This document shows, in pieces, positions 1 through 64,000 of a stretch of 64,000 bases of DNA. Source of the stretch: Fulvivirga ligni (GTDB taxonomy: Bacteria > Bacteroidota > Bacteroidia > Cytophagales > Cyclobacteriaceae); NCBI RefSeq assembly GCF_021389935.1, contig NZ_CP089979.1, forward strand, positions 4,507,001 to 4,571,000, given 5' to 3'. Position numbers and translations under genes: made by a program. The first letter of the stretch is position 1; every line of letters starts with the position of its first letter. The notes under the pieces are model-generated. The model was not told the origin of the DNA, ran no database searches, and worked only from the letters and a program-made list of their open reading frames with translations.

Positions 1-48
1 AAACACCTCTCAAGCCCCTAAAACAGCTTTCTGAAAATTATTTTCGAT

Positions 49-69
49 ATACATAGCATAACAATGTAT
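49..69. promoter_or_regulatory. Inverted repeat, candidate PadR operator
   Basis: A perfect 6-bp inverted repeat ATACAT / ATGTAT with a 9-nt spacer lies just upstream of the PadR-family gene. PadR proteins are known to bind ACAT/ATGT dyads and to autoregulate; that this dyad is the operator is inference. It also argues against translation starting at the ATG embedded in it (64). Confidence 0.4.
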
Positions 70-120
70 TATATTTCATATACTTGCATTGTATTACTAC
101 TTAATATAAACCACGATGCT

Positions 121-465
121 TTGGAAAATCAATTTTTAGAAAAATGGAAATCACAAGTCAAGAAAGGGACACTATCCTTTATTGTACTGAATGCCATCAG
201 CAAAAAAGAGCTTTATGGCTATGAACTGATTGAGATGATTAAGGAAGCCACAGACATAGAAATTGCCGAAGGCACCTTATATCCTCTAATGAACCGACTG
301 AAAAAAGACGGTCTGGCCACCTCAAAATGGGTGGAGCAGGAATCAGGTATTCCCAGAAAATACTACCTGCTTACCAAGGAAGGTGAAGCCACTTTAAAAC
401 TCATGCAGAACTACTGGAATGAGTTAGATACTTCAATTAAAAACTTTATGCAAGATGGAATTTAG
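121..465 (+). CDS. PadR family transcriptional regulator
   Basis: Small winged-helix repressor of about 114 residues. The helix LYGYELIEMIK, the recognition region EGTLYPLMNRLKKDGLA and the wing GIPRKYYLLT are diagnostic of PadR N-terminal domains. The frame is open from an ATG at 64, but the first 19 codons there (hydrophobic, overlapping an ATACAT/ATGTAT dyad) do not look like PadR; the family typically begins close to ENQFLEKWK, so the TTG at 121 is preferred. The gene overlaps the next one by 11 nt, the usual translational coupling of padR with a HAAS-domain membrane gene. The ligand is unknown. Start uncertain, family certain. Confidence 0.85.
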   Translation: MENQFLEKWKSQVKKGTLSFIVLNAISKKELYGYELIEMIKEATDIEIAEGTLYPLMNRLKKDGLATSKWVEQESGIPRKYYLLTKEGEATLKLMQNYWNELDTSIKNFMQDGI

Positions 466-1051
466 AGCAATAGAATTTAAAGATACCAACGCTCAGCGCG
501 TATACAACAACTACATAGCCACACTTAAGAATGTAACAAAACCATTATCTACTTCTGATTCACAGGAAGTTTTGATGGAGTTTAATAGTCACATTTACGA
601 ACACTTGCAGCAGACAAGCACGCAGCCTGAGTTAGAAAGATTATTAAACATCATTGATAAACTTGGCGCTCCGGAAGAGGTACTCAGACCACTGGTTGCA
701 GATAAGCTTCTTGAGAAAGCCACTAAATCCTTCAATCCGGTAGATGTGCTACGAGCTTTATCGGTAAACATTACAAACGGCCTAAGCTATGCCTTCTTCG
801 CCCTGTTGTACTTAACATTAGGAGGCTTTGTTTTCTTGATCTTCGCTAAGCTATTCAATCATGATCAGGTGGGCATGTTCTATCAAGATGACAAATTCAC
901 CGCGCTGGGTATGGTAAAAAACTCTGAAAACTACCAAGAGGTACTCGGCGACTGGTTCATACCGGCCATGATCCTTTCTGCAGTTATCACCTATATATTG
1001 ATAACCCTTTTATTAAAAATTAAAAAGTCATTCAATAAAAAGACATCCTGA
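455..1051 (+). CDS. HAAS-domain (DUF1700-like) membrane protein
   Basis: A 198-residue protein. The N-terminal cytoplasmic part (about residues 10-100) has the helical, acidic pattern of the HAAS signalling domain that normally partners PadR regulators, including a segment LGAPEEVLRPLVADKL. Two transmembrane segments follow (about 113-134 and 168-188). It overlaps padR upstream by 11 nt and shares one base with the next start (TGATG), so the three genes form one translationally coupled operon. HAAS proteins are thought to transmit envelope state to PadR; the family assignment rests on the pattern and the context. Confidence 0.7.
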   Translation: MEFRAIEFKDTNAQRVYNNYIATLKNVTKPLSTSDSQEVLMEFNSHIYEHLQQTSTQPELERLLNIIDKLGAPEEVLRPLVADKLLEKATKSFNPVDVLRALSVNITNGLSYAFFALLYLTLGGFVFLIFAKLFNHDQVGMFYQDDKFTALGMVKNSENYQEVLGDWFIPAMILSAVITYILITLLLKIKKSFNKKTS

Positions 1052-2376
1052 TGAAAAATTCATTAATCACCCTATTCCTTCTATTTACCTTATCTGCTTT
1101 TGGTCAAGACTTTATAACTTCAGAAAAAGCTGCTGAAATAGAAGCTTATATCAAACACTTTGATAGCAACCACCAACTGATGGGCTCCGTTGCCATTCAG
1201 GAAGGGAATACCACCAGAGTCAATGTCACTTTTGGGGAAGCCAATTTAACTGATAATGAGCACCTTAAGTATACCGTAGGCTCTATATCCAAATTGTTTG
1301 TGGCCGTAATGATAGCCCAACTTCAGGAAGAAAATAAGCTCAACTTGGACACCAAGTTAAGCAAGTTTTTCCCTCAAGAGCCTAATGCTAAAAACATCTC
1401 TATCAAACAGATGCTTAACCACACCAGTGGATTGAAAGATTTTGTTTCAAAAGATGACAGCCTTCATTATTGGTTAAAAGAGCCGAGATCAGAAAAGGAA
1501 ATTTTAGATGAAATTGTGAAACAAGGTGTGGCTTTTTCAGCAGGTGATAGCATAAGTTATTCTAATTCAGCCTACTACCTTCTAGGGAAAATTTTGGAAA
1601 TCAAATATAAAAGCGATTTCAAGAGTATTGTGAATAAACAAATAGTGGAACCACTGCATTTGAAGAACACTGTTGCCATTGACAATAAGAATATCACAGC
1701 TCACGTGGCTTCGTCATATACAAGAGCCGAGAATGATTGGAATGTTATTGAAGAATTTTACTTCCCAAATGTAACAGGAGCTGGAAATATTGTGTCAACA
1801 CCCACAGACCTGAACACGTTTATTAGTGCTCTTTTCAGCCATAAACTTATCAAAGAGGAAACTCTAAATGCTATGCTTCCTAAAGGTAAAGACTGGTTTG
1901 GTTTAGGTATAATGAAGGTGCCATTCTATGACCTCATAGCCTATGGACATGGTGGTGATACCTACGGCACCCACTCGGTAACCGTTCATGATCCTAAAAA
2001 CAATCTTACCTATAGCTATGTGATTAATGGTGAGAAATATCCCACTAATGATTTTGCCATAGGGCTGTTAAGCATCATATACGACAAGGAATATACCTTG
2101 CCCGAATTTGGTACCTATAATCCCGATCTTGCGCTTTATCCTTTGTATGAAGGAACCTATGGTGCAGAAGGCTTCCCAATTGATATAAAGATATTCAAAG
2201 ATGGAGACAAACTGTTAGCTCAGGGTGATGGTCAACCGTCATTCCCTCTCACCCCCACAGATAAGCATAGCTTTGAATTCAAAACAGCTGGAGTAAAGGT
2301 GACTTTTGATCCAGATAACAAAAAGCTAGTTCTGCATCAGGGAGGCCAGGCCTTTGAGTTGATGAAGAAGATTTAG
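1051..2376 (+). CDS. Secreted serine hydrolase, class C beta-lactamase / DD-peptidase fold
   Basis: 441 residues with a cleavable signal peptide (LFLLFTLSAFGQ). The penicillin-binding-fold catalytic triad is visible: SxxK as GSISKLFVAVM (nucleophile Ser and Lys), YxN as YSNSAYYLLG, and the HxG motif as GHGGDTYGT. The last 100 residues form a separate beta-rich tail, as in many Bacteroidota esterase/D-aminopeptidase homologues. It is the third gene of the PadR-HAAS operon, coupled by a one-base overlap, and is followed by a strong hairpin. The substrate cannot be read from sequence; peptidoglycan peptide, ester or beta-lactam are all possible. Confidence 0.8.
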   Translation: MKNSLITLFLLFTLSAFGQDFITSEKAAEIEAYIKHFDSNHQLMGSVAIQEGNTTRVNVTFGEANLTDNEHLKYTVGSISKLFVAVMIAQLQEENKLNLDTKLSKFFPQEPNAKNISIKQMLNHTSGLKDFVSKDDSLHYWLKEPRSEKEILDEIVKQGVAFSAGDSISYSNSAYYLLGKILEIKYKSDFKSIVNKQIVEPLHLKNTVAIDNKNITAHVASSYTRAENDWNVIEEFYFPNVTGAGNIVSTPTDLNTFISALFSHKLIKEETLNAMLPKGKDWFGLGIMKVPFYDLIAYGHGGDTYGTHSVTVHDPKNNLTYSYVINGEKYPTNDFAIGLLSIIYDKEYTLPEFGTYNPDLALYPLYEGTYGAEGFPIDIKIFKDGDKLLAQGDGQPSFPLTPTDKHSFEFKTAGVKVTFDPDNKKLVLHQGGQAFELMKKI

Positions 2377-2381
2377 TTTAG

Positions 2382-2416
2382 AACCAGCCGGGGTAATTGT
2401 TTATTCCGGCTGGTTT
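2382..2416 (+). terminator. Rho-independent-type hairpin after serine hydrolase
   Basis: AACCAGCCGG and CCGGCTGGTT form a perfect 10-bp stem with a 14-nt loop 5 bases after the stop codon. The T-run after it is short. Confidence 0.6.
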
Positions 2417-2492
2417 ACATACTTAATCATCAAGTTCACCACCTAACTCACCTCTTTAACCACTCACCCACTCCGCACCTCTTGACTTAGGA

Positions 2493-2506
2493 TTATTACG
2501 TAATAA
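2493..2506. promoter_or_regulatory. Perfect 14-bp palindrome upstream of protease lipoprotein
   Basis: TTATTACGTAATAA is fully self-complementary and ends 20 bases before the ATG at 2527. The position suits a dimeric-regulator operator; the regulator is unknown. Confidence 0.35.
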
Positions 2507-2526
2507 CATTTAATAAATCCTAGACC

Positions 2527-3807
2527 ATGAAAAACCTATCCTACCTTCTTCTGACCGCACTCTTATTGTTAGGCTGTTCTACAGCTGAAAAACCAGAGAA
2601 TATTGATCCGTATCTTTCAGGTTTGCTGAATAAAAATGACTACTTCCGACTTCGTGATGAAGTGAATAAACACGGCAATTTGCTTCCTGAAGATAAACGG
2701 CTCTACTATCTAACCCATATTAAAAGCGCATTTTTCAAAGGCACTGAATCTAATGAATATGCAGATGAGCTGCTCAAGAGCTATGGCGAAAAGCTCAATG
2801 ATTCTACGTTGATTGAATTATATAACATTAAGGCCAACAACCACCTGAGAGCTTATGAGTATGAAAAGGCCGCCTCGTCCTACAGCACTATTTTAACAAA
2901 GTATAGTCATGGCCTGGACAGCGCCGAGATAGCCGATTATGAAAACAGCAAAGCACTTTTTGGTGCCTTAAATAAGGTGAATGCTCAAAAAATGCACTTA
3001 AATAAAAATACCACAATCCCAGGCAAAAGAAACCAATTTACTCACCTGATGGTGCCGATTCGGGCAGGTGGAATCAATGATGAATTCATTTTTGATACGG
3101 GAGCCAATCTTTCAACCATCGCCAGAAGTATAGCCGACACTTTGGGCTTCAAGATTATCGAGGCCAGCATACAGGTGGGCTCATCCACTGAGCATATGGT
3201 ACAGTCAGAATTAGCTGTGGCTGACACCCTCTATTTAGGCGATATCCTTTTTGAAAATGTGGTCTTTTTAGTCCTACCAGATGAACAATTGAGCTTCCCT
3301 TCCATCAATTATGAGATTCATGGAATAATTGGTTTTCCCGTAATCTATCAAATGGGTGAAGTGAGACTATCCAACGATGGTTCGATATTTATACCAGCCC
3401 ATCCCGTCAAAAAAGAGCTCAACAACCTGTTTATGTCCGGCTTAACACCTATTACAAAGCTGATTACCCCTGATGATACATTGCTCTGTAATTTCGATAC
3501 CGGAGCTACCAGCACCGATTTATCAGTGCAATATTATCAGCGTCACAAACAGAACATAGAGCAAGTTGGCGAACTGAAGAAGCGACAAATGGGTGGAGCT
3601 GGGGGCATGACTGAATCAGAACAATATATAATTCCTGATTTCAAATACACACTAGGATCTAAAAGCGGCACTATTGATTCAGTGGCTGTTCACACTATGG
3701 AGCTAAAATTTATGGAGGGTTACGATGCCAATATAGGTCAAGATATTATAACACAATATGACCAGCTCATACTGAATTTTAAAGATATGTATATAGATTT
3801 TGAATGA
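2527..3807 (+). CDS. Lipoprotein with retropepsin/pepsin-like aspartic protease domain
   Basis: 426 residues. A lipobox (LLLLGCST) follows a short hydrophobic leader, so the product should be a cell-envelope lipoprotein. Two aspartic-protease signatures are present: FDTGAN at D190 and FDTGAT at D324, each followed by hydrophobic-hydrophobic-Gly segments (IIGFPVI about 260; NIGQDII near the C-terminus). Two DTG lobes on one chain indicate a pepsin-like pseudo-dimer. The N-terminal 150 residues are helical and TPR-like. It stands alone with its own upstream palindrome. Substrate unknown; the family is clear. Confidence 0.8.
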   Translation: MKNLSYLLLTALLLLGCSTAEKPENIDPYLSGLLNKNDYFRLRDEVNKHGNLLPEDKRLYYLTHIKSAFFKGTESNEYADELLKSYGEKLNDSTLIELYNIKANNHLRAYEYEKAASSYSTILTKYSHGLDSAEIADYENSKALFGALNKVNAQKMHLNKNTTIPGKRNQFTHLMVPIRAGGINDEFIFDTGANLSTIARSIADTLGFKIIEASIQVGSSTEHMVQSELAVADTLYLGDILFENVVFLVLPDEQLSFPSINYEIHGIIGFPVIYQMGEVRLSNDGSIFIPAHPVKKELNNLFMSGLTPITKLITPDDTLLCNFDTGATSTDLSVQYYQRHKQNIEQVGELKKRQMGGAGGMTESEQYIIPDFKYTLGSKSGTIDSVAVHTMELKFMEGYDANIGQDIITQYDQLILNFKDMYIDFE

Positions 3808-3890
3808 GGCTGAATTGCCACCATTGACATAAAAGGATTATCTAAATAGGTGTTTTTTTAATACTTTGGTTAAAATAATAACGCAGACCA

Positions 3891-4256
3891 ATGATCACTA
3901 CTCCTGAACACGATGCCAAGATTGCCAAGATGACTTTTTCGTCAGTATACCCTCATTACGTTACCAAAGTGGAGAAAAAAGGCCGGACCGAAGAGGAGCT
4001 CCTTCAGGTAATAGAATGGCTCACCGGCTTTGACAAAGCTCAATTGGATAAACTGAAAGATGAGAAGGTCACTTTTGAAACGTTCTTCAACCAAGCCACT
4101 TTAAATCCCAACGCCGAATTGATAACAGGAGTCATCTGTGGATACAAAGTGCAAGACATTCAAACCCCTCTAACCAAACAAGTCAGATACCTCGACAAAC
4201 TTGTAGATGAACTAGCCAAAGGCAAAAAGATGGAGAAGATTTTAAGAGAGGGTTAA
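3891..4256 (+). CDS. DUF2200 family protein
   Basis: 121-residue cytoplasmic protein. KIAKMTFSSVYPHYVTKVEK and the following KGRTEEELLQVIEWLTGF are the characteristic N-terminal signature of DUF2200; the C-terminus has the expected QVRYLDKLVDELAKGK helix. The function is unknown. Length matches the family. It is the last gene before the first repeat array. Confidence 0.85.
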   Translation: MITTPEHDAKIAKMTFSSVYPHYVTKVEKKGRTEEELLQVIEWLTGFDKAQLDKLKDEKVTFETFFNQATLNPNAELITGVICGYKVQDIQTPLTKQVRYLDKLVDELAKGKKMEKILREG

Positions 4257-4517
4257 TTAAGGTAATACTTCTAGGAATTGTTAGGTTGAATTGTGGTGAA
4301 ACATGTGCACCTCAGGTTGTTGCACTCTAAATATAGTCAGCAATTCTGATCGTCGACCCTTCGACGGGGCTCAGGATGACTCGGTGACGGTATTTAATTG
4401 TGATATAATCATTTCGTTTATAAAGTTTAAAGAATGAGTCATAAGCATGAAGATTCGTAGGTTGAGACACTACGAAGACGAGGGCTTCATAAAATGGCAA
4501 TAGCACCTAACTATCAC

Positions 4518-4638
4518 AAAACGTCATTCTGGAATTCAGTAGCGTAGCGGATGAATATCCGGAATCTTACTGTTGGGTTTCTAGAGGCTGAACAGTAAGA
4601 TTCCGGCTCTCCGCTGCGCTGCGGCCGGAATGACGTTT
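4518..4638. repeat. C element copy 1 (REP-like long hairpin)
   Basis: Nested inverted repeats: outer AAACGTCATTC / GAATGACGTTT, middle AGCGTAGCGGA / TCCGCTGCGCT (one wobble), inner CCGGAATCTTACTGTT / AACAGTAAGATTCCGG (16 bp, perfect). Copies 2 and 3 lie at 5538 and 7968. Confidence 0.8.
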
Positions 4639-4737
4639 AGTTTGGCTTATCTGTTCTTTTCTATGAAGTCCAAGTTGATTTAACTGGGTGGAGCTTCGTA
4701 GGTGGAGACACCTACAAAGGCGAGGGCTCCATAATTG

Positions 4738-5124
4738 CTCGGATGGTAGTGAGACATATTGGCACTTCAGGTTACTGCCCCTCTAAACATAGTCAGCAAT
4801 TCTGATCGCCGACCCTTCGACGGGGCTCAGGATGACTCGGTGGTGGTCTTCAAATCTAAACAGCATCACCTCGATAGAACCATCTAATCTTGCTGCTCAG
4901 TCGTAAGGTGAACTTAATATAAAGAACAGGCTTATCTCAAGTCCTTAGTGGCAGTCCATACCTATTGCATGCTGCCGCTCTCGGAAGACCTTGCAGCAAG
5001 AAAGATTTTTTTGTTACTTTTTTGATCGACTGAAAAAAAGTAAAGAAACCTGGGCTATGAAAAGCTGAAAGGATTAGTCGCAGGTCTGGAGTTTCGTGGG
5101 GGGGGAGACACCTACGAAGGCGAT
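4738..5124 (+). repeat. A-B-D repeat unit 1
   Basis: About 385 bp unit: GATGGTAGTGAG leader, A core with the GTCGACCCTTCGACGGGG-type sequence at about 4808, B with inverted repeat arms (CTTGCTGC at about 4889, GCAGCAAG at about 4993, and the CTTTTTT/AAAAAAG hairpin at 5014-5043), and terminal D palindrome (5093-5118, 5' arm degraded to TTCGTGGGG). Three further copies start at 5125, 7115 and 7545. Confidence 0.75.
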
Positions 5125-5504
5125 CAAAAGATAATGAAGCATATTCAGGCTGCCTATACTTTAAACCTAGTCAGCAATTCTGATCGCCGACCCTTCGACG
5201 GGGCTCAGGATGACTCGATGGTGGTCTTCAAATCTTGACAGAGCATTATCTATTAATTATAGAGGAATAAATCTTGCTGCTCAGTCGTGTGATAAACTTC
5301 ATATAAAAAACAAGCTTATCTCAAGTCCTTAGTGGCAGTCCATATCTATGGAATAATGCCGCTCTTGGAAGACCTTGCAGCAAGAAAGATTTTTTTGTTA
5401 CTTTTTTGAGCGACTGCAAAAAAGTAAAGAAACCTGGGCTATGAAAAGCTCAAAGGATTAGTCGTAGGTCTGGAGTTTCGTAGGTGGAGACACCTAAGGC
5501 GAGA
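5125..5504 (+). repeat. A-B-D repeat unit 2
   Basis: Second tandem copy, directly abutting unit 1. The D palindrome at 5477-5496 has lost the CGAA end of its right arm (CACCTAAGGC), the same truncation seen in unit 4 at 7907-7926. This links units 2 and 4 as copies of each other. Confidence 0.75.
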
Positions 5505-5537
5505 GCTTTATAAATGGCAATATCACCTCACTATCGT

Positions 5538-5658
5538 AAAACGTCATTCCGGAATTCAGTAGCATAGCGGATGAATATCCGGAATCTTACTGTTGGGTTT
5601 CTAGAGGCTGAACAGCAAGATTCCGGCTCTCCGCTGCGCTGCGGCCGGAATGACGTTT
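5538..5658. repeat. C element copy 2 (REP-like long hairpin)
   Basis: Same architecture as copy 1. The right inner arm reads AACAGCAAGATTCCGG instead of AACAGTAAGATTCCGG, which leaves a G-U pair if transcribed from the minus strand. Confidence 0.8.
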
Positions 5659-5856
5659 AGTTTGGCTAATCTGTTCTGGAATTTCGCAGGTGGAGACACC
5701 TACGCAGGCGAGAGAAAGTAAGGCATGCTACCACTGGCATTACAAATGCCATTCTCTACAAATCCTTGTTGAAAACCAGGATTAGTCAGTAATACTTATA
5801 AGATTTGCACCCCATCTGTAACAAATCCTCTTCTATCCAGTCTCCCAATAAAAACC

Positions 5857-6663
5857 ATGAAAACCCTAACCTTTTCTCTCATTTTCACATTTACCATCTT
5901 CTGCACTTCCACAGCGCAAACCCTTGATACACTGATCGATGTAGGTACACATAAGCTTCATTTTAAAATTATTAAAGGCTCTCGTACTCCCATTCTATTT
6001 GAAGCTGGTAATGGTGATGATGGAAGTGTTTGGGAGCCTATAGTCAACGAAATCCATAAGGCAACGCAAGCCACAATTATCACCTATGACCGTGCTGGGC
6101 TGGGTCTTAGCGAAATTGATACAACCACCATATCCTTTCAACAGGAAATTAAAGATCTAGAGACTGCATTAATAAAATTAGGTTTCAATGATGGCATTAT
6201 GAATGTAAGCCATTCTTTTGGCGGCTTCTACTCAATATTATTTGCGTCTAAAAACCCTTCAAAAATTAAGGGCGCTGTGTTTATTGATACAGCTCTCCCC
6301 TGCTCGATGACGCAAGAATGGTCACAAAATTTCATAAGCAATATATCAGAAGAGGACTGGAAACTTATCAAAACCCATAAAATCGGGCTTTATTATGTTC
6401 TTAAGAACTTGTCCGACATTTCTAATTACATGAGCAATAAAACGCTTCCCGCCGCCCTACCAGTCACCATAATAGGCGCAGAAATACAACAGCCCTACCT
6501 CACACCAAATGAACAACAACAATGGATCGATTGTCAGGAAGCTTTTGGAGCCTTACCGAACCATAAATATGTGCAAGCTCAAGGCGCTCATCATAAAATA
6601 TGGAAGGATAAGCCACAACTTGTAATAGATGAAATAGTTCAGATGTATAACAGGGTGAACTAG
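5857..6663 (+). CDS. Secreted alpha/beta hydrolase
   Basis: 268 residues with a signal peptide (LIFTFTIFCTSTAQ). Alpha/beta-hydrolase features: TYDRAGLGLSE strand-helix, nucleophile elbow VSHSFGGFYS where the usual first glycine of GxSxG is serine (S-H-S-F-G), candidate acid in FIDTALP, and a catalytic histidine in GAHHKIW near the C-terminus. It resembles the proline iminopeptidase/esterase branch but no substrate can be assigned. It sits between the two repeat arrays with the downstream VOC gene. Confidence 0.75.
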   Translation: MKTLTFSLIFTFTIFCTSTAQTLDTLIDVGTHKLHFKIIKGSRTPILFEAGNGDDGSVWEPIVNEIHKATQATIITYDRAGLGLSEIDTTTISFQQEIKDLETALIKLGFNDGIMNVSHSFGGFYSILFASKNPSKIKGAVFIDTALPCSMTQEWSQNFISNISEEDWKLIKTHKIGLYYVLKNLSDISNYMSNKTLPAALPVTIIGAEIQQPYLTPNEQQQWIDCQEAFGALPNHKYVQAQGAHHKIWKDKPQLVIDEIVQMYNRVN

Positions 6664-6738
6664 GCAGTAATGAATTACCGAAACAGTATATCCATATGAG
6701 AAAAAGGTTATCTTTAATCAAATCATAAAATCAACATT

Positions 6739-7095
6739 ATGCTGACCTCCATCCATCCTAAACTTCCCATGCGAAATAAAAACGTCACTAAGGATTACTA
6801 TGTTAATCAACTGGGGTTCAGCCAATTCGGAAGCGCTGACTATCCGGACTATCTTATGGTGGAGAAGGATAATGTGCAGATTCATTTCTTCTTATTCGAG
6901 GGGTTAAAGCCAAAAGAAAACTACGGTCAGATATATTTAAGAACGGATGACATTGAGCAACTGTACCAATCGCTTCTTGATAATGATACAGCAATACACC
7001 CCAACGGAAAACTACAAACCAAGCCATGGGGCCAAAAAGAATTCTCTTTGTTAGATCCTGATAACAACTTAATTACTATTGGCCAGGAGGTTTAG
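6739..7095 (+). CDS. VOC family protein (bleomycin-resistance/glyoxalase fold)
   Basis: 118 residues. One complete VOC repeat pair: HPKLPMRNKNVTKDYYVNQL with the strand IHFFLFEG, then YLRTDDIEQLYQSL and the C-terminal FSLLDPDNNLITIG. The pattern matches bleomycin-binding-type VOC proteins that sequester small molecules rather than metal-dependent lyases. It is 75 bp downstream of the hydrolase on the same strand and directly upstream of repeat array 2. Ligand unknown. Confidence 0.75.
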   Translation: MLTSIHPKLPMRNKNVTKDYYVNQLGFSQFGSADYPDYLMVEKDNVQIHFFLFEGLKPKENYGQIYLRTDDIEQLYQSLLDNDTAIHPNGKLQTKPWGQKEFSLLDPDNNLITIGQEV

Positions 7096-7114
7096 CTGCT
7101 TAAACAGGATTTCA

Positions 7115-7507
7115 TTTCGAACGGGAGTGATACATATTTGCAACTCAGATTACCTGCACTCTAACATAGTTAGCAATTCTGATCGTCGACCCTTCGACGG
7201 GGCTCAGGATGACTCGGTGGTGGTCTTCAACTCTTGACAGTAGCACCTCGAAAATAGAACCATATAATCTTGCTGCTCAGTCGTGAGGTGAACTTAATAT
7301 AAAGAAAAGGCTTATCTCTAGTCCTTAGTGGCAGTCCATACCTATTGCATGCTGCCGCTCTCGGAAGACCGTGCAGCAAGAAAGATTTTTTTTTTACTTT
7401 TTTGATCGACTGCAAAAAAGTAATGGAACCTTGGTTATGAAAAACCTGAAGAATTAGTACCGCAAAGGCCTGGAGTTTCGTAGGTGGAGACACCTACGAA
7501 GGCGAAG
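7115..7507 (+). repeat. A-B-D repeat unit 3
   Basis: Contains the A core at 7190-7212, the B stem TTACTTTTTTG / CAAAAAAGTAA at 7394-7422 (perfect 11-bp arms), and an intact D palindrome at 7477-7500. Confidence 0.75.
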
Positions 7508-7544
7508 GCTACATAAATGGAAATATCCGAAGCGAATCTATTAG

Positions 7545-7934
7545 TCATGTCAGATGGTAGTGAGTCATATTTGCTCCTCAGATTACCTGCACTCTAAACA
7601 TGGTTAGCAATTCTGATCGTCTACCCTTCGACGGGGCTCAGGATGACTCGGTGGTGGTCTTCAAATCTTGACAGCATTACCTCGATAGAACCATCTAATC
7701 TTGCTGCTCAGTCGTGAGATGAACTAATATAAAGCACAGGCTTATCTCAAGTCCTTAGTGGCAGTCCATATCTATGAAATAATTTCGCTCTCGGAAGACC
7801 TTGCAGCAAGAAAGATTTTTTTGTTACTTTTTTGATCGACTGCAAAAAAGTAAAGGAACTTTGGCTATGAAAAACCTAAAGAATTAGTGGCGCAAAGGCC
7901 TGGAGTTTCGTAGGTGGAGACACCTAAGGCGAGG
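7545..7934 (+). repeat. A-B-D repeat unit 4
   Basis: Same unit with A core at 7618-7640 and the truncated D palindrome at 7907-7926; it leads into C copy 3. Confidence 0.75.
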
Positions 7935-7967
7935 GCTTCATAAATGGCAATATCACTTCACTATCGC

Positions 7968-8083
7968 AAAACGTCATTCCGGAATTCAGTAGCGTAGCGG
8001 ATGAATATCCGGAATCTTACTGTTGGGTTTTTAGAGGCTGAACAGCAAGATTCCGGCTCTGCGCTGCGGCTGGAATGACGTTT
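7968..8083. repeat. C element copy 3 (REP-like long hairpin)
   Basis: As copies 1 and 2, but 5 bases are missing from the right middle arm (CTCTGCGCTGCGG) and the outer right arm reads CTGGAATGAC. The inner stem of 16 bases is kept except for one A-C mismatch. Confidence 0.75.
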
Positions 8084-8112
8084 CGTTTGAAGGTGATCTA
8101 ACTGGCTGAAGA

Positions 8113-8134
8113 TTCGTAGGTGGACACCTACGAA
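8113..8134. repeat. D palindrome (terminal copy)
   Basis: TTCGTAGGTG-GA-CACCTACGAA: perfect 10-bp arms with a 2-nt loop. The other seven copies start at about 4454, 4695, 5093, 5477, 5683, 7477 and 7907. Confidence 0.8.
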
Positions 8135-8229
8135 GGCGAGCGGCAGTAAGGCATGCTACCTCTAGCATCACAAATGCCATTCTCAACAACCCTCGATATA
8201 AACGGGGATTAGGACAAGTAGTATAGTTA

Positions 8230-8250
8230 CCCCTCGCAATCAACGAGGGG
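8230..8250 (-). terminator. Hairpin after PHP-like hydrolase gene
   Basis: CCCCTCG / CGAGGGG form a 7-bp GC-rich stem with a 7-nt loop, 14 bases beyond the stop codon of the minus-strand gene. There is no strong U-tract, so termination is inferred. Confidence 0.4.
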
Positions 8251-8263
8251 CAACTCATATCCA

Positions 8264-10333
8264 TTACTTTTTAAGATAAATACTTTGAGTAAAAGCTCCA
8301 TTACCAGCTACATCCCAAACCTCTAACCTCACCCAAGTTCTTCCAGGGAGAGCTATTGATTTCGAGAAATCATCGGCTCCGAAAGCTGAGGTACCATTAA
8401 GGTCAATGCGCTCTCGGTATACTTTTTCACCATCACCAGATATGATCTCGGCGAAATTAAGCGGGAAGGTCCATTGAAGGTTGAATTTCACTTGTAGCTC
8501 CTCTCCTTGTTTCACAGTTATGGTTTCACCTGAAGATTTACCGTTCACAGTGAAAGAAGGAATCAAAACCTCTCCTGTGGTAGAGAAAAAATCACCGGTG
8601 GACATAGCATCAACTACTGGTTTCCATCCATTATCGAAGGTAGGAAGCTCGCCCAGCTTCATATAGTTAATGTTCATGTGGGCATACATCTCGTTCTCTT
8701 TAGTGATTGTAAAAAGGTCCGACTCAGCAATGACGTGCTTTTTGAGTCCCCAGTTGTTCATATCATCTAAAAGGTTCAGTACTCGCATGCCTAGCTTAGG
8801 GCTAGAGAGATCTGCCGGCATTGCCTTCCAGGCTCCTCCCATGAATTGATCATTTTTGAAGAATGCTTCACCTTTATAAGCATCAGGATAGCCAGTGGAT
8901 CCCTTTATTCTCGGGTGAGCAGTCCAGGCTAAACCATGCTCTGCGTCTAATAATCTGGTCATTTCAGCGGCATCTTTTATATGATATACCTTCCCATACT
9001 TCGGGTTATCTGAAACAAACTGCTGTCCATCCTTTCTATCCATCACCCAATACACAGGGCTTGAAAAAAGCTGCATCCAATGGCCTCCGAAAAATTCATT
9101 TGGCTCTTCTCCGGGTAGTAAAAGAAACTCATTATCTGAGGCATTAGCACATAAATCAAACAAAGCCTTTAACTCTTCCAGGCGCAAACTATCTGGTCCT
9201 TTCGGATGTGCGGTGTAGTGGAATTCTCCCAGATGCACAATATCCACACCCATATCTTTAAACACCTGAGTAAATTCTGGTTTATCATTTTTACCCGCTC
9301 TTACCACATTCATTATAAACTCATTATGAAAATGGCTAGCCATTGTTTTATGTCCTTTAAGCTCGGGATAAACATCATTGTGGGTGAATAATTTCACCTC
9401 ATCAAGCAGTTCTTGCGCAGTTCCATCACCTAAAAGACAGAAGAAATTTAGCCTTTGCTGGCTTTTTGGTGGGGCATTAAACCAGGGCACAAAACGATTA
9501 TCACCTTTAGGGTCTTGTCTAATACCGATAGCATTGCGCTCAATCATATCTCTATAACCTGCCCCATGCCAAACAAAAGCCAAATTAAAAGCCTCGTCTA
9601 AAGGATAGAAATATTGATGAGGTGCGGGAAATACTGCAATGCCCCCAAAATCATTTGAACCGATTATGGTACGGTGCTTTACCTTCTCATTAGTAACAGT
9701 GGTCTCATTACCATTTATTGAATTGAACTCACCATTATTTTTAGCAAAAGACAATTGTTTAAAAGGTTGAGAGGTAGATAAGCCTGCATCATATAAAATA
9801 GCAGTAGAATCCTTATCCGTAGACACTACCGCAGCCAGGTTAATCAATGGTGAATCATTGTATATGGTTAGCTCAAACGCCCCTTTAAAATCAGGAGCAG
9901 ACATCTCACCTATGGTCACCACCGTGCGTTTACCATGCTTGGTTACATTTACCTTATTCTTATCTAACTTCAGATGGTAAGACTCATAAGGCCTGGTGGG
10001 CACTTTATCAAAAAAGATAGTCCAGCCGTTTTCAGGCTTTAACGTTCTCCTACCTACATTCAGAAGAAACTCTGGCTCAGCATTTTGTAGTATCTCATGG
10101 TATTTACCCTTTTCATTAAAGCCCATCTTTGAAAACAAAGGCTTTGTGTTGTCAAGGTTTAAAACCAACTCACATTCTTTCTTTTTCCCTACAGGCCAGC
10201 TGATCAAAAGTTGATCACCTTTAGACTTAATTTGGGTAGCATTCTCCTTCAAGTTTCCGGGTAAGTTTACCGGTGTTTGAGGAAATGCCAGATGTGATAG
10301 TAAAATGCAAAATGCAATAAGAGAATATTTCAT
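8264..10333 (-). CDS. Secreted PHP/CehA-McbA-like metallohydrolase
   Basis: 689 residues with a signal peptide (FCILLSHLAFPQ). The N-terminal half (to about 330) is beta-rich. From about 335 on, metal-ligand-type motifs appear in PHP order: ASHFHNEF (HxH), GEFHYTAHP, LLPGEEPNEFFGGHW, and LAWTAHPRI. The C-terminal 100 residues form an Ig-like domain ending WVRLEVWDVAGN. This resembles the CehA/McbA branch of secreted phosphoesterase/amidohydrolases, but the first motif is divergent, so the substrate and even activity are open. The gene is solitary, convergent with the VOC gene across repeat array 2. Confidence 0.6.
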   Translation of the reverse strand: MKYSLIAFCILLSHLAFPQTPVNLPGNLKENATQIKSKGDQLLISWPVGKKKECELVLNLDNTKPLFSKMGFNEKGKYHEILQNAEPEFLLNVGRRTLKPENGWTIFFDKVPTRPYESYHLKLDKNKVNVTKHGKRTVVTIGEMSAPDFKGAFELTIYNDSPLINLAAVVSTDKDSTAILYDAGLSTSQPFKQLSFAKNNGEFNSINGNETTVTNEKVKHRTIIGSNDFGGIAVFPAPHQYFYPLDEAFNLAFVWHGAGYRDMIERNAIGIRQDPKGDNRFVPWFNAPPKSQQRLNFFCLLGDGTAQELLDEVKLFTHNDVYPELKGHKTMASHFHNEFIMNVVRAGKNDKPEFTQVFKDMGVDIVHLGEFHYTAHPKGPDSLRLEELKALFDLCANASDNEFLLLPGEEPNEFFGGHWMQLFSSPVYWVMDRKDGQQFVSDNPKYGKVYHIKDAAEMTRLLDAEHGLAWTAHPRIKGSTGYPDAYKGEAFFKNDQFMGGAWKAMPADLSSPKLGMRVLNLLDDMNNWGLKKHVIAESDLFTITKENEMYAHMNINYMKLGELPTFDNGWKPVVDAMSTGDFFSTTGEVLIPSFTVNGKSSGETITVKQGEELQVKFNLQWTFPLNFAEIISGDGEKVYRERIDLNGTSAFGADDFSKSIALPGRTWVRLEVWDVAGNGAFTQSIYLKK

Positions 10334-10492
10334 GATTAATTTTTCAGTAATAGCGATCTGAAATATAGAGATAATTATTAGAAAAATCGATTTAGTAGCC
10401 CAAATAATTAGAAAATATGATTATGAATTAATGAGTAAAAGAATAAAATACAGATGCCTCAGAGTTTAAATATGTAAGGAGATTACAAAAAC

Positions 10493-10624
10493 ATGAATCA
10501 GCTAGACCTAGTAGGTTCAATGCTTTGTTCCGTAAAACAGATCTATAAAAACAATGCAAGCGATTTGTCCAGAATTAGACAGCTATTGGAAAATATGTTT
10601 ATGATAATTAAGTGGATTAAATAA
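10493..10624 (+). CDS. Candidate small ORF, 43 codons
   Basis: ATG at 10493 opens a 43-codon frame (begins MNQLDLVGSM, ends IIKWIK) preceded by TAAGGAGA about 10 bases upstream, a stronger Shine-Dalgarno than most genes here have. It lies in the 338-bp gap between the divergent genes at 10333 and 10672. No recognisable domain; amphipathic with a hydrophobic end. It could be chance; the ribosome-binding site is the main support. Confidence 0.3.
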   Translation: MNQLDLVGSMLCSVKQIYKNNASDLSRIRQLLENMFMIIKWIK

Positions 10625-10671
10625 TATTTTAAATTAAAATAATTAAATTGCTTTCAATAAAAATTTAGCTA

Positions 10672-11247
10672 ATGAAATATTTACTTGTAGCAATCACCTT
10701 AGTTTGTCTTTTCGCCTTCGCAGGTGCAACGAAAAGCGATGATAGTTCTGAATCATTTTCAACTCGAAAATCTGGTCCTATAGTAGTGAATATCAAAAAG
10801 CAGCCGCTAAAAATAGAACGCAAAGGAACCTACTACAAGAATATCAACCATTATAACATCAAAGACTTTCTAAATATGGAATCGCGTATTATGGTGTATA
10901 CACCTACGCGAGAGCATTGGAGAGACCTTTCCAACAGTCTTTCTCAAATCCCTGCAGATACATTAAGATATCTTGATTCTTTGGACATCACTTCCGTCGG
11001 TAATGATCTAAAAGTCAAAATGTATTCTTCAAACTATGCATATATCACAGGTAATGAATTCACGATAACAGATCTGGGCGAAAAGGATACGCTAACAATT
11101 TCTGACTTAAAATTCTCAATGCACATAAAAGATAATATTGAAGACGCTCAAACCTTCCGTACAGGAGAATTTATTACCAAGTATGGTTTAAAGCAAGATC
11201 TTGACAGCGTAGATTACCGAATTACAGTGGATAAAGACTGGCTGTAG
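10672..11247 (+). CDS. Exported protein of unknown function
   Basis: 191 residues with a clear signal peptide (YLLVAITLVCLFAFAGA, then TKSDD). The mature part is charged with beta-prone stretches and no cysteines; I recognise no family. It faces a membrane protein gene convergently with a 30-bp gap. The upstream 47 bp is very AT-rich. Likely periplasmic or surface-exposed; nothing more can be supported. Confidence 0.6.
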   Translation: MKYLLVAITLVCLFAFAGATKSDDSSESFSTRKSGPIVVNIKKQPLKIERKGTYYKNINHYNIKDFLNMESRIMVYTPTREHWRDLSNSLSQIPADTLRYLDSLDITSVGNDLKVKMYSSNYAYITGNEFTITDLGEKDTLTISDLKFSMHIKDNIEDAQTFRTGEFITKYGLKQDLDSVDYRITVDKDWL

Positions 11248-11272
11248 ATTACCACATTACACCCTAATATAG

Positions 11273-11296
11273 GCCAGCTAGAACTTCTCTGCTGGC
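11273..11296. terminator. Possible hairpin at convergent gene ends
   Basis: GCCAGC / GCTGGC 6-bp stem with 12-nt loop, overlapping the 3' end of the minus-strand gene and 26 bases after the plus-strand stop. Weak. Confidence 0.3.
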
Positions 11297-12204
11297 TTTA
11301 CTGATAACTGCTGGTCTTTAAGTGCAAACAAAAGCCATATCCAGGTGAAAAATGCTAAAATGAAAGATAATCCCACATTTTCATAAAGTGCATCTTTGAG
11401 TTGCTCGTTGTATTGTAGCTGATAAAATGTTTCTCCTAAACTAAGGCCTTCCTTCATCAACAGGGCTATCATTGTTGCCACATTAGCCAGTATAATGCTC
11501 ACAATGTTGGATATCACAATCAGGTATTTGGTTATTTTACCATGTTTACCTTTAAAGAAGGCGTACCCTTTCATTCCTAAAAAAGCTATTACTATCGCCA
11601 TGGCGGAGGCAATTCTATCTAAATAAACTGCCAAAAGGACCCAGACTATAATTCCAGGAATTGAGAAAATAATGGCACCTAAAAAACCAGTCATATAATT
11701 CTTTTCCTCTGCTAATCTTTCACGCTCATAATCATAGAAACTTTTTTCCATCTCTCTATAGCAAGAATCGCAAAGCAAAGTACCCACCCCATTTATCTCA
11801 TATTGCTTTAAAGAACCATTGGCAGAGCAGTTATGACAATGATCCTGTTCAGGGACCCCAAATTGTTTATAGATTCCGACCAAATGGTCAAGTAAAGCAT
11901 ATACTGTCTTTAATTTGGTGAATTTAAAATTTTCAAGAAATTGAAACACTATAGCATTTTCGTCCATTTGAAAATTTGAAAACTTTAGAGCCTTCTTATT
12001 AGCTTCCAAATCGCTTTGTATGGCCGACCTTTGTGCCTCTGTTAAATTAGCGATATTGGCTATCACATATTTATACTGCGGATTACTCAATATACTTCCA
12101 TCACCTATATTAAAAAAATAGCCTTTATACAGACCAAATACACCATCTTTGGTTTTATGCCAATTCAGTTCTTTTGCAATTTTCTTAGCCTTTGGAAAAA
12201 TCAT
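11278..12204 (-). CDS. Membrane protein with zinc-ribbon-like CxxC pair, unknown function
   Basis: 308 residues. The N-terminal half is soluble; around 130-160 it has HCHNCSANG and LLCDSCYREME, two CxxC knuckles spaced as a zinc ribbon. Four or five hydrophobic segments follow (about 173-195, 200-215, 225-250, 283-303). No named family recognised. A soluble metal-ribbon domain attached to a bundle of TM helices suggests a membrane-anchored sensor or adaptor, which is inference only. The upstream side has two AT-rich palindromes shared with the divergent DUF1835 gene. Confidence 0.6.
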   Translation of the reverse strand: MIFPKAKKIAKELNWHKTKDGVFGLYKGYFFNIGDGSILSNPQYKYVIANIANLTEAQRSAIQSDLEANKKALKFSNFQMDENAIVFQFLENFKFTKLKTVYALLDHLVGIYKQFGVPEQDHCHNCSANGSLKQYEINGVGTLLCDSCYREMEKSFYDYERERLAEEKNYMTGFLGAIIFSIPGIIVWVLLAVYLDRIASAMAIVIAFLGMKGYAFFKGKHGKITKYLIVISNIVSIILANVATMIALLMKEGLSLGETFYQLQYNEQLKDALYENVGLSFILAFFTWIWLLFALKDQQLSVKPAEKF

Positions 12205-12249
12205 AGAGCAAGATTTTAGTAGATTTAATTGGTTGTGATTTATCTGCTA

Positions 12250-12268
12250 TATTATTACAGTAATAATA
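12250..12268. promoter_or_regulatory. Inverted repeat in divergent promoter region
   Basis: TATTATTAC-A-GTAATAATA, perfect 9-bp arms around one base, between the divergent genes at 12204 and 12401. A second palindrome TATATTAATATA follows at 12274-12285. Operator role inferred. Confidence 0.35.
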
Positions 12269-12400
12269 AATGCTATATTAATATAAAATAATATACATTA
12301 AACCATAAACAGTGTCGAAATTTTCAAATTAATACATCATAATTCCTTCGGCTGCTATACACATTATTTTAACTATCTTGTGTGTAATTAAATATGATGC

Positions 12401-13144
12401 ATGAAACCACAATACCACATACTTAATGGCGATGCTTTGAAAGAACAGTTCCCGGCTAGTCTTGATGGGGAAATTATTGTAGCCAGGGAATGCCTGGTAG
12501 AAGGTGATGTTCAAGGGGCAAACCTGGAAGAAGTAATGACTACCCGAGCTAATTTTCTTCATAGCGTCTATGGAGAGCCATTGGAATCTTATCAGCAAAA
12601 TACAGCGGAAGAATTTAGAAAAATTAAAGGCCTTGATTTACAAAGTGAAATTAACCTATGGTTTGAAGACGATCTCTTTTGCCAGGTAAACTTTTGGTTT
12701 GTAGCTCACATACTTGTAAGCGCAGGACACCAAGAGCATATATTTCTTATAAAACCAGAAACTCATACACCATATGGTTTTGCCAGCTATTCTCCTGGTG
12801 AGTTGATTAATCTCTATGCTAGCAGAATACAATTAAAAGAACTAAATAAAATAGCTTGCCTTTGGAATGCGTACCAGGCAAATGATTCAGACCGACTATT
12901 ATCTACAGCTCATGAACTGGCGGTGGATTACCCCTTTATCTTACCGGCCGTAAAAGCTCACCTCGATAGATTACCTTCAAACAACCAGCCTGGCCGGCCT
13001 GTCGCCACTCTGAAACAGATCATGAATGAATTACATACTAAGGAGTTCGGTCCTGTGTTTCAAGAGTTTAGTAAAAGAGAAAGCATTTATGGATTTGGTG
13101 ATTTGCAGGTGAAAAGACTGTATGATCAAATTTTGAGTGAATAA
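12401..13144 (+). CDS. DUF1835 domain-containing protein
   Basis: 247 residues, cytoplasmic. The start MKPQYHILNGDALKEQFP with the following GEIIVARECLVEGD is the typical DUF1835 N-terminus (nucleotide-binding-like loop GDALxE). The middle part FCQVNFWFVAHIL also fits the family. The C-terminal 90 residues are helical (DUF3658-like position). Function unknown. Single gene, probably driven from the palindrome-containing region upstream. Confidence 0.7.
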   Translation: MKPQYHILNGDALKEQFPASLDGEIIVARECLVEGDVQGANLEEVMTTRANFLHSVYGEPLESYQQNTAEEFRKIKGLDLQSEINLWFEDDLFCQVNFWFVAHILVSAGHQEHIFLIKPETHTPYGFASYSPGELINLYASRIQLKELNKIACLWNAYQANDSDRLLSTAHELAVDYPFILPAVKAHLDRLPSNNQPGRPVATLKQIMNELHTKEFGPVFQEFSKRESIYGFGDLQVKRLYDQILSE

Positions 13145-13271
13145 ATACAACTGACCACACTTTAGCCTCCAGCTCTATCATAATTTACAGAAAATCATTA
13201 ATTTAAGAGCTAATCATTCATTCCAATGAGAATAATGATATCGAATCTCTCAATTCGCTCTTAACCAACCA

Positions 13272-13862
13272 ATGACCGACCAAGAATTAGCCTTTCAAGA
13301 CATTTATCTTCGACAGTATGACCAATCAGAACCTGAAATAATAGGATATATTCTGCCTCATCTCACCTTTCAGTATATAAAGAAAGGTGGCTTTTATCTC
13401 TCTTTTGGAGATATTCAAACCGGCATGGGATATGTCAGTCAAGGCCTGCTAAGGAGATATTATATCAACGAAAATGGAAATCAGATCACAACCGGGTTCA
13501 CTAAGGAGGACGAATACGTTACAGACTATCCTGCTTTTATTCGGCAGCGACCTACCCGGTTTTCTATTCAAGCTCTAGAACCCGCTATCATCATAAATCT
13601 CCCTTATGAGATAATTCAAGAATGCTATAGACGCTTCAAAAACAGCGAAATGCAAGGGCGATTAATCGCTGAAAATGTACTTACCATTTTGAATAACAGA
13701 GTAGAAGGCTTTCTTTTCAATACAGCCGAGGAGCGATATCTTCAATTCATAGAGGATCATAAAGATTTGATGAACCGCATTAGCCTTACTCATTTAGCTT
13801 CCTTTCTTGGCATAGAGCGACAATCTCTAAGTAGGATCAGGAAAAAATTGAGTGAAAAATGA
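13272..13862 (+). CDS. Crp/Fnr family transcriptional regulator
   Basis: 196 residues. An N-terminal cyclic-nucleotide-binding-like beta-roll (residues about 25-110, FGDIQTGMGYVSQGLLRRYY) is followed by the C-helix and a winged helix (about 168-196, RISLTHLASFLGIERQSLSR). There is no cysteine cluster, so it is not an Fnr-type oxygen sensor, and the loop lacks the canonical cAMP-binding RE pair. Such Bacteroidota proteins often lie beside the gene they control; here the amidohydrolase follows directly. Confidence 0.85.
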   Translation: MTDQELAFQDIYLRQYDQSEPEIIGYILPHLTFQYIKKGGFYLSFGDIQTGMGYVSQGLLRRYYINENGNQITTGFTKEDEYVTDYPAFIRQRPTRFSIQALEPAIIINLPYEIIQECYRRFKNSEMQGRLIAENVLTILNNRVEGFLFNTAEERYLQFIEDHKDLMNRISLTHLASFLGIERQSLSRIRKKLSEK

Positions 13863-13868
13863 TTATGT

Positions 13869-13878
13869 CACATATGTG
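13869..13878. promoter_or_regulatory. CACATATGTG palindrome between regulator and hydrolase
   Basis: Ten-base perfect palindrome just after the Crp/Fnr stop and 37 bp before the preferred start of the M20 gene. It resembles the TGTGA-type half-sites in inverted order; a role as site for the adjacent regulator is speculative. Confidence 0.25.
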
Positions 13879-13914
13879 TCAGGTAGCACTGGTGACATCC
13901 ATAGATATTTGTGT

Positions 13915-15246
13915 ATGATGAATTACAAAATAAACCTCCGCACACCTTTTAGTTTAATGTTGATCATAGGCTTAACAGGCCTGCTTATGACAGCAACGAG
14001 TTTTGCTCAAACAACCAGTTCCATTCATGCCAGCATTCAACAGCACACTAATTCCATCTACGATACACTAGTACAAACCAGAAGGTATCTGCACCGAAAC
14101 CCTGAACTTGGCGGTCAGGAAAAGAATACCTCAGCATTTATAAGTGCATATCTGGAAAACCTGGGCTTAGAGGTAAAAACTAATATCGGAGGCTACGGTT
14201 TAGTTGGCATTTTAAGAGGTGATAAAGAAGGCAAAAAGATAGCATGGCGTGCAGATATTGATGCCATTCATGAGCACAAAAAAGAAGAAGGCGAGCTAGC
14301 GTCGAATAATGAAGGCGTGGGCCACCATTGTGGGCATGATGTGCATACTACCATTGCTTTAGGAATGGCGGAGGTACTAGCCGCTCAGAAAGAAAACCTA
14401 CACGGCACCATTTATTTTATATTTCAGCACTCAGAAGAAAATTACCAGGGTGCACTTGAAATGATTGATGGAGGCCTGTTTGATATCATTGATCCCGAGG
14501 AGATGTATGCCGCACATCTTTCACCTATGCCATCCGGTTTAGTAGCCACCAAGGAGCATTATTTATTCGCCGATTACAAACAAATAAATATTACTTATAA
14601 AAAGCCTTCAGATGAAAATTCCATTTCTGAATTTACTAAAGGCATTTTTAAAGATCTGCAAAATGTAGCTCCAGATAGCAAATTTTGGGATACCAGAAAT
14701 TTGATGGACCCAAATATAGGACTTGGACACCCCAACACCATCTTCAAAAACTTTGTTACGGTGGAAGAAAAAATGAAAACCTCTGTAACCGATAAAACAT
14801 TGACCATCAGCGCATTTGTAAGTACAAGCAACGCCGAATTAATGAAAGAAATTCCTGGACAATTACTCAAAAAAATCGGTGATTCTCGCTATGCAGACCA
14901 GTTAATCGACATCAAATTTGGATCAGACATTTTCTCCTATTCAGAAAAGAGAGGAAATATTGATAACGATACGGAACTAGCCACCAAATGCTTGAAGAGT
15001 ATTTCTGACAATTATGGAGCAAGCTCCGCTCTAACCCTTTACGGGGTTATTCCAGACGGACGCGGTGATGATTTCTCTTATTTTCAGGAAAAGGCACCCT
15101 GCGTGTACTTCCTTCTAGGAGGGTCCAATTATTCAAAAGGTATTATTTCAATGCCTCACACACCAGCTTTCTCAGTGGATGAGACATGTATTAAGCATGG
15201 TGTTAATTATTTTTCATCAATGCTGGCGGACCGCCTTAATAACTAG
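13915..15246 (+). CDS. Secreted M20 family amidohydrolase (M20D / HipO-like)
   Basis: Zinc-dependent amidase/aminoacylase of about 444 residues. Metal-site motifs: WRADIDAI, the CxH block GHHCGHDVHTT, the catalytic QHSEENYQGA, and a final ligand in MPHTPAFSVDE. The frame is open from 13852, but the first 21 codons precede a convincing signal peptide (MLIIGLTGLLMTATSFAQ), so one of the paired ATGs at 13915/13918 is preferred. The lid domain (about 230-350) is present. Export suggests scavenging of N-acyl amino acids or peptides. The Crp/Fnr gene lies immediately upstream. Confidence 0.85.
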   Translation: MMNYKINLRTPFSLMLIIGLTGLLMTATSFAQTTSSIHASIQQHTNSIYDTLVQTRRYLHRNPELGGQEKNTSAFISAYLENLGLEVKTNIGGYGLVGILRGDKEGKKIAWRADIDAIHEHKKEEGELASNNEGVGHHCGHDVHTTIALGMAEVLAAQKENLHGTIYFIFQHSEENYQGALEMIDGGLFDIIDPEEMYAAHLSPMPSGLVATKEHYLFADYKQINITYKKPSDENSISEFTKGIFKDLQNVAPDSKFWDTRNLMDPNIGLGHPNTIFKNFVTVEEKMKTSVTDKTLTISAFVSTSNAELMKEIPGQLLKKIGDSRYADQLIDIKFGSDIFSYSEKRGNIDNDTELATKCLKSISDNYGASSALTLYGVIPDGRGDDFSYFQEKAPCVYFLLGGSNYSKGIISMPHTPAFSVDETCIKHGVNYFSSMLADRLNN

Positions 15247-15286
15247 AAATTATGTATCTTAGGTTTAATTACCTCTTCATCATACC

Positions 15287-15682
15287 ATGATATCAAATAC
15301 AGTTAACTTTGCGCCGGAACTTCACATTCCAAATGGCACCTTCAACATTGACTTTTACATCAATTTTGGTGCAACGGAGCATTTCTGTTTGAAAAACGAT
15401 GATGGTAGCATCCATGTAGCTGAACTTGATTATGAAGGAGCAATATTTCACGTTCATGAAACAACCATGGGATCTAAATCTCTGGAACCTAACGGTGCCG
15501 GAGGTGTCACTGCTATTATAGGTTTATTTGTTCCAGATGTTGACGCTGTAATGAAAAAGGCCATTGATGCCGGAGCTGTAGAAGTAAATCCTCCAACGGA
15601 TCACGACTACGGCTACCGACAAGGCATGTTTAAAGATCCTTTTGGCCACTATTGGCAAATTCAAAAAAGAATTAAAGTATAA
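15287..15682 (+). CDS. VOC family protein (PhnB-like glyoxalase)
   Basis: 131 residues. APELHIPNGTFNIDFYINF, the strand AIFHVHETT, FVPDVDAVMKKAIDAGA and FKDPFGHYWQIQKR form the two beta-alpha-beta halves; the ending DPFGHYWQI is typical of PhnB/COG2764 proteins. It has 41 bp upstream of it after the amidohydrolase, so co-transcription is plausible. Substrate unknown. Confidence 0.8.
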   Translation: MISNTVNFAPELHIPNGTFNIDFYINFGATEHFCLKNDDGSIHVAELDYEGAIFHVHETTMGSKSLEPNGAGGVTAIIGLFVPDVDAVMKKAIDAGAVEVNPPTDHDYGYRQGMFKDPFGHYWQIQKRIKV

Positions 15683-15689
15683 CTCCTGC

Positions 15690-16679
15690 TTACTTCACTT
15701 TTAAAATCTTCTTTAAATCCTTTTTATCCAGCTCCAGCAATCCTACAGCGGGGAGTCTTTCTGTGAGCTCTCTCCAATTATCATCTTCACGAAAAATGGC
15801 CTTAAACATTGGAAGTGCTTCATCGAGTTTACCATTGTTAGCCAATGTCACGGCAGTCCAGTATTTCATTTCCAGATTATCCGGAAACATAGACTGAGCC
15901 TTGCCATACTCCTGCAGGGCCAGCGACATATCTCCCACTTCCAGAGCCAGATCACCATTATTCATATGTTCATAGGCTCTGTACACAGTAAGTAGCCTTT
16001 TCAATTCCTTCAGTGGTTCTTCACTATCATCCACCCTCAGGTCTATCATAGGATCATCCCAGGCATTTTCTGCGGGCTGTCCTTTTACTACCAAAAGAGC
16101 AGCTGATTGCTTACCCCTGATATCTCCGCCAGCAGCCTGAGCCGCCTCTAGCGCCTTCAAAACTCGCTCGGCTAAAGGCAAATCCTTCGCTTTTTCATAA
16201 GCTTCAGCCATGGCCGGCCACACATCTTTAGTCAGCATCATATTGGCCTGCACTGAAAAGTTGTCTCCTTGCTGATGTCCTGCGTATTTGATACATTTCT
16301 CACCTGTATGAGTAGCTACATTACCTTTTGAATCAAGGATAGCCACCTGCCTCACCTCACGACCTTCATCACTTTTCAGGAGTATTTTTAAAGCCTGCTC
16401 TGCAGTTTTACCTTCTTTCAAAAGTGCTAAACCTCTCAGGCCGAAGGATTTATTGGTAAATGATTGGGTGGCCACTACTCCCACTCCGGCTTCACCCCAG
16501 CTTACACTAGTGCCTACAGAAAACCAATGGCTTTGTACCGCCACCGCCATCTCTCCTGTCTCTGGATCTCTGGCTACGATAGAATATGTATGTGCTAAAG
16601 GCTCCTTCTGCAGATATAGTTGGCTAAATGCCGGCGAAAGGAGAAGTGATAGTAAAACAACTAAGTATATTTTTTTCAT
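15690..16679 (-). CDS. DUF1028 protein with C-terminal TPR-like region, secreted
   Basis: 329 residues with signal peptide (VVLLSLLLSPAFSQ). DUF1028 (Ntn-hydrolase-like fold) spans about 28-225: AHTYSIVARDPETGEMAVAVQ, SWGEAGVGVVATQSF, QVAILDSKGNVATHTG, ANMMLTKDVWPAM and DDPMIDLRVDD are all signatures. Residues 230-325 form two or three TPR-like helix pairs. The C-terminal peptidoglycan-binding domain sometimes seen is absent. Enzymatic activity is not established for the family. Convergent with the VOC gene, 7 bp apart. Confidence 0.85.
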   Translation of the reverse strand: MKKIYLVVLLSLLLSPAFSQLYLQKEPLAHTYSIVARDPETGEMAVAVQSHWFSVGTSVSWGEAGVGVVATQSFTNKSFGLRGLALLKEGKTAEQALKILLKSDEGREVRQVAILDSKGNVATHTGEKCIKYAGHQQGDNFSVQANMMLTKDVWPAMAEAYEKAKDLPLAERVLKALEAAQAAGGDIRGKQSAALLVVKGQPAENAWDDPMIDLRVDDSEEPLKELKRLLTVYRAYEHMNNGDLALEVGDMSLALQEYGKAQSMFPDNLEMKYWTAVTLANNGKLDEALPMFKAIFREDDNWRELTERLPAVGLLELDKKDLKKILKVK

Positions 16680-16804
16680 AAGCTCTTTATGTTTAGGTTT
16701 CTCAAATATAATATTTCCATTAATTTAGGCAGCTGTTATTACATAGACAGAATTGAACTGGTTTCTACGGTGATTTTCATCAATAATTCCGTAATTCGCA
16801 ATCC

Positions 16805-17824
16805 ATGCATTTCCATAAAAATATATCATTACAACCGCACAATACATTTGGCCTTGAGGCTAAGGCTAAATTATTTATTGAAGTAAACACCATAGAAGAA
16901 CTTCAAGAAGTTTTAAAAAGCGAGGAAGCTCAAAATGAAGAGTTGCTCATTTTAGGTGGTGGAAGCAATATTCTACTTACGCAGGACTTTGGTGGTCTGG
17001 TAATAAAAAATACGATTACAGGTATTGATGTTATTGAGGAAACAGAGAAGTATGTAGTGGTGGAAGTAGGTGCAGGAGAAACATGGCACAGCTTTGTGGA
17101 ATATGCGCTAGATAAAAACTGGGGTGGCATTGAAAACCTGTCATTGATACCGGGTACGATCGGAGCAGCTCCCATGCAAAATATTGGCGCTTATGGCATT
17201 GAACTTAAAGATGTTTTCCAAAGCTTGAAGGCCGTAAAAATAGAATCTGGCGAAGTAGATATTTTTAATAATGATCAATGCCAGTTTGGATATAGAGAAA
17301 GTGTTTTTAAAACTACCTTGAAAGGCCAGTATATCATAGCCAAGGTTCAGCTGAAGCTTTCTAAAGATGAGCACAACCTGAACATAGAATATGGTGCTAT
17401 TCAAGACACCTTAGAAGAAATGAAGGTGAAAAAGCCTACCATTCAGGATGTAAGTAAGGCAGTGATATCCATAAGACAAAGCAAACTACCTGACCCTAAG
17501 GAGATTGGCAACAGCGGAAGCTTTTTCAAGAATCCTACCATAAGTATGATAGATTATGAAGCCTTAAAAGTGGACTACCCTGAAATACCAGGATATAAAC
17601 TTCCTGAGAACATGATCAAAGTGCCGGCAGGTTGGCTAATAGAACAAGCCGGATGGAAAGGTTATACTATGGGCAACATTGGTGTACATAAAAAGCAGGC
17701 CCTGGTTTTAGTAAACTACGGCGGCGGCCACGGCGATGACATCTGGGCACTGGCTCAAGAAATTCAAGAGTCTGTTATCAAGAAATTTGGTATACAGCTA
17801 AATCCTGAGGTGAATGTGATCTAG
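16805..17824 (+). CDS. murB: UDP-N-acetylmuramate dehydrogenase MurB
   Basis: Reduces UDP-GlcNAc-enolpyruvate to UDP-MurNAc with NADPH and FAD in cytoplasmic peptidoglycan synthesis. 339 residues, matching type I MurB. FAD-binding PP-loop GGGSNILLT (about 50), SLIPGTIGAAPMQNIGAYG (about 115-133), YRESVF (about 160), the proton-donor serine in GNSGSFFKNP (about 230), and the catalytic Glu near the end in NPEVNVI. An upstream ATG is in a different frame; HFHKNISLQPHNTFG is the expected N-terminus. It ends 2 bp from the convergent deaminase gene. Confidence 0.95.
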   Translation: MHFHKNISLQPHNTFGLEAKAKLFIEVNTIEELQEVLKSEEAQNEELLILGGGSNILLTQDFGGLVIKNTITGIDVIEETEKYVVVEVGAGETWHSFVEYALDKNWGGIENLSLIPGTIGAAPMQNIGAYGIELKDVFQSLKAVKIESGEVDIFNNDQCQFGYRESVFKTTLKGQYIIAKVQLKLSKDEHNLNIEYGAIQDTLEEMKVKKPTIQDVSKAVISIRQSKLPDPKEIGNSGSFFKNPTISMIDYEALKVDYPEIPGYKLPENMIKVPAGWLIEQAGWKGYTMGNIGVHKKQALVLVNYGGGHGDDIWALAQEIQESVIKKFGIQLNPEVNVI

Positions 17825-17826
17825 GA

Positions 17827-18309
17827 TCAGATCATTTCAGTTACAGCAGATATACTCCCCTGGTATCGTTCTACCTTCACTCCGAACTTTACCAGGAAAT
17901 CTACGCCTTCATCACTTTCAATACCTTTGTATTCTGCGTATGAATTAAGGAAAACCACCTTTTCCACGCCCATGGTATAGATAATTCTGGCACAGGCCAA
18001 ACATGGCGCAAGAGTGACATACATAGTGGCCCCTTTTACCTCCGTTTTATTCTTTACTGCATACAAAAGAGCATTTTGCTCGGCATGAATAGCTAATGAG
18101 CAACCTCCCTTGGAGTCTCTGGGGCATCCTTTTTCCGGCCATTCCAGATCACAGTTATGGGTGCCGGCTGGCGGTCCGTTATAACCTATTGAAATGATTC
18201 TCGTATCTTTTGTTAGTACAGCGCCTACATGGCGTTTTATACAATGTGATCTTTTAGCCAGATTCACTGCCAACTCCATAAAAATATCGTCAAACTCTGG
18301 TTTCTTCAT
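17827..18309 (-). CDS. dCMP deaminase family protein (ComEB-like)
   Basis: Zinc-dependent deoxycytidylate deaminase fold, deaminating dCMP to dUMP for dTTP synthesis. Zinc site: HAEQNALLYA (His and catalytic Glu) and the PCxxC motif APCLACARIIY; substrate-binding GYNGPPAGTHNCD precedes it. The frame extends to 18372, but MKKPEFDDIFMELA at 18309 matches the usual family start and the 21 residues before it do not. About 160 residues. It faces MurB tail-to-tail. Confidence 0.88.
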   Translation of the reverse strand: MKKPEFDDIFMELAVNLAKRSHCIKRHVGAVLTKDTRIISIGYNGPPAGTHNCDLEWPEKGCPRDSKGGCSLAIHAEQNALLYAVKNKTEVKGATMYVTLAPCLACARIIYTMGVEKVVFLNSYAEYKGIESDEGVDFLVKFGVKVERYQGSISAVTEMI

Positions 18310-18398
18310 TGTGCTGAGGGCCTTGTATTTAGCGGTATAATATTTGATGGAAAGTTGACTATATTTAAGCATTTATAAAAGAAACCGACAAGAAAATT

Positions 18399-18938
18399 AT
18401 GAAATCAAAACCCGTTGCTTTAACTATCCTTACGCTGATCTTCTTCAGCTCTATCACTTTCGCTCAGGAAGCGATAACGCCACGCCCCAGCCCTACCGCC
18501 ATCATTACTATGAAGTATGAGGATACTTACGTGAAAATCACCTATTGCCAGCCTCACAAAAGAGGTAGAGATATATTCGGCACTTTAGTTCCTTTCGGAC
18601 AAGTGTGGAGAACAGGTGCTAATGAAGCTACAGAAATCACGTTGACAGGTGATGTGAAGATCAATGAAGATACTTTGGAAGCCGGTACCTATTCTTTATT
18701 CACCATACCTAATAAAGACAAATGGACCATAATCATTAACAAAGAATTAGGTCAATGGGGTGCTTACAACTACAATGAGGAAGCTGACGTGATGAGGTTT
18801 GAAGTACCAACGGGAAGTGTAAAGACAGGAGTAGTATGGGAGCCGTTTACCATGGCCTTTGAACAAAGCAATGAAAAGGCTGATCTCGTAATTATGTGGG
18901 ATAAAACTAAGGTGGCTATCCCTATCGAATTTCTATAA
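18399..18938 (+). CDS. DUF2911 domain protein, exported
   Basis: 179 residues with signal peptide (LTLIFFSSITFAQ). DUF2911 signatures: RPSPTAIITMKYEDTYVKI, YCQPHKRGRDIFGTLVPFGQ, VWRTGANEATEI, TYSLFTIPNKDKWTIIIN. Common single-copy or paralogous periplasmic protein in Bacteroidota of unknown function. The gene is monocistronic between the divergent deaminase gene and a bidirectional hairpin. Confidence 0.88.
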   Translation: MKSKPVALTILTLIFFSSITFAQEAITPRPSPTAIITMKYEDTYVKITYCQPHKRGRDIFGTLVPFGQVWRTGANEATEITLTGDVKINEDTLEAGTYSLFTIPNKDKWTIIINKELGQWGAYNYNEEADVMRFEVPTGSVKTGVVWEPFTMAFEQSNEKADLVIMWDKTKVAIPIEFL

Positions 18939-18950
18939 GGCTAAAAACAA

Positions 18951-18977
18951 AAGGTGTTTCCAAAACAGAAACACCTT
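18951..18977. terminator. Bidirectional terminator
   Basis: AAGGTGTTTC / GAAACACCTT, perfect 10-bp stem with a 7-nt loop, between convergent genes ending at 18938 and 18989. Confidence 0.7.
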
Positions 18978-18988
18978 ATACTATTATA

Positions 18989-19864
18989 TCAAACAGGCAC
19001 GCAATCGGCCTTTTTCCTTTTCCATCTTTTGTGGCTCCACAGCCAATATGAAGGCTGTTTTTTAATGCTTGATTCCAGCATCACTGTACTCCTTCGCATA
19101 ATCTCCCCTACTTCCAGCTGAGACGGATCTTCACAAACCACATCAAAAATCACTTCATAATAGCCTCTTTTTACTTTATGAATATTTCCAAAGATCACCG
19201 GCATATTGTGCTCTCTGGCAAACTTCTCCGCACCAAACTGAACACCCGTTTCCTGATTTAAAAATTTCATCCAATAGGCCTTTTGAGAACTTCTGGGGCA
19301 CTGATCTATGCCAAAAGTATACATAGTTGGCTCGCCAGTTTCCTGATATAAAGCTTCACTATTGCTGGTAGGCACCATATTCAAACCAAAGCGAGACCTG
19401 CTCTTACGCATTTTCTCATCAAACACCTTATTACTCATCGGTGTGTATAAAGCGGCTACTCTATGCTCAATCTGCATTACGCAGGCCACGGCATATAGCT
19501 CCCAGTTACCATTATGCCCTCCTACTCCTACAATATCCTTTCCTTGTTTGAAAAAATGATCCGTTACCTCCGGGTTAACTATCTTCAAATGCTTGATGCT
19601 CTTTTCGGCAGAGATAGAAAAGGTTTTAACACTCTCGACCATTAGATCACAAAGGTGTCTAAAAAACTCCTTTTCATAAATTCGAAGCTCCGTTTCACTC
19701 TTATTAGGGAATGAGTTCTTCAGGTTGTTATAAACCACTTTTCTTCGATAGCCCAATACATGAAAAAGAACAAAAAAGATGAAATCAGAAATGATAAATA
19801 GCACCCTTAGAGGGAGATACGAAAAAGGAATCAGAATGAAATAATATAAAAGTAGACTCTTCAT
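18989..19864 (-). CDS. Lipid A biosynthesis acyltransferase (LpxL/HtrB family)
   Basis: Inner-membrane acyltransferase expected to add a secondary acyl chain to lipid A or a related aminolipid. 291 residues. N-terminal TM (about 5-40), the family start NLKNSFPNKSETE, the catalytic HX4E motif GGHNGNWELYAVA, and the second block TFGIDQCPRSSQKAYWMKF with FGAEKFAREHNMPVI. It matches the Bacteroidota LpxL-like branch. It stands alone on the minus strand. Confidence 0.88.
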   Translation of the reverse strand: MKSLLLYYFILIPFSYLPLRVLFIISDFIFFVLFHVLGYRRKVVYNNLKNSFPNKSETELRIYEKEFFRHLCDLMVESVKTFSISAEKSIKHLKIVNPEVTDHFFKQGKDIVGVGGHNGNWELYAVACVMQIEHRVAALYTPMSNKVFDEKMRKSRSRFGLNMVPTSNSEALYQETGEPTMYTFGIDQCPRSSQKAYWMKFLNQETGVQFGAEKFAREHNMPVIFGNIHKVKRGYYEVIFDVVCEDPSQLEVGEIMRRSTVMLESSIKKQPSYWLWSHKRWKRKKADCVPV

Positions 19865-20060
19865 AGCCGCGCAAACTAAACAAAATAACTGAATTGTTTA
19901 AGAGAAAATCCCACTTTCCTATAACATTTCCAATATGCATGCGTCCATGACTCACTGAAAATCAGGTATCTCGTCACATTACTTATCCACTCATGTATTA
20001 TTGGGCTTACCCCTGTTTTTGATTATTTAGATTAGTTGCTGAAATTTTAATAACGATAAA

Positions 20061-22502
20061 ATGAGGAAGAATTTATTACTATTATTCGTCCTGTCTTTTT
20101 TCGTTTTCAACCAGCAGGTGCAGGCACAGCTTTTTGGAGGCAAGAAGAAGAAAAAGGAGCAGGAGAAGACAGAAAAGCCAAAACCAAAATCACCATTTAA
20201 AAGCTATAAGCAGGTAATTACGGACAAGGCTCAAACTGATGAGGGTCTTTTCACCTTTCATAAAGTAGAAGACAAATATTACTTCGAAATACCTGATTCA
20301 TTACTAGAAAGAGAAATTTTGATCATTTCCAGAATCTCTGGTCATGTGAAGGGTTTAAACTTTGGTGGAGCCGGTATGAAGTCTCGCCCGCAGCAGGTGA
20401 TCAGATTTCAAAAGAAGGACCACAACCTGATTTTAAGATCAGTATCATTCAATTCTGTAGCCAGCGAGGATGATCCTATCTATCAATCAGTGGTGAATAA
20501 CAATTTTGAGCCTATCATTTACAGCTTCAAAATAGAGGCACTAGGAAAAGATTCGTCTTCATATGTAATTGATATTGAAGACTTTTTCTCTTCAGACATT
20601 CCTATGATCGGGGCCATGAGCCAGCGTGAAAGAAAAGAATTCAAGATATCTTCTTTAGACAGAAGCAGATCTATGGTATCATGGGTAAAGTCATTCCCTA
20701 AGAATACTGAGGTAAGACATATACTTACTTACAAAGGCTCTGAGCTACCAGACAACAGGCTTACTGATGCTTTATCCATAGAGATGAACCAGTCCTTGAT
20801 ATTATTACCTGAAAACCCAATGGTACCGCGTAATCAGGATGACAGGGTGAGCTATTTCTCCATCAGACAGACTGACTACTCTTTAGACGAGCAAAAAGCT
20901 GCTCAGAATCAGTTCATTACACGCTGGAGATTAGAGCCTAGCGATTGGGACGCTTTCAACAGAGGTGAGGCCGTGGAACCAGTGAAACCTATTGTTTATT
21001 ACATAGATCCTGCTACGCCTTTGAAATGGAGACCATTCATAAAGCAAGGTATTGAAGAATGGCAGTCGGCTTTTGAAAAGGCCGGCCTTAAAAATGCCAT
21101 TATAGCCAAAGATGCCCCTACCAAGGAAGAAGATCCTGACTGGGATCCTGTAGACGTTCGTTATTCTGTGATCAGATATATCGCCACAGATATTCAGAAT
21201 GCTCAGGGCCCACACGTACACGATCCTAGAACAGGCGAAATCTTGCAAAGTGATATTCTTTGGTATCATAACGTGATGAGGCTGCTAAGAAATTGGTACT
21301 TCATCCAGACTGCCGCTGTGAACCCGGAAGCCAGAAATATCAAGTTCAAAGATGAGCTTATGGGGCAACTTATTCGCTTTGTTGCTGCTCATGAAGTGGG
21401 ACATACATTAGGTCTTCCGCATAACATGGGTTCAAGCGTAGGTTATTCAGTAGATTCATTACGTTCTAAGACCTTCACAGCTACTCATGGCACAGCGCCT
21501 TCTATTATGGACTATGCTCGTTTTAACTATGTAGCTCAGCCAGAAGATGGCATTACGCATTTCTTCCCAGGCATTGGCGAGTATGATGATTGGTCTATCT
21601 ACTATGGATACCACCCTATAGCGAATGTAAAAACAGCCGCTGAAGAGGAAGATGTTCTTAACGGATGGATATTAGAAAAAGCGGGTAATCCTCTTTATAG
21701 ATTTGGCAGAGCCAACGGAGTAGATCCTACAGCGCAAACCGAAGATTTAGGTGATGATTCTATGATAGCATCAGAATTAGGTATCAGAAACCTAAAGAGA
21801 ATCAACAAAGAGCTTATGACCTGGGGCACTGAAGACGGTAAAGATTATGATGATCTTAGAGAATTATACCTCAATGTAATTGGCCAGTACAGCAGATACA
21901 TGGGCCATGTAATTACCAACGTAGGCGGTATTTATGAATACAACAAAACCACTGATCAGGATGGAGCTGTTTACACCCACGTGGAGTTGGATAAGCAAAA
22001 ACGCGCTGTTCAATTCTTTAATGATGAATTGTTTGCAACGCCAGAATGGATGATTGATCCGGCTATTCTTTCAAGGATTGAGCAAGATGGTATTGTAGAT
22101 AGAATTAAGTCTATTCAGACCAGAACACTAAATGGTTTGCTGAATGATGATAGGGTGAAGAGAACCATTGAAAACGAAACTTTAAATGGCTCTAAAGCTT
22201 ATAAACCAACTCAGCTATTTAGTGACTTGAGAAAAGGCCTGTTTTTTGAATTAAGAACCGGAAAAACTATAGATACTTACAGAAGAAATCTTCAAAAGGC
22301 ATTTGTAGAAAAGCTTGGTGAATTAGTAAACACTGAAGATAAAGATGTAAGAACTACAGACATTCCATCATTATCAAGAGGAACTTTACAAGCAATAAAA
22401 AGCGACATCAGAGCTGGGTTAGGCAGACAATCAGACACCCTTTCCAGATACCATTTACAGGATTTATCTGAACGAATCGATCAGATTTTAGATCCTAAAT
22501 AA
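20061..22502 (+). CDS. Secreted zinc-dependent metalloprotease (DUF5117/DUF5118)
   Basis: 813 residues. Signal peptide (FVLSFFVFNQQVQAQ), then a lysine-rich linker (residues about 29-50), DUF5118 (about 48-100), DUF5117 (about 105-300) and a metzincin-like domain. The zinc site is HEVGHTLGLPH at H444, with E445, H448 and H454, and the Met-turn candidate is SIMDYARFNY at about 490. The C-terminal helical region (DUF4953-like) runs to the end without a sorting domain, so the protein is probably periplasmic or outer-membrane associated. The gene ends before an unusual nested hairpin. Confidence 0.9.
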   Translation: MRKNLLLLFVLSFFVFNQQVQAQLFGGKKKKKEQEKTEKPKPKSPFKSYKQVITDKAQTDEGLFTFHKVEDKYYFEIPDSLLEREILIISRISGHVKGLNFGGAGMKSRPQQVIRFQKKDHNLILRSVSFNSVASEDDPIYQSVVNNNFEPIIYSFKIEALGKDSSSYVIDIEDFFSSDIPMIGAMSQRERKEFKISSLDRSRSMVSWVKSFPKNTEVRHILTYKGSELPDNRLTDALSIEMNQSLILLPENPMVPRNQDDRVSYFSIRQTDYSLDEQKAAQNQFITRWRLEPSDWDAFNRGEAVEPVKPIVYYIDPATPLKWRPFIKQGIEEWQSAFEKAGLKNAIIAKDAPTKEEDPDWDPVDVRYSVIRYIATDIQNAQGPHVHDPRTGEILQSDILWYHNVMRLLRNWYFIQTAAVNPEARNIKFKDELMGQLIRFVAAHEVGHTLGLPHNMGSSVGYSVDSLRSKTFTATHGTAPSIMDYARFNYVAQPEDGITHFFPGIGEYDDWSIYYGYHPIANVKTAAEEEDVLNGWILEKAGNPLYRFGRANGVDPTAQTEDLGDDSMIASELGIRNLKRINKELMTWGTEDGKDYDDLRELYLNVIGQYSRYMGHVITNVGGIYEYNKTTDQDGAVYTHVELDKQKRAVQFFNDELFATPEWMIDPAILSRIEQDGIVDRIKSIQTRTLNGLLNDDRVKRTIENETLNGSKAYKPTQLFSDLRKGLFFELRTGKTIDTYRRNLQKAFVEKLGELVNTEDKDVRTTDIPSLSRGTLQAIKSDIRAGLGRQSDTLSRYHLQDLSERIDQILDPK

Positions 22503-22509
22503 TATGAAT

Positions 22510-22612
22510 AATGAGTCTTTCTTATAAATAAAGGACTGATCTATATTTAAGTCAGCTTGAGGTATTTTGATACCTCAAGCTGACTTCGTTCTACGCATAG
22601 GAAAGACTCATT
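22510..22612 (+). terminator. Nested double hairpin terminator
   Basis: Outer 12-bp stem AATGAGTCTTTC (22510) / GAAAGACTCATT (22601) encloses an inner perfect 17-bp stem with TTTG loop (22549-22586), followed by a T-run. The inner stem alone would be a strong terminator. Confidence 0.7.
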
Positions 22613-22741
22613 TTTTAACCTTCCCCTTCTCAATTTCTCTGCCTTTCAGTTAAATTGAATCCAAAACACCCCAAGACAATCATTAAAAGTTGCAAATGTC
22701 AGCATTGTGGCTAAAATTAGTAGCTCACTAATGACCTAGTA

Positions 22742-23665
22742 ATGAAATATCTCATAATCGGTGCGGGTGGAACAGGAGGCCTTATCGGTGGTTTTCTAGC
22801 CAGAGTAAATAAGGACGTTACCCTCATAGCTCGCGGAGAGCACCTACAAACCATCAAAGACAACGGACTGACCATGCATTTCCTTTACAATGAGGAAACT
22901 GTAAATGTAAAAAACATCAAAGCCGTTGCAGAGCATGAGTTAAAAAACGAGGTATTTGACATTATTTTCGTCTGCGTAAAGGCTTACAGTTTAAAGGAGA
23001 TTGCTCCATTAATAAATAAGCACAGCAACCAAAACAGCATTATAATTCCGATATTGAATTCTTTAAAAGCCGGAAGTATTCTAAGAAAGGCTATAGAGGA
23101 TCGGCAAATCTGCGACGGCTGTATTTATCTAACAGGATTTAAATCCGGGCCTGGAGAAATCAGTCAGAATAATAAAATTTTCAGAATCGTATATGGCTTC
23201 AGTGGTGTAGATCAAGATAAACACCCTCAGTTATATATGGTTAATTCCGATTTGAAAGAAGCTGATGTTGATATAAAATATACTTCTGAAATCAATAGTG
23301 CTATATTTCGGAAGCTTTGTTTCACCTCAGCATTTGCTGCAGTAGGTATATATCATCAGGTGAAAGCTGCTGATATTCAGGAAAACCCTAAATACAGAAA
23401 GCTATTTGAAGATCTGCTTAGGGAACTCCAAGACATTAAAAATGCTGCTGGTTTTTCAGGCGAGTATCAAATAGTAGAAGAAAATTTAAAAATACTGGAT
23501 CAGCTTTCAGGTGAATTTACCGCCTCATTGCAAAAAGATATTGCTGCCGGAAATACTGATGAAAGGGAGCAACTCATTTTTGATTTGGTAAGACTAGCCG
23601 AAGAGTATCAGGTGGAAGCGCCTCATTATCATGAAATAGCTAATTACCTAGGCTATAATCATTAG
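22742..23665 (+). CDS. Ketopantoate reductase family protein (ApbA/PanE)
   Basis: NADPH-dependent reductase fold, 307 residues. Rossmann loop IIGAGGTGGLIGGFLARV at the N-terminus, ARGEHLQTIKDNGL (NADP phosphate-binding and substrate region), DIIFVCVKAYSLKEI, and the C-terminal helical domain with EINSAIFRKLCFTSAFAA, where the catalytic-lysine region of PanE is diverged (K to R). A true PanE would make pantoate for coenzyme A; paralogues with altered catalytic residues are common, so the substrate is uncertain. Confidence 0.8.
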   Translation: MKYLIIGAGGTGGLIGGFLARVNKDVTLIARGEHLQTIKDNGLTMHFLYNEETVNVKNIKAVAEHELKNEVFDIIFVCVKAYSLKEIAPLINKHSNQNSIIIPILNSLKAGSILRKAIEDRQICDGCIYLTGFKSGPGEISQNNKIFRIVYGFSGVDQDKHPQLYMVNSDLKEADVDIKYTSEINSAIFRKLCFTSAFAAVGIYHQVKAADIQENPKYRKLFEDLLRELQDIKNAAGFSGEYQIVEENLKILDQLSGEFTASLQKDIAAGNTDEREQLIFDLVRLAEEYQVEAPHYHEIANYLGYNH

Positions 23666-23698
23666 TTAAATACGCTCATAGGCTATAACCCTAATGAA

Positions 23699-23878
23699 AT
23701 GGAAAATACGATAAAAAAACCACATACTATTTTACGAGTACTCTTGTTCCTAATGGCATTTGCTTTCATTCTCATGCCTTTAGAAGCTGTGATTTACCCA
23801 CATCAGATTGAAGGGCCATGTTGGTGCTTTTGCCTGACCAATTATGGAGCTCTTTATTCGTATCTCTATTTTCTTTAG
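23699..23878 (+). CDS. Candidate small membrane protein, 59 codons
   Basis: ATG at 23699 opens a 59-codon frame ending in TAG at 23876-23878. It has a positively charged start (MENTIKKPH), one hydrophobic helix (residues about 11-32) and a Cys-rich stretch CWCFC at about 41-45. It fills an otherwise empty gap after the reductase gene and overlaps the convergent membrane gene by 4 bases at the stop codons. No family recognised. Confidence 0.35.
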   Translation: MENTIKKPHTILRVLLFLMAFAFILMPLEAVIYPHQIEGPCWCFCLTNYGALYSYLYFL

Positions 23879-24243
23879 GCCGCTGACCTAAAGAATATCA
23901 TACCGTGCCCCACGGCGAGTATAACGTAAAGTGCAGTGATTACTATCAGTGCGAGGTTGGATTCTCCGCTTATTATTTTCACCAGGCCTAAAGCGCCTAC
24001 GGCAAAATGGCAAAAATTACCCATGGCAATGGGTTTGCCATATATACCTCCTATCAGTAGACCCTTGGCCATCCAGTTCATCATACCGAAACCGAAATAG
24101 ACTGCCCCAAGAAGTTGTAGAAAAACTGAAAAATGATCTTCCAGACCGAGATATGCTGATGTTTCCTGAGGAAGAAATACTAAGATGATAGCAAAAATTA
24201 GAAGAATGATGGATGTGATTGTCATCCAGATTTTGTTTGTCAT
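23875..24243 (-). CDS. Small four-helix membrane protein, unknown function
   Basis: 122 residues, mostly hydrophobic, with four predicted TM segments (about 5-25, 38-56, 62-85, 95-118). The arrangement, with an FGFGMMNWM segment and a GKPIAMGNFCHF loop, resembles short DoxX/DUF4345-type membrane proteins but I cannot name the family with confidence. Monocistronic. Confidence 0.55.
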   Translation of the reverse strand: MTNKIWMTITSIILLIFAIILVFLPQETSAYLGLEDHFSVFLQLLGAVYFGFGMMNWMAKGLLIGGIYGKPIAMGNFCHFAVGALGLVKIISGESNLALIVITALYVILAVGHGMIFFRSAA

Positions 24244-24301
24244 AAGCTGATTTTTCTTGAAGAAAAGAAAAACAAATGGCTATGTCAAAGGAATGAAAAT
24301 A

Positions 24302-24355
24302 TGAGGTGGATATTATCATTTATCGGTCAAAAATCCCGATGGCACATCCACCTCA
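24302..24355 (-). terminator. Hairpin after STAS-like gene
   Basis: TGAGGTGGAT / ATCCACCTCA, perfect 10-bp arms, 10 bases beyond the minus-strand stop at 24365 and followed on that strand by ATATTTTC. Confidence 0.55.
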
Positions 24356-24364
24356 ATATATAAC

Positions 24365-24769
24365 TTAGGCTAGCACATCATTCGCCAACCACTCTTTAGC
24401 TGACTCAATATCTTTGAAGTTTTGAGTGCTTTTATCTTGCGTTTTAGTTTGCTCTTCATGAGCTTTCTCCATAGCTAATTTTCCGAAAATATCTTCTGGA
24501 ATAATGATAGCCACTTGCTTTACTCCCAGACTCTTTACGGTAGGAAACCATTCTGTCTTTACTAATTCCTGAGCACCAGGAGCATAAACTTTAATCCCTC
24601 TTAAATCAACCAAACACTTACTCAATTTGTAGTGCTTAATCATAGCGTACTCCCTCTCTATAACCGACTTTAACGTCTCTAGAGGAATATATCCCTTCAG
24701 CTCTACAAATAATGCATTCAAACTCTCCTCATGCTTCACCACAGCATTTTCTGTAATTAAATCTTCCAT
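24365..24769 (-). CDS. STAS/SpoIIAA-like small protein
   Basis: 134 residues, cytoplasmic, no TM. The beta-alpha pattern (LFVELKGYIPLETLK, then KCLVDLRGIKVYAPGA and VKQVAIIIPED) resembles SpoIIAA/STAS folds found as stand-alone proteins in Cytophagales. There is no serine at the usual anti-sigma-antagonist phosphorylation site that I can place with confidence, and no anti-sigma gene beside it. Function unknown. Confidence 0.5.
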   Translation of the reverse strand: MEDLITENAVVKHEESLNALFVELKGYIPLETLKSVIEREYAMIKHYKLSKCLVDLRGIKVYAPGAQELVKTEWFPTVKSLGVKQVAIIIPEDIFGKLAMEKAHEEQTKTQDKSTQNFKDIESAKEWLANDVLA

Positions 24770-24824
24770 GTACGTTTTTTAAAGTTTTATTTAGAAATGC
24801 CTTATCAAATTTTCCGCCATACAG

Positions 24825-24854
24825 ACTATTTCCATTTTTAGGAATGAAAATAGT
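24825..24854. promoter_or_regulatory. Imperfect 12-bp inverted repeat
   Basis: ACTATTTCCATT / AATGAAAATAGT with one mismatch and a 6-nt loop, between the STAS-like gene and the beta-helix gene upstream on the same strand. Either a weak terminator for the latter or an operator for the former. Confidence 0.3.
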
Positions 24855-24946
24855 TGATTATGAGGAATTTAGGCATCTAATCGGCACTAAAACGTACACA
24901 CTACGTTTCAATTTGAGATAATGTTTCCCAAAATGAGATGTAAGGA

Positions 24947-26677
24947 TCATTTCACACGACACACCTCTCTCCAGGTGCCATCACCCATAGAAACTAGACT
25001 AATAGAGCCATTGCTACCAGCTGTGTATGAACCATTTAACTGGATGTAGCCACTACTCACTACTGTAGTCCCAGATTGAAGCAGCAGTATCACTATGGTA
25101 CCAGCAGGTATTCTATCCGCTGTAAGGTGATTTATTCGGGTAATGGCTATAGTTTCTGAAATGTCGAAGACATTACCATCCTTTTTAAGCGTTAAAAAAT
25201 TACCAGAGAAGGCATAGTTATTTGTTTTTCCATAACTCAAGGTTCCATTCACCACACCACCTTGAGTAGTCAAATATCTCTCCTGGGTAGGAAGGTCATA
25301 GCCAAAACTTAGACTGGGAATAGTGATGTAAAACTTTTGGGTAGTAGCTGTTTGGTTGTGGAAATAGAATTTAGGATCATAGCTGGAAACCGTATCTACC
25401 AAACTGGTCATCCCCAGCGAATGCCATTGGTTATCCCCCGGATGATATCCTCCTGTTACTAGTCCACTAGGAGCTTTTGCCGTGGTAGTTACAAAGTGAT
25501 CAATATCTGTTTTAACAAAGGCACCGAAATTTACCTGGCCATATTCTGAAGAAGCTTCTATTAACGGTAAATACAACGGATCTGGTCTTAAATATCCAGA
25601 ACTTCCAGCATTGACTGTAAATTCTACCACCTTAAATCCTGTCTTATAGATTTCACTACTCTCCTGCACTGCAGATGCACCAGAGATCTGCCAAAAAGGT
25701 ATAGCACTCGCATTACATCCTCTAAGCGCATTATTCTCAAAGAGATTGTTCGATCCACGGTTTAAGTTGTAAGATTTGCCGCTGCGAAGGTTAACAGCGT
25801 TATCTCCATCATCTATAGTAAGGCCTCCGGAGTAAATGCCATCCAGAACACTGTTCCTGGTATTATGGGCAAAGTAAATCAGTGGTATTGTATCGGGCTG
25901 ATTGCTGCCCTCAATCCTGATATCATTCCCTTTCACCTCCCCTTTCTCTACCACAAAATGACCGCTTGTAGAGCTATAAGGCTCCAGCACCAGAGCATTG
26001 AAAACCGTGTTATTACCACCTATGATGTGAATACCATAGTCAAAGCCATCGCCAGAAATAGCTCCATGATAAAAGGAATTAGAATTAATGAATGACCCGG
26101 AGGCCTCATCTATCAAGATGCCTACTTTACCATATCGCACTCTGATATCATAAAAGGAACAGTATGTTACCCCTCCGACATTTAGCGCTTGCAGTTTAAG
26201 GGCCGTGCCATCTGTAAAGCCAGAAATCAAGAGTTTACTGAGCACCACACTTTCTACAATAGCTCCATCGCCTATAATTTCAATCCCTCCTGCTGCACCC
26301 GCATTTTGATCGTCATAGATGACCAGGCTTTCAATACTTACATTATTACCAGCTACCCGAATAGTAACGGCACTTCCTGTATTAGTAATGATAGACCCCA
26401 GAGAAGGTGTACCGGTAGATGTAACACCCCTGCCTTCTCCCAGAAGAGAAACCCCAGCGGGCACTGCAAGTGTCTGACTCACCTTATAACTTCCTGCCGG
26501 GAAAAACACGGTAGCTCCTGTTAAAGCAGCACTATCAATGGCTGCTTGAATAGCAGTATGATCATCAGATGCATCATTGGCAGTGGCTCCGAAGTCTTTG
26601 ATATTTAGGTACATAGAATGAGCCCCAGAATGAATAAAAGACATGAAGCTCAGCATAAATAGTAAAGATTTTAACAT
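24947..26677 (-). CDS. Pectate-lyase-3-type right-handed beta-helix protein
   Basis: 576 residues with a short signal peptide (FMLSFMSFIHSGAHS). The N-terminus YLNIKDFGATANDASDDHTA with AIQAAIDSA and VFFPAGSYKVSQTL is the classical Pectate_lyase_3 / GH28-like entry, followed by parallel beta-helix coils to about 340 and two small beta-sandwich regions. There is no T9SS tail. The same architecture occurs in phage tailspikes and in polysaccharide lyases, so a glycan-binding or -cleaving role is likely but not certain. No pectin-degradation genes are near it. Confidence 0.7.
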   Translation of the reverse strand: MLKSLLFMLSFMSFIHSGAHSMYLNIKDFGATANDASDDHTAIQAAIDSAALTGATVFFPAGSYKVSQTLAVPAGVSLLGEGRGVTSTGTPSLGSIITNTGSAVTIRVAGNNVSIESLVIYDDQNAGAAGGIEIIGDGAIVESVVLSKLLISGFTDGTALKLQALNVGGVTYCSFYDIRVRYGKVGILIDEASGSFINSNSFYHGAISGDGFDYGIHIIGGNNTVFNALVLEPYSSTSGHFVVEKGEVKGNDIRIEGSNQPDTIPLIYFAHNTRNSVLDGIYSGGLTIDDGDNAVNLRSGKSYNLNRGSNNLFENNALRGCNASAIPFWQISGASAVQESSEIYKTGFKVVEFTVNAGSSGYLRPDPLYLPLIEASSEYGQVNFGAFVKTDIDHFVTTTAKAPSGLVTGGYHPGDNQWHSLGMTSLVDTVSSYDPKFYFHNQTATTQKFYITIPSLSFGYDLPTQERYLTTQGGVVNGTLSYGKTNNYAFSGNFLTLKKDGNVFDISETIAITRINHLTADRIPAGTIVILLLQSGTTVVSSGYIQLNGSYTAGSNGSISLVSMGDGTWREVCRVK

Positions 26678-26899
26678 AGCATTTTACTTATTGGTTGGTA
26701 TATATAAATTAATTACAAATACCTTCTGAATCAATTTAGCTCCGTCCTGAGCGCTCTGAGCATAAGTAAGTTGTGTAAAATTTCCCCATGGCACTGGGCA
26801 ATTACTTGCCATTTAAAAGATCAAATACTGATAAATGGCTTAAATCTTACATTGGCACAATTATTCTATACTGTCCCTTGAAACTATGAACCAACCGAT

Positions 26900-27271
26900 A
26901 TGGAAAAATCTAAACTGCTCTTTACTATTAATGAAACAGTAAAAGCTTGTGAAAATCTCGCCACCATAAGCTCCAAAAATTGTGAAAACATGGATTGCCT
27001 GGGTTTGGCTATTGACTGTGCTGATGCCGGCATGATGCTCATTATGAAACTTAGCAACAATAGTGTTCCTCGCACTCTACTAAAACAATATACAGGTATA
27101 TGTCAGCAAATCATTAAGAAATGCGGTACTGCTGAAGGAGCTCATGCCTTACAGGCCGTTCAGATGTGTAAAAGTAGCATTACTGCAAGCGCAACCTATC
27201 TTGAAGAAGAACTACATCCAGACCACTACTTCCTTTCCTCATTATCATCTATGCCGCTTATGACAGCATAA
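26900..27271 (+). CDS. Four-helix-bundle Cys protein, DUF326/Csp-like
   Basis: 123 residues, no signal peptide. The helical spacing and conserved positions (ACENLATISSKNCEN, MDCLGLAIDCADAG, TGICQQIIKKCGT, AVQMCKSS) match the cysteine-bearing four-helix bundle of copper-storage (Csp3/DUF326) proteins, but only seven cysteines remain. Either a low-capacity metal-binding relative or a repurposed scaffold. Monocistronic, 220 bp from the divergent beta-helix gene. Confidence 0.5.
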   Translation: MEKSKLLFTINETVKACENLATISSKNCENMDCLGLAIDCADAGMMLIMKLSNNSVPRTLLKQYTGICQQIIKKCGTAEGAHALQAVQMCKSSITASATYLEEELHPDHYFLSSLSSMPLMTA

Positions 27272-27455
27272 AATGGTAATATAAATAAGACTTATTAAAG
27301 TGAATTATTAAGTGGTAATTGCTTATCTTAATAGAATACTGAAGTCTTATTAACAAAGTTTTGAAGGTTCTCAGATGATTTAATTTCTGCCAATTACCTC
27401 ATGATTGGCAAAATTTTTCATTTCAGAAACAGGTAACCTAAAACAAATAAACGCT

Positions 27456-27743
27456 ATGGACGAAGACAAAAAGGAGACTTTTAGGCAAATTCTGGATTAT
27501 TCTGAAAAGCTTAAAAATCAATCTCTTGATCTCAGGTCTAAATTAACTTCTCTTGTGCTTTATACTGAAGATGTTGAAAACATTGGCAAAGAAGAGAAAA
27601 ACTGTATCCTGAGCATCTGTGAGATTATCGGTAAGAAGAGTAATGAACTGATTTTCAGTGAAGAAAAGCTTCAAGAAGTCATTCATCAGCTCGCTAAAGG
27701 CAGAAATGTAAGCTCACATAATTACTCTCACTTTGAGAGTTAA
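27456..27743 (+). CDS. Small helical protein, unknown function
   Basis: 95 residues from the ATG at 27456 (the frame also opens at a TTG at 27405, but MDEDKKETFRQIL is a more natural start). Charged coiled-coil-like helices (DYSEKLKNQSLDLRSKL; EEKLQEVIHQLAKG). No family recognised. Its stop codon overlaps that of the convergent TIGR03915 gene by 4 bases. Confidence 0.5.
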   Translation: MDEDKKETFRQILDYSEKLKNQSLDLRSKLTSLVLYTEDVENIGKEEKNCILSICEIIGKKSNELIFSEEKLQEVIHQLAKGRNVSSHNYSHFES

Positions 27744-28498
27744 TTTTTTTCTGGCAAGTATTTCCAATACCTATGGGGAACATGTTTTAAATGCAGCTTA
27801 ATATTTGTCCTTTCTACAATTGTGGTGGCTTTAAAATAACTTTTCCATAGGTTTTCATATTCATCCTCGCCCTCATCTAGCACTGCCCTTTGTACTTTAT
27901 TTCTTCCCTGCCACTCAGCATTTTCCAGCACAATTTCTGATACCTTTTCCAAGTCATAAAAAATGCCATATTCTCGTTTAGTGTCATAAATCAGCCATTG
28001 TTGATCCTGATATCTGTCTTTAAAATGCTTAGGTAGCAATGCCATGACATCAAAATCCGGGGTAATGGTAGCCACATAGACTTCATCTTTTGTTTTCTGA
28101 AACCTCACAAAGGCATGCATGCGATGCACCTCTCTACCAATCATCTTCACCACCTTTTTCACCTCTAAAACATCCGGATGAGCATAATTGCTTTCTATAT
28201 TTTTATCTGATTTCAAGGCATAAGCTACATACCTGAAAATCACCATCTCAATCTGCGGAATTTCTGACAGCCAACATCTATAAAGATTGTTGATAGCCCT
28301 GGCACTCAGTTTTTTCTTCAAACCATTAATTACCCTAGACGCCCTCTCAACATCAGTATTTACCTCCAACGTTTCACCAAATAAGCCAGCCTGAAAATGG
28401 CTCTTTTTATGAATTTCATCTGGCCTGGTCTTTATATCATAAACTTCGAAGATTACCGATAAAAAGCCTTCATAGGTATCATCATAGATAAAAATCAT
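27740..28498 (-). CDS. TIGR03915-type DNA repair/metabolism protein (DUF4130)
   Basis: 252 residues. FIYDDTYEGFLSVIFEVYD at the start and HRMHAFVRFQKTKDEVYVA with the end HRYWKYLPEKN are signatures of the DUF4130/TIGR03915 family. Family members pair almost invariably with the TIGR03916 radical SAM protein, as here (2 bp apart, same strand). A role in DNA repair or base modification is predicted from family context; the reaction is not known. Confidence 0.88.
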   Translation of the reverse strand: MIFIYDDTYEGFLSVIFEVYDIKTRPDEIHKKSHFQAGLFGETLEVNTDVERASRVINGLKKKLSARAINNLYRCWLSEIPQIEMVIFRYVAYALKSDKNIESNYAHPDVLEVKKVVKMIGREVHRMHAFVRFQKTKDEVYVATITPDFDVMALLPKHFKDRYQDQQWLIYDTKREYGIFYDLEKVSEIVLENAEWQGRNKVQRAVLDEGEDEYENLWKSYFKATTIVERTNIKLHLKHVPHRYWKYLPEKN

Positions 28499-28500
28499 AA

Positions 28501-29733
28501 TTAGAAAAGAGTGAGTTGGCTATTCTTATCTTTAGACAATACAGCTGACTTTATTTTAAAAGGATCTTCCACCACACGCGCAATGGGTCTACCGGGAACA
28601 TCTATGAAATATTGAGCCCTGTTCATGGCAATTCCCATTTTCCTTAGATGCTCAAAGTTCAGCCGTCCGTACCTTCTAGCCTGGATGATCATATTCACCG
28701 ACTTCACCCCTACTCCTGGTATTCTTAGCAACATCTCCTTATCAGCCAGGTTTACATTCACAGGAAACAGATGCATATTCCGTAGCGCATAAGCTAACTT
28801 AGGATCTATTTTCAGATCTAAATGCTGATACTGATGGTTTACGATCTCATCTACCTGAAAGCCATAAAACCTTAGCAACCAATCTGCCTGATATAATCTG
28901 TTTTCACGAATAAGCGGAGGAGTTTTCAAAGCTGGTAGACGATTATCATCACTTACCGGTATATAGCCAGAGTAATAAACCCTTCTTAACCGCTGCTGAT
29001 TGTATAAATTATCGGCCAGCTTCAAAATATCGAAATCATTTTCAGGGCTTGCTCCTACTACCACCTGAGTACTTTGCCCTCCGGGTGCGAACCGTGGTGT
29101 AGATCGAAACCTCTTCTTCTCATCATTGTAAAGCTTGATACGATCAGTGAGAAAATTCATGGGCTTATATACCGATGAATGGTTCTTTTCAGGCGCTATC
29201 TTTTGCAATGATGGCTCAGATGGTATTTCCAGATTCACACTTAAACGATCGGCATACAAACCTGCCTCTTCCATTACCTCAGGGCTGCAACCAGGTATGA
29301 TTTTCAAATGAATGTAGCCATGAAAATTATGCTCTTCACGCAATGTTTTAGCTACCCTGATGAGTCTTTCATTAGTATAATCAGCATTCTTAAAAATGCC
29401 AGAGCTTAGAAAAAGCCCTTCTATATAATTTCTTCTGTAAAAATTAATGGTGAGGTCCACTACTTCTTTCACGGTGAAGGCAGCTCTTTGAATATCATTG
29501 CTAGACCTACTCACACAATAGGCACAGTCGTAGATACAATAATTAGTAAGAAGCAATTTCAGCAACGATATACATCTTCCATCTTCTGAGTAGCTATGAC
29601 AAATACCCATGGAAGATGAATTACCCAACCCTTTATCTTTATTTTTCCTGTTACTACCACTAGATGCACAGCTCACATCATATTTTGCGGCATCGGCCAA
29701 TATTTTCAGTTTATCATCCACGTTCATCTTCAT
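28501..29733 (-). CDS. TIGR03916 putative DNA modification/repair radical SAM protein
   Basis: 410 residues. Radical SAM cluster motif CX3CX2C in TNYCIYDCAYC (C66, C70, C73) after GICHSYSEDGRCISLLK; a TIM-barrel core to about 260; a helix-hairpin-helix segment near the C-terminus (LLRIPGVGVKSVNMII, about 335-350) suits DNA binding. Operon partner of the TIGR03915 gene downstream. A palindrome sits 10 bp upstream in the promoter shared with queE. Substrate unknown. Confidence 0.9.
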   Translation of the reverse strand: MKMNVDDKLKILADAAKYDVSCASSGSNRKNKDKGLGNSSSMGICHSYSEDGRCISLLKLLLTNYCIYDCAYCVSRSSNDIQRAAFTVKEVVDLTINFYRRNYIEGLFLSSGIFKNADYTNERLIRVAKTLREEHNFHGYIHLKIIPGCSPEVMEEAGLYADRLSVNLEIPSEPSLQKIAPEKNHSSVYKPMNFLTDRIKLYNDEKKRFRSTPRFAPGGQSTQVVVGASPENDFDILKLADNLYNQQRLRRVYYSGYIPVSDDNRLPALKTPPLIRENRLYQADWLLRFYGFQVDEIVNHQYQHLDLKIDPKLAYALRNMHLFPVNVNLADKEMLLRIPGVGVKSVNMIIQARRYGRLNFEHLRKMGIAMNRAQYFIDVPGRPIARVVEDPFKIKSAVLSKDKNSQLTLF

Positions 29734-29742
29734 ATTACAATT

Positions 29743-29761
29743 TTACTAAATATTTTAGTAA
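29743..29761. promoter_or_regulatory. Inverted repeat between radical SAM operon and queE
   Basis: TTACTAAA-TAT-TTTAGTAA, perfect 8-bp arms, in the 83-bp divergent intergenic region. A TAATTTTG box (29804-29811, matching the TAnnTTTG -7 consensus) lies 5 bases before the queE ATG, so that transcript may have almost no leader. Operator role inferred. Confidence 0.45.
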
Positions 29762-29816
29762 TTACTATCTAAATTAACGGATAGTATTTGACTTTTTTTC
29801 GTCTAATTTTGTAGCT

Positions 29817-30569
29817 ATGAAACTGGCGAAACTGAACGGAAAACCTGAAATATTCTATAGCATACAAGGTGAAGGAAAGAGCATTGGCAAGCCCAGTATT
29901 TTTGTTAGGACTTCGCTCTGTAATCTTCATTGCATTTGGTGCGACACTGATTACACCTGGAACTGGGAAAGTACACCATTTCCACATGAAAATGATGCGA
30001 AACCAGGCTATTCCAAATTCAAGAAATCAGAATACATAGAGGAGCTCACTACTGAGCAGATTGTGGACATTTTAAAGGAAATACCCTGCAAAAACCTGGT
30101 ATTGACCGGAGGAGAACCACTACTGCAACAAACTGAATTAAAGGAGCTTATGGCTGCTCTGAGGGCAGAAGATGAGAACTATTGGTTCGAAACAGAAACC
30201 AACGGCACCATTATCCCCAGTGATGAATTTGATTCGCTCATCAATCAATATAATGTAAGCGCTAAGCTTTCTAACTCTAATAATAGCGTAAGCCTGCGAG
30301 AGAAACCTGAGGCTTATACGTTCTTTTCTAATAATGAAAAGGCGGTTTTCAAGTTTGTAGTTGCTACCAAAACAGATTTGGAAGAAGTAACATCCCTGAT
30401 GAGAAAGTATGAAATCTCTCCCGAAACAGTGTTTCTTATGCCAGAGGGCACCACGGCAGACAAGCTTAATGAAAAGCAACAGTGGCTTGTAGAAGCCTGT
30501 AAGCACCTGGGCACCAACTATACAGATAGACTACATATTCACATTTACGGCAATAAAAGAGGTGTATAA
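29817..30569 (+). CDS. queE: 7-carboxy-7-deazaguanine synthase QueE
   Basis: Radical SAM enzyme converting 6-carboxytetrahydropterin to 7-carboxy-7-deazaguanine in the queuosine/7-deazaguanine pathway. 250 residues. Cluster motif CNLHCIWCDTDYTWNW (C35, C39, C42, CX3CX2C), IQGEGKSIGKPSIFVR upstream, and LVLTGGEPLLQQ for SAM binding. QueD, QueC and QueF are not in the window. Convergent with the SLC13 gene, one base apart. Confidence 0.93.
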   Translation: MKLAKLNGKPEIFYSIQGEGKSIGKPSIFVRTSLCNLHCIWCDTDYTWNWESTPFPHENDAKPGYSKFKKSEYIEELTTEQIVDILKEIPCKNLVLTGGEPLLQQTELKELMAALRAEDENYWFETETNGTIIPSDEFDSLINQYNVSAKLSNSNNSVSLREKPEAYTFFSNNEKAVFKFVVATKTDLEEVTSLMRKYEISPETVFLMPEGTTADKLNEKQQWLVEACKHLGTNYTDRLHIHIYGNKRGV

Positions 30570-30570
30570 T

Positions 30571-32373
30571 TTAAGTATAGAAAATGGGCACCAGAAAAGT
30601 TACTATAGCCCAGAAAATCACGCATAATAAACCTCCTACCTTTACAAAATCTGAAAACTTATAATTACCAGGCCCATAAATCATGGCATTAGTCTGGTAG
30701 CCCACTGGCGTTAAGAAGCTGGTATTAGCTCCGAATAAAATAGCTATAATCAAAGGCTCTGCGGGCATAGAAAGGCTGGCTGCCAGTTTAATGGCAATGG
30801 GCACCAGCAGAACCGCAGTGGCCTGATTTGAAACTATTCCAGTAAATAATACGGTGAATAAGAATAAAATAGAAATGACAAATCGTGGCTCATTCCCCCA
30901 AGCCAGTTGGGTGAAAAGGTCGGCTACTTTCTGATCTGCTCCAGTTTTAGCCATAGCTGCACCTAAAGGGATAAGACCGGCGAGAAGGAAAAATACTTTC
31001 CATTCCACGTTCTCGTAAGCCTTTCGAAAAGAGATACACTTGGTTAAAACCATCATGATGACTCCAAGCCAGGCACTTATTAATATTGGAAGTATATTAC
31101 TGACCGCTAGTAAAATTACTCCCATTAAAATAAGGACGGACATTACCAGCTTATCCCTTTGGTACAGATGTTTTTCAATGCTTTTCTTGGCTATTTTCTG
31201 TATGGTGACCCAATCATGACGAGAGTAAAATTTATCCCTCCCTGGCACGCCATCCATAAGTAAGATATCGCCAAACTTGATCTTATGATCCATCATTTTC
31301 TGCTGCCCTAGCAAGCCGCTTTTTCTCACAGCCAGTGGCACAGCATTATAATAACGCTCAAAGTTTACATCCTTAATTTTCTGATCTATCAAGTTAGAAT
31401 TAGGAGTGATGAGAGCTTCGAATAAAACTTCACCATTATCTTCCTCCTCTTCTGTAGCTTTAATGCTACTAATTCTGTAATGACTTCTAATTCTCAGATC
31501 TTCATCTTTATCTAACCTCAAAACCTCCTTAATGTTAGTTTTGATAACTAAAATATCGCCTTCTTTTAATTTATCTATCTGTACGGTGCTATGAGAGGCA
31601 TTTTCTCTAATAATTCTCAAGATTTTAAAATCCTCAGATTCTGCCAGTCGGGAGGCTTGTGCTAATTCCTTATCGATCAAAGTCGATCCAGGAATGATCT
31701 CAATTTCAGTAAGATAATCTTTGATTTCTATCTCACTATCCAGCACCTCTACATTCTTGGTGTTTTTCTTCAGGAAAAATCGGCCTATAAAAAGCATATA
31801 GATCACAAGGGCCACAAATAAGATCAGCCCTAACAGAGATAGGTCAAATATTCTGAACTTATCTACGCCATAGCTCTGGCTTATCGCATTGATTAGCAGG
31901 TTAGTAGATGTACCTATCATGGTGGAAGCCCCACCAATCATAGCAGCAAACGACAATGGCATAAGTAAAAGCCCTACGTTGACATTAGAATTCTTTGACA
32001 TTCTATATGCAACTGGAATGAAAACAGCCACTACAGCAGTAGTATTGATGAATGCTGATGCTATGGCAGCTGTGAGCATAAGCACAATCAATGTCCACCA
32101 TTCGGTTTTTCCGGTGAGTTTTAGAATCCTATCCCCCAAAGCATCCACTGCTCCGGTGTTTTTCAGCCCCTCACTTAGTATAAGCAGGGCCAGCACCGTG
32201 AGCGTAGCACTATTGCTAAAGCCTGAAGTACCTTCCTCCACAGAAAGAATTCCTGTGGCCATTAAGGCTACCATTACTATAATGGAAGTTAACTCTACAG
32301 CCACCCACCCCGTAACAAACAGCACTAGAGCTACTCCCAGAATAGCTAATAGCATGATGATGTCTAATGACAT
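30571..32373 (-). CDS. SLC13/DASS family permease with two RCK_C domains
   Basis: 600-residue inner-membrane transporter. TM-rich halves (1-200 and 400-600) contain the SNSATLTVLALLILSEG and NTTAVVAVFIPVA motifs and the mirrored SNQATAVLLVPIA with TSFLTPVGYQTN of the divalent anion:Na+ symporter family. Between them are two TrkA-C/RCK_C domains (about 218-290 and 315-385). Such fused proteins often carry sulfate, dicarboxylate or silicon-type anions; the substrate is not assignable. It overlaps the upstream DUF202 gene by one base. Confidence 0.88.
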   Translation of the reverse strand: MSLDIIMLLAILGVALVLFVTGWVAVELTSIIVMVALMATGILSVEEGTSGFSNSATLTVLALLILSEGLKNTGAVDALGDRILKLTGKTEWWTLIVLMLTAAIASAFINTTAVVAVFIPVAYRMSKNSNVNVGLLLMPLSFAAMIGGASTMIGTSTNLLINAISQSYGVDKFRIFDLSLLGLILFVALVIYMLFIGRFFLKKNTKNVEVLDSEIEIKDYLTEIEIIPGSTLIDKELAQASRLAESEDFKILRIIRENASHSTVQIDKLKEGDILVIKTNIKEVLRLDKDEDLRIRSHYRISSIKATEEEEDNGEVLFEALITPNSNLIDQKIKDVNFERYYNAVPLAVRKSGLLGQQKMMDHKIKFGDILLMDGVPGRDKFYSRHDWVTIQKIAKKSIEKHLYQRDKLVMSVLILMGVILLAVSNILPILISAWLGVIMMVLTKCISFRKAYENVEWKVFFLLAGLIPLGAAMAKTGADQKVADLFTQLAWGNEPRFVISILFLFTVLFTGIVSNQATAVLLVPIAIKLAASLSMPAEPLIIAILFGANTSFLTPVGYQTNAMIYGPGNYKFSDFVKVGGLLCVIFWAIVTFLVPIFYT

Positions 32374-32612
32374 TATTTTTTCAAAATCTTTTTCTGAAAT
32401 TTAAAATAGCGCATGGTACCATAGGCAGCCAAGCCTACACCTGCTAAAAGAAAAAAAGCCGCTAATACACTGAAAAGAATAGATACATAGAATTTAAATA
32501 TGAAAGCACTGATACCTAAAAGCGCCAAGGCCGCTCTGTAGTAAGACATTAATGTGCGCTCATTCGCCATCTGCGTCCTTATTCTAGCGAAATAATGTCT
32601 GTGGTCTCTCAT
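32373..32612 (-). CDS. DUF202 (YidH-type) membrane protein
   Basis: 79 residues. RIRTQMANERTLMSYYRAAL is the DUF202 signature, followed by two TM helices. It is translationally coupled (one-base overlap) to the SLC13/RCK permease, suggesting it is an accessory subunit or shares its regulation; that is inference. Confidence 0.85.
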   Translation of the reverse strand: MRDHRHYFARIRTQMANERTLMSYYRAALALLGISAFIFKFYVSILFSVLAAFFLLAGVGLAAYGTMRYFKFQKKILKK

Positions 32613-32627
32613 GTTTCTTCATCTATG

Positions 32628-32650
32628 AGATATGATTTAGCTTCATATCT
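32628..32650. promoter_or_regulatory. Inverted repeat between DUF202 and mscS
   Basis: AGATATGA-N7-TCATATCT, perfect 8-bp arms, 15 bp upstream of the DUF202 start and 83 bp upstream of the divergent MscS gene. Operator candidate. Confidence 0.4.
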
Positions 32651-32733
32651 AATGTCTAGTTGATTATTAAACACTGTTTGAAAATTAATGTTAAATTAGT
32701 TCTCCATATAGATTAAAAATTTGTTAATAGGGT

Positions 32734-33627
32734 ATGTTCAGTCAAATCAGTGATGCTTCCAAAATTGTTGTAAACAAGTTAGAAGGTTGGTTAGATCAGC
32801 TCATTATCATGCTGCCTAACATCGTTATTGCCATTCTGGTAATTGTAACTTTCTATATGCTCTCCAGGCTGGTAGAGCGGCTGCTCAACAATATCCTGCA
32901 CAGGTTTATGCATAATGAATCCGTGGTGAAGCTTATCCTTTCCATCACTTCATTTTTAATTGTGCTGGTAGGAATTATGGTGGCTTTGGGCGTGCTGAAA
33001 CTAGACAAGACTGTTACATCTGTTCTGGCAGGTGTGGGTGTTATTGGTCTGGCTTTGGGTTTTGCCTTTCAAGATGCAGCGGCTAACCTCATATCAGGCG
33101 TGATAATGGCAGTTCAGAGCCCTATCAACGTGGGAGACATCATAGAATCTAACGATGTATTTGGCACGGTGAAGACCATAGGACTAAGAGCTACCACCAT
33201 CTATGATCCTCAAGGTCAGGATGTTGTAATACCTAACAGGCTTATCTTCCAAAACCTTTACAGGCACTACACCATTAATGGAAGTCGCAGGATTGATTTG
33301 AAATGCGGCATCTCTTATGGTGACGATCTGGATAAGGTAGAGGAAGTAACTTTGGCGGCCATCAAGAAAATAACCTTTTTAGCGGAGCACAAAGATGTGG
33401 AGTTCTTCTTTACAGAATTTGGAGATAGCTCTATCAACTTCGTAGTGCGCTACTGGGTTAATTACAAAAGGCAGCCTGACTTTCTAAAAGCCCAAAGCGA
33501 AGGCATCAAAAATCTGAAAAAGGCCTACGATCAGAACGACATTACTATTCCATTCCCAATCAGAACATTGGATTTTGGCATAAAAGGTGGTGAAAAACTA
33601 TCTCAGGTACTAAAGAAGAATGATTAG
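32734..33627 (+). CDS. Small-conductance mechanosensitive channel, MscS family
   Basis: 297 residues. Three TM segments (about 24-50, 65-87, 92-128); the pore helix GVGVIGLALGFAFQDAAANL has the alternating Gly/Ala pattern of MscS TM3b, then the beta-domain motif SPINVGDIIESNDVFGTVK. A C-terminal alpha-beta domain follows. It releases solutes on hypo-osmotic shock. Its stop overlaps that of the convergent OMPLA-like gene by four bases. Confidence 0.92.
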   Translation: MFSQISDASKIVVNKLEGWLDQLIIMLPNIVIAILVIVTFYMLSRLVERLLNNILHRFMHNESVVKLILSITSFLIVLVGIMVALGVLKLDKTVTSVLAGVGVIGLALGFAFQDAAANLISGVIMAVQSPINVGDIIESNDVFGTVKTIGLRATTIYDPQGQDVVIPNRLIFQNLYRHYTINGSRRIDLKCGISYGDDLDKVEEVTLAAIKKITFLAEHKDVEFFFTEFGDSSINFVVRYWVNYKRQPDFLKAQSEGIKNLKKAYDQNDITIPFPIRTLDFGIKGGEKLSQVLKKND

Positions 33628-34601
33628 TCCTTCAGGTATTTCTTAAAATCCTTAAAGTTCAATGGATTGGTGGCTATTCCTAAGCGGAATACATCCATGG
33701 TTCGCATGAAATTGATATTATAGTAATCCTGCCCGTGATAATATTGAGCAAAGAAAGAAATCTCTGCCAGCCATTCAGGATAGTAATAATAAGTAAATTC
33801 AGTGATCAGCCTTTTGGATACATCGGCCGGTGAGTTGCCATTCATATCACCAAAAATCCACCCTGAATGCAGCTTTAACCGCGACCTGGCAAAAAAGCTG
33901 GTTTTAGACTGCCCGATAGGAATACGATAAATATTATAGGTAGCAAAGGTACGATAAGAACCATATAGATCTTCTATTTCTGGTAGGTACCATTTGGTCG
34001 GGTAAATTCTGAAGCCAAACTTTAAATTAGAGATATAATCAATATTGTTTCTTTTACGATTTTTAAAAGTAGAAATGCCTGCTTCCAGATACTCTACGGA
34101 GAAACTACCGTCTTCAATGTTGATCTCATCGGTATCATTACCCAAACTATCCTGCACGTAGAAAGGATCGTGCTGCCCGTTAGAATGGTGGCCGGCAGAC
34201 ACTTCCCAGTAAGCATGATCGAAAAGCACTCTACTAAAGAAAGAGTTATCCCACTCCTTTAATTCTCTATAGTAAGTGACCACCGGATTATAAGATGGCG
34301 CATATATTGGGAATGAATACTTATCATGAATTCTGAGCGTAAGATTTAAATTTAGCTCCAACGCCCAATTCACTGCACTCTTTTTAAGAAAATAACTACC
34401 GGAAAACCGTGCTTCAGTGATCAGCGGTGGCAAATTACCCACACCTTGAAAGAAAGTAAGGTAGGTAAGCTTGCGGTCAGCGTAAATAAGTGGTAGAAAA
34501 ACAGTTTGCCCTTTTGTCTGGGTTGAATCCGAAAGTATAGAATCCTGACCTTTGGCCATGAGCGAACAGGCCAAAAGTACTATCAATAAAAATTTCTTCA
34601 T
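33624..34601 (-). CDS. Outer-membrane phospholipase A (OMPLA)-like protein
   Basis: 325 residues with signal peptide (IVLLACSLMAKGQ). Alternating beta-strands suggest a barrel. The catalytic motif HHSNGQ (H138, S140) matches OMPLA HxSNG, and the strand FFAQYYHGQDYYNINFMRT resembles the conserved OMPLA C-terminal segment. A calcium-dependent phospholipid hydrolase of the outer membrane is the best call. The start is coupled to the NhaA stop (TAATG), which places a membrane-lipid enzyme and a Na+/H+ antiporter in one operon. Confidence 0.75.
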   Translation of the reverse strand: MKKFLLIVLLACSLMAKGQDSILSDSTQTKGQTVFLPLIYADRKLTYLTFFQGVGNLPPLITEARFSGSYFLKKSAVNWALELNLNLTLRIHDKYSFPIYAPSYNPVVTYYRELKEWDNSFFSRVLFDHAYWEVSAGHHSNGQHDPFYVQDSLGNDTDEINIEDGSFSVEYLEAGISTFKNRKRNNIDYISNLKFGFRIYPTKWYLPEIEDLYGSYRTFATYNIYRIPIGQSKTSFFARSRLKLHSGWIFGDMNGNSPADVSKRLITEFTYYYYPEWLAEISFFAQYYHGQDYYNINFMRTMDVFRLGIATNPLNFKDFKKYLKD

Positions 34602-35938
34602 TATGAGTTAATGCTCTTCTTTCTAAGAGATATAGATAAAACAATTAATCCTAAAATAGCAGCGGTAAAAGAGGCCAACAATATGGATATTTTGGCTACA
34701 TCGATAATTTCACCTCCGTCAAAAGCCAGATTGGTAATGAACAAGGACATGGTGAAACCTATACCAGCCAGTAAACCAATACCTGCCATTGCACCCCAAT
34801 TAGCTCCTTTTGGTAGTTGTCCAAAACCCAGCTTGATGCCAATCCAGCTAAACCCGAATACACCTAGGAATTTACCTAAGATAAGACCTATCATAATTCC
34901 ATGACCCGCGGCATCTGTAAACACTTCTGTCCAGCCAGATTCGAAGGCAACTCCTGCATTAGCAAGAGCAAAAACGGGGATAATAAAGAAAGCATTAAAA
35001 CCACTCAGGCTGTTCTCCAGTCTTAATAGGGGCGATCTTGACTTTTTAGTATAATCTCTGATTTCATTAACTATATCAAGCTGCTTTTTATCCTTCAGAG
35101 CACTTTTGTGCTCAAGGTCTCTTTCTTCCAGTTCTTTAAGTTTCTCCTCAGTTTTTTGTTTGAACACTTTGGTTCCCATTTTCACTTTCACCGGTATAGC
35201 TAAAGCTAACAGAACACCGGCCAGTGTGGCATGTACGCCGCTCATGAGGAAGGCTACCCAAAGCGCTATTCCAATAATTATATAAACCGCTATACTCCTG
35301 ACACCAAGCAAATTAAGAGCAAAGAGGACTACCATAAGTCCTCCACCTATGCCAAGGCTTATCCAGGAAATATCGGAGCTGTAAAACAGCGCAATGACCA
35401 AAATGGCTCCTATATCATCTACAATGGCTAAAGCCGTAAGAAAAACCTTCAAGGGCATAGGCACACGCTTGCCCAGCAGGGCAATTATACCTAAAGAATA
35501 GGCAATATCGGTAGCCATAGGCACTCCCCAACCTTTTAGATGTTCACCTCCAGCATTGAACAGCACATATATCAACGCCGGAGTTAGCATACCTCCAATA
35601 GCGGCAATAACGGGTAAGGTAGCATTCTTTTTATCAGCCAACTCTCCTACCAAGAACTCACGTTTCAGCTCCAGCCCTACCACAAAAAAGAAAATCACCA
35701 TAAGACCGTCATTGATCCAATGATGAAGTGATCGATTAATGCCAAAATCCTCGTTAGCAATTACATATTTTTCTTTCCAGAAGTGCTCATAACCTTCAGC
35801 CAGTGGGCTATTCATGATCCCAACGGCCACCAGCGTAGCTATAATTAAAAGTAAACCACCAATCTTTTCTCTATTGGCAAAATTTCTAGCTGTAGACTTT
35901 ACATAATCTACCGGGGTGGTACCCACATGTTCTTCCAT
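34601..35938 (-). CDS. nhaA: Na+/H+ antiporter NhaA
   Basis: 445 residues, about 12 TM segments. NhaA hallmarks: VPMATDIAYSLGIIALLG and the ion-binding aspartate pair in ALAIVDDIGAILVIALFY, plus the N-terminal WINDGLMVIFFFVVGLELKR. The cytoplasmic loop around 255-300 is unusually long and charged (KTEEKLKELEERDLEHKS) compared with the E. coli protein (388 residues). It exports Na+ in exchange for protons, in keeping with a saline habitat. Coupled to the downstream OMPLA-like gene. Confidence 0.95.
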   Translation of the reverse strand: MEEHVGTTPVDYVKSTARNFANREKIGGLLLIIATLVAVGIMNSPLAEGYEHFWKEKYVIANEDFGINRSLHHWINDGLMVIFFFVVGLELKREFLVGELADKKNATLPVIAAIGGMLTPALIYVLFNAGGEHLKGWGVPMATDIAYSLGIIALLGKRVPMPLKVFLTALAIVDDIGAILVIALFYSSDISWISLGIGGGLMVVLFALNLLGVRSIAVYIIIGIALWVAFLMSGVHATLAGVLLALAIPVKVKMGTKVFKQKTEEKLKELEERDLEHKSALKDKKQLDIVNEIRDYTKKSRSPLLRLENSLSGFNAFFIIPVFALANAGVAFESGWTEVFTDAAGHGIMIGLILGKFLGVFGFSWIGIKLGFGQLPKGANWGAMAGIGLLAGIGFTMSLFITNLAFDGGEIIDVAKISILLASFTAAILGLIVLSISLRKKSINS

Positions 35939-35952
35939 AAATCTTTCTTGAA

Positions 35953-36606
35953 TTATTGTTTAGCTTTTCCAGTGTGGCGCCAGATAGTATATACAATTAT
36001 ACCTGCCAGAGAGAGTACAAAAATTACCAGTATACCCATTCCTATTTTAAAGCCGCTTTCCTTTTTATCATATCTCTCACCTTGCTCCTTCTGAGCTTTG
36101 GTAGGTTCTGTGTTTAAGTTGGCTTCATGTTTACTGATTTCATTGCTGGCAGAAGCACTGGTATTAACACCTGCCACCTGATTGGGAGCACTTGATGTAT
36201 CTTTTATGTACGCCAGAATATCCAGAATATCCTCATCCTTCAAAAACTTAAAATCCGGCATTACTGTATTATTATAACTCTTATATAAGTGCTGAGCGTA
36301 ATCATCACCACCTTGTATCACGGTTTGCGAGCTACTCACAAAGGCGAGTAACCACGCCAGTGGCCGCCTGTCTGTAACGCTGCTTAAAGAAGGTCCCGTC
36401 TTTTGTCCACAAAACTCATGACACTCTGCACAATGATTACTGAACAACTTCTTACCCTTCAGCACCGATCCATGATCTGTGGTAATGGTCTTATCAGTCT
36501 GTACCTCATAATAATTGATCTTTTTAGCTGTGGAATTATCAGCTTTTTGAGCACTTAACACGGTCACGTTAAGTGTTAATAAAATTATGACGGTTAATAT
36601 TCTCAT
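35953..36606 (-). CDS. Membrane-anchored c-type cytochrome
   Basis: 217 residues. Signal peptide, then one haem c site CAECH (C59, C62, H63) and a distal-ligand candidate in NTVMPDFKFL (about 115), in a single cytochrome c domain ending around residue 138. A Ser/Asn-rich linker and one C-terminal TM helix (about 192-212) tether it. Likely a periplasmic electron carrier. It is 14 bp upstream of nhaA on the same strand, so co-transcription is likely. Confidence 0.88.
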   Translation of the reverse strand: MRILTVIILLTLNVTVLSAQKADNSTAKKINYYEVQTDKTITTDHGSVLKGKKLFSNHCAECHEFCGQKTGPSLSSVTDRRPLAWLLAFVSSSQTVIQGGDDYAQHLYKSYNNTVMPDFKFLKDEDILDILAYIKDTSSAPNQVAGVNTSASASNEISKHEANLNTEPTKAQKEQGERYDKKESGFKIGMGILVIFVLSLAGIIVYTIWRHTGKAKQ

Positions 36607-36665
36607 TTTCTCCTCCTCTGTATAAAATGTTACACCAGCTTACCTGTCAAATCTGTGCCATTTTC

Positions 36666-36684
36666 ATTATTCGGCCCGAATAAT
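36666..36684. promoter_or_regulatory. Inverted repeat between cytochrome and CHAD genes
   Basis: ATTATTCGG-C-CCGAATAAT, perfect 9-bp arms around one base, 60 bp upstream of the cytochrome start on the minus strand. An additional imperfect dyad (TCCTAACACAT / ACATGTAGGA) follows. Operator candidate. Confidence 0.4.
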
Positions 36685-36842
36685 CCTAACACATATTACA
36701 TGTAGGATAATGGGAAATTTCCTTCCCTTACCGTGCATTTTGCTACACACTCCATTTCATGAAAAAATGCTGCTGACTTATAATCTACAAGGTGGATTAC
36801 TATTTGAGCATGCACTCTCAAAATTTGACCAAAGAGACATTA

Positions 36843-37793
36843 ATGAGTATATCGATTTTAGATAATGAAAGCTTTCGCCAAGGAGCCAACCGCATTATCA
36901 ATGAAGAATTGACCATAGCCTTTGACACATTAGAAAATTGCAGCCAAGATGGACGTCATGAAGCTATACATACAGTTAGGAAATCATTTAAGAAAATAAG
37001 GGCGATTTTAAGACTGATTAGAGATAATATAGGCAAGGAAATATATAAAGCTGAGAACCATTTTTATAGAGATCTGGCAAGATCAGTTTCTAAGCTCAGA
37101 GATCACACTTCCATTATAGAAATGCTTCATCTTCTCAAACAACAATATAATCCTGAGCTTGAAGATGACACCTTTAATACACCCTTAAACTCATTAGAAT
37201 ATTATAGAAGACAGGCTACCAAAAAGGAGCTTGATCAGGAAGACAAGCTATCCATACTAAGAGAATCTTTACATGAGAAGCTTAAAGATGACAGAGAATG
37301 GATCCCAAAGATTAAAAGCTTTAAAGATATTTCTCCAAATCTTAGACGAGTTTACAAACGCGGGAAAGAAGCCATGGAAAAAGCCGATGAAAACGGCAGG
37401 CCGGAAGATTTTCATCAATGGAGAAAAAGGGTGAAATATCTCAGGTATCAATTAGAGTTGATTGAAAAAATATGGCCACGGACTATCAAAAGTTTCAGAA
37501 AAGAACTCAGTGATATTTCAGATTATCTAGGCTCTGACAGAGACCTTTACATTCTTACCGAAACTCTTCAAACATCCAGCGTAAAGTTTAAAAACGATGC
37601 TGAAAAGGGCATTTTGTTGGCTTTGATACTACAGCAGAGACAGCAAATGCAGCAAATGGCACTACTGAAAGGGCACCACTTTTACCAATTTAAATGTGAT
37701 GAAATAATAACCCTACTTGAAAACAGCTGGAAGTATCATAAAAAGCAGATGAAACAAGACTCTCTTAAGGAAGAAATTCTCATTAAAGGTTAA
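36843..37793 (+). CDS. CHAD domain protein
   Basis: Helical protein of about 316 residues with the conserved histidines and basic residues of CHAD domains: EAIHTVRKSFKKIRAILRLI, ENHFYRDLARSVSKLRDHTS, FHQWRKRVKYLRYQLELI, and SDYLGSDRDLYILTE. CHAD domains bind inorganic polyphosphate. The frame opens at 36792, but MSISILDNESFRQGANRIIN, preceded by CAAAGAGAC, is the more usual start. No CYTH/ppk gene is adjacent, so the stand-alone type may organise polyphosphate granules. Confidence 0.85.
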   Translation: MSISILDNESFRQGANRIINEELTIAFDTLENCSQDGRHEAIHTVRKSFKKIRAILRLIRDNIGKEIYKAENHFYRDLARSVSKLRDHTSIIEMLHLLKQQYNPELEDDTFNTPLNSLEYYRRQATKKELDQEDKLSILRESLHEKLKDDREWIPKIKSFKDISPNLRRVYKRGKEAMEKADENGRPEDFHQWRKRVKYLRYQLELIEKIWPRTIKSFRKELSDISDYLGSDRDLYILTETLQTSSVKFKNDAEKGILLALILQQRQQMQQMALLKGHHFYQFKCDEIITLLENSWKYHKKQMKQDSLKEEILIKG

Positions 37794-37876
37794 AAGAAAA
37801 TTAACATAGCCGCCGGCACCTTACTGGTATGGTTTTCGTTATTAAAGAGAGTAGAAACAATTAAACATTTTAGACT

Positions 37877-38032
37877 ATGATTATCGACGTTAGAAACCAC
37901 GCAATGAAAATATCTCAACCTTCTAAGTATTTATCTAAGTTAGATATTGAACAAAGAGTTGACAAAGTGCTTACTTATATGAAGATGGAAATTGCCGCTC
38001 GTAAAGTATCACTAGGGAAGATAATGGACTGA
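37877..38032 (+). CDS. Candidate small ORF, 51 codons
   Basis: ATG at 37877 opens a 51-codon frame (starts MIIDVRNHAM, ends VSLGKIMD, TGA at 38030). Codon choice looks normal for this genome (mostly A/T third positions) and the product is helical and basic. It fills the gap between the CHAD gene and the convergent regulator. No family recognised. Confidence 0.4.
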   Translation: MIIDVRNHAMKISQPSKYLSKLDIEQRVDKVLTYMKMEIAARKVSLGKIMD

Positions 38033-38073
38033 ACAATTGAATGTGACCTGGATAGAGGTATTCTAAAGATTGG

Positions 38074-41000
38074 TTAGAATCTCATAATCAGATCGTTTAG
38101 ATAAATGCCTTTATCCAGGTTAATTTTTTTCCTTATCCGCGTTCTGCTTACTCCTAAACTCTCGGGAGTAATATTTAGCATCCTGGCTATCTCTTTGTTT
38201 TCAAAATTCATTCGTATAAAGGCACAAATTTTCAAATCTTTGTGCGTCAACCTGGGATAAGTTTCCACCAACCTTTTCAGGAAATTTTCATGTAGCAGGT
38301 TAAAATTAGTTTCAAAATTCTCCCAGTTATCTGCATTGTTAATACTATGATCAATTGACTTCAATAATTTTCTCAATTTCCTTTTCTCAGGTTCGGATTC
38401 CATCTGCTCCACCAGCACTTTCAATTCATCACGTACATGAGAAAGCTCCTCATTCTTGTGCATATTATGAAGGGCTGATGAAGCCAGTTCCTTTTTCTTA
38501 TGCTCGAGCTCAGCATCCAGCTTTTCGTTTCTAAGTTTTATAATCTCCTGTTCCCGCACCATTTTGTCAGTATTAAACTGACTAGCCACTTTGGTTTTCT
38601 CTTCCCTTATCCTGCTCTTATAAAACCAAACCGCGACTATCACGAATAGTAAGGCTATTGAAAGATTAAATATGAGAGTATCCCAGAAAGGTGGAGTGAT
38701 CAATAACTTCAAAGTCCTTTCCTTACTCCAATTACCCTCACGAGTGGCACCTTTCACTCTGAAAGTATACTCACCCGGCTCCAAATTCATATAAATAGCT
38801 TTTCTATTATCTGGATTGGTGTAAATCCACTCTTGATCAAAACCATCTAACTTATAGGCATACATATGCTTATCCTGCGATGAAAAGTAAAGTGTGGCAA
38901 ATTCAATGGATATGAGATTATCCTTATACGAAAGCTCCACCGCTTCACTATAAGCAATAGTTTTAGCCAATACTTGTTCGTGATTCCACTCTCCTACCGG
39001 CACGGATTTATTGAAAATCTTCAGATCGGTGAGCTCCACCACAGGCACTGTTTCCTGTATTTTAATTCTGGCTGGATCGAAAATATCTATACCAAAATCC
39101 CCACCCAGAATGAACTCACCTGTGCTCAAGCGTTTCATCACGTTGATCTCATATTCGTTCTTTTCCAGCTCATTAGACAGATCCAAATTGATAAATTCCT
39201 CATTTCTTATATTGAATTTGGTTAAACCATCGATCGAGGCGATCCATAAGTTATCATCTCTATCGGCCACCATATCCAGAACCAGATTAATGTCTATATT
39301 ATCCAGCTGGTTGTACTGCTTCAGGTCATTGGTTTTCGGGTTAAAGCGGGCTATTCCCTGACCGTAAGTGCCGATCCATAAAATACCAGCTTCATCTTCA
39401 ATGATTCTGCCTACGTTGAGATTAGCCCTGGTAATAAAACTGCCTGACCTCATATCATATTGATCCAGGCCATTTTCAGTGCCGCACCATAACGTACCAT
39501 TTCTATCCATAAAAAGTGTCCATACCTTATCTGAAGATATCGTAGATTTATCTTCAGGGTTATGCTTGTAGTGTATGAACTGTGCTTCTTCCGGGTTGGC
39601 CTTCATATATTCTGAGGGCTCCAATCGATTAAGACCTGTGTCCCAGGTGCCCACCCATATTACCTTATTTCTATCCTGAATAATGCTGTACACACCATTC
39701 ATATTAATACTAGAAGGATTTTCAGGATCATGAACATACTTTTTAATGCTTTGACTGTCAGGATTATAGCAATACAAACCTTGATCAGTACCAACCCATA
39801 TATTCCCGTCTACATCTTCATAAATAGTTCTCATGGTGGTGGATGGATTCTCTTTGAGAATACTAAAAGGAGAGATTTCACCAGTCTTTCTGTCAAGGAT
39901 GTTTACTCCTCCATCCATAGTGCCTATCCAGATTTTACCATCATCCATCTCATAATAATCTGAGATTTGATTACTGGTAAGGCCCTGCTCTTTTTTGTTG
40001 GTTTCATAGTGCACAAAACCCTCTTTGGCCGGATTTAAAATATCCAGGCCTGACCCGTGAGTACCAATCCATAATAGGCCGTTTTGGTCTTCGAATAATG
40101 TCCATAGAATATTATTACTCAGGCTGGAAGGATCATTATTCTCAGCCATGTAAGTAACGAATTTATCCTGCTGACGGTCATATTGACTTAGTCCACCGCC
40201 AAAGGTAGCCAGCCATAATCGGCCTCTACTATCCTCTAGTAGTGATCTGACAATAGTGCTTTTTAATTCTCCCTGTTCATCAGCATCATAACCATATCTC
40301 TTGAAAGTTGAGTTTTGCGGATCAAACTCACACACGCCTCCACCCCAGGTGCCTACCCATAATTTCCCGAATTTATCCTCTACGATCTTGTTAACAATGT
40401 TCACTGATATTGTAGATGGATCATCAGGGTCGTGCTTGAAGTATTTAAACTTGCCGTCTCTTTTATCAAACCTGACCAGTCCATCTCCTTCGGTAGCTAT
40501 CCAAAATCTATGATTTTTGTCTACATAGAAATCATTAATGCGCTTACTGGGTAAACTCAATGAATCTTTGGATTTGAAATGGTAAAACTTTTTGGTTTCA
40601 GGGTCGAATCGGTTTAAGCCACCTCCGTAGGTACCTATCCAAAGTAAGCCATCTTCGTCTTCATAAATACATCTGATATTCTCATGACTTGGTCCATTTT
40701 CAGGAAGCACCGGGTCAGGATAGTAGTTGGTAAAGCTATCCAGCTCAGGGTCATAGTGACTCAGACCTTTGTCCGTACCAATCCATAACTTATGGTTTCT
40801 ATCTTCAATAATGGAATAGACCGTATTATCTGCTATGAAATTGAGATGATGATGTGCGGGCACATCACGGTTAAACACCTTAAAATTATAGCCATCATAC
40901 CTATGAAGGCCAGCGAAGGTGCCTATCCATATAAATCCTTTAGAATCCTGGAAAACGGAGAGCACATGATCTCCCACCAGGCCATCTTTTATAGAGATGT

Positions 41001-41088
41001 TCTTAAAATTTACTGAGGGTATTTGGCTCAAAGCATTAGAAAAAATTAAAGCCAATAGCCCACAGATCCAGAGTTTAGGTTTCCTCAT
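38074..41088 (-). CDS. Propeller-type one-component membrane regulator with LuxR-like HTH
   Basis: About 1004 residues. Signal peptide (LWICGLLALIFSNALSQ) from the ATG at 41088; an in-frame ATG at 41118 would add ten residues before it. Then about 14 Reg_prop repeats, each with a (L/I)W(I/V)GT-type core, i.e. two seven-bladed propellers; a Y_Y_Y domain (YKLDGFDQEWIYT); one TM helix (LIFNLSIALLFVIVAVWFY); a coiled coil; and a C-terminal LuxR-like HTH (LTHKDLKICAFIRMNFENKE with IARMLNITPESL). Propeller regulators of this kind sense oligosaccharides in the periplasm. No histidine kinase or receiver is present, so the signal must pass straight to the HTH. It lies beside the beta-1,3-glucanase cluster and probably controls it. 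Confidence 0.88.
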   Translation of the reverse strand: MRKPKLWICGLLALIFSNALSQIPSVNFKNISIKDGLVGDHVLSVFQDSKGFIWIGTFAGLHRYDGYNFKVFNRDVPAHHHLNFIADNTVYSIIEDRNHKLWIGTDKGLSHYDPELDSFTNYYPDPVLPENGPSHENIRCIYEDEDGLLWIGTYGGGLNRFDPETKKFYHFKSKDSLSLPSKRINDFYVDKNHRFWIATEGDGLVRFDKRDGKFKYFKHDPDDPSTISVNIVNKIVEDKFGKLWVGTWGGGVCEFDPQNSTFKRYGYDADEQGELKSTIVRSLLEDSRGRLWLATFGGGLSQYDRQQDKFVTYMAENNDPSSLSNNILWTLFEDQNGLLWIGTHGSGLDILNPAKEGFVHYETNKKEQGLTSNQISDYYEMDDGKIWIGTMDGGVNILDRKTGEISPFSILKENPSTTMRTIYEDVDGNIWVGTDQGLYCYNPDSQSIKKYVHDPENPSSINMNGVYSIIQDRNKVIWVGTWDTGLNRLEPSEYMKANPEEAQFIHYKHNPEDKSTISSDKVWTLFMDRNGTLWCGTENGLDQYDMRSGSFITRANLNVGRIIEDEAGILWIGTYGQGIARFNPKTNDLKQYNQLDNIDINLVLDMVADRDDNLWIASIDGLTKFNIRNEEFINLDLSNELEKNEYEINVMKRLSTGEFILGGDFGIDIFDPARIKIQETVPVVELTDLKIFNKSVPVGEWNHEQVLAKTIAYSEAVELSYKDNLISIEFATLYFSSQDKHMYAYKLDGFDQEWIYTNPDNRKAIYMNLEPGEYTFRVKGATREGNWSKERTLKLLITPPFWDTLIFNLSIALLFVIVAVWFYKSRIREEKTKVASQFNTDKMVREQEIIKLRNEKLDAELEHKKKELASSALHNMHKNEELSHVRDELKVLVEQMESEPEKRKLRKLLKSIDHSINNADNWENFETNFNLLHENFLKRLVETYPRLTHKDLKICAFIRMNFENKEIARMLNITPESLGVSRTRIRKKINLDKGIYLNDLIMRF

Positions 41089-41134
41089 TACGCAATAAAA
41101 AATCTTAAATAGTTGCATTTACTTACCTGAGGTT

Positions 41135-41152
41135 GCTCTTTCACGAAAGAGC
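41135..41152. promoter_or_regulatory. 18-bp palindrome upstream of the regulator gene
   Basis: GCTCTTTC-AC-GAAAGAGC, perfect 8-bp arms, 46 bp upstream of the regulator start codon. Candidate autoregulatory site. Confidence 0.35.
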
Positions 41153-41214
41153 CCAACATTTTACCAAAAAAAATGCAGATTTAAAACGATTTCGTAAATG
41201 AAAATTAATAAAAA

Positions 41215-41252
41215 ACTCCCCAAAAGATAATTTCGTCTATCTCTTGGGGAGT
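41215..41252 (-). terminator. Terminator of the GH3 gene
   Basis: ACTCCCCAA / TTGGGGAGT stem, extended by partly paired AAGATA/TATCTC, followed on the minus strand by TTTTTT. 27 bp beyond the stop at 41279. Confidence 0.8.
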
Positions 41253-41278
41253 AAAAATGAGAAAGTTGCTATATCAGC

Positions 41279-44200
41279 CTATTCTTTTTTGAAAGTTCGG
41301 GAATAGAGATGACCATCTTCACCAGCTACCCTTAGGATGTAAAATCCTTCTTTTAAGGATCCAATGGATAAAGTGAAGAAACCACCTACTCCATTACCTT
41401 TAAGTATGGTTCGGCCATTGGTATCTATAATCTGATAGCTAATATGGCCGTCAGCATCGGTTGCTCTAACATTCAACTGATCATTCACCGGATTAGGATA
41501 AAGGATTAAATCTTCACTATCTTCATCGAGAGATTCAGATACATCAACCGCCGCTTTTCTGGCGCCGTTGCTTGTGCCATACCCCATAATACCATAACCG
41601 TACTGGAATAATGGATTACCATAAATAGGCTCAATATGCTCACCGGCAGCAATTTTAGCCTTGATCTCCTGAATTTCTGAAGAGGATGCTCCAAGGTCAT
41701 AAGGAATGTCCCATCTTTCATTGGCCTGACTAAGATTATCAAGGCCGATCTGATCCATTGAGCGAGGTAGCTGCCAGGGCAATCTTCCTTTAGGTGCAAA
41801 TTCACCAAATAATACGTCAGCCACGGCTGGGCCTCCACCATCACCTGGTCGATAGGCGATTAATACCGCATTGGCATCAGCCACAAGATCAGTGAGCACA
41901 TAAGGACGAGGCATTATAACTACCACTATGTATGGGATGCCCATCTGTTTCACATTATTTAAAGTAGTCAGATCATATTCATAGGTATTTGAAATTGGAT
42001 AATATGCATCATGAACATAGGGCTTTTCCTTATCCCAGGCCGTACCATGGGTATATGAGGGCTCACCTAAGATTACTACGGCAGCGTCAGGGTTAGGCGC
42101 ATCATTGAGATAAGCATTGATGCCTTTGGAAGCTGCTTTAGTATTAATAGACTCCCACATGGTTTTTGCACCATACTCATCATGGAAATAGCTGGTCCAT
42201 ACAGAATAGCTTTCACCATTATCAGCTCGTGAACCTGTTACTAGTAAATTAGACCCTGAAGGCAAATCAAGTGGCATAGTACCATCATTTTTGATTAAGT
42301 TCATTGCCTCTTTGGCAGCTTGAGTGGCTATACCAATGTGTTCTGGTGTGAACCATGTGTCAGGACCATTTTCAGGATCTCCGTAAGGATCTTCGAAAAC
42401 ACCTAATTTAAACTTGGTGGTTAGGATTTTCTCTAAGGCTTCATTAATTCTGTCCATGCCCACCTCATTGATAAAACCTTGCATGCTAAAGCCTGCGGCA
42501 CCTGGGTCTGCGCCCCCCATCACATCTGAGCCCGCTAATGCAGCTTTAGCCCACACGCCAGATGGAAGCCAGTCTGTGCAGATAATTCCTTCAAATTTCA
42601 CCACTTCTCTCAGGTAGTCTAAGATAGGCTTGCTATCTCCTGCTCCAGATCCTCCCGGGTCAAGAAAAGAGCTACCAGCGTAGCCTGGCATAACACTGCC
42701 CGCCCCGGCATCTACATTGGCGAACCATGGCTTCATATGATATTTGATGCTCACCCCATCATACACAATGCCTGCCTCACCTCCTGCTCCTTCGCCTGGC
42801 CAATGTTTGGTGGTAACCATCACAGAATTAGGGTTTAACTCTGGACCAGCCTGCAGTCCGCAAACCATGGCTCTTACCATAGCAGCGGCAAAGTCGGCAT
42901 CCTCTCCACAACCTTCCTGAATGCGAGGGTAAAGCACTTTTGTCCCTACCTCAGCCAATGGCGCCAAAGTACCTCTGAAACCAACTGCCGTTTGCTCTAC
43001 TCGCTGCATATTACCGCATTGTCTGGTTAACTCAAGGTTTCTTGAAGCCGCCAGGGCACTTTGAGTAGGATATGTGGTGCTGTAACCATGAATACAATCA
43101 CCGGCAGAAACGAAAGGAATTCCTAAGCGAGTATTAGCACTGGCCTTTTGCTTGTTAAACATATCCGACACTGTACCTGGACCGAAGGCCCAGCCAGAAA
43201 GAGGGTAATTTTGAGCATTATAGAACATTTGATATGCCTTCTCCTCATTGTTCATACGGGACATAAGGTCGGCCACCCTTACAGCGATAGGCTGACGCCA
43301 ATCTTCATAAGGCTCGATAGAACCATTTTTATTCATATCTCTATTCCCATTGATCAGGTTCACATTATCTGCCACCTGCTCTACCTGTGGTAGATAAACA
43401 CTAAACTGACCTACATCGGAATAGGTAAGCCCAGATCCAGATTTTGCTACGATATACCATTTATAGGTCCATCGGTCAGATAAAGGCTGCTGCAAAGTGT
43501 AGCTAGTAGAGGTCACTTCACCCATTTTTGTAAAGCGATCTAGCAGGCTCCCCCATTTGTACCAATCATAATCTGTTCTGGTAATATTCACCCAGACCTC
43601 ATAGCTGGTGGCACCAGGGCTGGCGTTCCACGACAGTTGCGGGGTACGAGTGGTAGTGATCATAGCGCCATTATTTGGGCCAATTACAGTAAAAGTAGAT
43701 GGGCCGGGCGGCACAGGGTCTGGATTCGGATTGGGATTAGGATCAGGCCAATCTCCTGGTCCGCTTCCGGGTGAGTACACTTCAAATTCAAACAGAGAAT
43801 AGCTCCATTGCGAGTTTCTTTCTATCCCTTTCATCCTGATATATCTGCCCGCTCCGGATACTAACAGATCATCAGTGCGAGACTCAACTGGCAAACCATT
43901 TTCATTGAATTCATACAAGTTCTGCCAGCTGGCATCATCATCAGAAACTTGCACTTGATAATGCTTCGCACTGGCTGCTTCCCAATGTAGAATCACTCTG
44001 CCAATTTGATATTTCTGTCCTAGATCAATTCTAATCCATTCATCATCAGTGAATTCACTTTCCCATCGAGACCCAATATTACCATCTACAGCCTGAGAAG
44101 GTCCATTAACAGACCCTTCTTTAGTTGAAGAGGCTGTTACTGGTAAAGAAAGTGCCAGATTTCCAACTCCAACTACCCCATCGTCAGGGTTATTATTGTC

Positions 44201-45379
44201 CTCGGTAGTAAAAGTTACAGGTACACCAGAGGATTCATTACCAGCGGCATCTTTAGCTTTAACTAAATAAGTATATTGAGTACCTGGGTTTAATCCACTG
44301 ATGGTCATAGAATTACTACTGCCATCAACTGTAGCTTTTAATGATGAGCCTTCGTAAATGGTGTAGCTGCTTACGCCAACATTATCAGTTGCCGCTGACC
44401 AATTGAGCGTTACGGCATATACAGCAGCACTGGCAGTAACATTTCCAGGATTAGATGGCGCCTGAGTATCACCTCCTCCACCAGTATTTTCACCGGCAAA
44501 CACCCTCATCTCCCAAAGAGAATAACCATATCCTGTGCCTCGAGATACACCTTGCATCCACAAGTAACGGCCTGAAATAGAAGAGTTTGTATTAACTTGA
44601 TCCGTTCCACCATCGCCATTGGAAACACTAGCTATATTCTGAGCGCTGCCGATGTCAGTACTATTTCCTAGTAGGATGTTATAGGCACTGCCGAAAGCAG
44701 CCTCCCACACCAGCTCCACCTGACAAATATTTCTAGCCTGTCCCAGGTCAACTCTGATCCATTGATTATCAGAAAACTCACTGCTCCACCTGGTTTGTGC
44801 GCTACCATCAAAGGCACTTGAAGCAGTAAATGCTCCTTCCATAGATGAGGCTACCGCCGCACCATTTAATGCTACATTATTACCACCACAATCACCATTT
44901 CCGCCAGTATCCGGAGTACCATACACTTCTATTTCAAAGAATGAGTACCCCCATGGATGCAACTTGTTATAGCCATAAACGGCGATATATCTACCAGCAC
45001 CAGCAAGGCCTGTAAGATTGTCTGTACGTTCGGTATCAGCCATTCCCGTTCTCTGGGCCAGCACCGTCCAGGTAGATGGATCAGGGTTTGAATTAGAGTT
45101 AGAAGTAAGTATGTAGTAGCTCTCTGCGCTTGCCCTTTCCCAATTCAACAATACACGGTTGATGTTAAAGGATTCTTGCAGGTCAATTTTTATCCATGAC
45201 GGACTTTCATAGGCTGACGCCCAACGCGTGGTGGCATTACCATCTACAGCACTGGTAGCTACAAAAGGCTCTTGAGTGGTAGAAGATGTGACAGGTTTAT
45301 TTAAAGCAATATTCTGAGCCTGAACCACATAAAAGTTAAAGCATACCCATAGACAAAATAGGTATTGAATGCTTTTCAT
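41279..45379 (-). CDS. GH3 beta-glucosidase with three CBM32/F5-8C domains, T9SS-secreted
   Basis: 1366 residues, extracellular. Signal peptide; CBM32 (about 23-154); CBM32 with Cys pair (about 164-296); FN3 (307-392); CBM32 (406-536); Pro/Asn linker; Ig-like domain (562-662); then GH3. Catalytic signs: KHW (K858-H859) with PGEG, and the nucleophile D936 in GIICTDWLPSG. The GH3 C-terminal sandwich runs to about 1260 and the T9SS sorting domain (LYPNPVNDQLN, final about 75 residues) ends the chain. It should release glucose from oligosaccharides made by the neighbouring endoglucanases; exact linkage specificity is inferred from context. Confidence 0.9.
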   Translation of the reverse strand: MKSIQYLFCLWVCFNFYVVQAQNIALNKPVTSSTTQEPFVATSAVDGNATTRWASAYESPSWIKIDLQESFNINRVLLNWERASAESYYILTSNSNSNPDPSTWTVLAQRTGMADTERTDNLTGLAGAGRYIAVYGYNKLHPWGYSFFEIEVYGTPDTGGNGDCGGNNVALNGAAVASSMEGAFTASSAFDGSAQTRWSSEFSDNQWIRVDLGQARNICQVELVWEAAFGSAYNILLGNSTDIGSAQNIASVSNGDGGTDQVNTNSSISGRYLWMQGVSRGTGYGYSLWEMRVFAGENTGGGGDTQAPSNPGNVTASAAVYAVTLNWSAATDNVGVSSYTIYEGSSLKATVDGSSNSMTISGLNPGTQYTYLVKAKDAAGNESSGVPVTFTTEDNNNPDDGVVGVGNLALSLPVTASSTKEGSVNGPSQAVDGNIGSRWESEFTDDEWIRIDLGQKYQIGRVILHWEAASAKHYQVQVSDDDASWQNLYEFNENGLPVESRTDDLLVSGAGRYIRMKGIERNSQWSYSLFEFEVYSPGSGPGDWPDPNPNPNPDPVPPGPSTFTVIGPNNGAMITTTRTPQLSWNASPGATSYEVWVNITRTDYDWYKWGSLLDRFTKMGEVTSTSYTLQQPLSDRWTYKWYIVAKSGSGLTYSDVGQFSVYLPQVEQVADNVNLINGNRDMNKNGSIEPYEDWRQPIAVRVADLMSRMNNEEKAYQMFYNAQNYPLSGWAFGPGTVSDMFNKQKASANTRLGIPFVSAGDCIHGYSTTYPTQSALAASRNLELTRQCGNMQRVEQTAVGFRGTLAPLAEVGTKVLYPRIQEGCGEDADFAAAMVRAMVCGLQAGPELNPNSVMVTTKHWPGEGAGGEAGIVYDGVSIKYHMKPWFANVDAGAGSVMPGYAGSSFLDPGGSGAGDSKPILDYLREVVKFEGIICTDWLPSGVWAKAALAGSDVMGGADPGAAGFSMQGFINEVGMDRINEALEKILTTKFKLGVFEDPYGDPENGPDTWFTPEHIGIATQAAKEAMNLIKNDGTMPLDLPSGSNLLVTGSRADNGESYSVWTSYFHDEYGAKTMWESINTKAASKGINAYLNDAPNPDAAVVILGEPSYTHGTAWDKEKPYVHDAYYPISNTYEYDLTTLNNVKQMGIPYIVVVIMPRPYVLTDLVADANAVLIAYRPGDGGGPAVADVLFGEFAPKGRLPWQLPRSMDQIGLDNLSQANERWDIPYDLGASSSEIQEIKAKIAAGEHIEPIYGNPLFQYGYGIMGYGTSNGARKAAVDVSESLDEDSEDLILYPNPVNDQLNVRATDADGHISYQIIDTNGRTILKGNGVGGFFTLSIGSLKEGFYILRVAGEDGHLYSRTFKKE

Positions 45380-45405
45380 ATTTATTTGATTAAAAAATGA
45401 TAAAA

Positions 45406-45513
45406 GTGGTGAAGCTGCCTCATAAGCCTGGGGCTAGTTTCACATCACTCAGATCTGCAAGACGAATCCCACAAATCCAAGCTATGAAATGGCTCCTGAG
45501 ACAGCTTCACCAC
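45406..45513 (-). terminator. Large intercistronic hairpin between GH16 and GH3 genes
   Basis: GTGGTGAAGCTG / CAGCTTCACCAC, perfect 12-bp arms extended by CTCA/TGAG, with an internal loop of about 75 nt. T-rich on the minus strand beyond it. It may terminate the GH16 transcript or stabilise its 3' end. Confidence 0.5.
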
Positions 45514-45527
45514 CACTGAGCAGTTTC

Positions 45528-48305
45528 CTACTCTTTTATAAATCTTAAGGTTGTAGTAGATGAACCTTTCACTCTGATCATATACACACCAGGACGAAGC
45601 TGACTTACATCTAGAGTGATTTGCTTATCATCCACCTTATGGGTCATCATTTGCTTGCCTGATAAAGTAAGGATTTCCACCTGATCACCTGATTTAAAAT
45701 CGGCAAGCTGAAGGTGTAGCTCCTGATCTACCGGGTTTGGATATAACTGTGCCTGAACTGGAGTTTGGTCACTCGCTTTTCTGGCACTCGCTCCCTGTGA
45801 TGCTCCGAATACTTCCATTTCCCAAAGAGAATAGCCGTAACCAGTACCTCTGCTTATTCCTTTCATCCATACATAACGGCCAGAAATAGCTGAATTAGTG
45901 GATACTTCATCAGTACCTCCATCTCCATTATTTACAGTAGCTATTACCTGTGAGGCATTAATATCTATATTATTTCCAAGCCTGATCTCATAGGCTGAAC
46001 CATAAGCAGCTTCCCACGATAGATTCACTTTACAAACATTGTAAGTGCTTCCTAAGTCTACTCTTATCCATTCGTTATTAGTAAATGAACTTCCCCATCG
46101 GGTATTTCCATTTCCATCTACTGCGCTAGAGGCTGTAAATGGTCCTTCAGCTGAAGAAGAGGCTGCCGCTTTATTTAAGGCGATATTCTGCGTTCCGCAA
46201 TTTCCTGGATTCGGATTATTGCCCGCGCTTCCATATACTTCCATTGAGAAAATAGAATAACCATAAGCCGTGTTTCTTACTGTGCCATACACTCTCACAT
46301 ATCTTCCTGAGCCAGATAAGCCGGTAAGATCATTTGAAGTACTGGTATTATTGGTCACCGTTTTAATGGTTTGCCAGTTGTTTGCATCAGTAGAAACCTG
46401 AACCTGATAGTTCTTTCCTAAAGCTGTTTCCCAAAGGATGATTACTCTGTTAATGTTGTAGGTATTTCCTAAGTCCACATAAATCCACTGAGGATCAGAA
46501 TATTCACTCTCCCATCTGGTTTGAGCATTATTGTCAAAAGCGTTATTAGCACCAAACGAGCCTACTACTGAAGAGGCCGTCCCTGGTCTGTTAAGAGCTA
46601 GATTAGCATTACTGCCATTCACTGTTACAGAAACAGAGCTCTCTGCGGTAGCACCCCCATTATCAGTAGCTACCACTCTCACCTGATGAACACCTGCACT
46701 AACGTTATTCCACTGATAAGTGTAAGGTGCGCTATTATCTGTGTGAAGCAGCTGGTTTCCATCATAAAAAGATACCGATGTGATATATCCTCCTTCTGAA
46801 TCTGAAGCGTTAGCAGCTAGCGCAATACTGGCCGGAGCAGAATAAGTTTCTACACCCGTAGGAGAAGTAAGGGCAACAGCAGGACGAGGGTTGAAATTCT
46901 GACCATTGGAATATACTCTCACCCAGTCAATATATACATCTACCGGGAAAGTAGCCTGATCTACAATAGGACCACCATAAGTCTGGCCTCCGCCACCAAC
47001 ACCGGCACTTAGAATAGCATACATTTTATGTTCGAATGGGTGCCATTCTGAAAAGAGATTAGAAAACTCTGAAACCATAACTCTTCTACCATTAATGATT
47101 TTGATGTTCTCTTCATTTTCACCGTCTAAGGCAAAGCCGTCACCATCATTAAAATAATGGATGTGGTATACGTTACCGTCAATAAAGAACTCAATTCTAT
47201 CATCAAACCAGTCTATACCGTACTCATGCCAGTTATTGGAGCCCACGTTCGGATCATTAGTCGGTGCAGGTGAGCAACACTGATATTGAGGATTTCTCAA
47301 AGCACTGCTCCATCTGGTGCTGGCACTTCCATCCACGGCGTTAGAAGCGGGTAGATCACTAGCTTGTAGTGACGAAGCCATAGCAGGTCTGTTTAAGGCC
47401 AGGTTTCCTGTATTTGGTCCATATACTTCAAACTCAAATATTGAATATCCCCAGGCGTTAGATCTTCTGGTGCCATACATTCTAACGAATCTGGCATTAA
47501 CAGACCCGAAAGTAATTTCATCGATGCCACCATCTCCATTAGCTGTGGTGTGAACGGTATTCCAATTAGTACCATCAGTAGAAGTTTGAATAGCGAATGT
47601 TCTACCAGTATTTTCCCAGTTGATCACTACTCTATTCACTGCTCTTACTAAACCTAAATCTACCCTCAAGTATTCAGGACCATCAGGCACCTGTTGTTCT
47701 TCGAAACTGTAATAACCACCATGGTGACCGTGGTTCCACTCTGCCCATTCGTTATTATTCCAGTCCCACGCATAGTGCACAGTTCCCAAATTATACCTTG
47801 GAATTGAGCCTACATATTCCATAATATCAATCTCACCACCTTGAGGCCAGCTGATAGTGCTTTCTCCAGGGCGGGTTTCGTCGGGCATCATCCAGAAGGC
47901 AAAGCCCTGCCCCATGGTTCGCACATCTTGCGGCCACACTCTGGCAACGATTCTATGATTAGGTCCCCAGGATGCTTTACCTGCGGTATTAATTCTACCA
48001 CTGGTATACTGTCTGTCCATGAAATTTTCCTTTCTGGTGGTAATGCGAAGGGCACCACCATTAGCCCCAGAAATACCTTGCTCGATAGCCACATTTTCAG
48101 GTCTGTCTGTGGCCCTGTCCAGCTGACCAGTACCCCAGTCACCATTTACTCCTGTGCCTGTTTCATAACTCCATTTACTTAGGTCCAGGCTTTGACCATT
48201 AAATTCATCACTCCAGATGAGCTGCCATTGTTGTGCGGACGCACTGAGGCTGCCAAAAATTAGGCATAGCAATACTAGTACACCTTTTGGTTTTAGGTTA
48301 TCCAT
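45528..48305 (-). CDS. GH16 beta-glucanase interrupted by a permuted CBM32, T9SS-secreted
   Basis: 925 residues. Signal peptide; GH16 first part (about 26-205) with WSDEFNG and the catalytic GGEIDIMEY (E158, D160, E163); an inserted F5/8C (CBM32) domain in circularly permuted order (about 207-341); GH16 second part resuming at NNWHEYGIDWFDDRIEFF (about 357-465) and ending VDVYIDWVRVY; Ig-like domain (about 473-565); CBM32 (about 567-690); Cys-containing CBM32 (about 698-830); T9SS tail (LYPNPVDQELH). Endo-beta-1,3-glucanase (laminarinase) is the likely activity. It is the third minus-strand gene transcribed after GH81 and GH16-GH128. Confidence 0.9.
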   Translation of the reverse strand: MDNLKPKGVLVLLCLIFGSLSASAQQWQLIWSDEFNGQSLDLSKWSYETGTGVNGDWGTGQLDRATDRPENVAIEQGISGANGGALRITTRKENFMDRQYTSGRINTAGKASWGPNHRIVARVWPQDVRTMGQGFAFWMMPDETRPGESTISWPQGGEIDIMEYVGSIPRYNLGTVHYAWDWNNNEWAEWNHGHHGGYYSFEEQQVPDGPEYLRVDLGLVRAVNRVVINWENTGRTFAIQTSTDGTNWNTVHTTANGDGGIDEITFGSVNARFVRMYGTRRSNAWGYSIFEFEVYGPNTGNLALNRPAMASSLQASDLPASNAVDGSASTRWSSALRNPQYQCCSPAPTNDPNVGSNNWHEYGIDWFDDRIEFFIDGNVYHIHYFNDGDGFALDGENEENIKIINGRRVMVSEFSNLFSEWHPFEHKMYAILSAGVGGGGQTYGGPIVDQATFPVDVYIDWVRVYSNGQNFNPRPAVALTSPTGVETYSAPASIALAANASDSEGGYITSVSFYDGNQLLHTDNSAPYTYQWNNVSAGVHQVRVVATDNGGATAESSVSVTVNGSNANLALNRPGTASSVVGSFGANNAFDNNAQTRWESEYSDPQWIYVDLGNTYNINRVIILWETALGKNYQVQVSTDANNWQTIKTVTNNTSTSNDLTGLSGSGRYVRVYGTVRNTAYGYSIFSMEVYGSAGNNPNPGNCGTQNIALNKAAASSSAEGPFTASSAVDGNGNTRWGSSFTNNEWIRVDLGSTYNVCKVNLSWEAAYGSAYEIRLGNNIDINASQVIATVNNGDGGTDEVSTNSAISGRYVWMKGISRGTGYGYSLWEMEVFGASQGASARKASDQTPVQAQLYPNPVDQELHLQLADFKSGDQVEILTLSGKQMMTHKVDDKQITLDVSQLRPGVYMIRVKGSSTTTLRFIKE
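47283..47687 (-). other. Circularly permuted CBM32 insertion within GH16
   Basis: Residues 207-341 of the GH16 protein. The segment begins with what is normally the middle and end of a CBM32 (YLRVDLG to FEFEVYG) and continues with what is normally the start (NLALNRPAMASS to DGSASTRWSS), ending NPQY. Joined end to start it is one complete domain, cut just before the conserved VDLG strand. GH16 sequence resumes immediately after. Confidence 0.75.
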
Positions 48306-48409
48306 AATTTTACGTTTAGATTATTTAATTAGTGCATTTAGGATTATAGCACTTGAAATGATTAACTGAACTGCAGCAGGCAAGGAAAATCCTTACACAA
48401 GTTTAACAT

Positions 48410-48435
48410 AGCCCTGGCCAATGAAGGCCAGGGCT
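48410..48435 (-). terminator. Hairpin between GH16-GH128 and GH16 genes
   Basis: AGCCCTGGCC / GGCCAGGGCT, perfect 10-bp GC-rich stem with 6-nt loop. An outer pair CAAGTTTA (48398) / TAAACTTG (48463) encloses it. Confidence 0.6.
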
Positions 48436-48486
48436 GCGGTCAACGTTAGGTTAACCACACACTAAACTTGCCGCTGTTCAACTAAT

Positions 48487-51400
48487 TTATTGTTTGATAA
48501 ATCGCATGATCTTTTTCTGCGATCCACTTACCCTAAGCATATATACCCCAGGGTTTAACTGACTGATGTCAATGCTGATCTGACGAGACTCCAAAGGTTT
48601 GTTAATCAATTGCTTACCCTCCAATGAAAGGATATCAATCTGATCACCAGCTTTAAAGTTCTCTACCTGTAAATTTAATGTTTGATTCGCCGGGTTCGGG
48701 AATAGGTTTACATCAGATGAAATCATGTTATCATCGGTAGATGTTCTTGCAGATACAGTAAATGATGCTGCTCCTCCATAAACCTCCATTTCAAATAATG
48801 AATATCCATAAGGAAGGGCTCTGGTAATTCCTTTCATCCAAAGATACCTGCCCGTAACACCACTATCAGTGCTTACCTCATCTGTGTTGCCATCACCATT
48901 TGAAACCGTAGCGATGACTTGAGAAGCGTTAATATCCGTGCTGCTTCCTAAGCGAATTTCATAGGCTGAACCATAGGCTGCCTCCCAGTGAAGCATCACC
49001 TTACAAACTGAATAAGTATCGCCAAGGTCTACTCTAATCCACTCATTATCAGCGAATCCACTACCCCAACGGCTTCCCATGTTGCCATCAAAAGCATTGT
49101 TAGCCGCAAATGGCCCTTCCGCTGATGACGCTACTGCCGTTTTGTTCAAGGCGATGTTTGTAGTTCCACAACCTACAGGAGCACTTGCTACTGTCACATT
49201 CACTTGTGATGCAGGACTATTTGCTGCACCATCGTTCACTACCAGGCTGAAAGTGTACGTATTTCCGGCAGAAAGTCCGGTAACGTGTGTAACTGCAGAT
49301 GCAGGACTTACGATAGTCGCAGAAGGTCCACCAGTTTGCGTCCCGCTGTAGCTTAAAGCAGAAGGTCCACTATCAGGATCGCTGCTGGCTGTGCCATTCA
49401 AGGTAGCTGAGGTAGCCGAAGAGGCCAATGATTGATTACTTCCTGCATTAGCTACTGGAGCCTGATTCACAGGACCAGAATTACCATACACTTCAAACTC
49501 CCACAATGAATAACCCCATGGATGAAGTTTATTGGTACCAAACATGGCAATATATCTACCTGAACCACTTAAACCAGTAAGTTCATCTATTCTGGCAGCA
49601 TCTGCCATTCCAGTTTTGGTAGAAATAATTGTCCAGTCACCACTGTTAGGGTCTGGCGTGCTGTTGGTGTTACTCACCATAACATAATAACTTTCAGCGC
49701 TGGCTCGCTCCCAGTTAAGTACTACTCTACTAATGCTGTAAGTTTGCCCCAAATCAATTTTGATCCATGATGGACTTTCGTAGGCACTTGCAAATCTGGT
49801 TTGCGTATTACCGTCATTAGCATTACTGGCAATGTATCCTCCTTCCACTGTTGAAGCTGTAGCCATTTTATTGAGTGCCAGATTATCCCCAGAAGGCTGA
49901 CCACTCACTGTAACCTGACTTTCAGCAGTGTCAGAAAGCTGTCCATCGCTTACTGTTAATACTACAGTATAGTTTCCGGCTGTGCTATAAGTATGAGATG
50001 CGGTTATGCCCGAGGCGGTGTTTCCATCACCAAATGCCCAATTATAGGTAAGGTTATCACCATCAGGATCTGTAGAGTTGGCAGCATCAAAACTAACAGT
50101 TAGGGGTGCTTGCCCGCTAGCGTTATTAGTGGTAAAGGCAGCAGTTGGCGCCTGGTTAGAGGTACCTGATCCGCTAACATCAAAATAGTTAATGTTAAAT
50201 CCTCCATTTGCAGATACTAATCTGATGGTATGATTTCCTGTAGGAATAGAAACGGTAGCAGTTACATCCACCCAGGTTTGCCATCCACCAGTTGCTCCAA
50301 ATGAAACGGTTCCTTGCTGTGCTCCATCCACCAAAACATTGATAGTGCCACCTTCAGATTCACTAGCCACACGGAAGTCAATGTCAAAAGCTCCACCAGT
50401 AGTAGCGGTTACTGAATACTCCATCCAGTCTCCAGCCTCTATTTCAGAGATATTTAAGAAGCCTTCCGAATCTTCAGTAAGCTGTGGTCTGATGCCACTC
50501 ATAGCAGCATAATCTTCTGCTTCAATTAAGCCAGGAACCTCATAATAAACTGAAGGGTCATGCACTGGCATGTTTACATAAATTTGTCCTACTTCTGAAA
50601 GTACACCTTGCTGCGGCTCAAATAAGCTCATGTATGGCGCTCCCTGATGACGCGCAATAAACCAGGCATACTTCTCTACATCTGGATCATTTTCTAAATA
50701 ATCCACTGAATGCACCATATATGCTTTCTGATCTTCCACCGTAGGATTGTTTTCCCAGTTACAAAACTCTGTAACCCAGATAGGTAAGTTATACTTTTTG
50801 AAAAGACCAACATACCATTCAAAAGCTCCCACCGTACCCATATAAGAGTGGATAGAGATAGCATCTACCTGACAATCCTGGCAAGCAGCGAAGAAATCAT
50901 CTAAGTATTCGATAGGATCATAGTAGGTAGTACCATTTTCTGTGACACAATTACCACAGAAGTTCATGGCCGGGCTCACAATTTTAATGTTAAACTGATC
51001 TGCAATAGCTTCTAATCTTGGCCACTCGGCAGCAGCTTGAGAAGGAGTCATATTCGCCTGTTCCAGGAAGTTAGGCTCATTCCAACCTAAAATATATTCT
51101 GCCTCTGGGTGATTCGAGAGCCAGTTGATAATCTGCTGCTCATTCACACCACCGTTCCAGGCCATTGGCACATAATCCACACCATAATTCAGGTGGATAT
51201 CGCTTACATTATTGCTTGGCTGAGTACCCCAGTTATACCACCAGCTAATTCCAGGTGCTAAAGCAGCAAGATCAGCCTCAGTAATGTTATTTGCTCCTAC
51301 ACCTCTCTTGGTGCTTTTTACAACACCATAGTTATCCTTTACGAAAATGGCATAAGTAGCAGTAGATGAAGTAGCACTATCGGCCACTGTTAATGTTACA

Positions 51401-53520
51401 GTATAACTACCGTTTTGAGTAAATGTATGATCTGCAGTAATACCTGTGGCTGTGCTACCATCACCAAAATCCCAGGCGTAAGTTAAGGCATCACCATTCA
51501 CATCATAAGACTGACTGGCATCAAAACTTACAGCTAAAGGTGCAGGACCACCTGTGGTAGAGGCTGAAATAGCAGCCACCGGCGGTCTGTTGATTGGAGG
51601 CTGATCCGTACCTGGATCATCCGCAGCTTCTCCACCTGAAAAGTAAATATTATCAATAGCAATATTGCTGATTTCAGAAGTTCCTAAAAGCTGGAATAAC
51701 TGAGCCATGTTCATAAGGTCTAAATCACCAGCAAGTTGCTGTGAAACGGGAATAGTAATCTCATGCCACTGGCCATCTCTGGCAAAGCCATAAGGATCCT
51801 GACCGTTTCTAAACCATATCCATTTTTGGCCTACATTATCAACATTGCCACTTTTCATTCCTACTCTAAAGTCTTCTGTAGAGGTAGTTTTCATTGAAAA
51901 ATGGAATTCCCCATTAGGGTTATCAAATGCAGATAAGTTATAAGGTACTCTCGCAGTAAGCCCTAAACCATACCATCCTTTGCCTGTAGACTGGAATGAT
52001 AATGCAGAATTTCCTTCAGCTGGTGTGGAAGGAATAGTTTCCAAAGTGCTCTCCCAAATGAAAAGATCACCATTCACACCAAAACCAAATGATCCAGCAG
52101 TCTGATTTTCAGCTGTTTCTGTATATACACCGAAGCTTCCATACTCTGGTGTAGGTAATGCAATGCTTTCTGACCAATAAATATCATCAAAAGCGATATC
52201 CATGTCGGCTCCAGGATCATCTCCACTGGCAGCAAAGAGCATTTTCACGGTATTGAAATCTACATTGCTAAATTTGTAAAGAGGAATTGCTACCTCATGC
52301 CACTGTCCATCTCTTACCAAACCATATTGCTCGGCACCATCTAAAAGATCAACACCTGAACCATCGGCACCCGTACTGGCTATGCTTATAGCAATCTTAC
52401 CTGTATAGGTGGTTTTGCATTGAAAATGTAGATATCCGTTTTTGTAGTACTGCATATTTTGGTCAGCGGAATTGATGCCCATACCCCACCAGCCACCAGC
52501 AGGAACTGTGTAAGCCAAAACACTTCCACCTTCTGCAGGATCTGTAGAAGTAGTGGTCATGTTATTCCAGATGTATAAGTTTGTGCTGGCATCTCCGAAG
52601 TTTAAAGACTCATTCACATTTGTAGTTTCAGTGAATATGCCGAAGTTGCCTCTGTGAGCCAGTTCCTCACCCAAAAACATCTCTGTGTATTCGTTCTCAT
52701 ACAATCTCACATAATCCACATACATTTTTCCTGGGAAAGGAGCAGTAATCTGAGCAGGATCAGTGATTTCTACAAAGTTAAAACCACCCACAGCCAGGTT
52801 CATGATAATGTAGTTAGGATTATGAAATTCTGACAAGTTAGGATCAGTAATATCCATGGTGAAATATTCGATATCATCAATACTGATAACGATCTCTGAA
52901 GGAGTCCATTCGCACTTAAATGAATGATAGTCCTCATAAAAGTTAGAGCTTATGGTGGTATGATCAGAGAAATCTGCCTGAAGCCAGTCACTCCAGTCAC
53001 CTGACTCATGCCACCAGTGAAGTGCTGCTGAAACGGATTTATTCACTGTACCATCATCAATGGCTGCTTTATAACCTACTTCCAGAATATCAGTTTCGCC
53101 ACATTTCGGCCATCCCACTTCACCGAAGTTACTCCCCATCATCCAGAAGGCAGGCCATAAACCGTTGGCCACATCAGGAAGTTTAATTCTGGCTTCTAAT
53201 GTTCCATATTTAAAAGCAAACTTTCCTAAAGTTCTTAAACGAGCAGAGGTAAACTGCTTGCCTTCATAGTTTTCTCTCCTGGCAGCAATCACCAGATTAC
53301 CATTTTCAATGTAAGCATTGTCCGTAGAGGCGGTGTAAAATTGTAATTCCCCATTACCATTTCCACTTCCCCCTGTGTTAAATGACCAGGTAGACTGGTC
53401 TACGGTGGATCCGTTAAATTCGTCGGACCACACCGGATCCTGGGCTTGCGCTGTCATAAAACAGAGCCAGCTGAGCCCAAGAAGTAGTAGTTCACGTTTA
53501 CCAAGTTTAGTTTTTGTCAT
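48487..53520 (-). CDS. Bifunctional GH16-GH128 beta-1,3-glucanase, T9SS-secreted
   Basis: 1677 residues. Signal peptide; GH16 (about 28-275) with GETDILE (E142, D144, E147); two related beta-sandwich modules (about 285-450 and 458-628) sharing YG(L/F)xRDGQWHE; PKD (about 645-728); GH128 (about 735-985) with acid/base E815 in GWNEPN and nucleophile E918 in WVTEFCNW; CBM6 (about 998-1125); PKD; CBM32; REJ/PKD-like; CBM32 with Cys pair; T9SS tail (LFPNPANQTLN). GH16 and GH128 both cut internal beta-1,3-glucan bonds, so one chain carries two unrelated endoglucanase folds. The gene lies between the GH81 and GH16 genes. Confidence 0.92.
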   Translation of the reverse strand: MTKTKLGKRELLLLGLSWLCFMTAQAQDPVWSDEFNGSTVDQSTWSFNTGGSGNGNGELQFYTASTDNAYIENGNLVIAARRENYEGKQFTSARLRTLGKFAFKYGTLEARIKLPDVANGLWPAFWMMGSNFGEVGWPKCGETDILEVGYKAAIDDGTVNKSVSAALHWWHESGDWSDWLQADFSDHTTISSNFYEDYHSFKCEWTPSEIVISIDDIEYFTMDITDPNLSEFHNPNYIIMNLAVGGFNFVEITDPAQITAPFPGKMYVDYVRLYENEYTEMFLGEELAHRGNFGIFTETTNVNESLNFGDASTNLYIWNNMTTTSTDPAEGGSVLAYTVPAGGWWGMGINSADQNMQYYKNGYLHFQCKTTYTGKIAISIASTGADGSGVDLLDGAEQYGLVRDGQWHEVAIPLYKFSNVDFNTVKMLFAASGDDPGADMDIAFDDIYWSESIALPTPEYGSFGVYTETAENQTAGSFGFGVNGDLFIWESTLETIPSTPAEGNSALSFQSTGKGWYGLGLTARVPYNLSAFDNPNGEFHFSMKTTSTEDFRVGMKSGNVDNVGQKWIWFRNGQDPYGFARDGQWHEITIPVSQQLAGDLDLMNMAQLFQLLGTSEISNIAIDNIYFSGGEAADDPGTDQPPINRPPVAAISASTTGGPAPLAVSFDASQSYDVNGDALTYAWDFGDGSTATGITADHTFTQNGSYTVTLTVADSATSSTATYAIFVKDNYGVVKSTKRGVGANNITEADLAALAPGISWWYNWGTQPSNNVSDIHLNYGVDYVPMAWNGGVNEQQIINWLSNHPEAEYILGWNEPNFLEQANMTPSQAAAEWPRLEAIADQFNIKIVSPAMNFCGNCVTENGTTYYDPIEYLDDFFAACQDCQVDAISIHSYMGTVGAFEWYVGLFKKYNLPIWVTEFCNWENNPTVEDQKAYMVHSVDYLENDPDVEKYAWFIARHQGAPYMSLFEPQQGVLSEVGQIYVNMPVHDPSVYYEVPGLIEAEDYAAMSGIRPQLTEDSEGFLNISEIEAGDWMEYSVTATTGGAFDIDFRVASESEGGTINVLVDGAQQGTVSFGATGGWQTWVDVTATVSIPTGNHTIRLVSANGGFNINYFDVSGSGTSNQAPTAAFTTNNASGQAPLTVSFDAANSTDPDGDNLTYNWAFGDGNTASGITASHTYSTAGNYTVVLTVSDGQLSDTAESQVTVSGQPSGDNLALNKMATASTVEGGYIASNANDGNTQTRFASAYESPSWIKIDLGQTYSISRVVLNWERASAESYYVMVSNTNSTPDPNSGDWTIISTKTGMADAARIDELTGLSGSGRYIAMFGTNKLHPWGYSLWEFEVYGNSGPVNQAPVANAGSNQSLASSATSATLNGTASSDPDSGPSALSYSGTQTGGPSATIVSPASAVTHVTGLSAGNTYTFSLVVNDGAANSPASQVNVTVASAPVGCGTTNIALNKTAVASSAEGPFAANNAFDGNMGSRWGSGFADNEWIRVDLGDTYSVCKVMLHWEAAYGSAYEIRLGSSTDINASQVIATVSNGDGNTDEVSTDSGVTGRYLWMKGITRALPYGYSLFEMEVYGGAASFTVSARTSTDDNMISSDVNLFPNPANQTLNLQVENFKAGDQIDILSLEGKQLINKPLESRQISIDISQLNPGVYMLRVSGSQKKIMRFIKQ

Positions 53521-53559
53521 AGTAGTAGTTATTTATCATTTAGAAGTAAAAGTTAAGGT

Positions 53560-53588
53560 TCATCAGGTGCATGAGGAGCACCTGATGA
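53560..53588 (-). terminator. Hairpin between GH81 and GH16-GH128 genes
   Basis: TCATCAGGTGC / GCACCTGATGA, perfect 11-bp stem with 7-nt loop, 12 bp beyond the GH81 stop codon. Confidence 0.6.
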
Positions 53589-53600
53589 GCCTGTTTAGAA

Positions 53601-56600
53601 TTATTGTTTTTGAAATTTATAAACTCCTTCCCTACCTATAATCTGAAGTAGATAGAGGCCAGGTTGTAGGCTTTGTACATTAATTAAAGTTTGTTTAGCA
53701 CCTTCTGCCGATTGGCTAATCACCTTTTTACCATCCATTGAAATCACTTCCAGCACATCTCCCACTTGCATTTCAGGGTGGAAAACATGTAGCGTAGAAG
53801 TAACTGGATTAGGATAAATCATAACTTTATCATCAGTCATCTGATCACCAGCTGTTCGAGCGGCCGCACCCGTAACGGTGCCCCAGCTGAATACCTCCCA
53901 GCCTCCTATGGCTCCTCGGTTGCAGTTCATGGCGGCTCCGCCATTTTCAGAGCTCACATAAAGATTGTTGCTGCCTCTTAAAGCCACAGAAGAACTTCCT
54001 TGAGAAACCCAGGCAAATCTGGTATTGGCAGACATGCTGGTAGCGTTACAATACATTGGGCTGGTGGCCGTTACGTACTGACCATTAGAACCACGAAGTG
54101 CAACCAGTCCACCACCGGCATCTACAACAGTAAACTGCTCCCATCCTGCTACACCTCCACGATCACACATCATAGGTGCACCGCCATTTTCAGAAGACAC
54201 ATAAAGGTTATTACTACCTCTTAACCAGATAGTTGCTCCGATGGGAGCTCCTGAATTGTTTCCGCTTTGTACCGTAATTACCTGAACCTCATTGTCACTT
54301 AATTGTCCATCCGAAACTGTTAAGGTGGCGTTATAGCTTCCTGCACCACTATAAGTGTGAGATACTGTTTGTCCGCTTGCTGTAGATCCATCTCCGAAAT
54401 TCCAATTATAGGTGAGTGGATCATTGTCAGGATCTGATGAGCTGCTACCATCAAAGCTTACAGTAAGTGGTGCATTTCCACTATTGGTGCTCACCGTGAA
54501 ATTTGCCGATGGCGCATTATTTTGAGAAGTGCCGCAAGTGGTGCCACATACATCAAATTCAAAAATAGAGATACCATAAGGATGCAGCTTATTGGTAGCA
54601 TACATCGCCACATATCTACCACAACCGCTGAGACCAGCAATATTATCGGTTCGTGCGGCATCCGCCATTCCGGTTTGAGTGGATATAATATTCCAGTCAG
54701 CACTGTTGGGATCCGGGGTGCTGTTTACATCAGAAACCATAATGTAATAGCTCTCTGCCGAGGCTCTTTCCCATATTATGCTCACTTCAGAAACATCATT
54801 TCTTGAGCCCAAATCAACCTTCAACCACTGAGGTATTGAGAACTCCGAGCTCCATCTTGTACCCTGATCACCATCAATAGCGTTAGCCGCTGTAAATGCT
54901 CCTTCCTGAGAAGAAGCAGAAGCTCCACTTAGAGTAATGCCATCACATCCCTGGGGTTGCGACTGCATTGTAATGGTTACATCATCATAAGCACTATTAG
55001 CATCATTATCAGTAGCCGACAATCTAAACACATAAGTTCCTGCCACTAAACCTGTTACCTGAGTTGTTGCAGATGATGGGCTGGCAATATTGGCTGCAGG
55101 ACCGGAAACTTTGGTCCAGTTATATGATGTGATGCTACCATTATCTGTAGCTGATCCATTTAAGGTTACAGTGTTGGTAGGTAGCGTAACGGTCTGGTCG
55201 GGGCCTGCATTAACCACCGGAGCTGGATTATTACCAATTTTAGAATTGTAATACTGCTTAGGACCAACTGTAACTGTTTCAATGACAGCTCCATTTTGAT
55301 AGATATTTACATTCTTGCTGGAGCTGGTGTAATTATATACCAGAACTGAAAGTTCACCATTGGCATCTTGAAAAACTCCACCTGTAGCCAGACTGGTATG
55401 ATAGCCTTCTGCCGGTAAGCCGTAGGTTAAGCTGGCATTAGAAATATAATAGTTAGTAGCTGAATTTACATGGGTAGCCCAATCTCCACCTTCTTGGGTA
55501 ATGAGCTGATCATAGGTAGAAGCAACAAAGGCAGGGTCATAGGATTGGATATAATTCAAATGATACCCTCCCAGATACGGTCCCATCTCCACGATATTGG
55601 CATAAGGGTCAGTAGTACCGATCTCACCAAACTCTACTCTATCCTGCACCATGGCACTCCAATCACTAGCGGCCTTGGCTGGCTCTCTACCTAGATAGTA
55701 GCTATAGAAAAAGTCAGCCGGAACAGCCTGAATACCGAACGCCCAGGCAGGATCTCCATCAAAGAAAGTAGCCATGGCCATGTTATTAGCTTTCAGAATA
55801 CCCACATAATCAAAGGCATATTCATCTGGCATATCACCATTTCTATCAAACCAATAATCTTGCGTGGTGATCCCCTCCAGCATAAAACCAGTGGCTCCGA
55901 GGCTGAGTATCTCATCATCTTCTAAGGCTATACCTAGCAAATAAATACCAAACCATGAATGCATAGCTTCTGAAGTAGACTCCTGATTATTACCATCTAC
56001 ACCACTGCCAATACCTCCAGCCCAACTATGGCCAGCATAAGGATCAAAGTTTCGTAAAAATGGCTGTCTATCCGTGTCATTCACACCATAGCGTTTCCAG
56101 TTAGCATAAGACTTGGCTACTTTTATTACCATGTCACCATATTGGTTTTTGAAGTCCTCGTCAACCATCATTAAACGAGCAGCACCAGTGATAAAATAGC
56201 CATAGTGGAAGTGTAAATCATTGAAAGCCTGAGAACCAAAACCTACAGGAAAGCCTATTAAAGCACCAAACTGAGGATATTCTGCAAAGAAATAACGACC
56301 AGCACCAGACTCTGAGGTTGTGAATGTTAACCAATTGATAAGTTCTTGCTTTATATTATTCTTAATGGTCTCATAACCAGGATGCTGCAGTTCTTTAGCC
56401 ATCAGCATAATGTTAGACTCCTCACCAAATCCTTTAGCGTAGGTATTGCCATTATAATCTTCAGACACATTGATTTTCGCACTTAAGAGATCATTCAATC
56501 TTTGCTGCTGTGTGCCATTTAAATCCAATGGTTTTGGTAGATAAGGAGGCATTCCTCCAAATTGATAGGTAAGATTGAAATTTTTACCCTGTGTTGTATG

Positions 56601-58109
56601 CATAGTGCCATACATGGTTTCATAGTCAGCCCCTCCTATGAGAGAATAGCCACTGGTATTTCTGTAATGATGTGGCTGTAAGGCCAATAAGGTTTCACCA
56701 CTCTGAGAGCCCGTTTCATAATTGGCTGTATTAAATTGAAAAGTGGTGGTGATATTTCCACCTGCCTGATCATAATTCCAGTTGAAAGTAGAGGCCGTTA
56801 TCTTGTTTCTTGAAAAGTTATCATAGGTGGATATTAATGATTGAGATGGAATGGCAGAGATGACCACGTATTTTGGAGCACCAGCTGGGATTACAGGTAC
56901 ATAATTACCTGCGGGTGATTTTTCAAATACAGTACCGTTAGGTGCATGTATACCGAACAGCTTGCCCTCCACAGCCACCACCAGTGTGTTACCATTATAA
57001 GGAAATGAGCTGACCGCTGCACCAGTACCTGTATATTCATCAGTAGCATCAGAGCTGGTTTCGATAATTGGGTCAACTTCATTTAAATCTATGTAAGTGT
57101 ATGGCACACCATGATACACTGAACCATCCATGTAATGAGACTGATCATCTTCTAATCTAAAGACAAATCCCAGGTCTGACCAATCATAAGCTTTAGCATC
57201 TTGGGGCCAAAAGCTATTAGAAAAAGAACTGCTCACATCAGGACTGTTGCTGAAAACTATATTATCACACAAGGTAAACCCCCAGCCACCAGAGCTAGCA
57301 TCTACAATTCTTATTTGAGCCGCCTGACCTATATAGGCTGATACATCGAAGCGCTTCCATTTTAGATTAGCACTGTTCTCACCTGTCTCGGCTAATACTC
57401 GGTTGCCATTGATGTATAGGCCCAGGTAATTCAAGTCAACATTGTTGCCTCCACCCAGCAGAAAATGGATATAATTCTTTGTAATGGTAAAATTAGGTGA
57501 CGTCAAGGTCATTTGTGGTCCATCACCTTTATAGGTATTGATAAATCTATCTCCTAAAAATCCCTGCGGTGTAGGTGATTGAGTGAAGTCTGCCAATGAC
57601 ACCGGACCTGGATAAGGAGGGTTTGCAGAAACCGACCAACCAGCCGGATAGTTACTTGATTCAAAATCTGCAAATATTTCCGTATCTCCTGATTGATTGA
57701 GATCCACTGATCCCTTCACGGTAATGCTTGCACCATATATTACTGACAAACCACGTGAGTCAAACATAGCAAACGATTGCGGCAATGACACTTTAATACC
57801 GTTTGCAGTTCCTTCTACACGCTGAGGCCATACCTCAAGGTTACCAGTATATTGATCGAAAATTGTAGCGGTCCACCAATCATTGGTAGGTATAGGAGCA
57901 GATTGTTTGTTGGGGTGTATATGCCATGGCCAACCATCGGATAATTCGCGATAGGTTTTGCCGTAATAAGCGCCCTCATCCCAGACACTGGAGGGTGGAC
58001 TATCAGCAAAACTACCAGAACCAAGACCAACCGGACTTTGTGCATTTACATTGATAAAAGAAATTAAAGCCAACCACAACAGTAAAAGTTGTGTATTCCT
58101 TTTAATCAT
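53601..58109 (-). CDS. GH81 endo-beta-1,3-glucanase with inserted domain and beta-trefoil, T9SS-secreted
   Basis: 1502 residues. Signal peptide; GH81 from about 40 to 960 with APIPTNDWWTATIFD, HFHYGYFITGAARL, NFDPYAGHSWAGG and the catalytic-glutamate block GNNQESTSEAMHSW. A DUF4980-like beta-sandwich (about 143-288) is inserted in the N-terminal GH81 sandwich. After GH81: PKD/REJ-like, CBM32, PKD, a fascin-like beta-trefoil with two near-identical LRGSNNLYVSSENGGA repeats (about 1292-1414), and the T9SS tail (IYPNPVTSTLH). Hydrolyses internal bonds of insoluble beta-1,3-glucan. First gene of the minus-strand cluster, divergent from a second GH81 gene. Confidence 0.92.
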   Translation of the reverse strand: MIKRNTQLLLLWLALISFINVNAQSPVGLGSGSFADSPPSSVWDEGAYYGKTYRELSDGWPWHIHPNKQSAPIPTNDWWTATIFDQYTGNLEVWPQRVEGTANGIKVSLPQSFAMFDSRGLSVIYGASITVKGSVDLNQSGDTEIFADFESSNYPAGWSVSANPPYPGPVSLADFTQSPTPQGFLGDRFINTYKGDGPQMTLTSPNFTITKNYIHFLLGGGNNVDLNYLGLYINGNRVLAETGENSANLKWKRFDVSAYIGQAAQIRIVDASSGGWGFTLCDNIVFSNSPDVSSSFSNSFWPQDAKAYDWSDLGFVFRLEDDQSHYMDGSVYHGVPYTYIDLNEVDPIIETSSDATDEYTGTGAAVSSFPYNGNTLVVAVEGKLFGIHAPNGTVFEKSPAGNYVPVIPAGAPKYVVISAIPSQSLISTYDNFSRNKITASTFNWNYDQAGGNITTTFQFNTANYETGSQSGETLLALQPHHYRNTSGYSLIGGADYETMYGTMHTTQGKNFNLTYQFGGMPPYLPKPLDLNGTQQQRLNDLLSAKINVSEDYNGNTYAKGFGEESNIMLMAKELQHPGYETIKNNIKQELINWLTFTTSESGAGRYFFAEYPQFGALIGFPVGFGSQAFNDLHFHYGYFITGAARLMMVDEDFKNQYGDMVIKVAKSYANWKRYGVNDTDRQPFLRNFDPYAGHSWAGGIGSGVDGNNQESTSEAMHSWFGIYLLGIALEDDEILSLGATGFMLEGITTQDYWFDRNGDMPDEYAFDYVGILKANNMAMATFFDGDPAWAFGIQAVPADFFYSYYLGREPAKAASDWSAMVQDRVEFGEIGTTDPYANIVEMGPYLGGYHLNYIQSYDPAFVASTYDQLITQEGGDWATHVNSATNYYISNASLTYGLPAEGYHTSLATGGVFQDANGELSVLVYNYTSSSKNVNIYQNGAVIETVTVGPKQYYNSKIGNNPAPVVNAGPDQTVTLPTNTVTLNGSATDNGSITSYNWTKVSGPAANIASPSSATTQVTGLVAGTYVFRLSATDNDANSAYDDVTITMQSQPQGCDGITLSGASASSQEGAFTAANAIDGDQGTRWSSEFSIPQWLKVDLGSRNDVSEVSIIWERASAESYYIMVSDVNSTPDPNSADWNIISTQTGMADAARTDNIAGLSGCGRYVAMYATNKLHPYGISIFEFDVCGTTCGTSQNNAPSANFTVSTNSGNAPLTVSFDGSSSSDPDNDPLTYNWNFGDGSTASGQTVSHTYSGAGSYNATLTVSDGQLSDNEVQVITVQSGNNSGAPIGATIWLRGSNNLYVSSENGGAPMMCDRGGVAGWEQFTVVDAGGGLVALRGSNGQYVTATSPMYCNATSMSANTRFAWVSQGSSSVALRGSNNLYVSSENGGAAMNCNRGAIGGWEVFSWGTVTGAAARTAGDQMTDDKVMIYPNPVTSTLHVFHPEMQVGDVLEVISMDGKKVISQSAEGAKQTLINVQSLQPGLYLLQIIGREGVYKFQKQ
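57246..57683 (-). other. DUF4980-like domain inserted in GH81
   Basis: Residues about 143-288 of the first GH81 protein. The pattern ADFESSNYPAGW, LTSPNFTI, YIHFLLGGG, RIVDASSGGWGF is that of a sandwich domain known from the N-termini of Bacteroidota GH32 enzymes. GH81 sequence is continuous on both sides (SVIYGASITV before, DAKAYDWSDLGFVF after). The second GH81 here lacks it. Confidence 0.6.
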
Positions 58110-58780
58110 GAGTATAGGTTTAGGTGTAGCGTTGTATCAAAAACCTAAAAGTTTATAAGCACTTCTTCGGTTTTAATAAATACAGTTTGCAAGCTAGTTG
58201 GAAAAGAGGTGGATTCCCATTTTTGACATATAACAACTACGTATCACACGTATAACAAACATGTAACAGTATTTTCATAATCCTCTGAAAATTAAGACTA
58301 TGACAAATTATAGAGGAGAAATTAACCTTAACAGCAAACGATTTCTAAAAAAACATTTGGAAGATGTAACTCAGCATCCTATTTAAATATTATTTAATAT
58401 TTAAGATTATATTTAGGTATTTTAATACTTTAATATTTAAAATAATAAATGAATTAATTATATAATCAGCTTGAAAATTAACATTTAAGCTTTATATTTG
58501 ATTCAAGCATTGAAAATTCATTCGTTCTTTTGTGTCTAATATCTCTATTTGGCTGAACATTAGCTGTATAGGTCCTCCTAGGGCAAAAGAGTACTTTCAT
58601 GATGTAAAATAATCTCCCCTAACTGGCTGTTAAGGCCTATTTTGCACAAGTATGAAGTATTTTTGTAGAGGTTGTAAGGTTGGCTACGATGAGTTATTGT
58701 AGTACGCTATCTCTTTTTTAAACCTTTTGGATGTCCGACCTTGGTTCTTGATTTTAAGTTCAACCAAACCTAAGGAATCA
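58110..58780. promoter_or_regulatory. Divergent promoter region of the two GH81 genes
   Basis: 671 bp with no credible ORF. It holds a 12-base direct repeat TTTAATATTTAA (58393-58404 and 58429-58440) with a third partial copy at 58421; the first copy is half of the inverted repeat TTAAATATT-N4-AATATTTAA. A plus-strand promoter lies at 58471-58500. The AT-rich stretch suits binding by a transcription activator, plausibly the propeller regulator. Confidence 0.5.
58471..58500 (+). promoter_or_regulatory. Bacteroidota-type promoter for the GH81-CBM56 gene
   Basis: TTG (58471-58473), 19-base spacer, TATATTTG (58493-58500) fits the -33 TTTG / -7 TAnnTTTG consensus. It would give a leader of about 275 nt. 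A second -7-like box TATTTTTG is at 58658-58665 without a well-spaced -33. Confidence 0.45.
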
Positions 58781-61700
58781 ATGCAACCAATCTCAATTGG
58801 AAAATATTTTTTTGTCCAAAAAATAAATCATTATTTCTGCAACATACAGAAATCGATTGCAGGATTTAAATCTCTCACTTTTACTGTTCTTTTATTAGTA
58901 ATATCACTCACTTCTTATACCTGGAGTAATGCCCAGGTGGTTAATGTAGGGTCTGGAAGTTACACTACCACTTTTCCAGGCACAGATGAGGCAGGAAGAA
59001 ATACCTTCCCTACCGGCTCTCCACAAGTATCCGGACCAGCCGCATCCAAGCCTGTTCCTTCTAATACATGGTGGGCCAATTTTATAAAAGTAGATCACGG
59101 CGGACAAGCCTTTAATTATCCTCTTTCTTTTTGTTCTGAGCCAGAAGGTTTAGTTATTAATTATACCATTCCATTATCAGCATCGGCCACTGAATATCGT
59201 GAGCCTATGAGTGTGGTAGACGGTGTGAAAGTTGGAGTATCAGGCCTTAGCACCAGCAGATCTACCGTTTCAGACTTTTCTGACTGGACCTTTACAGCTA
59301 ACTGGTCTGGCGGTGGCAATAACTTCTCATCAACCATCGGGATGGGAATGCCTTTTGTGTATTTCACCAAAGCCAATGGAAATACGGCTCGTGTGGAGGT
59401 GGGGTTTAATCCATCGGGCGTTTCTGTTTCAGGCAGCAACCTGATCATTCAAAACAATATGAATAATTCCAGATACGTGGTGTTTGGCCCATCCGGCACC
59501 TCCTGGAGCGGAAGTAACGGTACTTATACCTCGTCATTAGCAGGTAAAAACTATTGGTCAATGGCCTTAGTGCCTCCTGGAATGGATATCAACACATTTA
59601 TTTCCAATTATCAAAAATATGCCTTTGTATTTCCGTCTGAAACTAATGTAAGCTGGACCTACAATGAAAGTTCTTCTGCTCTGAGAACAACATTTAATGT
59701 AACGCCTGATGTTAAGGAAGGCGCTGCTAATCAGGTATTAATGGGACTATTGCCACATCAATGGGCACATTTAGCTCCTGGTTCAGCACAGCCGAACCTG
59801 GCCACCTACCCTTCCGTGCGTGGTCAGCTTAAACTGTTAGGTTCAAACTCATTTGCTGTAGAAAACAAGTTCAGCGGCATATTACCTACTCTCCCTAACC
59901 TGGCTAAATACAGTGATGGTTTCGACATCAGCAAACTGTTTAATAAGATAGATGCCATGAAGGGCGACGGTCTACCCGCCTGGACTGACTCATACAATGA
60001 AGGTCAAAACATGAACAGGCTAATACAGGCTGCACGCATAGCGGATCAGATTGGTTATACTGCTGCCAGAGATCAACTTTTAGATAAAGTACAAGAAAGG
60101 CTGGAAGACTGGCTGAAGGCAGAAGGTGGTGAAGTAGCCTTTTTATTCTATTATAATGATACCTGGGATGCCCTATTAGGTTATCCGGCAGGTCATAGTC
60201 AGGATTCAAATCTAAATGATCATCATTTTCACTGGGGTTATTTTATTCATGCTGCTTCTGCACTAGAGCAGTTTCGTCCAGGATGGGCCAATCAATATGG
60301 AGGCATGATCAACTTGCTTGTGAAAGATGCTGGTAACGCCGACAAGAATGATAACAAGTTCCCATTCTTAAGAAATTTCAGTCCTTACGCAGGACATGCC
60401 TGGGCCAATGGTTTTGCCACCGAGCCTTTCGGTAATGATCAGGAATCTACTTCTGAATCTATGCAATTTAATGCTTCTCTAATTCACTGGGGAACCATCA
60501 CCAACAATAATCAGATTCGTGATTTAGGAATATACCTTTACACTACCGAAGTTACTGCCATCCAGGAATACTGGTTTGATACCAATGACAGAACCTTCCA
60601 GCCTGCCTATCAGCATGAAATGATTGCCCGAGTATGGAGCGCTGGCTATGATAATGGCACCTGGTGGACCTCTGACATTGCCGCTTCTTACGGCATTCAG
60701 CTATACCCTATTCATGGAGGCTCACTTTACATGGGATATGATCTGGATTATGTTCAGGAAGTGTGGAATGGCATGACAGCCAAAACGGAGGTACTATCCA
60801 ATACTCCAAACGCTAACCTTTGGTATGACACTTACTGGAGTTTCCTGGCATTTTTAGATCCTGAAAGAGCCATCGAACTGTATGATAATTATACTGAAAG
60901 AGATGTAAAAGTGGGTATATCAGATGCCCAGACCTATCACTGGCTCCATACCATGAATGCTTTAGGAAATGTGGCTGATGAAATAACTGCTGATTATCCT
61001 ATTGCTTCTGTGTTTGATAAAAATGGAACAAAAACCTATGTAGCACACAACTACGGATCATCTGCCAGAACGGTACACTTTTCAGATGGTACTTCTTTGT
61101 ATGTAGAAGCTGGTAAAACAGCTACCAGCAAAGATACAGGCATATCCATTTCTCTATCTGCTCCAGGAATAGTTGCTGAGCCTTGTACCTCTGGTGTGAA
61201 TAGTGATTTCACACTTACTGCCAATGTTTCCGGACCAGTGAGCTCAGTAGAATTCTACAGAAATGGTAGTTTGCTAACCACAGACAATAGTGCTCCTTAC
61301 CAACTACCACAATCATTTAATTCTGACAATGTCTATACTTATACCGCCAAAGCCTATGGAAATGGTGGCCTGGAGTTATCAAATGTATTTAAAGTTACCG
61401 TAGGGCTGGGTAATCAGGCCCCTTACAATGGAGCGCACAATGTTCCTGGTACAGTACAGGCCGGTCATTATGATACCGGTGGAAATGGAATCTCCTATTT
61501 TGATGTAGATCCGAATGTTTATGAAGCCAATTTCAGAACCGAAGATGAAGTGGATGCGTCGACCTCTGCCTCACAAGGCACTTCTATTGGCTGGATAAGC
61601 GCTGGCGAGTGGGTAGAATATAGTATTAATGCTGCTCCTGGTGTTTATGATATTGATTTAAACATAGCCGCTAACGCCTCTGAAGGTGGTCAAAGTGGCT

Positions 61701-63163
61701 CCATCAGTATAGATTTAGATTGCAATACCGTTGGAAGCATCAACTCTACACCTCTAACAGGTGCCTGGGATACTTTCTCCTCCACAAAGGCTTCTGATAT
61801 TAGCATTCCTGCAGGGCAGCACATCATCAGACTTACTTTCAATTCTGGTGTTTATAATTTGGGTAATATCACTTTCACCCGTACAGGAGATTTGGATGGT
61901 AGCAACAGCGCCCCTTCAACACCGACCGGACTACAGGTAACAAGCACAACAGAAAACAGCATCGCTGTGAGCTGGAATGCTTCTACTGATCCTGATAATA
62001 ATCTTTCGGGGTATGATGTATACTTAAACGGAAGCCTTAGTGATAACGTAAGTGGTATTTCATATACATTTACAGGGCTAAACCCGAGCACCACTTACAC
62101 CATTGAGGTTAATGCCAGAGATACTGAAGGTGCTATCTCTCAGCGTGTTTCAGTAGATGGAACCACTAACGATCCTTCCGGAACTGGCGTAGTTATACCT
62201 GCCAGAATACAGGCCGAGGACTTCACTGACATGGCTGGAGTACAGATGGAAAATACTATTGACGATGGTGGAGGACAGAATGTAGGCTGGATAGATACCG
62301 GCGACTGGTTAGAATATGAAATTCAAGTACCTGAAACTAAGGATTATACCATCGATTATAGAGTAGCTAGCCAAGATACTGGCGGTACATTGGCCTTTTT
62401 GTTAGACGGAAATTCATTAAGCACCACTTCATTCGGAGCTACAGGAGGCTGGCAAAACTGGACTACCACTAATACCACAGTTAACTTGCCTGCTGGCTCA
62501 CATACCGTGCGTATTGTTGCCAATACCTCTGGCTGGAACCTTAACTGGATTGAATTTTCTACGAGTAGTACTCCCCCACCATCAGGCGGCAATTGTACTA
62601 CCAATGTAAATGCTGATTTCTCCGTGGAGGTATCTGATGATAACAGCAATCCGAGTATAACATTTGTACCAGAAAGATCGGGAGTAGGTGCAAATACTTG
62701 TATACTTTATTACAGCACTAATGAGAATGCCATTTTTCCTGGCTACTTAACTTCTCCAAACACTCCTTTCCAGCTGAATGCCAGCGCAGGCCAAACAGTT
62801 TACTATTATTACACTTATAGCCTGCCTGAAGGTGGAGAGAACAATACCTTCAATAACAAAAAGAGTTTTGTAGTAGGGCAATGTGCTAATCAAATCAGTG
62901 CAAGAACGGCCGCATGGTCTGAAAAAGAATTTAGCAAACTCACATTATTTCCTAACCCCGTGAGAAATGAGCTGAACATATCAGGACTTGAAAGCAATGC
63001 TAACATCACCGTGTTTGATCTTTCTGGTAAAGTGATGATGCAGAAGAATGCCACCCACAACAACCAGGAAACCAGCACATTAAATGTATCTCACTTGAAG
63101 AGTGGTGTATACTTTATACAGATAGAAAATAATAACAGCAGAATGAAATTTATTAAAGAATAG
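58781..63163 (+). CDS. GH81 endo-beta-1,3-glucanase with CBM6 and CBM56-like modules, T9SS-secreted
   Basis: About 1460 residues from the ATG at 58781 (AAGGAA just upstream); the open frame from 58727 adds 18 unlikely residues. Long N-terminal region, then signal helix (FTVLLLVISLTSYTWSNAQ). GH81 (to about 810 of the longer frame) with PVPSNTWWANFIK, HHFHWGYFIHAASAL, NFSPYAGHAWANG and the catalytic block GNDQESTSESM. Then an Ig-like domain, a CBM6-like module (FRTEDEVDAS, GEWVEYSINAA), FN3, a CBM6 (IQAEDFTDM, GDWLEYEIQV), a CBM56-like domain and the T9SS tail (LFPNPVRNELN). Only GH81 of the pair with an uninterrupted catalytic domain. Upstream of the GH64 gene. Confidence 0.92.
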   Translation: MQPISIGKYFFVQKINHYFCNIQKSIAGFKSLTFTVLLLVISLTSYTWSNAQVVNVGSGSYTTTFPGTDEAGRNTFPTGSPQVSGPAASKPVPSNTWWANFIKVDHGGQAFNYPLSFCSEPEGLVINYTIPLSASATEYREPMSVVDGVKVGVSGLSTSRSTVSDFSDWTFTANWSGGGNNFSSTIGMGMPFVYFTKANGNTARVEVGFNPSGVSVSGSNLIIQNNMNNSRYVVFGPSGTSWSGSNGTYTSSLAGKNYWSMALVPPGMDINTFISNYQKYAFVFPSETNVSWTYNESSSALRTTFNVTPDVKEGAANQVLMGLLPHQWAHLAPGSAQPNLATYPSVRGQLKLLGSNSFAVENKFSGILPTLPNLAKYSDGFDISKLFNKIDAMKGDGLPAWTDSYNEGQNMNRLIQAARIADQIGYTAARDQLLDKVQERLEDWLKAEGGEVAFLFYYNDTWDALLGYPAGHSQDSNLNDHHFHWGYFIHAASALEQFRPGWANQYGGMINLLVKDAGNADKNDNKFPFLRNFSPYAGHAWANGFATEPFGNDQESTSESMQFNASLIHWGTITNNNQIRDLGIYLYTTEVTAIQEYWFDTNDRTFQPAYQHEMIARVWSAGYDNGTWWTSDIAASYGIQLYPIHGGSLYMGYDLDYVQEVWNGMTAKTEVLSNTPNANLWYDTYWSFLAFLDPERAIELYDNYTERDVKVGISDAQTYHWLHTMNALGNVADEITADYPIASVFDKNGTKTYVAHNYGSSARTVHFSDGTSLYVEAGKTATSKDTGISISLSAPGIVAEPCTSGVNSDFTLTANVSGPVSSVEFYRNGSLLTTDNSAPYQLPQSFNSDNVYTYTAKAYGNGGLELSNVFKVTVGLGNQAPYNGAHNVPGTVQAGHYDTGGNGISYFDVDPNVYEANFRTEDEVDASTSASQGTSIGWISAGEWVEYSINAAPGVYDIDLNIAANASEGGQSGSISIDLDCNTVGSINSTPLTGAWDTFSSTKASDISIPAGQHIIRLTFNSGVYNLGNITFTRTGDLDGSNSAPSTPTGLQVTSTTENSIAVSWNASTDPDNNLSGYDVYLNGSLSDNVSGISYTFTGLNPSTTYTIEVNARDTEGAISQRVSVDGTTNDPSGTGVVIPARIQAEDFTDMAGVQMENTIDDGGGQNVGWIDTGDWLEYEIQVPETKDYTIDYRVASQDTGGTLAFLLDGNSLSTTSFGATGGWQNWTTTNTTVNLPAGSHTVRIVANTSGWNLNWIEFSTSSTPPPSGGNCTTNVNADFSVEVSDDNSNPSITFVPERSGVGANTCILYYSTNENAIFPGYLTSPNTPFQLNASAGQTVYYYYTYSLPEGGENNTFNNKKSFVVGQCANQISARTAAWSEKEFSKLTLFPNPVRNELNISGLESNANITVFDLSGKVMMQKNATHNNQETSTLNVSHLKSGVYFIQIENNNSRMKFIKE
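62591..62884 (+). other. CBM56-like beta-1,3-glucan-binding domain
   Basis: About 98 residues near the C-terminus of the second GH81, bounded by two cysteines. FVPERSGVGANTCILYYST and the stretch QTVYYYYTYSLPEGGENNT recall the beta-1,3-glucan-binding CBM56 of bacterial GH81/GH64 enzymes. Recognition by memory of the family pattern, not by search. Confidence 0.55.
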
Positions 63164-63177
63164 AACCTAAACCCAGT

Positions 63178-63218
63178 AAAGGTAAATGAGGAGCTTGCTC
63201 CTCTCCTTACCTTTTTTT
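63178..63218 (+). terminator. Terminator of the GH81-CBM56 gene
   Basis: AAAGGTAA-N2-GAGGAG-CTTG-CTCCTC-N3-TTACCTTT hairpin followed by a run of seven T, 15 bp after the stop. GH64 translation starts only 19 bp later, so GH64 either relies on read-through or has a promoter overlapping this region. Confidence 0.75.
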
Positions 63219-63236
63219 CACTTAAACCTAAATCCA

Positions 63237-64000
63237 ATGAAAAGTAACGTTTACAAACCAACAATCAGAGCTTTGAAGGCTCTTGTTTTTGGGCTTCTAC
63301 TATTGTTTGGCAATGCAGCTATTGCACAGACATTGCCCTATCAAATCACTAACAATTCACCATATTCCGACAGCGAAGTATATATTGGAATTGTTGGTAT
63401 TACCGATGGCCACGTATGGGTAGACCCTACTAACGGCCAGGTTCACCCAATGAGTCCTTCTTACAATAACGTACCAGGACCTGTGTATGGTGGTAATCAG
63501 GGCCCGGGAAACAATGGCCTTTATGCTAACTGTTTCAGAAAACTAAGTGACATACCTAATCGCACTATCAACATACCGAAGATAGCCGGTTGTAGGATCA
63601 TGATCTCTTTCCAGAGCCAGCTATACCTCTATTTCTTCGGTCATTCCGGAGCACCAAGTGGGTATTCGGCGCCAAACCTGGAAAACCCTACTGACCCTAA
63701 TCAAGGTATCAAATACGAATTGGTAGAACTTACCTATAATGACTACGGTCTGTGGTGTAACACTACCAGAGTAGATAATTACCAATACCCAATGGGTTTA
63801 GAAGTATGGGGTAATGGTTTCTACAAAAAAGTAGGCGAGCTAAAGTCTCATCAGCAAATATTGTCTGAGTGGCAAGCCACAGCACCTTCTGAATTCCAGG
63901 GACTACTGAAAAGTTCTGAAGGAATCATCCAGTTTCCAACTAAAAACCCATCATTCCCAACCAACTTCTTCCAGGGATATATAGATGCCATCTGGAGCAA
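63237..64000 (+). CDS. GH64 beta-1,3-glucanase, truncated by window end
   Basis: Open frame from ATG 63237 to the window edge (254 complete codons, no stop). Signal peptide (MKSNVYKPTIRALKALVFGL, then LLLFGNAAIAQ). GH64/thaumatin-like features: LPYQITNNSPYSDSEVYIGI, NRTINIPKIAGCRIMISF, YLYFFG, YELVELTYNDYGLWCNTTRV with DNYQYPMGLEV. GH64 enzymes release laminaripentaose from beta-1,3-glucan. The catalytic Glu lies in the visible part (candidate in ELTYND). Expected 3' parts (further GH64, CBMs, T9SS tail) lie outside. Confidence 0.9.
   Translation, partial: MKSNVYKPTIRALKALVFGLLLLFGNAAIAQTLPYQITNNSPYSDSEVYIGIVGITDGHVWVDPTNGQVHPMSPSYNNVPGPVYGGNQGPGNNGLYANCFRKLSDIPNRTINIPKIAGCRIMISFQSQLYLYFFGHSGAPSGYSAPNLENPTDPNQGIKYELVELTYNDYGLWCNTTRVDNYQYPMGLEVWGNGFYKKVGELKSHQQILSEWQATAPSEFQGLLKSSEGIIQFPTKNPSFPTNFFQGYIDAIWS

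Follow-up and report, generated by a model that had tools for sequence, protein, structure and literature searches.

DD1 and DD2, the CBM32 modules of a Paenibacillus glucanase/chitosanase, are presumably appended at the end of their enzyme. A 2010 study by Montanier is said to have found circular permutation between the CBM36 and CBM60 families. In the passages on Paenibacillus LamA, a GH16 enzyme, the C-terminal F5/8C domain binds laminarin and chitin (PMC2789033), and those on the engineered RoCBM21 variant CP90 indicate that permutation can tighten the binding of a CBM (PMC3511584). The sections on Xyn10C-type GH10 enzymes (CBM4) and on SusG (GH13, CBM58) describe Bacteroidota enzymes whose catalytic domain has a CBM inserted in it (PMC7848910); the string "permut" occurs 0 times in the text of that paper, and in the passages from PMC4981690 permutation figures only within a reference title. 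Nested CBMs and permuted CBMs are each known; for their combination no report was listed in our searches of open-licence papers, among whose listed titles and abstract openings there was likewise no permuted CBM32 and no CBM nested in GH16.

The window, a 64,000-nucleotide stretch of the Fulvivirga ligni genome, contains a gene that encodes a GH16 domain with a nested, circularly permuted and complete CBM32 (Table 1). Sequence, relatives and predicted structure all lead to this assignment. The insert comprises residues 209-341 and splits the GH16 domain of gene 45528-48305; the segment singled out in an earlier note on this DNA, 47283-47687 on the minus strand, corresponds to residues 207-341 of the 925-aa ORF. 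The insertion loop of the catalytic jelly roll lies between GGYYSF and WHEYGIDW, with the GH16 chain restarting at residue 342 and NNWHEYGIDW beginning at 357. Insert aside, the catalytic domain is complete. The interruption of the GH16 chain proposed in the earlier note is borne out by 28 relatives of the same GH16 subfamily that lack the insert and align on either side of residues 209-341. Identity between the host domain and four empty relatives is 59-63%, and GGEIDIMEY fits the GH16 catalytic pattern E-x-D-x-(x)-E, with E, D and E invariant in a five-row alignment. The Pfam GH16 match covers only residues 356-382, and the extent of the domain is therefore easily misread in annotation. By homology and the surrounding locus, the secreted product is a putative beta-1,3-glucanase. 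The PF11790 core of the neighbouring gene at 48487..53520 is one that we take to be GH128.

Table 1 Positions in the window of the GH16 gene, its parts and the neighbouring glycoside hydrolase genes.
Feature	Position	Strand	Evidence
Neighbour: GH3 protein with three F5/8C (CBM32) stretches	41279..45379	-	Pfam
Complete gene (925 aa) encoding a signal-peptide-like start, then GH16 carrying the nested permuted CBM32, Big_7, a pair of ordinary CBM32s and a T9SS sorting domain	45528..48305	-	ORF, Pfam, NCBIfam
GH16 catalytic domain part 1, residues 26-208	47682..48230	-	Alignment with uninterrupted relatives, PDB laminarinases, Foldseek
GGEIDIMEY catalytic motif, residues 156-164 (E158)	47814-47840	-	Sequence
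Nested CBM32, C-terminal portion placed first, residues 209-296, GPEYLRVDLG...EFEVYG	47418..47681	-	Profile 39-125, 98.5 bits; PDB 4zy9 47-137
Linker PNTG between old C and N termini, residues 297-300	47406..47417	-	Sequence; profile match stops and restarts around linker
Nested CBM32, N-terminal portion placed second, residues 301-341, NLALNR...TRWSSALRNPQY	47283..47405	-	Profile 1-41, 38.2 bits; PDB 4zy9 7-42
GH16 catalytic domain part 2, residues 342-470	46896..47282	-	Alignments with relatives; Pfam Glyco_hydro_16 356-382
Big_7 bacterial Ig-like domain, residues 475-544	46674..46883	-	Pfam 1.7e-15
Ordinary, non-permuted CBM32, residues 576-684	46254..46580	-	Pfam
Second ordinary CBM32, residues about 707-833	45807..46187	-	Pfam F5_F8_type_C (three stretches in whole protein); domain list
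Type IX secretion sorting domain, residues 854-919	45549..45746	-	Pfam and TIGR04183
Neighbour: GH16 + PF11790 catalytic core, CBM6, two F5/8C stretches	48487..53520	-	Pfam
Neighbour: GH81 with one F5/8C stretch	53601..58109	-	Pfam
Neighbour: second GH81, with CBM6	58727..63163	+	Pfam
Neighbour: GH64 beta-1,3-glucanase, running past the window end	63186..63998	+	Pfam

The rotated order of the CBM32 was likewise confirmed. Comparison with PDB chains using phmmer aligned query residues 210-296 with 4zy9 47-137 (i-E 3.5e-22) and residues 300-335 with 4zy9 7-42 (i-E 1.4e-4), placing the two parts in reversed order. A profile of 125 positions, built from 38 ordinary CBM32s, matched the native chain at 39-125 (98.5 bits) and then at 1-41 (38.2 bits). 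When all rotations of the insert were scored, the best began at GPNTGNLA and gave a single match to positions 1-125 at 143.6 bits, in agreement with the earlier proposal that the old ends are fused through GPNTG. The window insert covers every CBM32 sequence block, profile positions 1-125. All 16 nested inserts known to us from this and 15 further genomes gave the same pattern, with profile positions 38/39 to 124/125 first and 1 to 39/41 second; by profile match, the linear order NLALN-TRW-VDLG-EVYG is absent from each. The nested CBM32 is thus complete, since the two parts cover the profile in full in every insert, and this rules out two incomplete half-domains. A separate candidate match across a GH16-CBM boundary (L048) turned out to be an ordinary CBM32.

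AlphaFold2, run with an alignment of relatives, returned both domains folded rather than as unfolded half-domains (mean pLDDT 82.8, pTM 0.75); the model is helped by the 15 fragments of tandem CBM32s with rotated order that the input alignment contained. The model from the single sequence had a pLDDT of 33.3 and was discarded. With the whole AlphaFold2 model as Foldseek query, the 50 matches listed were GH16-type folds, so that this fold evidence concerns the GH16 part, and the first 19 were laminarinases or beta-1,3(4)-glucanases, all at a probability of 1.00. E-values reached 4.6e-15 against solved GH16 laminarinase structures (8xph, 6jh5, 4dfs, 4crq). The laminarinases align across the insert with TMt up to 0.85 and with a high overall rmsd (4.0-11.4 Å in the first 19 matches).

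The earlier note had raised a possible misassembly. Several CBM32 copies do lie within about 15 kb here, but an assembly error or recent rearrangement among them is close to inconceivable as the origin of the architecture. The search of GH16 homologues suggested earlier recovered the same nested architecture at the same insertion point in 15 further genomes (16 carriers with the window), at 60-75% identity. Because the genome of the window is one contig and the same junction recurs in these independent genomes, both chance and misassembly fail as explanations. The inserts moreover form a clade of their own, distinct from the C-terminal copies, and purifying selection acts among the relatives. 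Carriers span two phyla, with 7 of 79 genomes in Chitinophaga and 8 of 144 in one gammaproteobacterial family. Related inserts evolve under purifying selection: of 17 chosen pairs, 11 yielded a dN/dS value for the insert, between 0.011 and 0.145; both pairs containing the window insert were saturated, and the signal covers the inserts of the relatives.

The trees bear on how often the insert was gained. In the insert tree, which included 13 of the 16 inserts, the nested inserts form a single clade (support 96/98) and cluster apart from the C-terminal CBM32 copies. The host GH16 tree places the nested rows in two clades with seven empty rows between them (support 85-86/70-73); it requires two changes, and 0% of 200 bootstrap trees unite the nested rows. 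This separation is what two insertions at a recombination-prone P-x-aromatic site, one in Bacteroidota and one in Gammaproteobacteria, would leave behind. Two gains are nonetheless distinctly improbable, given that the inserts share one clade, identical breakpoints and both Q14 and L36, and that the AU test, with two long rows removed, does not reject a single nested host clade (p-AU 0.15). The insertion was most likely gained once; vertical descent and transfer between Bacteroidota and Gammaproteobacteria would have followed.

The junctions suggest how this gain may have come about. Of the 28 empty GH16 relatives, 25 carry P-x-[YWF] where the insert would sit, and the P-x-Y on the right is part of the host loop, which is a new observation. 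Among ordinary CBM32s, 25 of 38 have P two positions before W, a count for which the selection pattern itself required the aromatic. The earlier note had taken the P-x-Y at both ends as a hint of a tandem CBM32 pair; a tandem source is still plausible, but the right-hand motif is native to the host, and the repeat is better read, from the sequence, as one host motif and one CBM motif. Together, the P-x-Y native to GH16 and the P-x-W frequent in CBM32s suggest that a single CBM32 unit was captured through a motif that both possess. Recombination would have occurred at the short P-x-aromatic motif common to the GH16 loop and the CBM32 chain before the VDLG strand, admitting one unit of a tandem array, or its excised circle, most likely once. 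Such an entry would yield both the rotated order and a P-x-aromatic at either end. More generally, a short shared motif may let a repeat unit be captured in rotated order.

We modestly favour a reading in which this motif-based capture is joined to a binding face turned toward GH16, extending the substrate surface of the putative beta-1,3-glucanase. The chain is cut in the loop adjoining the sugar site instead of at its native termini, so that the nested CBM32 would be tethered by its binding end, and the permutation may aim its sugar face at the enzyme. A face directed toward GH16 could extend the substrate-binding surface, in which case the enzyme would hold a beta-1,3-glucan chain during cutting and the ordinary C-terminal CBM32s would anchor it to cell-wall material. 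A stronger version gives the permutation itself the functional role: with the chain ends shifted from the rear of the CBM32 to its sugar end, the module would sit face-first on GH16, and CBM site and cleft would merge into one continuous glucan-binding surface. This version is tentative and rather unlikely to hold; if true, permutation would here have served in nature to redirect a binding module towards an active site.

Conserved residues of the inserts point in more than one direction. In Paenibacillus CBM32s we take E14 and the aromatic at position 36 to be sugar contacts, as presumably are the equivalents of R31 and E61. The E14 equivalent is Q in all 16 inserts and position 36, aromatic in 36 of 38 ordinary CBM32s, is Leu in all 16, changes that may have modified or abolished sugar binding. 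Conservation is complete (16/16) for the R31 and E61 equivalents. A nested CBM32 that no longer binds sugar could act as a structural lid or brace, its old face having become an internal GH16 interface that stabilises the extended loop or shapes the cleft. Changes fixed on one face of the insert fit such a new interface, and the invariant R31, E61 and junction LRN may be read the same way; R31 and E61 are also retained as assumed sugar contacts, however, which speaks against it, and we consider a lid or brace quite unlikely. A changed ligand is equally possible, as CBM32 specificity varies through loops in the passages on this family (PMC2789033). The Ca2+-site residues D325 and T330 are kept in all 16 inserts, as are W248 and R275 of the W-R-W triad, whose third position is W in nine, Y in four and F in three; the roles of both sites, as described in passages from PMC5651945 and PMC2789033, were mapped here by spacing.

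It is somewhat unlikely that the nested CBM32 is an independent glucan-binding module, like CBM58 of SusG or CBM4 of Xyn10C-type GH10, and its permutation a functionless historical accident. The relevant sections of PMC7848910 argue that the CBMs nested in GH13 and GH10 function largely on their own, and the CBM4s could be excised with catalysis intact. The native ends of CBM32 converge, according to the passages from PMC5651945, which would let either order be tethered to a loop. Against such independence, LRNP adjoining the right junction is invariant in 16/16 inserts, suggesting that the junction itself is constrained. The nested case makes it testable whether permutation serves to orient a CBM, and since 16 carriers are available along with the empty site and the source family, the states before and after insertion are directly comparable.

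Compared with described systems, the window gene shares its catalytic fold and motif with the GH16 laminarinases 8xph, 6jh5, 4dfs and 4crq. The glucanase target chains among the first 25 Foldseek matches are 230-265 residues long, except for multidomain 7ww4/7wwc (479-480), and chains of such length leave no room for a nested CBM32 in addition to an entire GH16 domain. DD1/DD2 (4zy9, 4zxe, 4zz5) belong to the same CBM family and align with both halves of the insert, but their chain runs in the usual order, whereas here it is rotated and nested. LamA is likewise a GH16 beta-1,3-glucanase with a discoidin/CBM32 domain; that domain is appended at the C-terminus in LamA and nested here, and the passages on LamA make no mention of permutation. 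Xyn10C-type enzymes and SusG, in the sections describing them, share the placement of a CBM within a catalytic domain and differ in GH and CBM families. CBM36/CBM60 and CP90 share CBM permutation with the window gene, but between families or as a laboratory product, and neither is described as nested in a catalytic domain in the titles and passages concerned. Domain nesting and circular permutation, both of which remodel multidomain enzymes, are combined in this GH16 gene.

The secreted-type GH16 protein under study opens with a signal-peptide-like start, continues through GH16, Big_7 and two ordinary CBM32s, and ends in a tail for type IX secretion. Its GH16 domain lies in two parts, residues 26–208 and 342–470, and the 133-residue spacer between them contains an entire CBM32 in rotated order. 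The coordinates that an earlier note had given for this insert are exact and correspond to residues 207–341. The Pfam GH16 match is limited to residues 356–382, so the catalytic domain may be misplaced by automatic annotation. Two adjacent Cys residues directly after the insert recur in 8/8 carriers of the window and the G487 (Chitinophaga group) genus and could form a vicinal disulfide at this junction; the same position reads G-[GN]-Y-P in the 8 gammaproteobacterial carriers, and a similar G-rich turn occurs in most empty relatives.

Coordinates of the nested GH16 gene, its insert and the surrounding locus
Feature	Position	Strand	Remarks
Reg_prop/Y_Y_Y sensor	38074-41118		adjoins the dense locus
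Dense glucan-type locus	41279-63998		GH3, two GH16 genes, PF11790 core, two GH81, GH64; five genes with T9SS tails
Secreted-type multidomain ORF	45528-48305	-	925 residues
Vicinal Cys pair	47274-47285		residues 341-344, YQCC
CBM32 insert	47283-47687		circularly permuted

In a phmmer comparison with solved chains, query residues 210–296 matched 47–137 of the Paenibacillus CBM32 chain 4zy9, and 300–335 matched 7–42. A CBM32 profile was built from 38 ordinary CBM32s, chosen by sequence pattern among the fetched loci, and the 16 nested inserts were each scored with it in every rotation. Unrotated, 16/16 inserts gave two matches, 38 or 39 to 124 or 125 followed by 1 to 39–41. The best rotation of each began at the old CBM32 N-terminus or a few residues before, and gave a single match over 1–124 or 1–125 (136.0–160.3 bits). 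The reversed 4zy9 matches and the rotation results thus bear out the proposal of a rotated-order CBM32 within GH16. The nested CBM32 is complete, with no profile block missing; 2–3 profile positions at the P-x-[YWF] motif are present at both insert ends.

The nested architecture is no artefact. The window genome is assembled as one contig, and all 16 nested sequences were checked as translations. GTDB contigs were scanned with the GH16 alignment A1, and among the best 80 of at least 498 confirmed loci, four (L049–L052) carry the insert and 22 (L053–L074) belong to the same subfamily without it; the other 54, more distant and inspected by eye, comprise 53 with no insert at that loop and L112, which ends with its contig. 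Searches of genome sets with profile A3, at a cut-off of E 1e-60, matched 8/79 genomes of the G487 genus, named after Chitinophaga pinensis (L049), with seven full-length nested copies and one uninterrupted (G492), and found full-length nested copies in 8/144 genomes of the family of the gammaproteobacterium G490. Broader draws from the G490 order (1/194) and class (1/274) returned G490 itself. The G487 family draw held one nested genome in 294 and four others with a partial match of uninterrupted type, three of which were read (L146 was left out), and the draw from the family to which the window genome belongs gave 1/295, this genome itself. Protein queries of 98 relatives and 395 genomes of the phylum gave no additional nested copy among the matches listed. 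This patchy presence, with 80% identity between the host GH16 of the window and a copy in the G487 genus, suggests that the lineage of the window acquired the gene horizontally. One Chitinophaga-group genome, G525, has a nested copy alongside an uninterrupted paralogue from the same GH16 subfamily (L142/L143), a natural pair for comparison.

Among 17 chosen pairs, dN/dS was computable for the insert in 11 (0.011–0.145) and for the host in 11 (0.011–0.073); in the remaining pairs, among them both that involve the window, synonymous sites were saturated. Insert dN exceeded host dN in 16/17 pairs, which with the low dN/dS indicates a faster-evolving yet clearly constrained insert. An AlphaFold2 model (pLDDT 82.8, pTM 0.75) was made with A4, an alignment that combines 16 nested with 28 uninterrupted rows and adds 15 natural tandem CBM32 fragments in rotated order, and is therefore not independent of the permutation reading. 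In keeping with the nested domain proposed earlier, this model, fed those fragments, has a folded insert (ten-residue blocks 74–97); the right junction scores 55, and low GH16 blocks fall at 21–40 (66 and 46), 151–170 (63 and 50) and 411–420 (56). Foldseek matched laminarinases over the entire model (TMt 0.77–0.85 for several; rmsd 4.0–11.4 Å in the first 19 rows), and the GH16 fold thus closes around the insert.

A CBM32 tree of 45/54 domains, with all L051, L140 and L148 rows dropped as near-duplicates, included 13/16 inserts. These form a single clade (96/98; 96% of 200 bootstrap trees), separate from the CBM32s that these proteins carry at their C-terminal end. The 44-row host tree splits the nested rows into two clades, each 100/100, with seven uninterrupted Bacteroidota rows between them (support 85–86/70–73), and joins them in 0% of 200 bootstrap trees. 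Such a separation would be expected had the insertion happened twice, but the breakpoints are common, the inserts are a single clade, and one host clade, forced with two long rows dropped, is 9.9 log units worse, too little for rejection (p-AU 0.15); two independent gains are improbable. The pattern may reflect one gain with later precise loss, insert transfer, tree error or two gains; a single gain is favored because breakpoints are shared and the inserts form one clade.

For A4, 30 uninterrupted rows were prepared and L042 and L043 omitted, as they share contigs with L064 and L059. The uninterrupted loop (L058: QAPIENPGYGGYPPEENDP), compared with nested junctions such as the gammaproteobacterial GPDEPEW-[insert]-RNPGYGGYPP, identifies the right-hand P-x-Y as the host's own. 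P-x-[YWF] stands in 25/28 empty rows and P-x-Q in the other three. The earlier note had read P-x-Y at both ends as a hint of a tandem CBM32 pair as the source; the motif does occur at both, but the right one is native to the GH16 loop. Ordinary CBM32s have W at the matching residue in 38/38 (an aromatic was required by the selecting pattern), with P two before it in 25/38. Paenibacillus LamA has a structural W-R-W triad including W1688, according to PMC2789033. By spacing, the left-hand aromatic is the W1688 equivalent and is the CBM32's own. The simplest origin would be recombination at the P-x-aromatic motif common to loop and CBM32; the donor could be part of an array of tandem CBM32s or a single unit excised as a circle, either of which would yield the observed product.

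We take the sugar contacts of the Paenibacillus CBM32 to be E14, R31, residue 36 and E61, names with which residue spacing in 4zy9 is consistent. The R31 and E61 equivalents are retained in 16/16 inserts. Residue 36, in the loop now connecting to the GH16 chain, is aromatic in 36/38 ordinary CBM32s. Native CBM32 ends lie opposite the protruding sugar-site loops. These loops build the sugar site (PMC2789033, in part), and the native chain ends converge (PMC5651945, in part). Cut in a loop beside the sugar site, the permuted CBM32 should be held by its sugar-binding end, its face toward GH16. Two fixed changes in 16/16 inserts, E14 to Q and residue 36 to Leu, may equally mean that the former sugar face is now an internal interface with GH16. 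On balance, we lean toward a folded, permuted CBM32 that probably entered a GH16 loop at a shared motif and may turn its sugar-binding end to the enzyme.

The gene neighborhood (GH3, GH16 with the PF11790 core, two GH81 and GH64) fits β-1,3-glucan breakdown. A different GH16 enzyme of Chitinophaga pinensis, with an appended CBM6, is active on β-1,3-glucans (PMC10449523, in part). L052 has a GH5 gene upstream whose CBM6 match is below cut-off. The neighbors in Chitinophaga sp. YR627, namely CotH, a nucleotidyltransferase and a weak match to HPr kinase, give no hint of a glucan locus, which counts against that setting as a general rule.

By the title of one study, permutation reportedly links two calcium-dependent CBM families. 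Nesting and permutation of CBMs are thus known singly; in the open-licence literature, seen mostly as titles and abstract starts, we found no CBM nested in GH16, no permuted CBM32 and no combination of the two. GH10 and SusG likewise have a CBM nested in the catalytic domain (PMC7848910); here it is a CBM32 in GH16, and permuted. Permutation of RoCBM21, which gave higher affinity (PMC3511584, in part), was engineered, whereas the present one is natural and nested.
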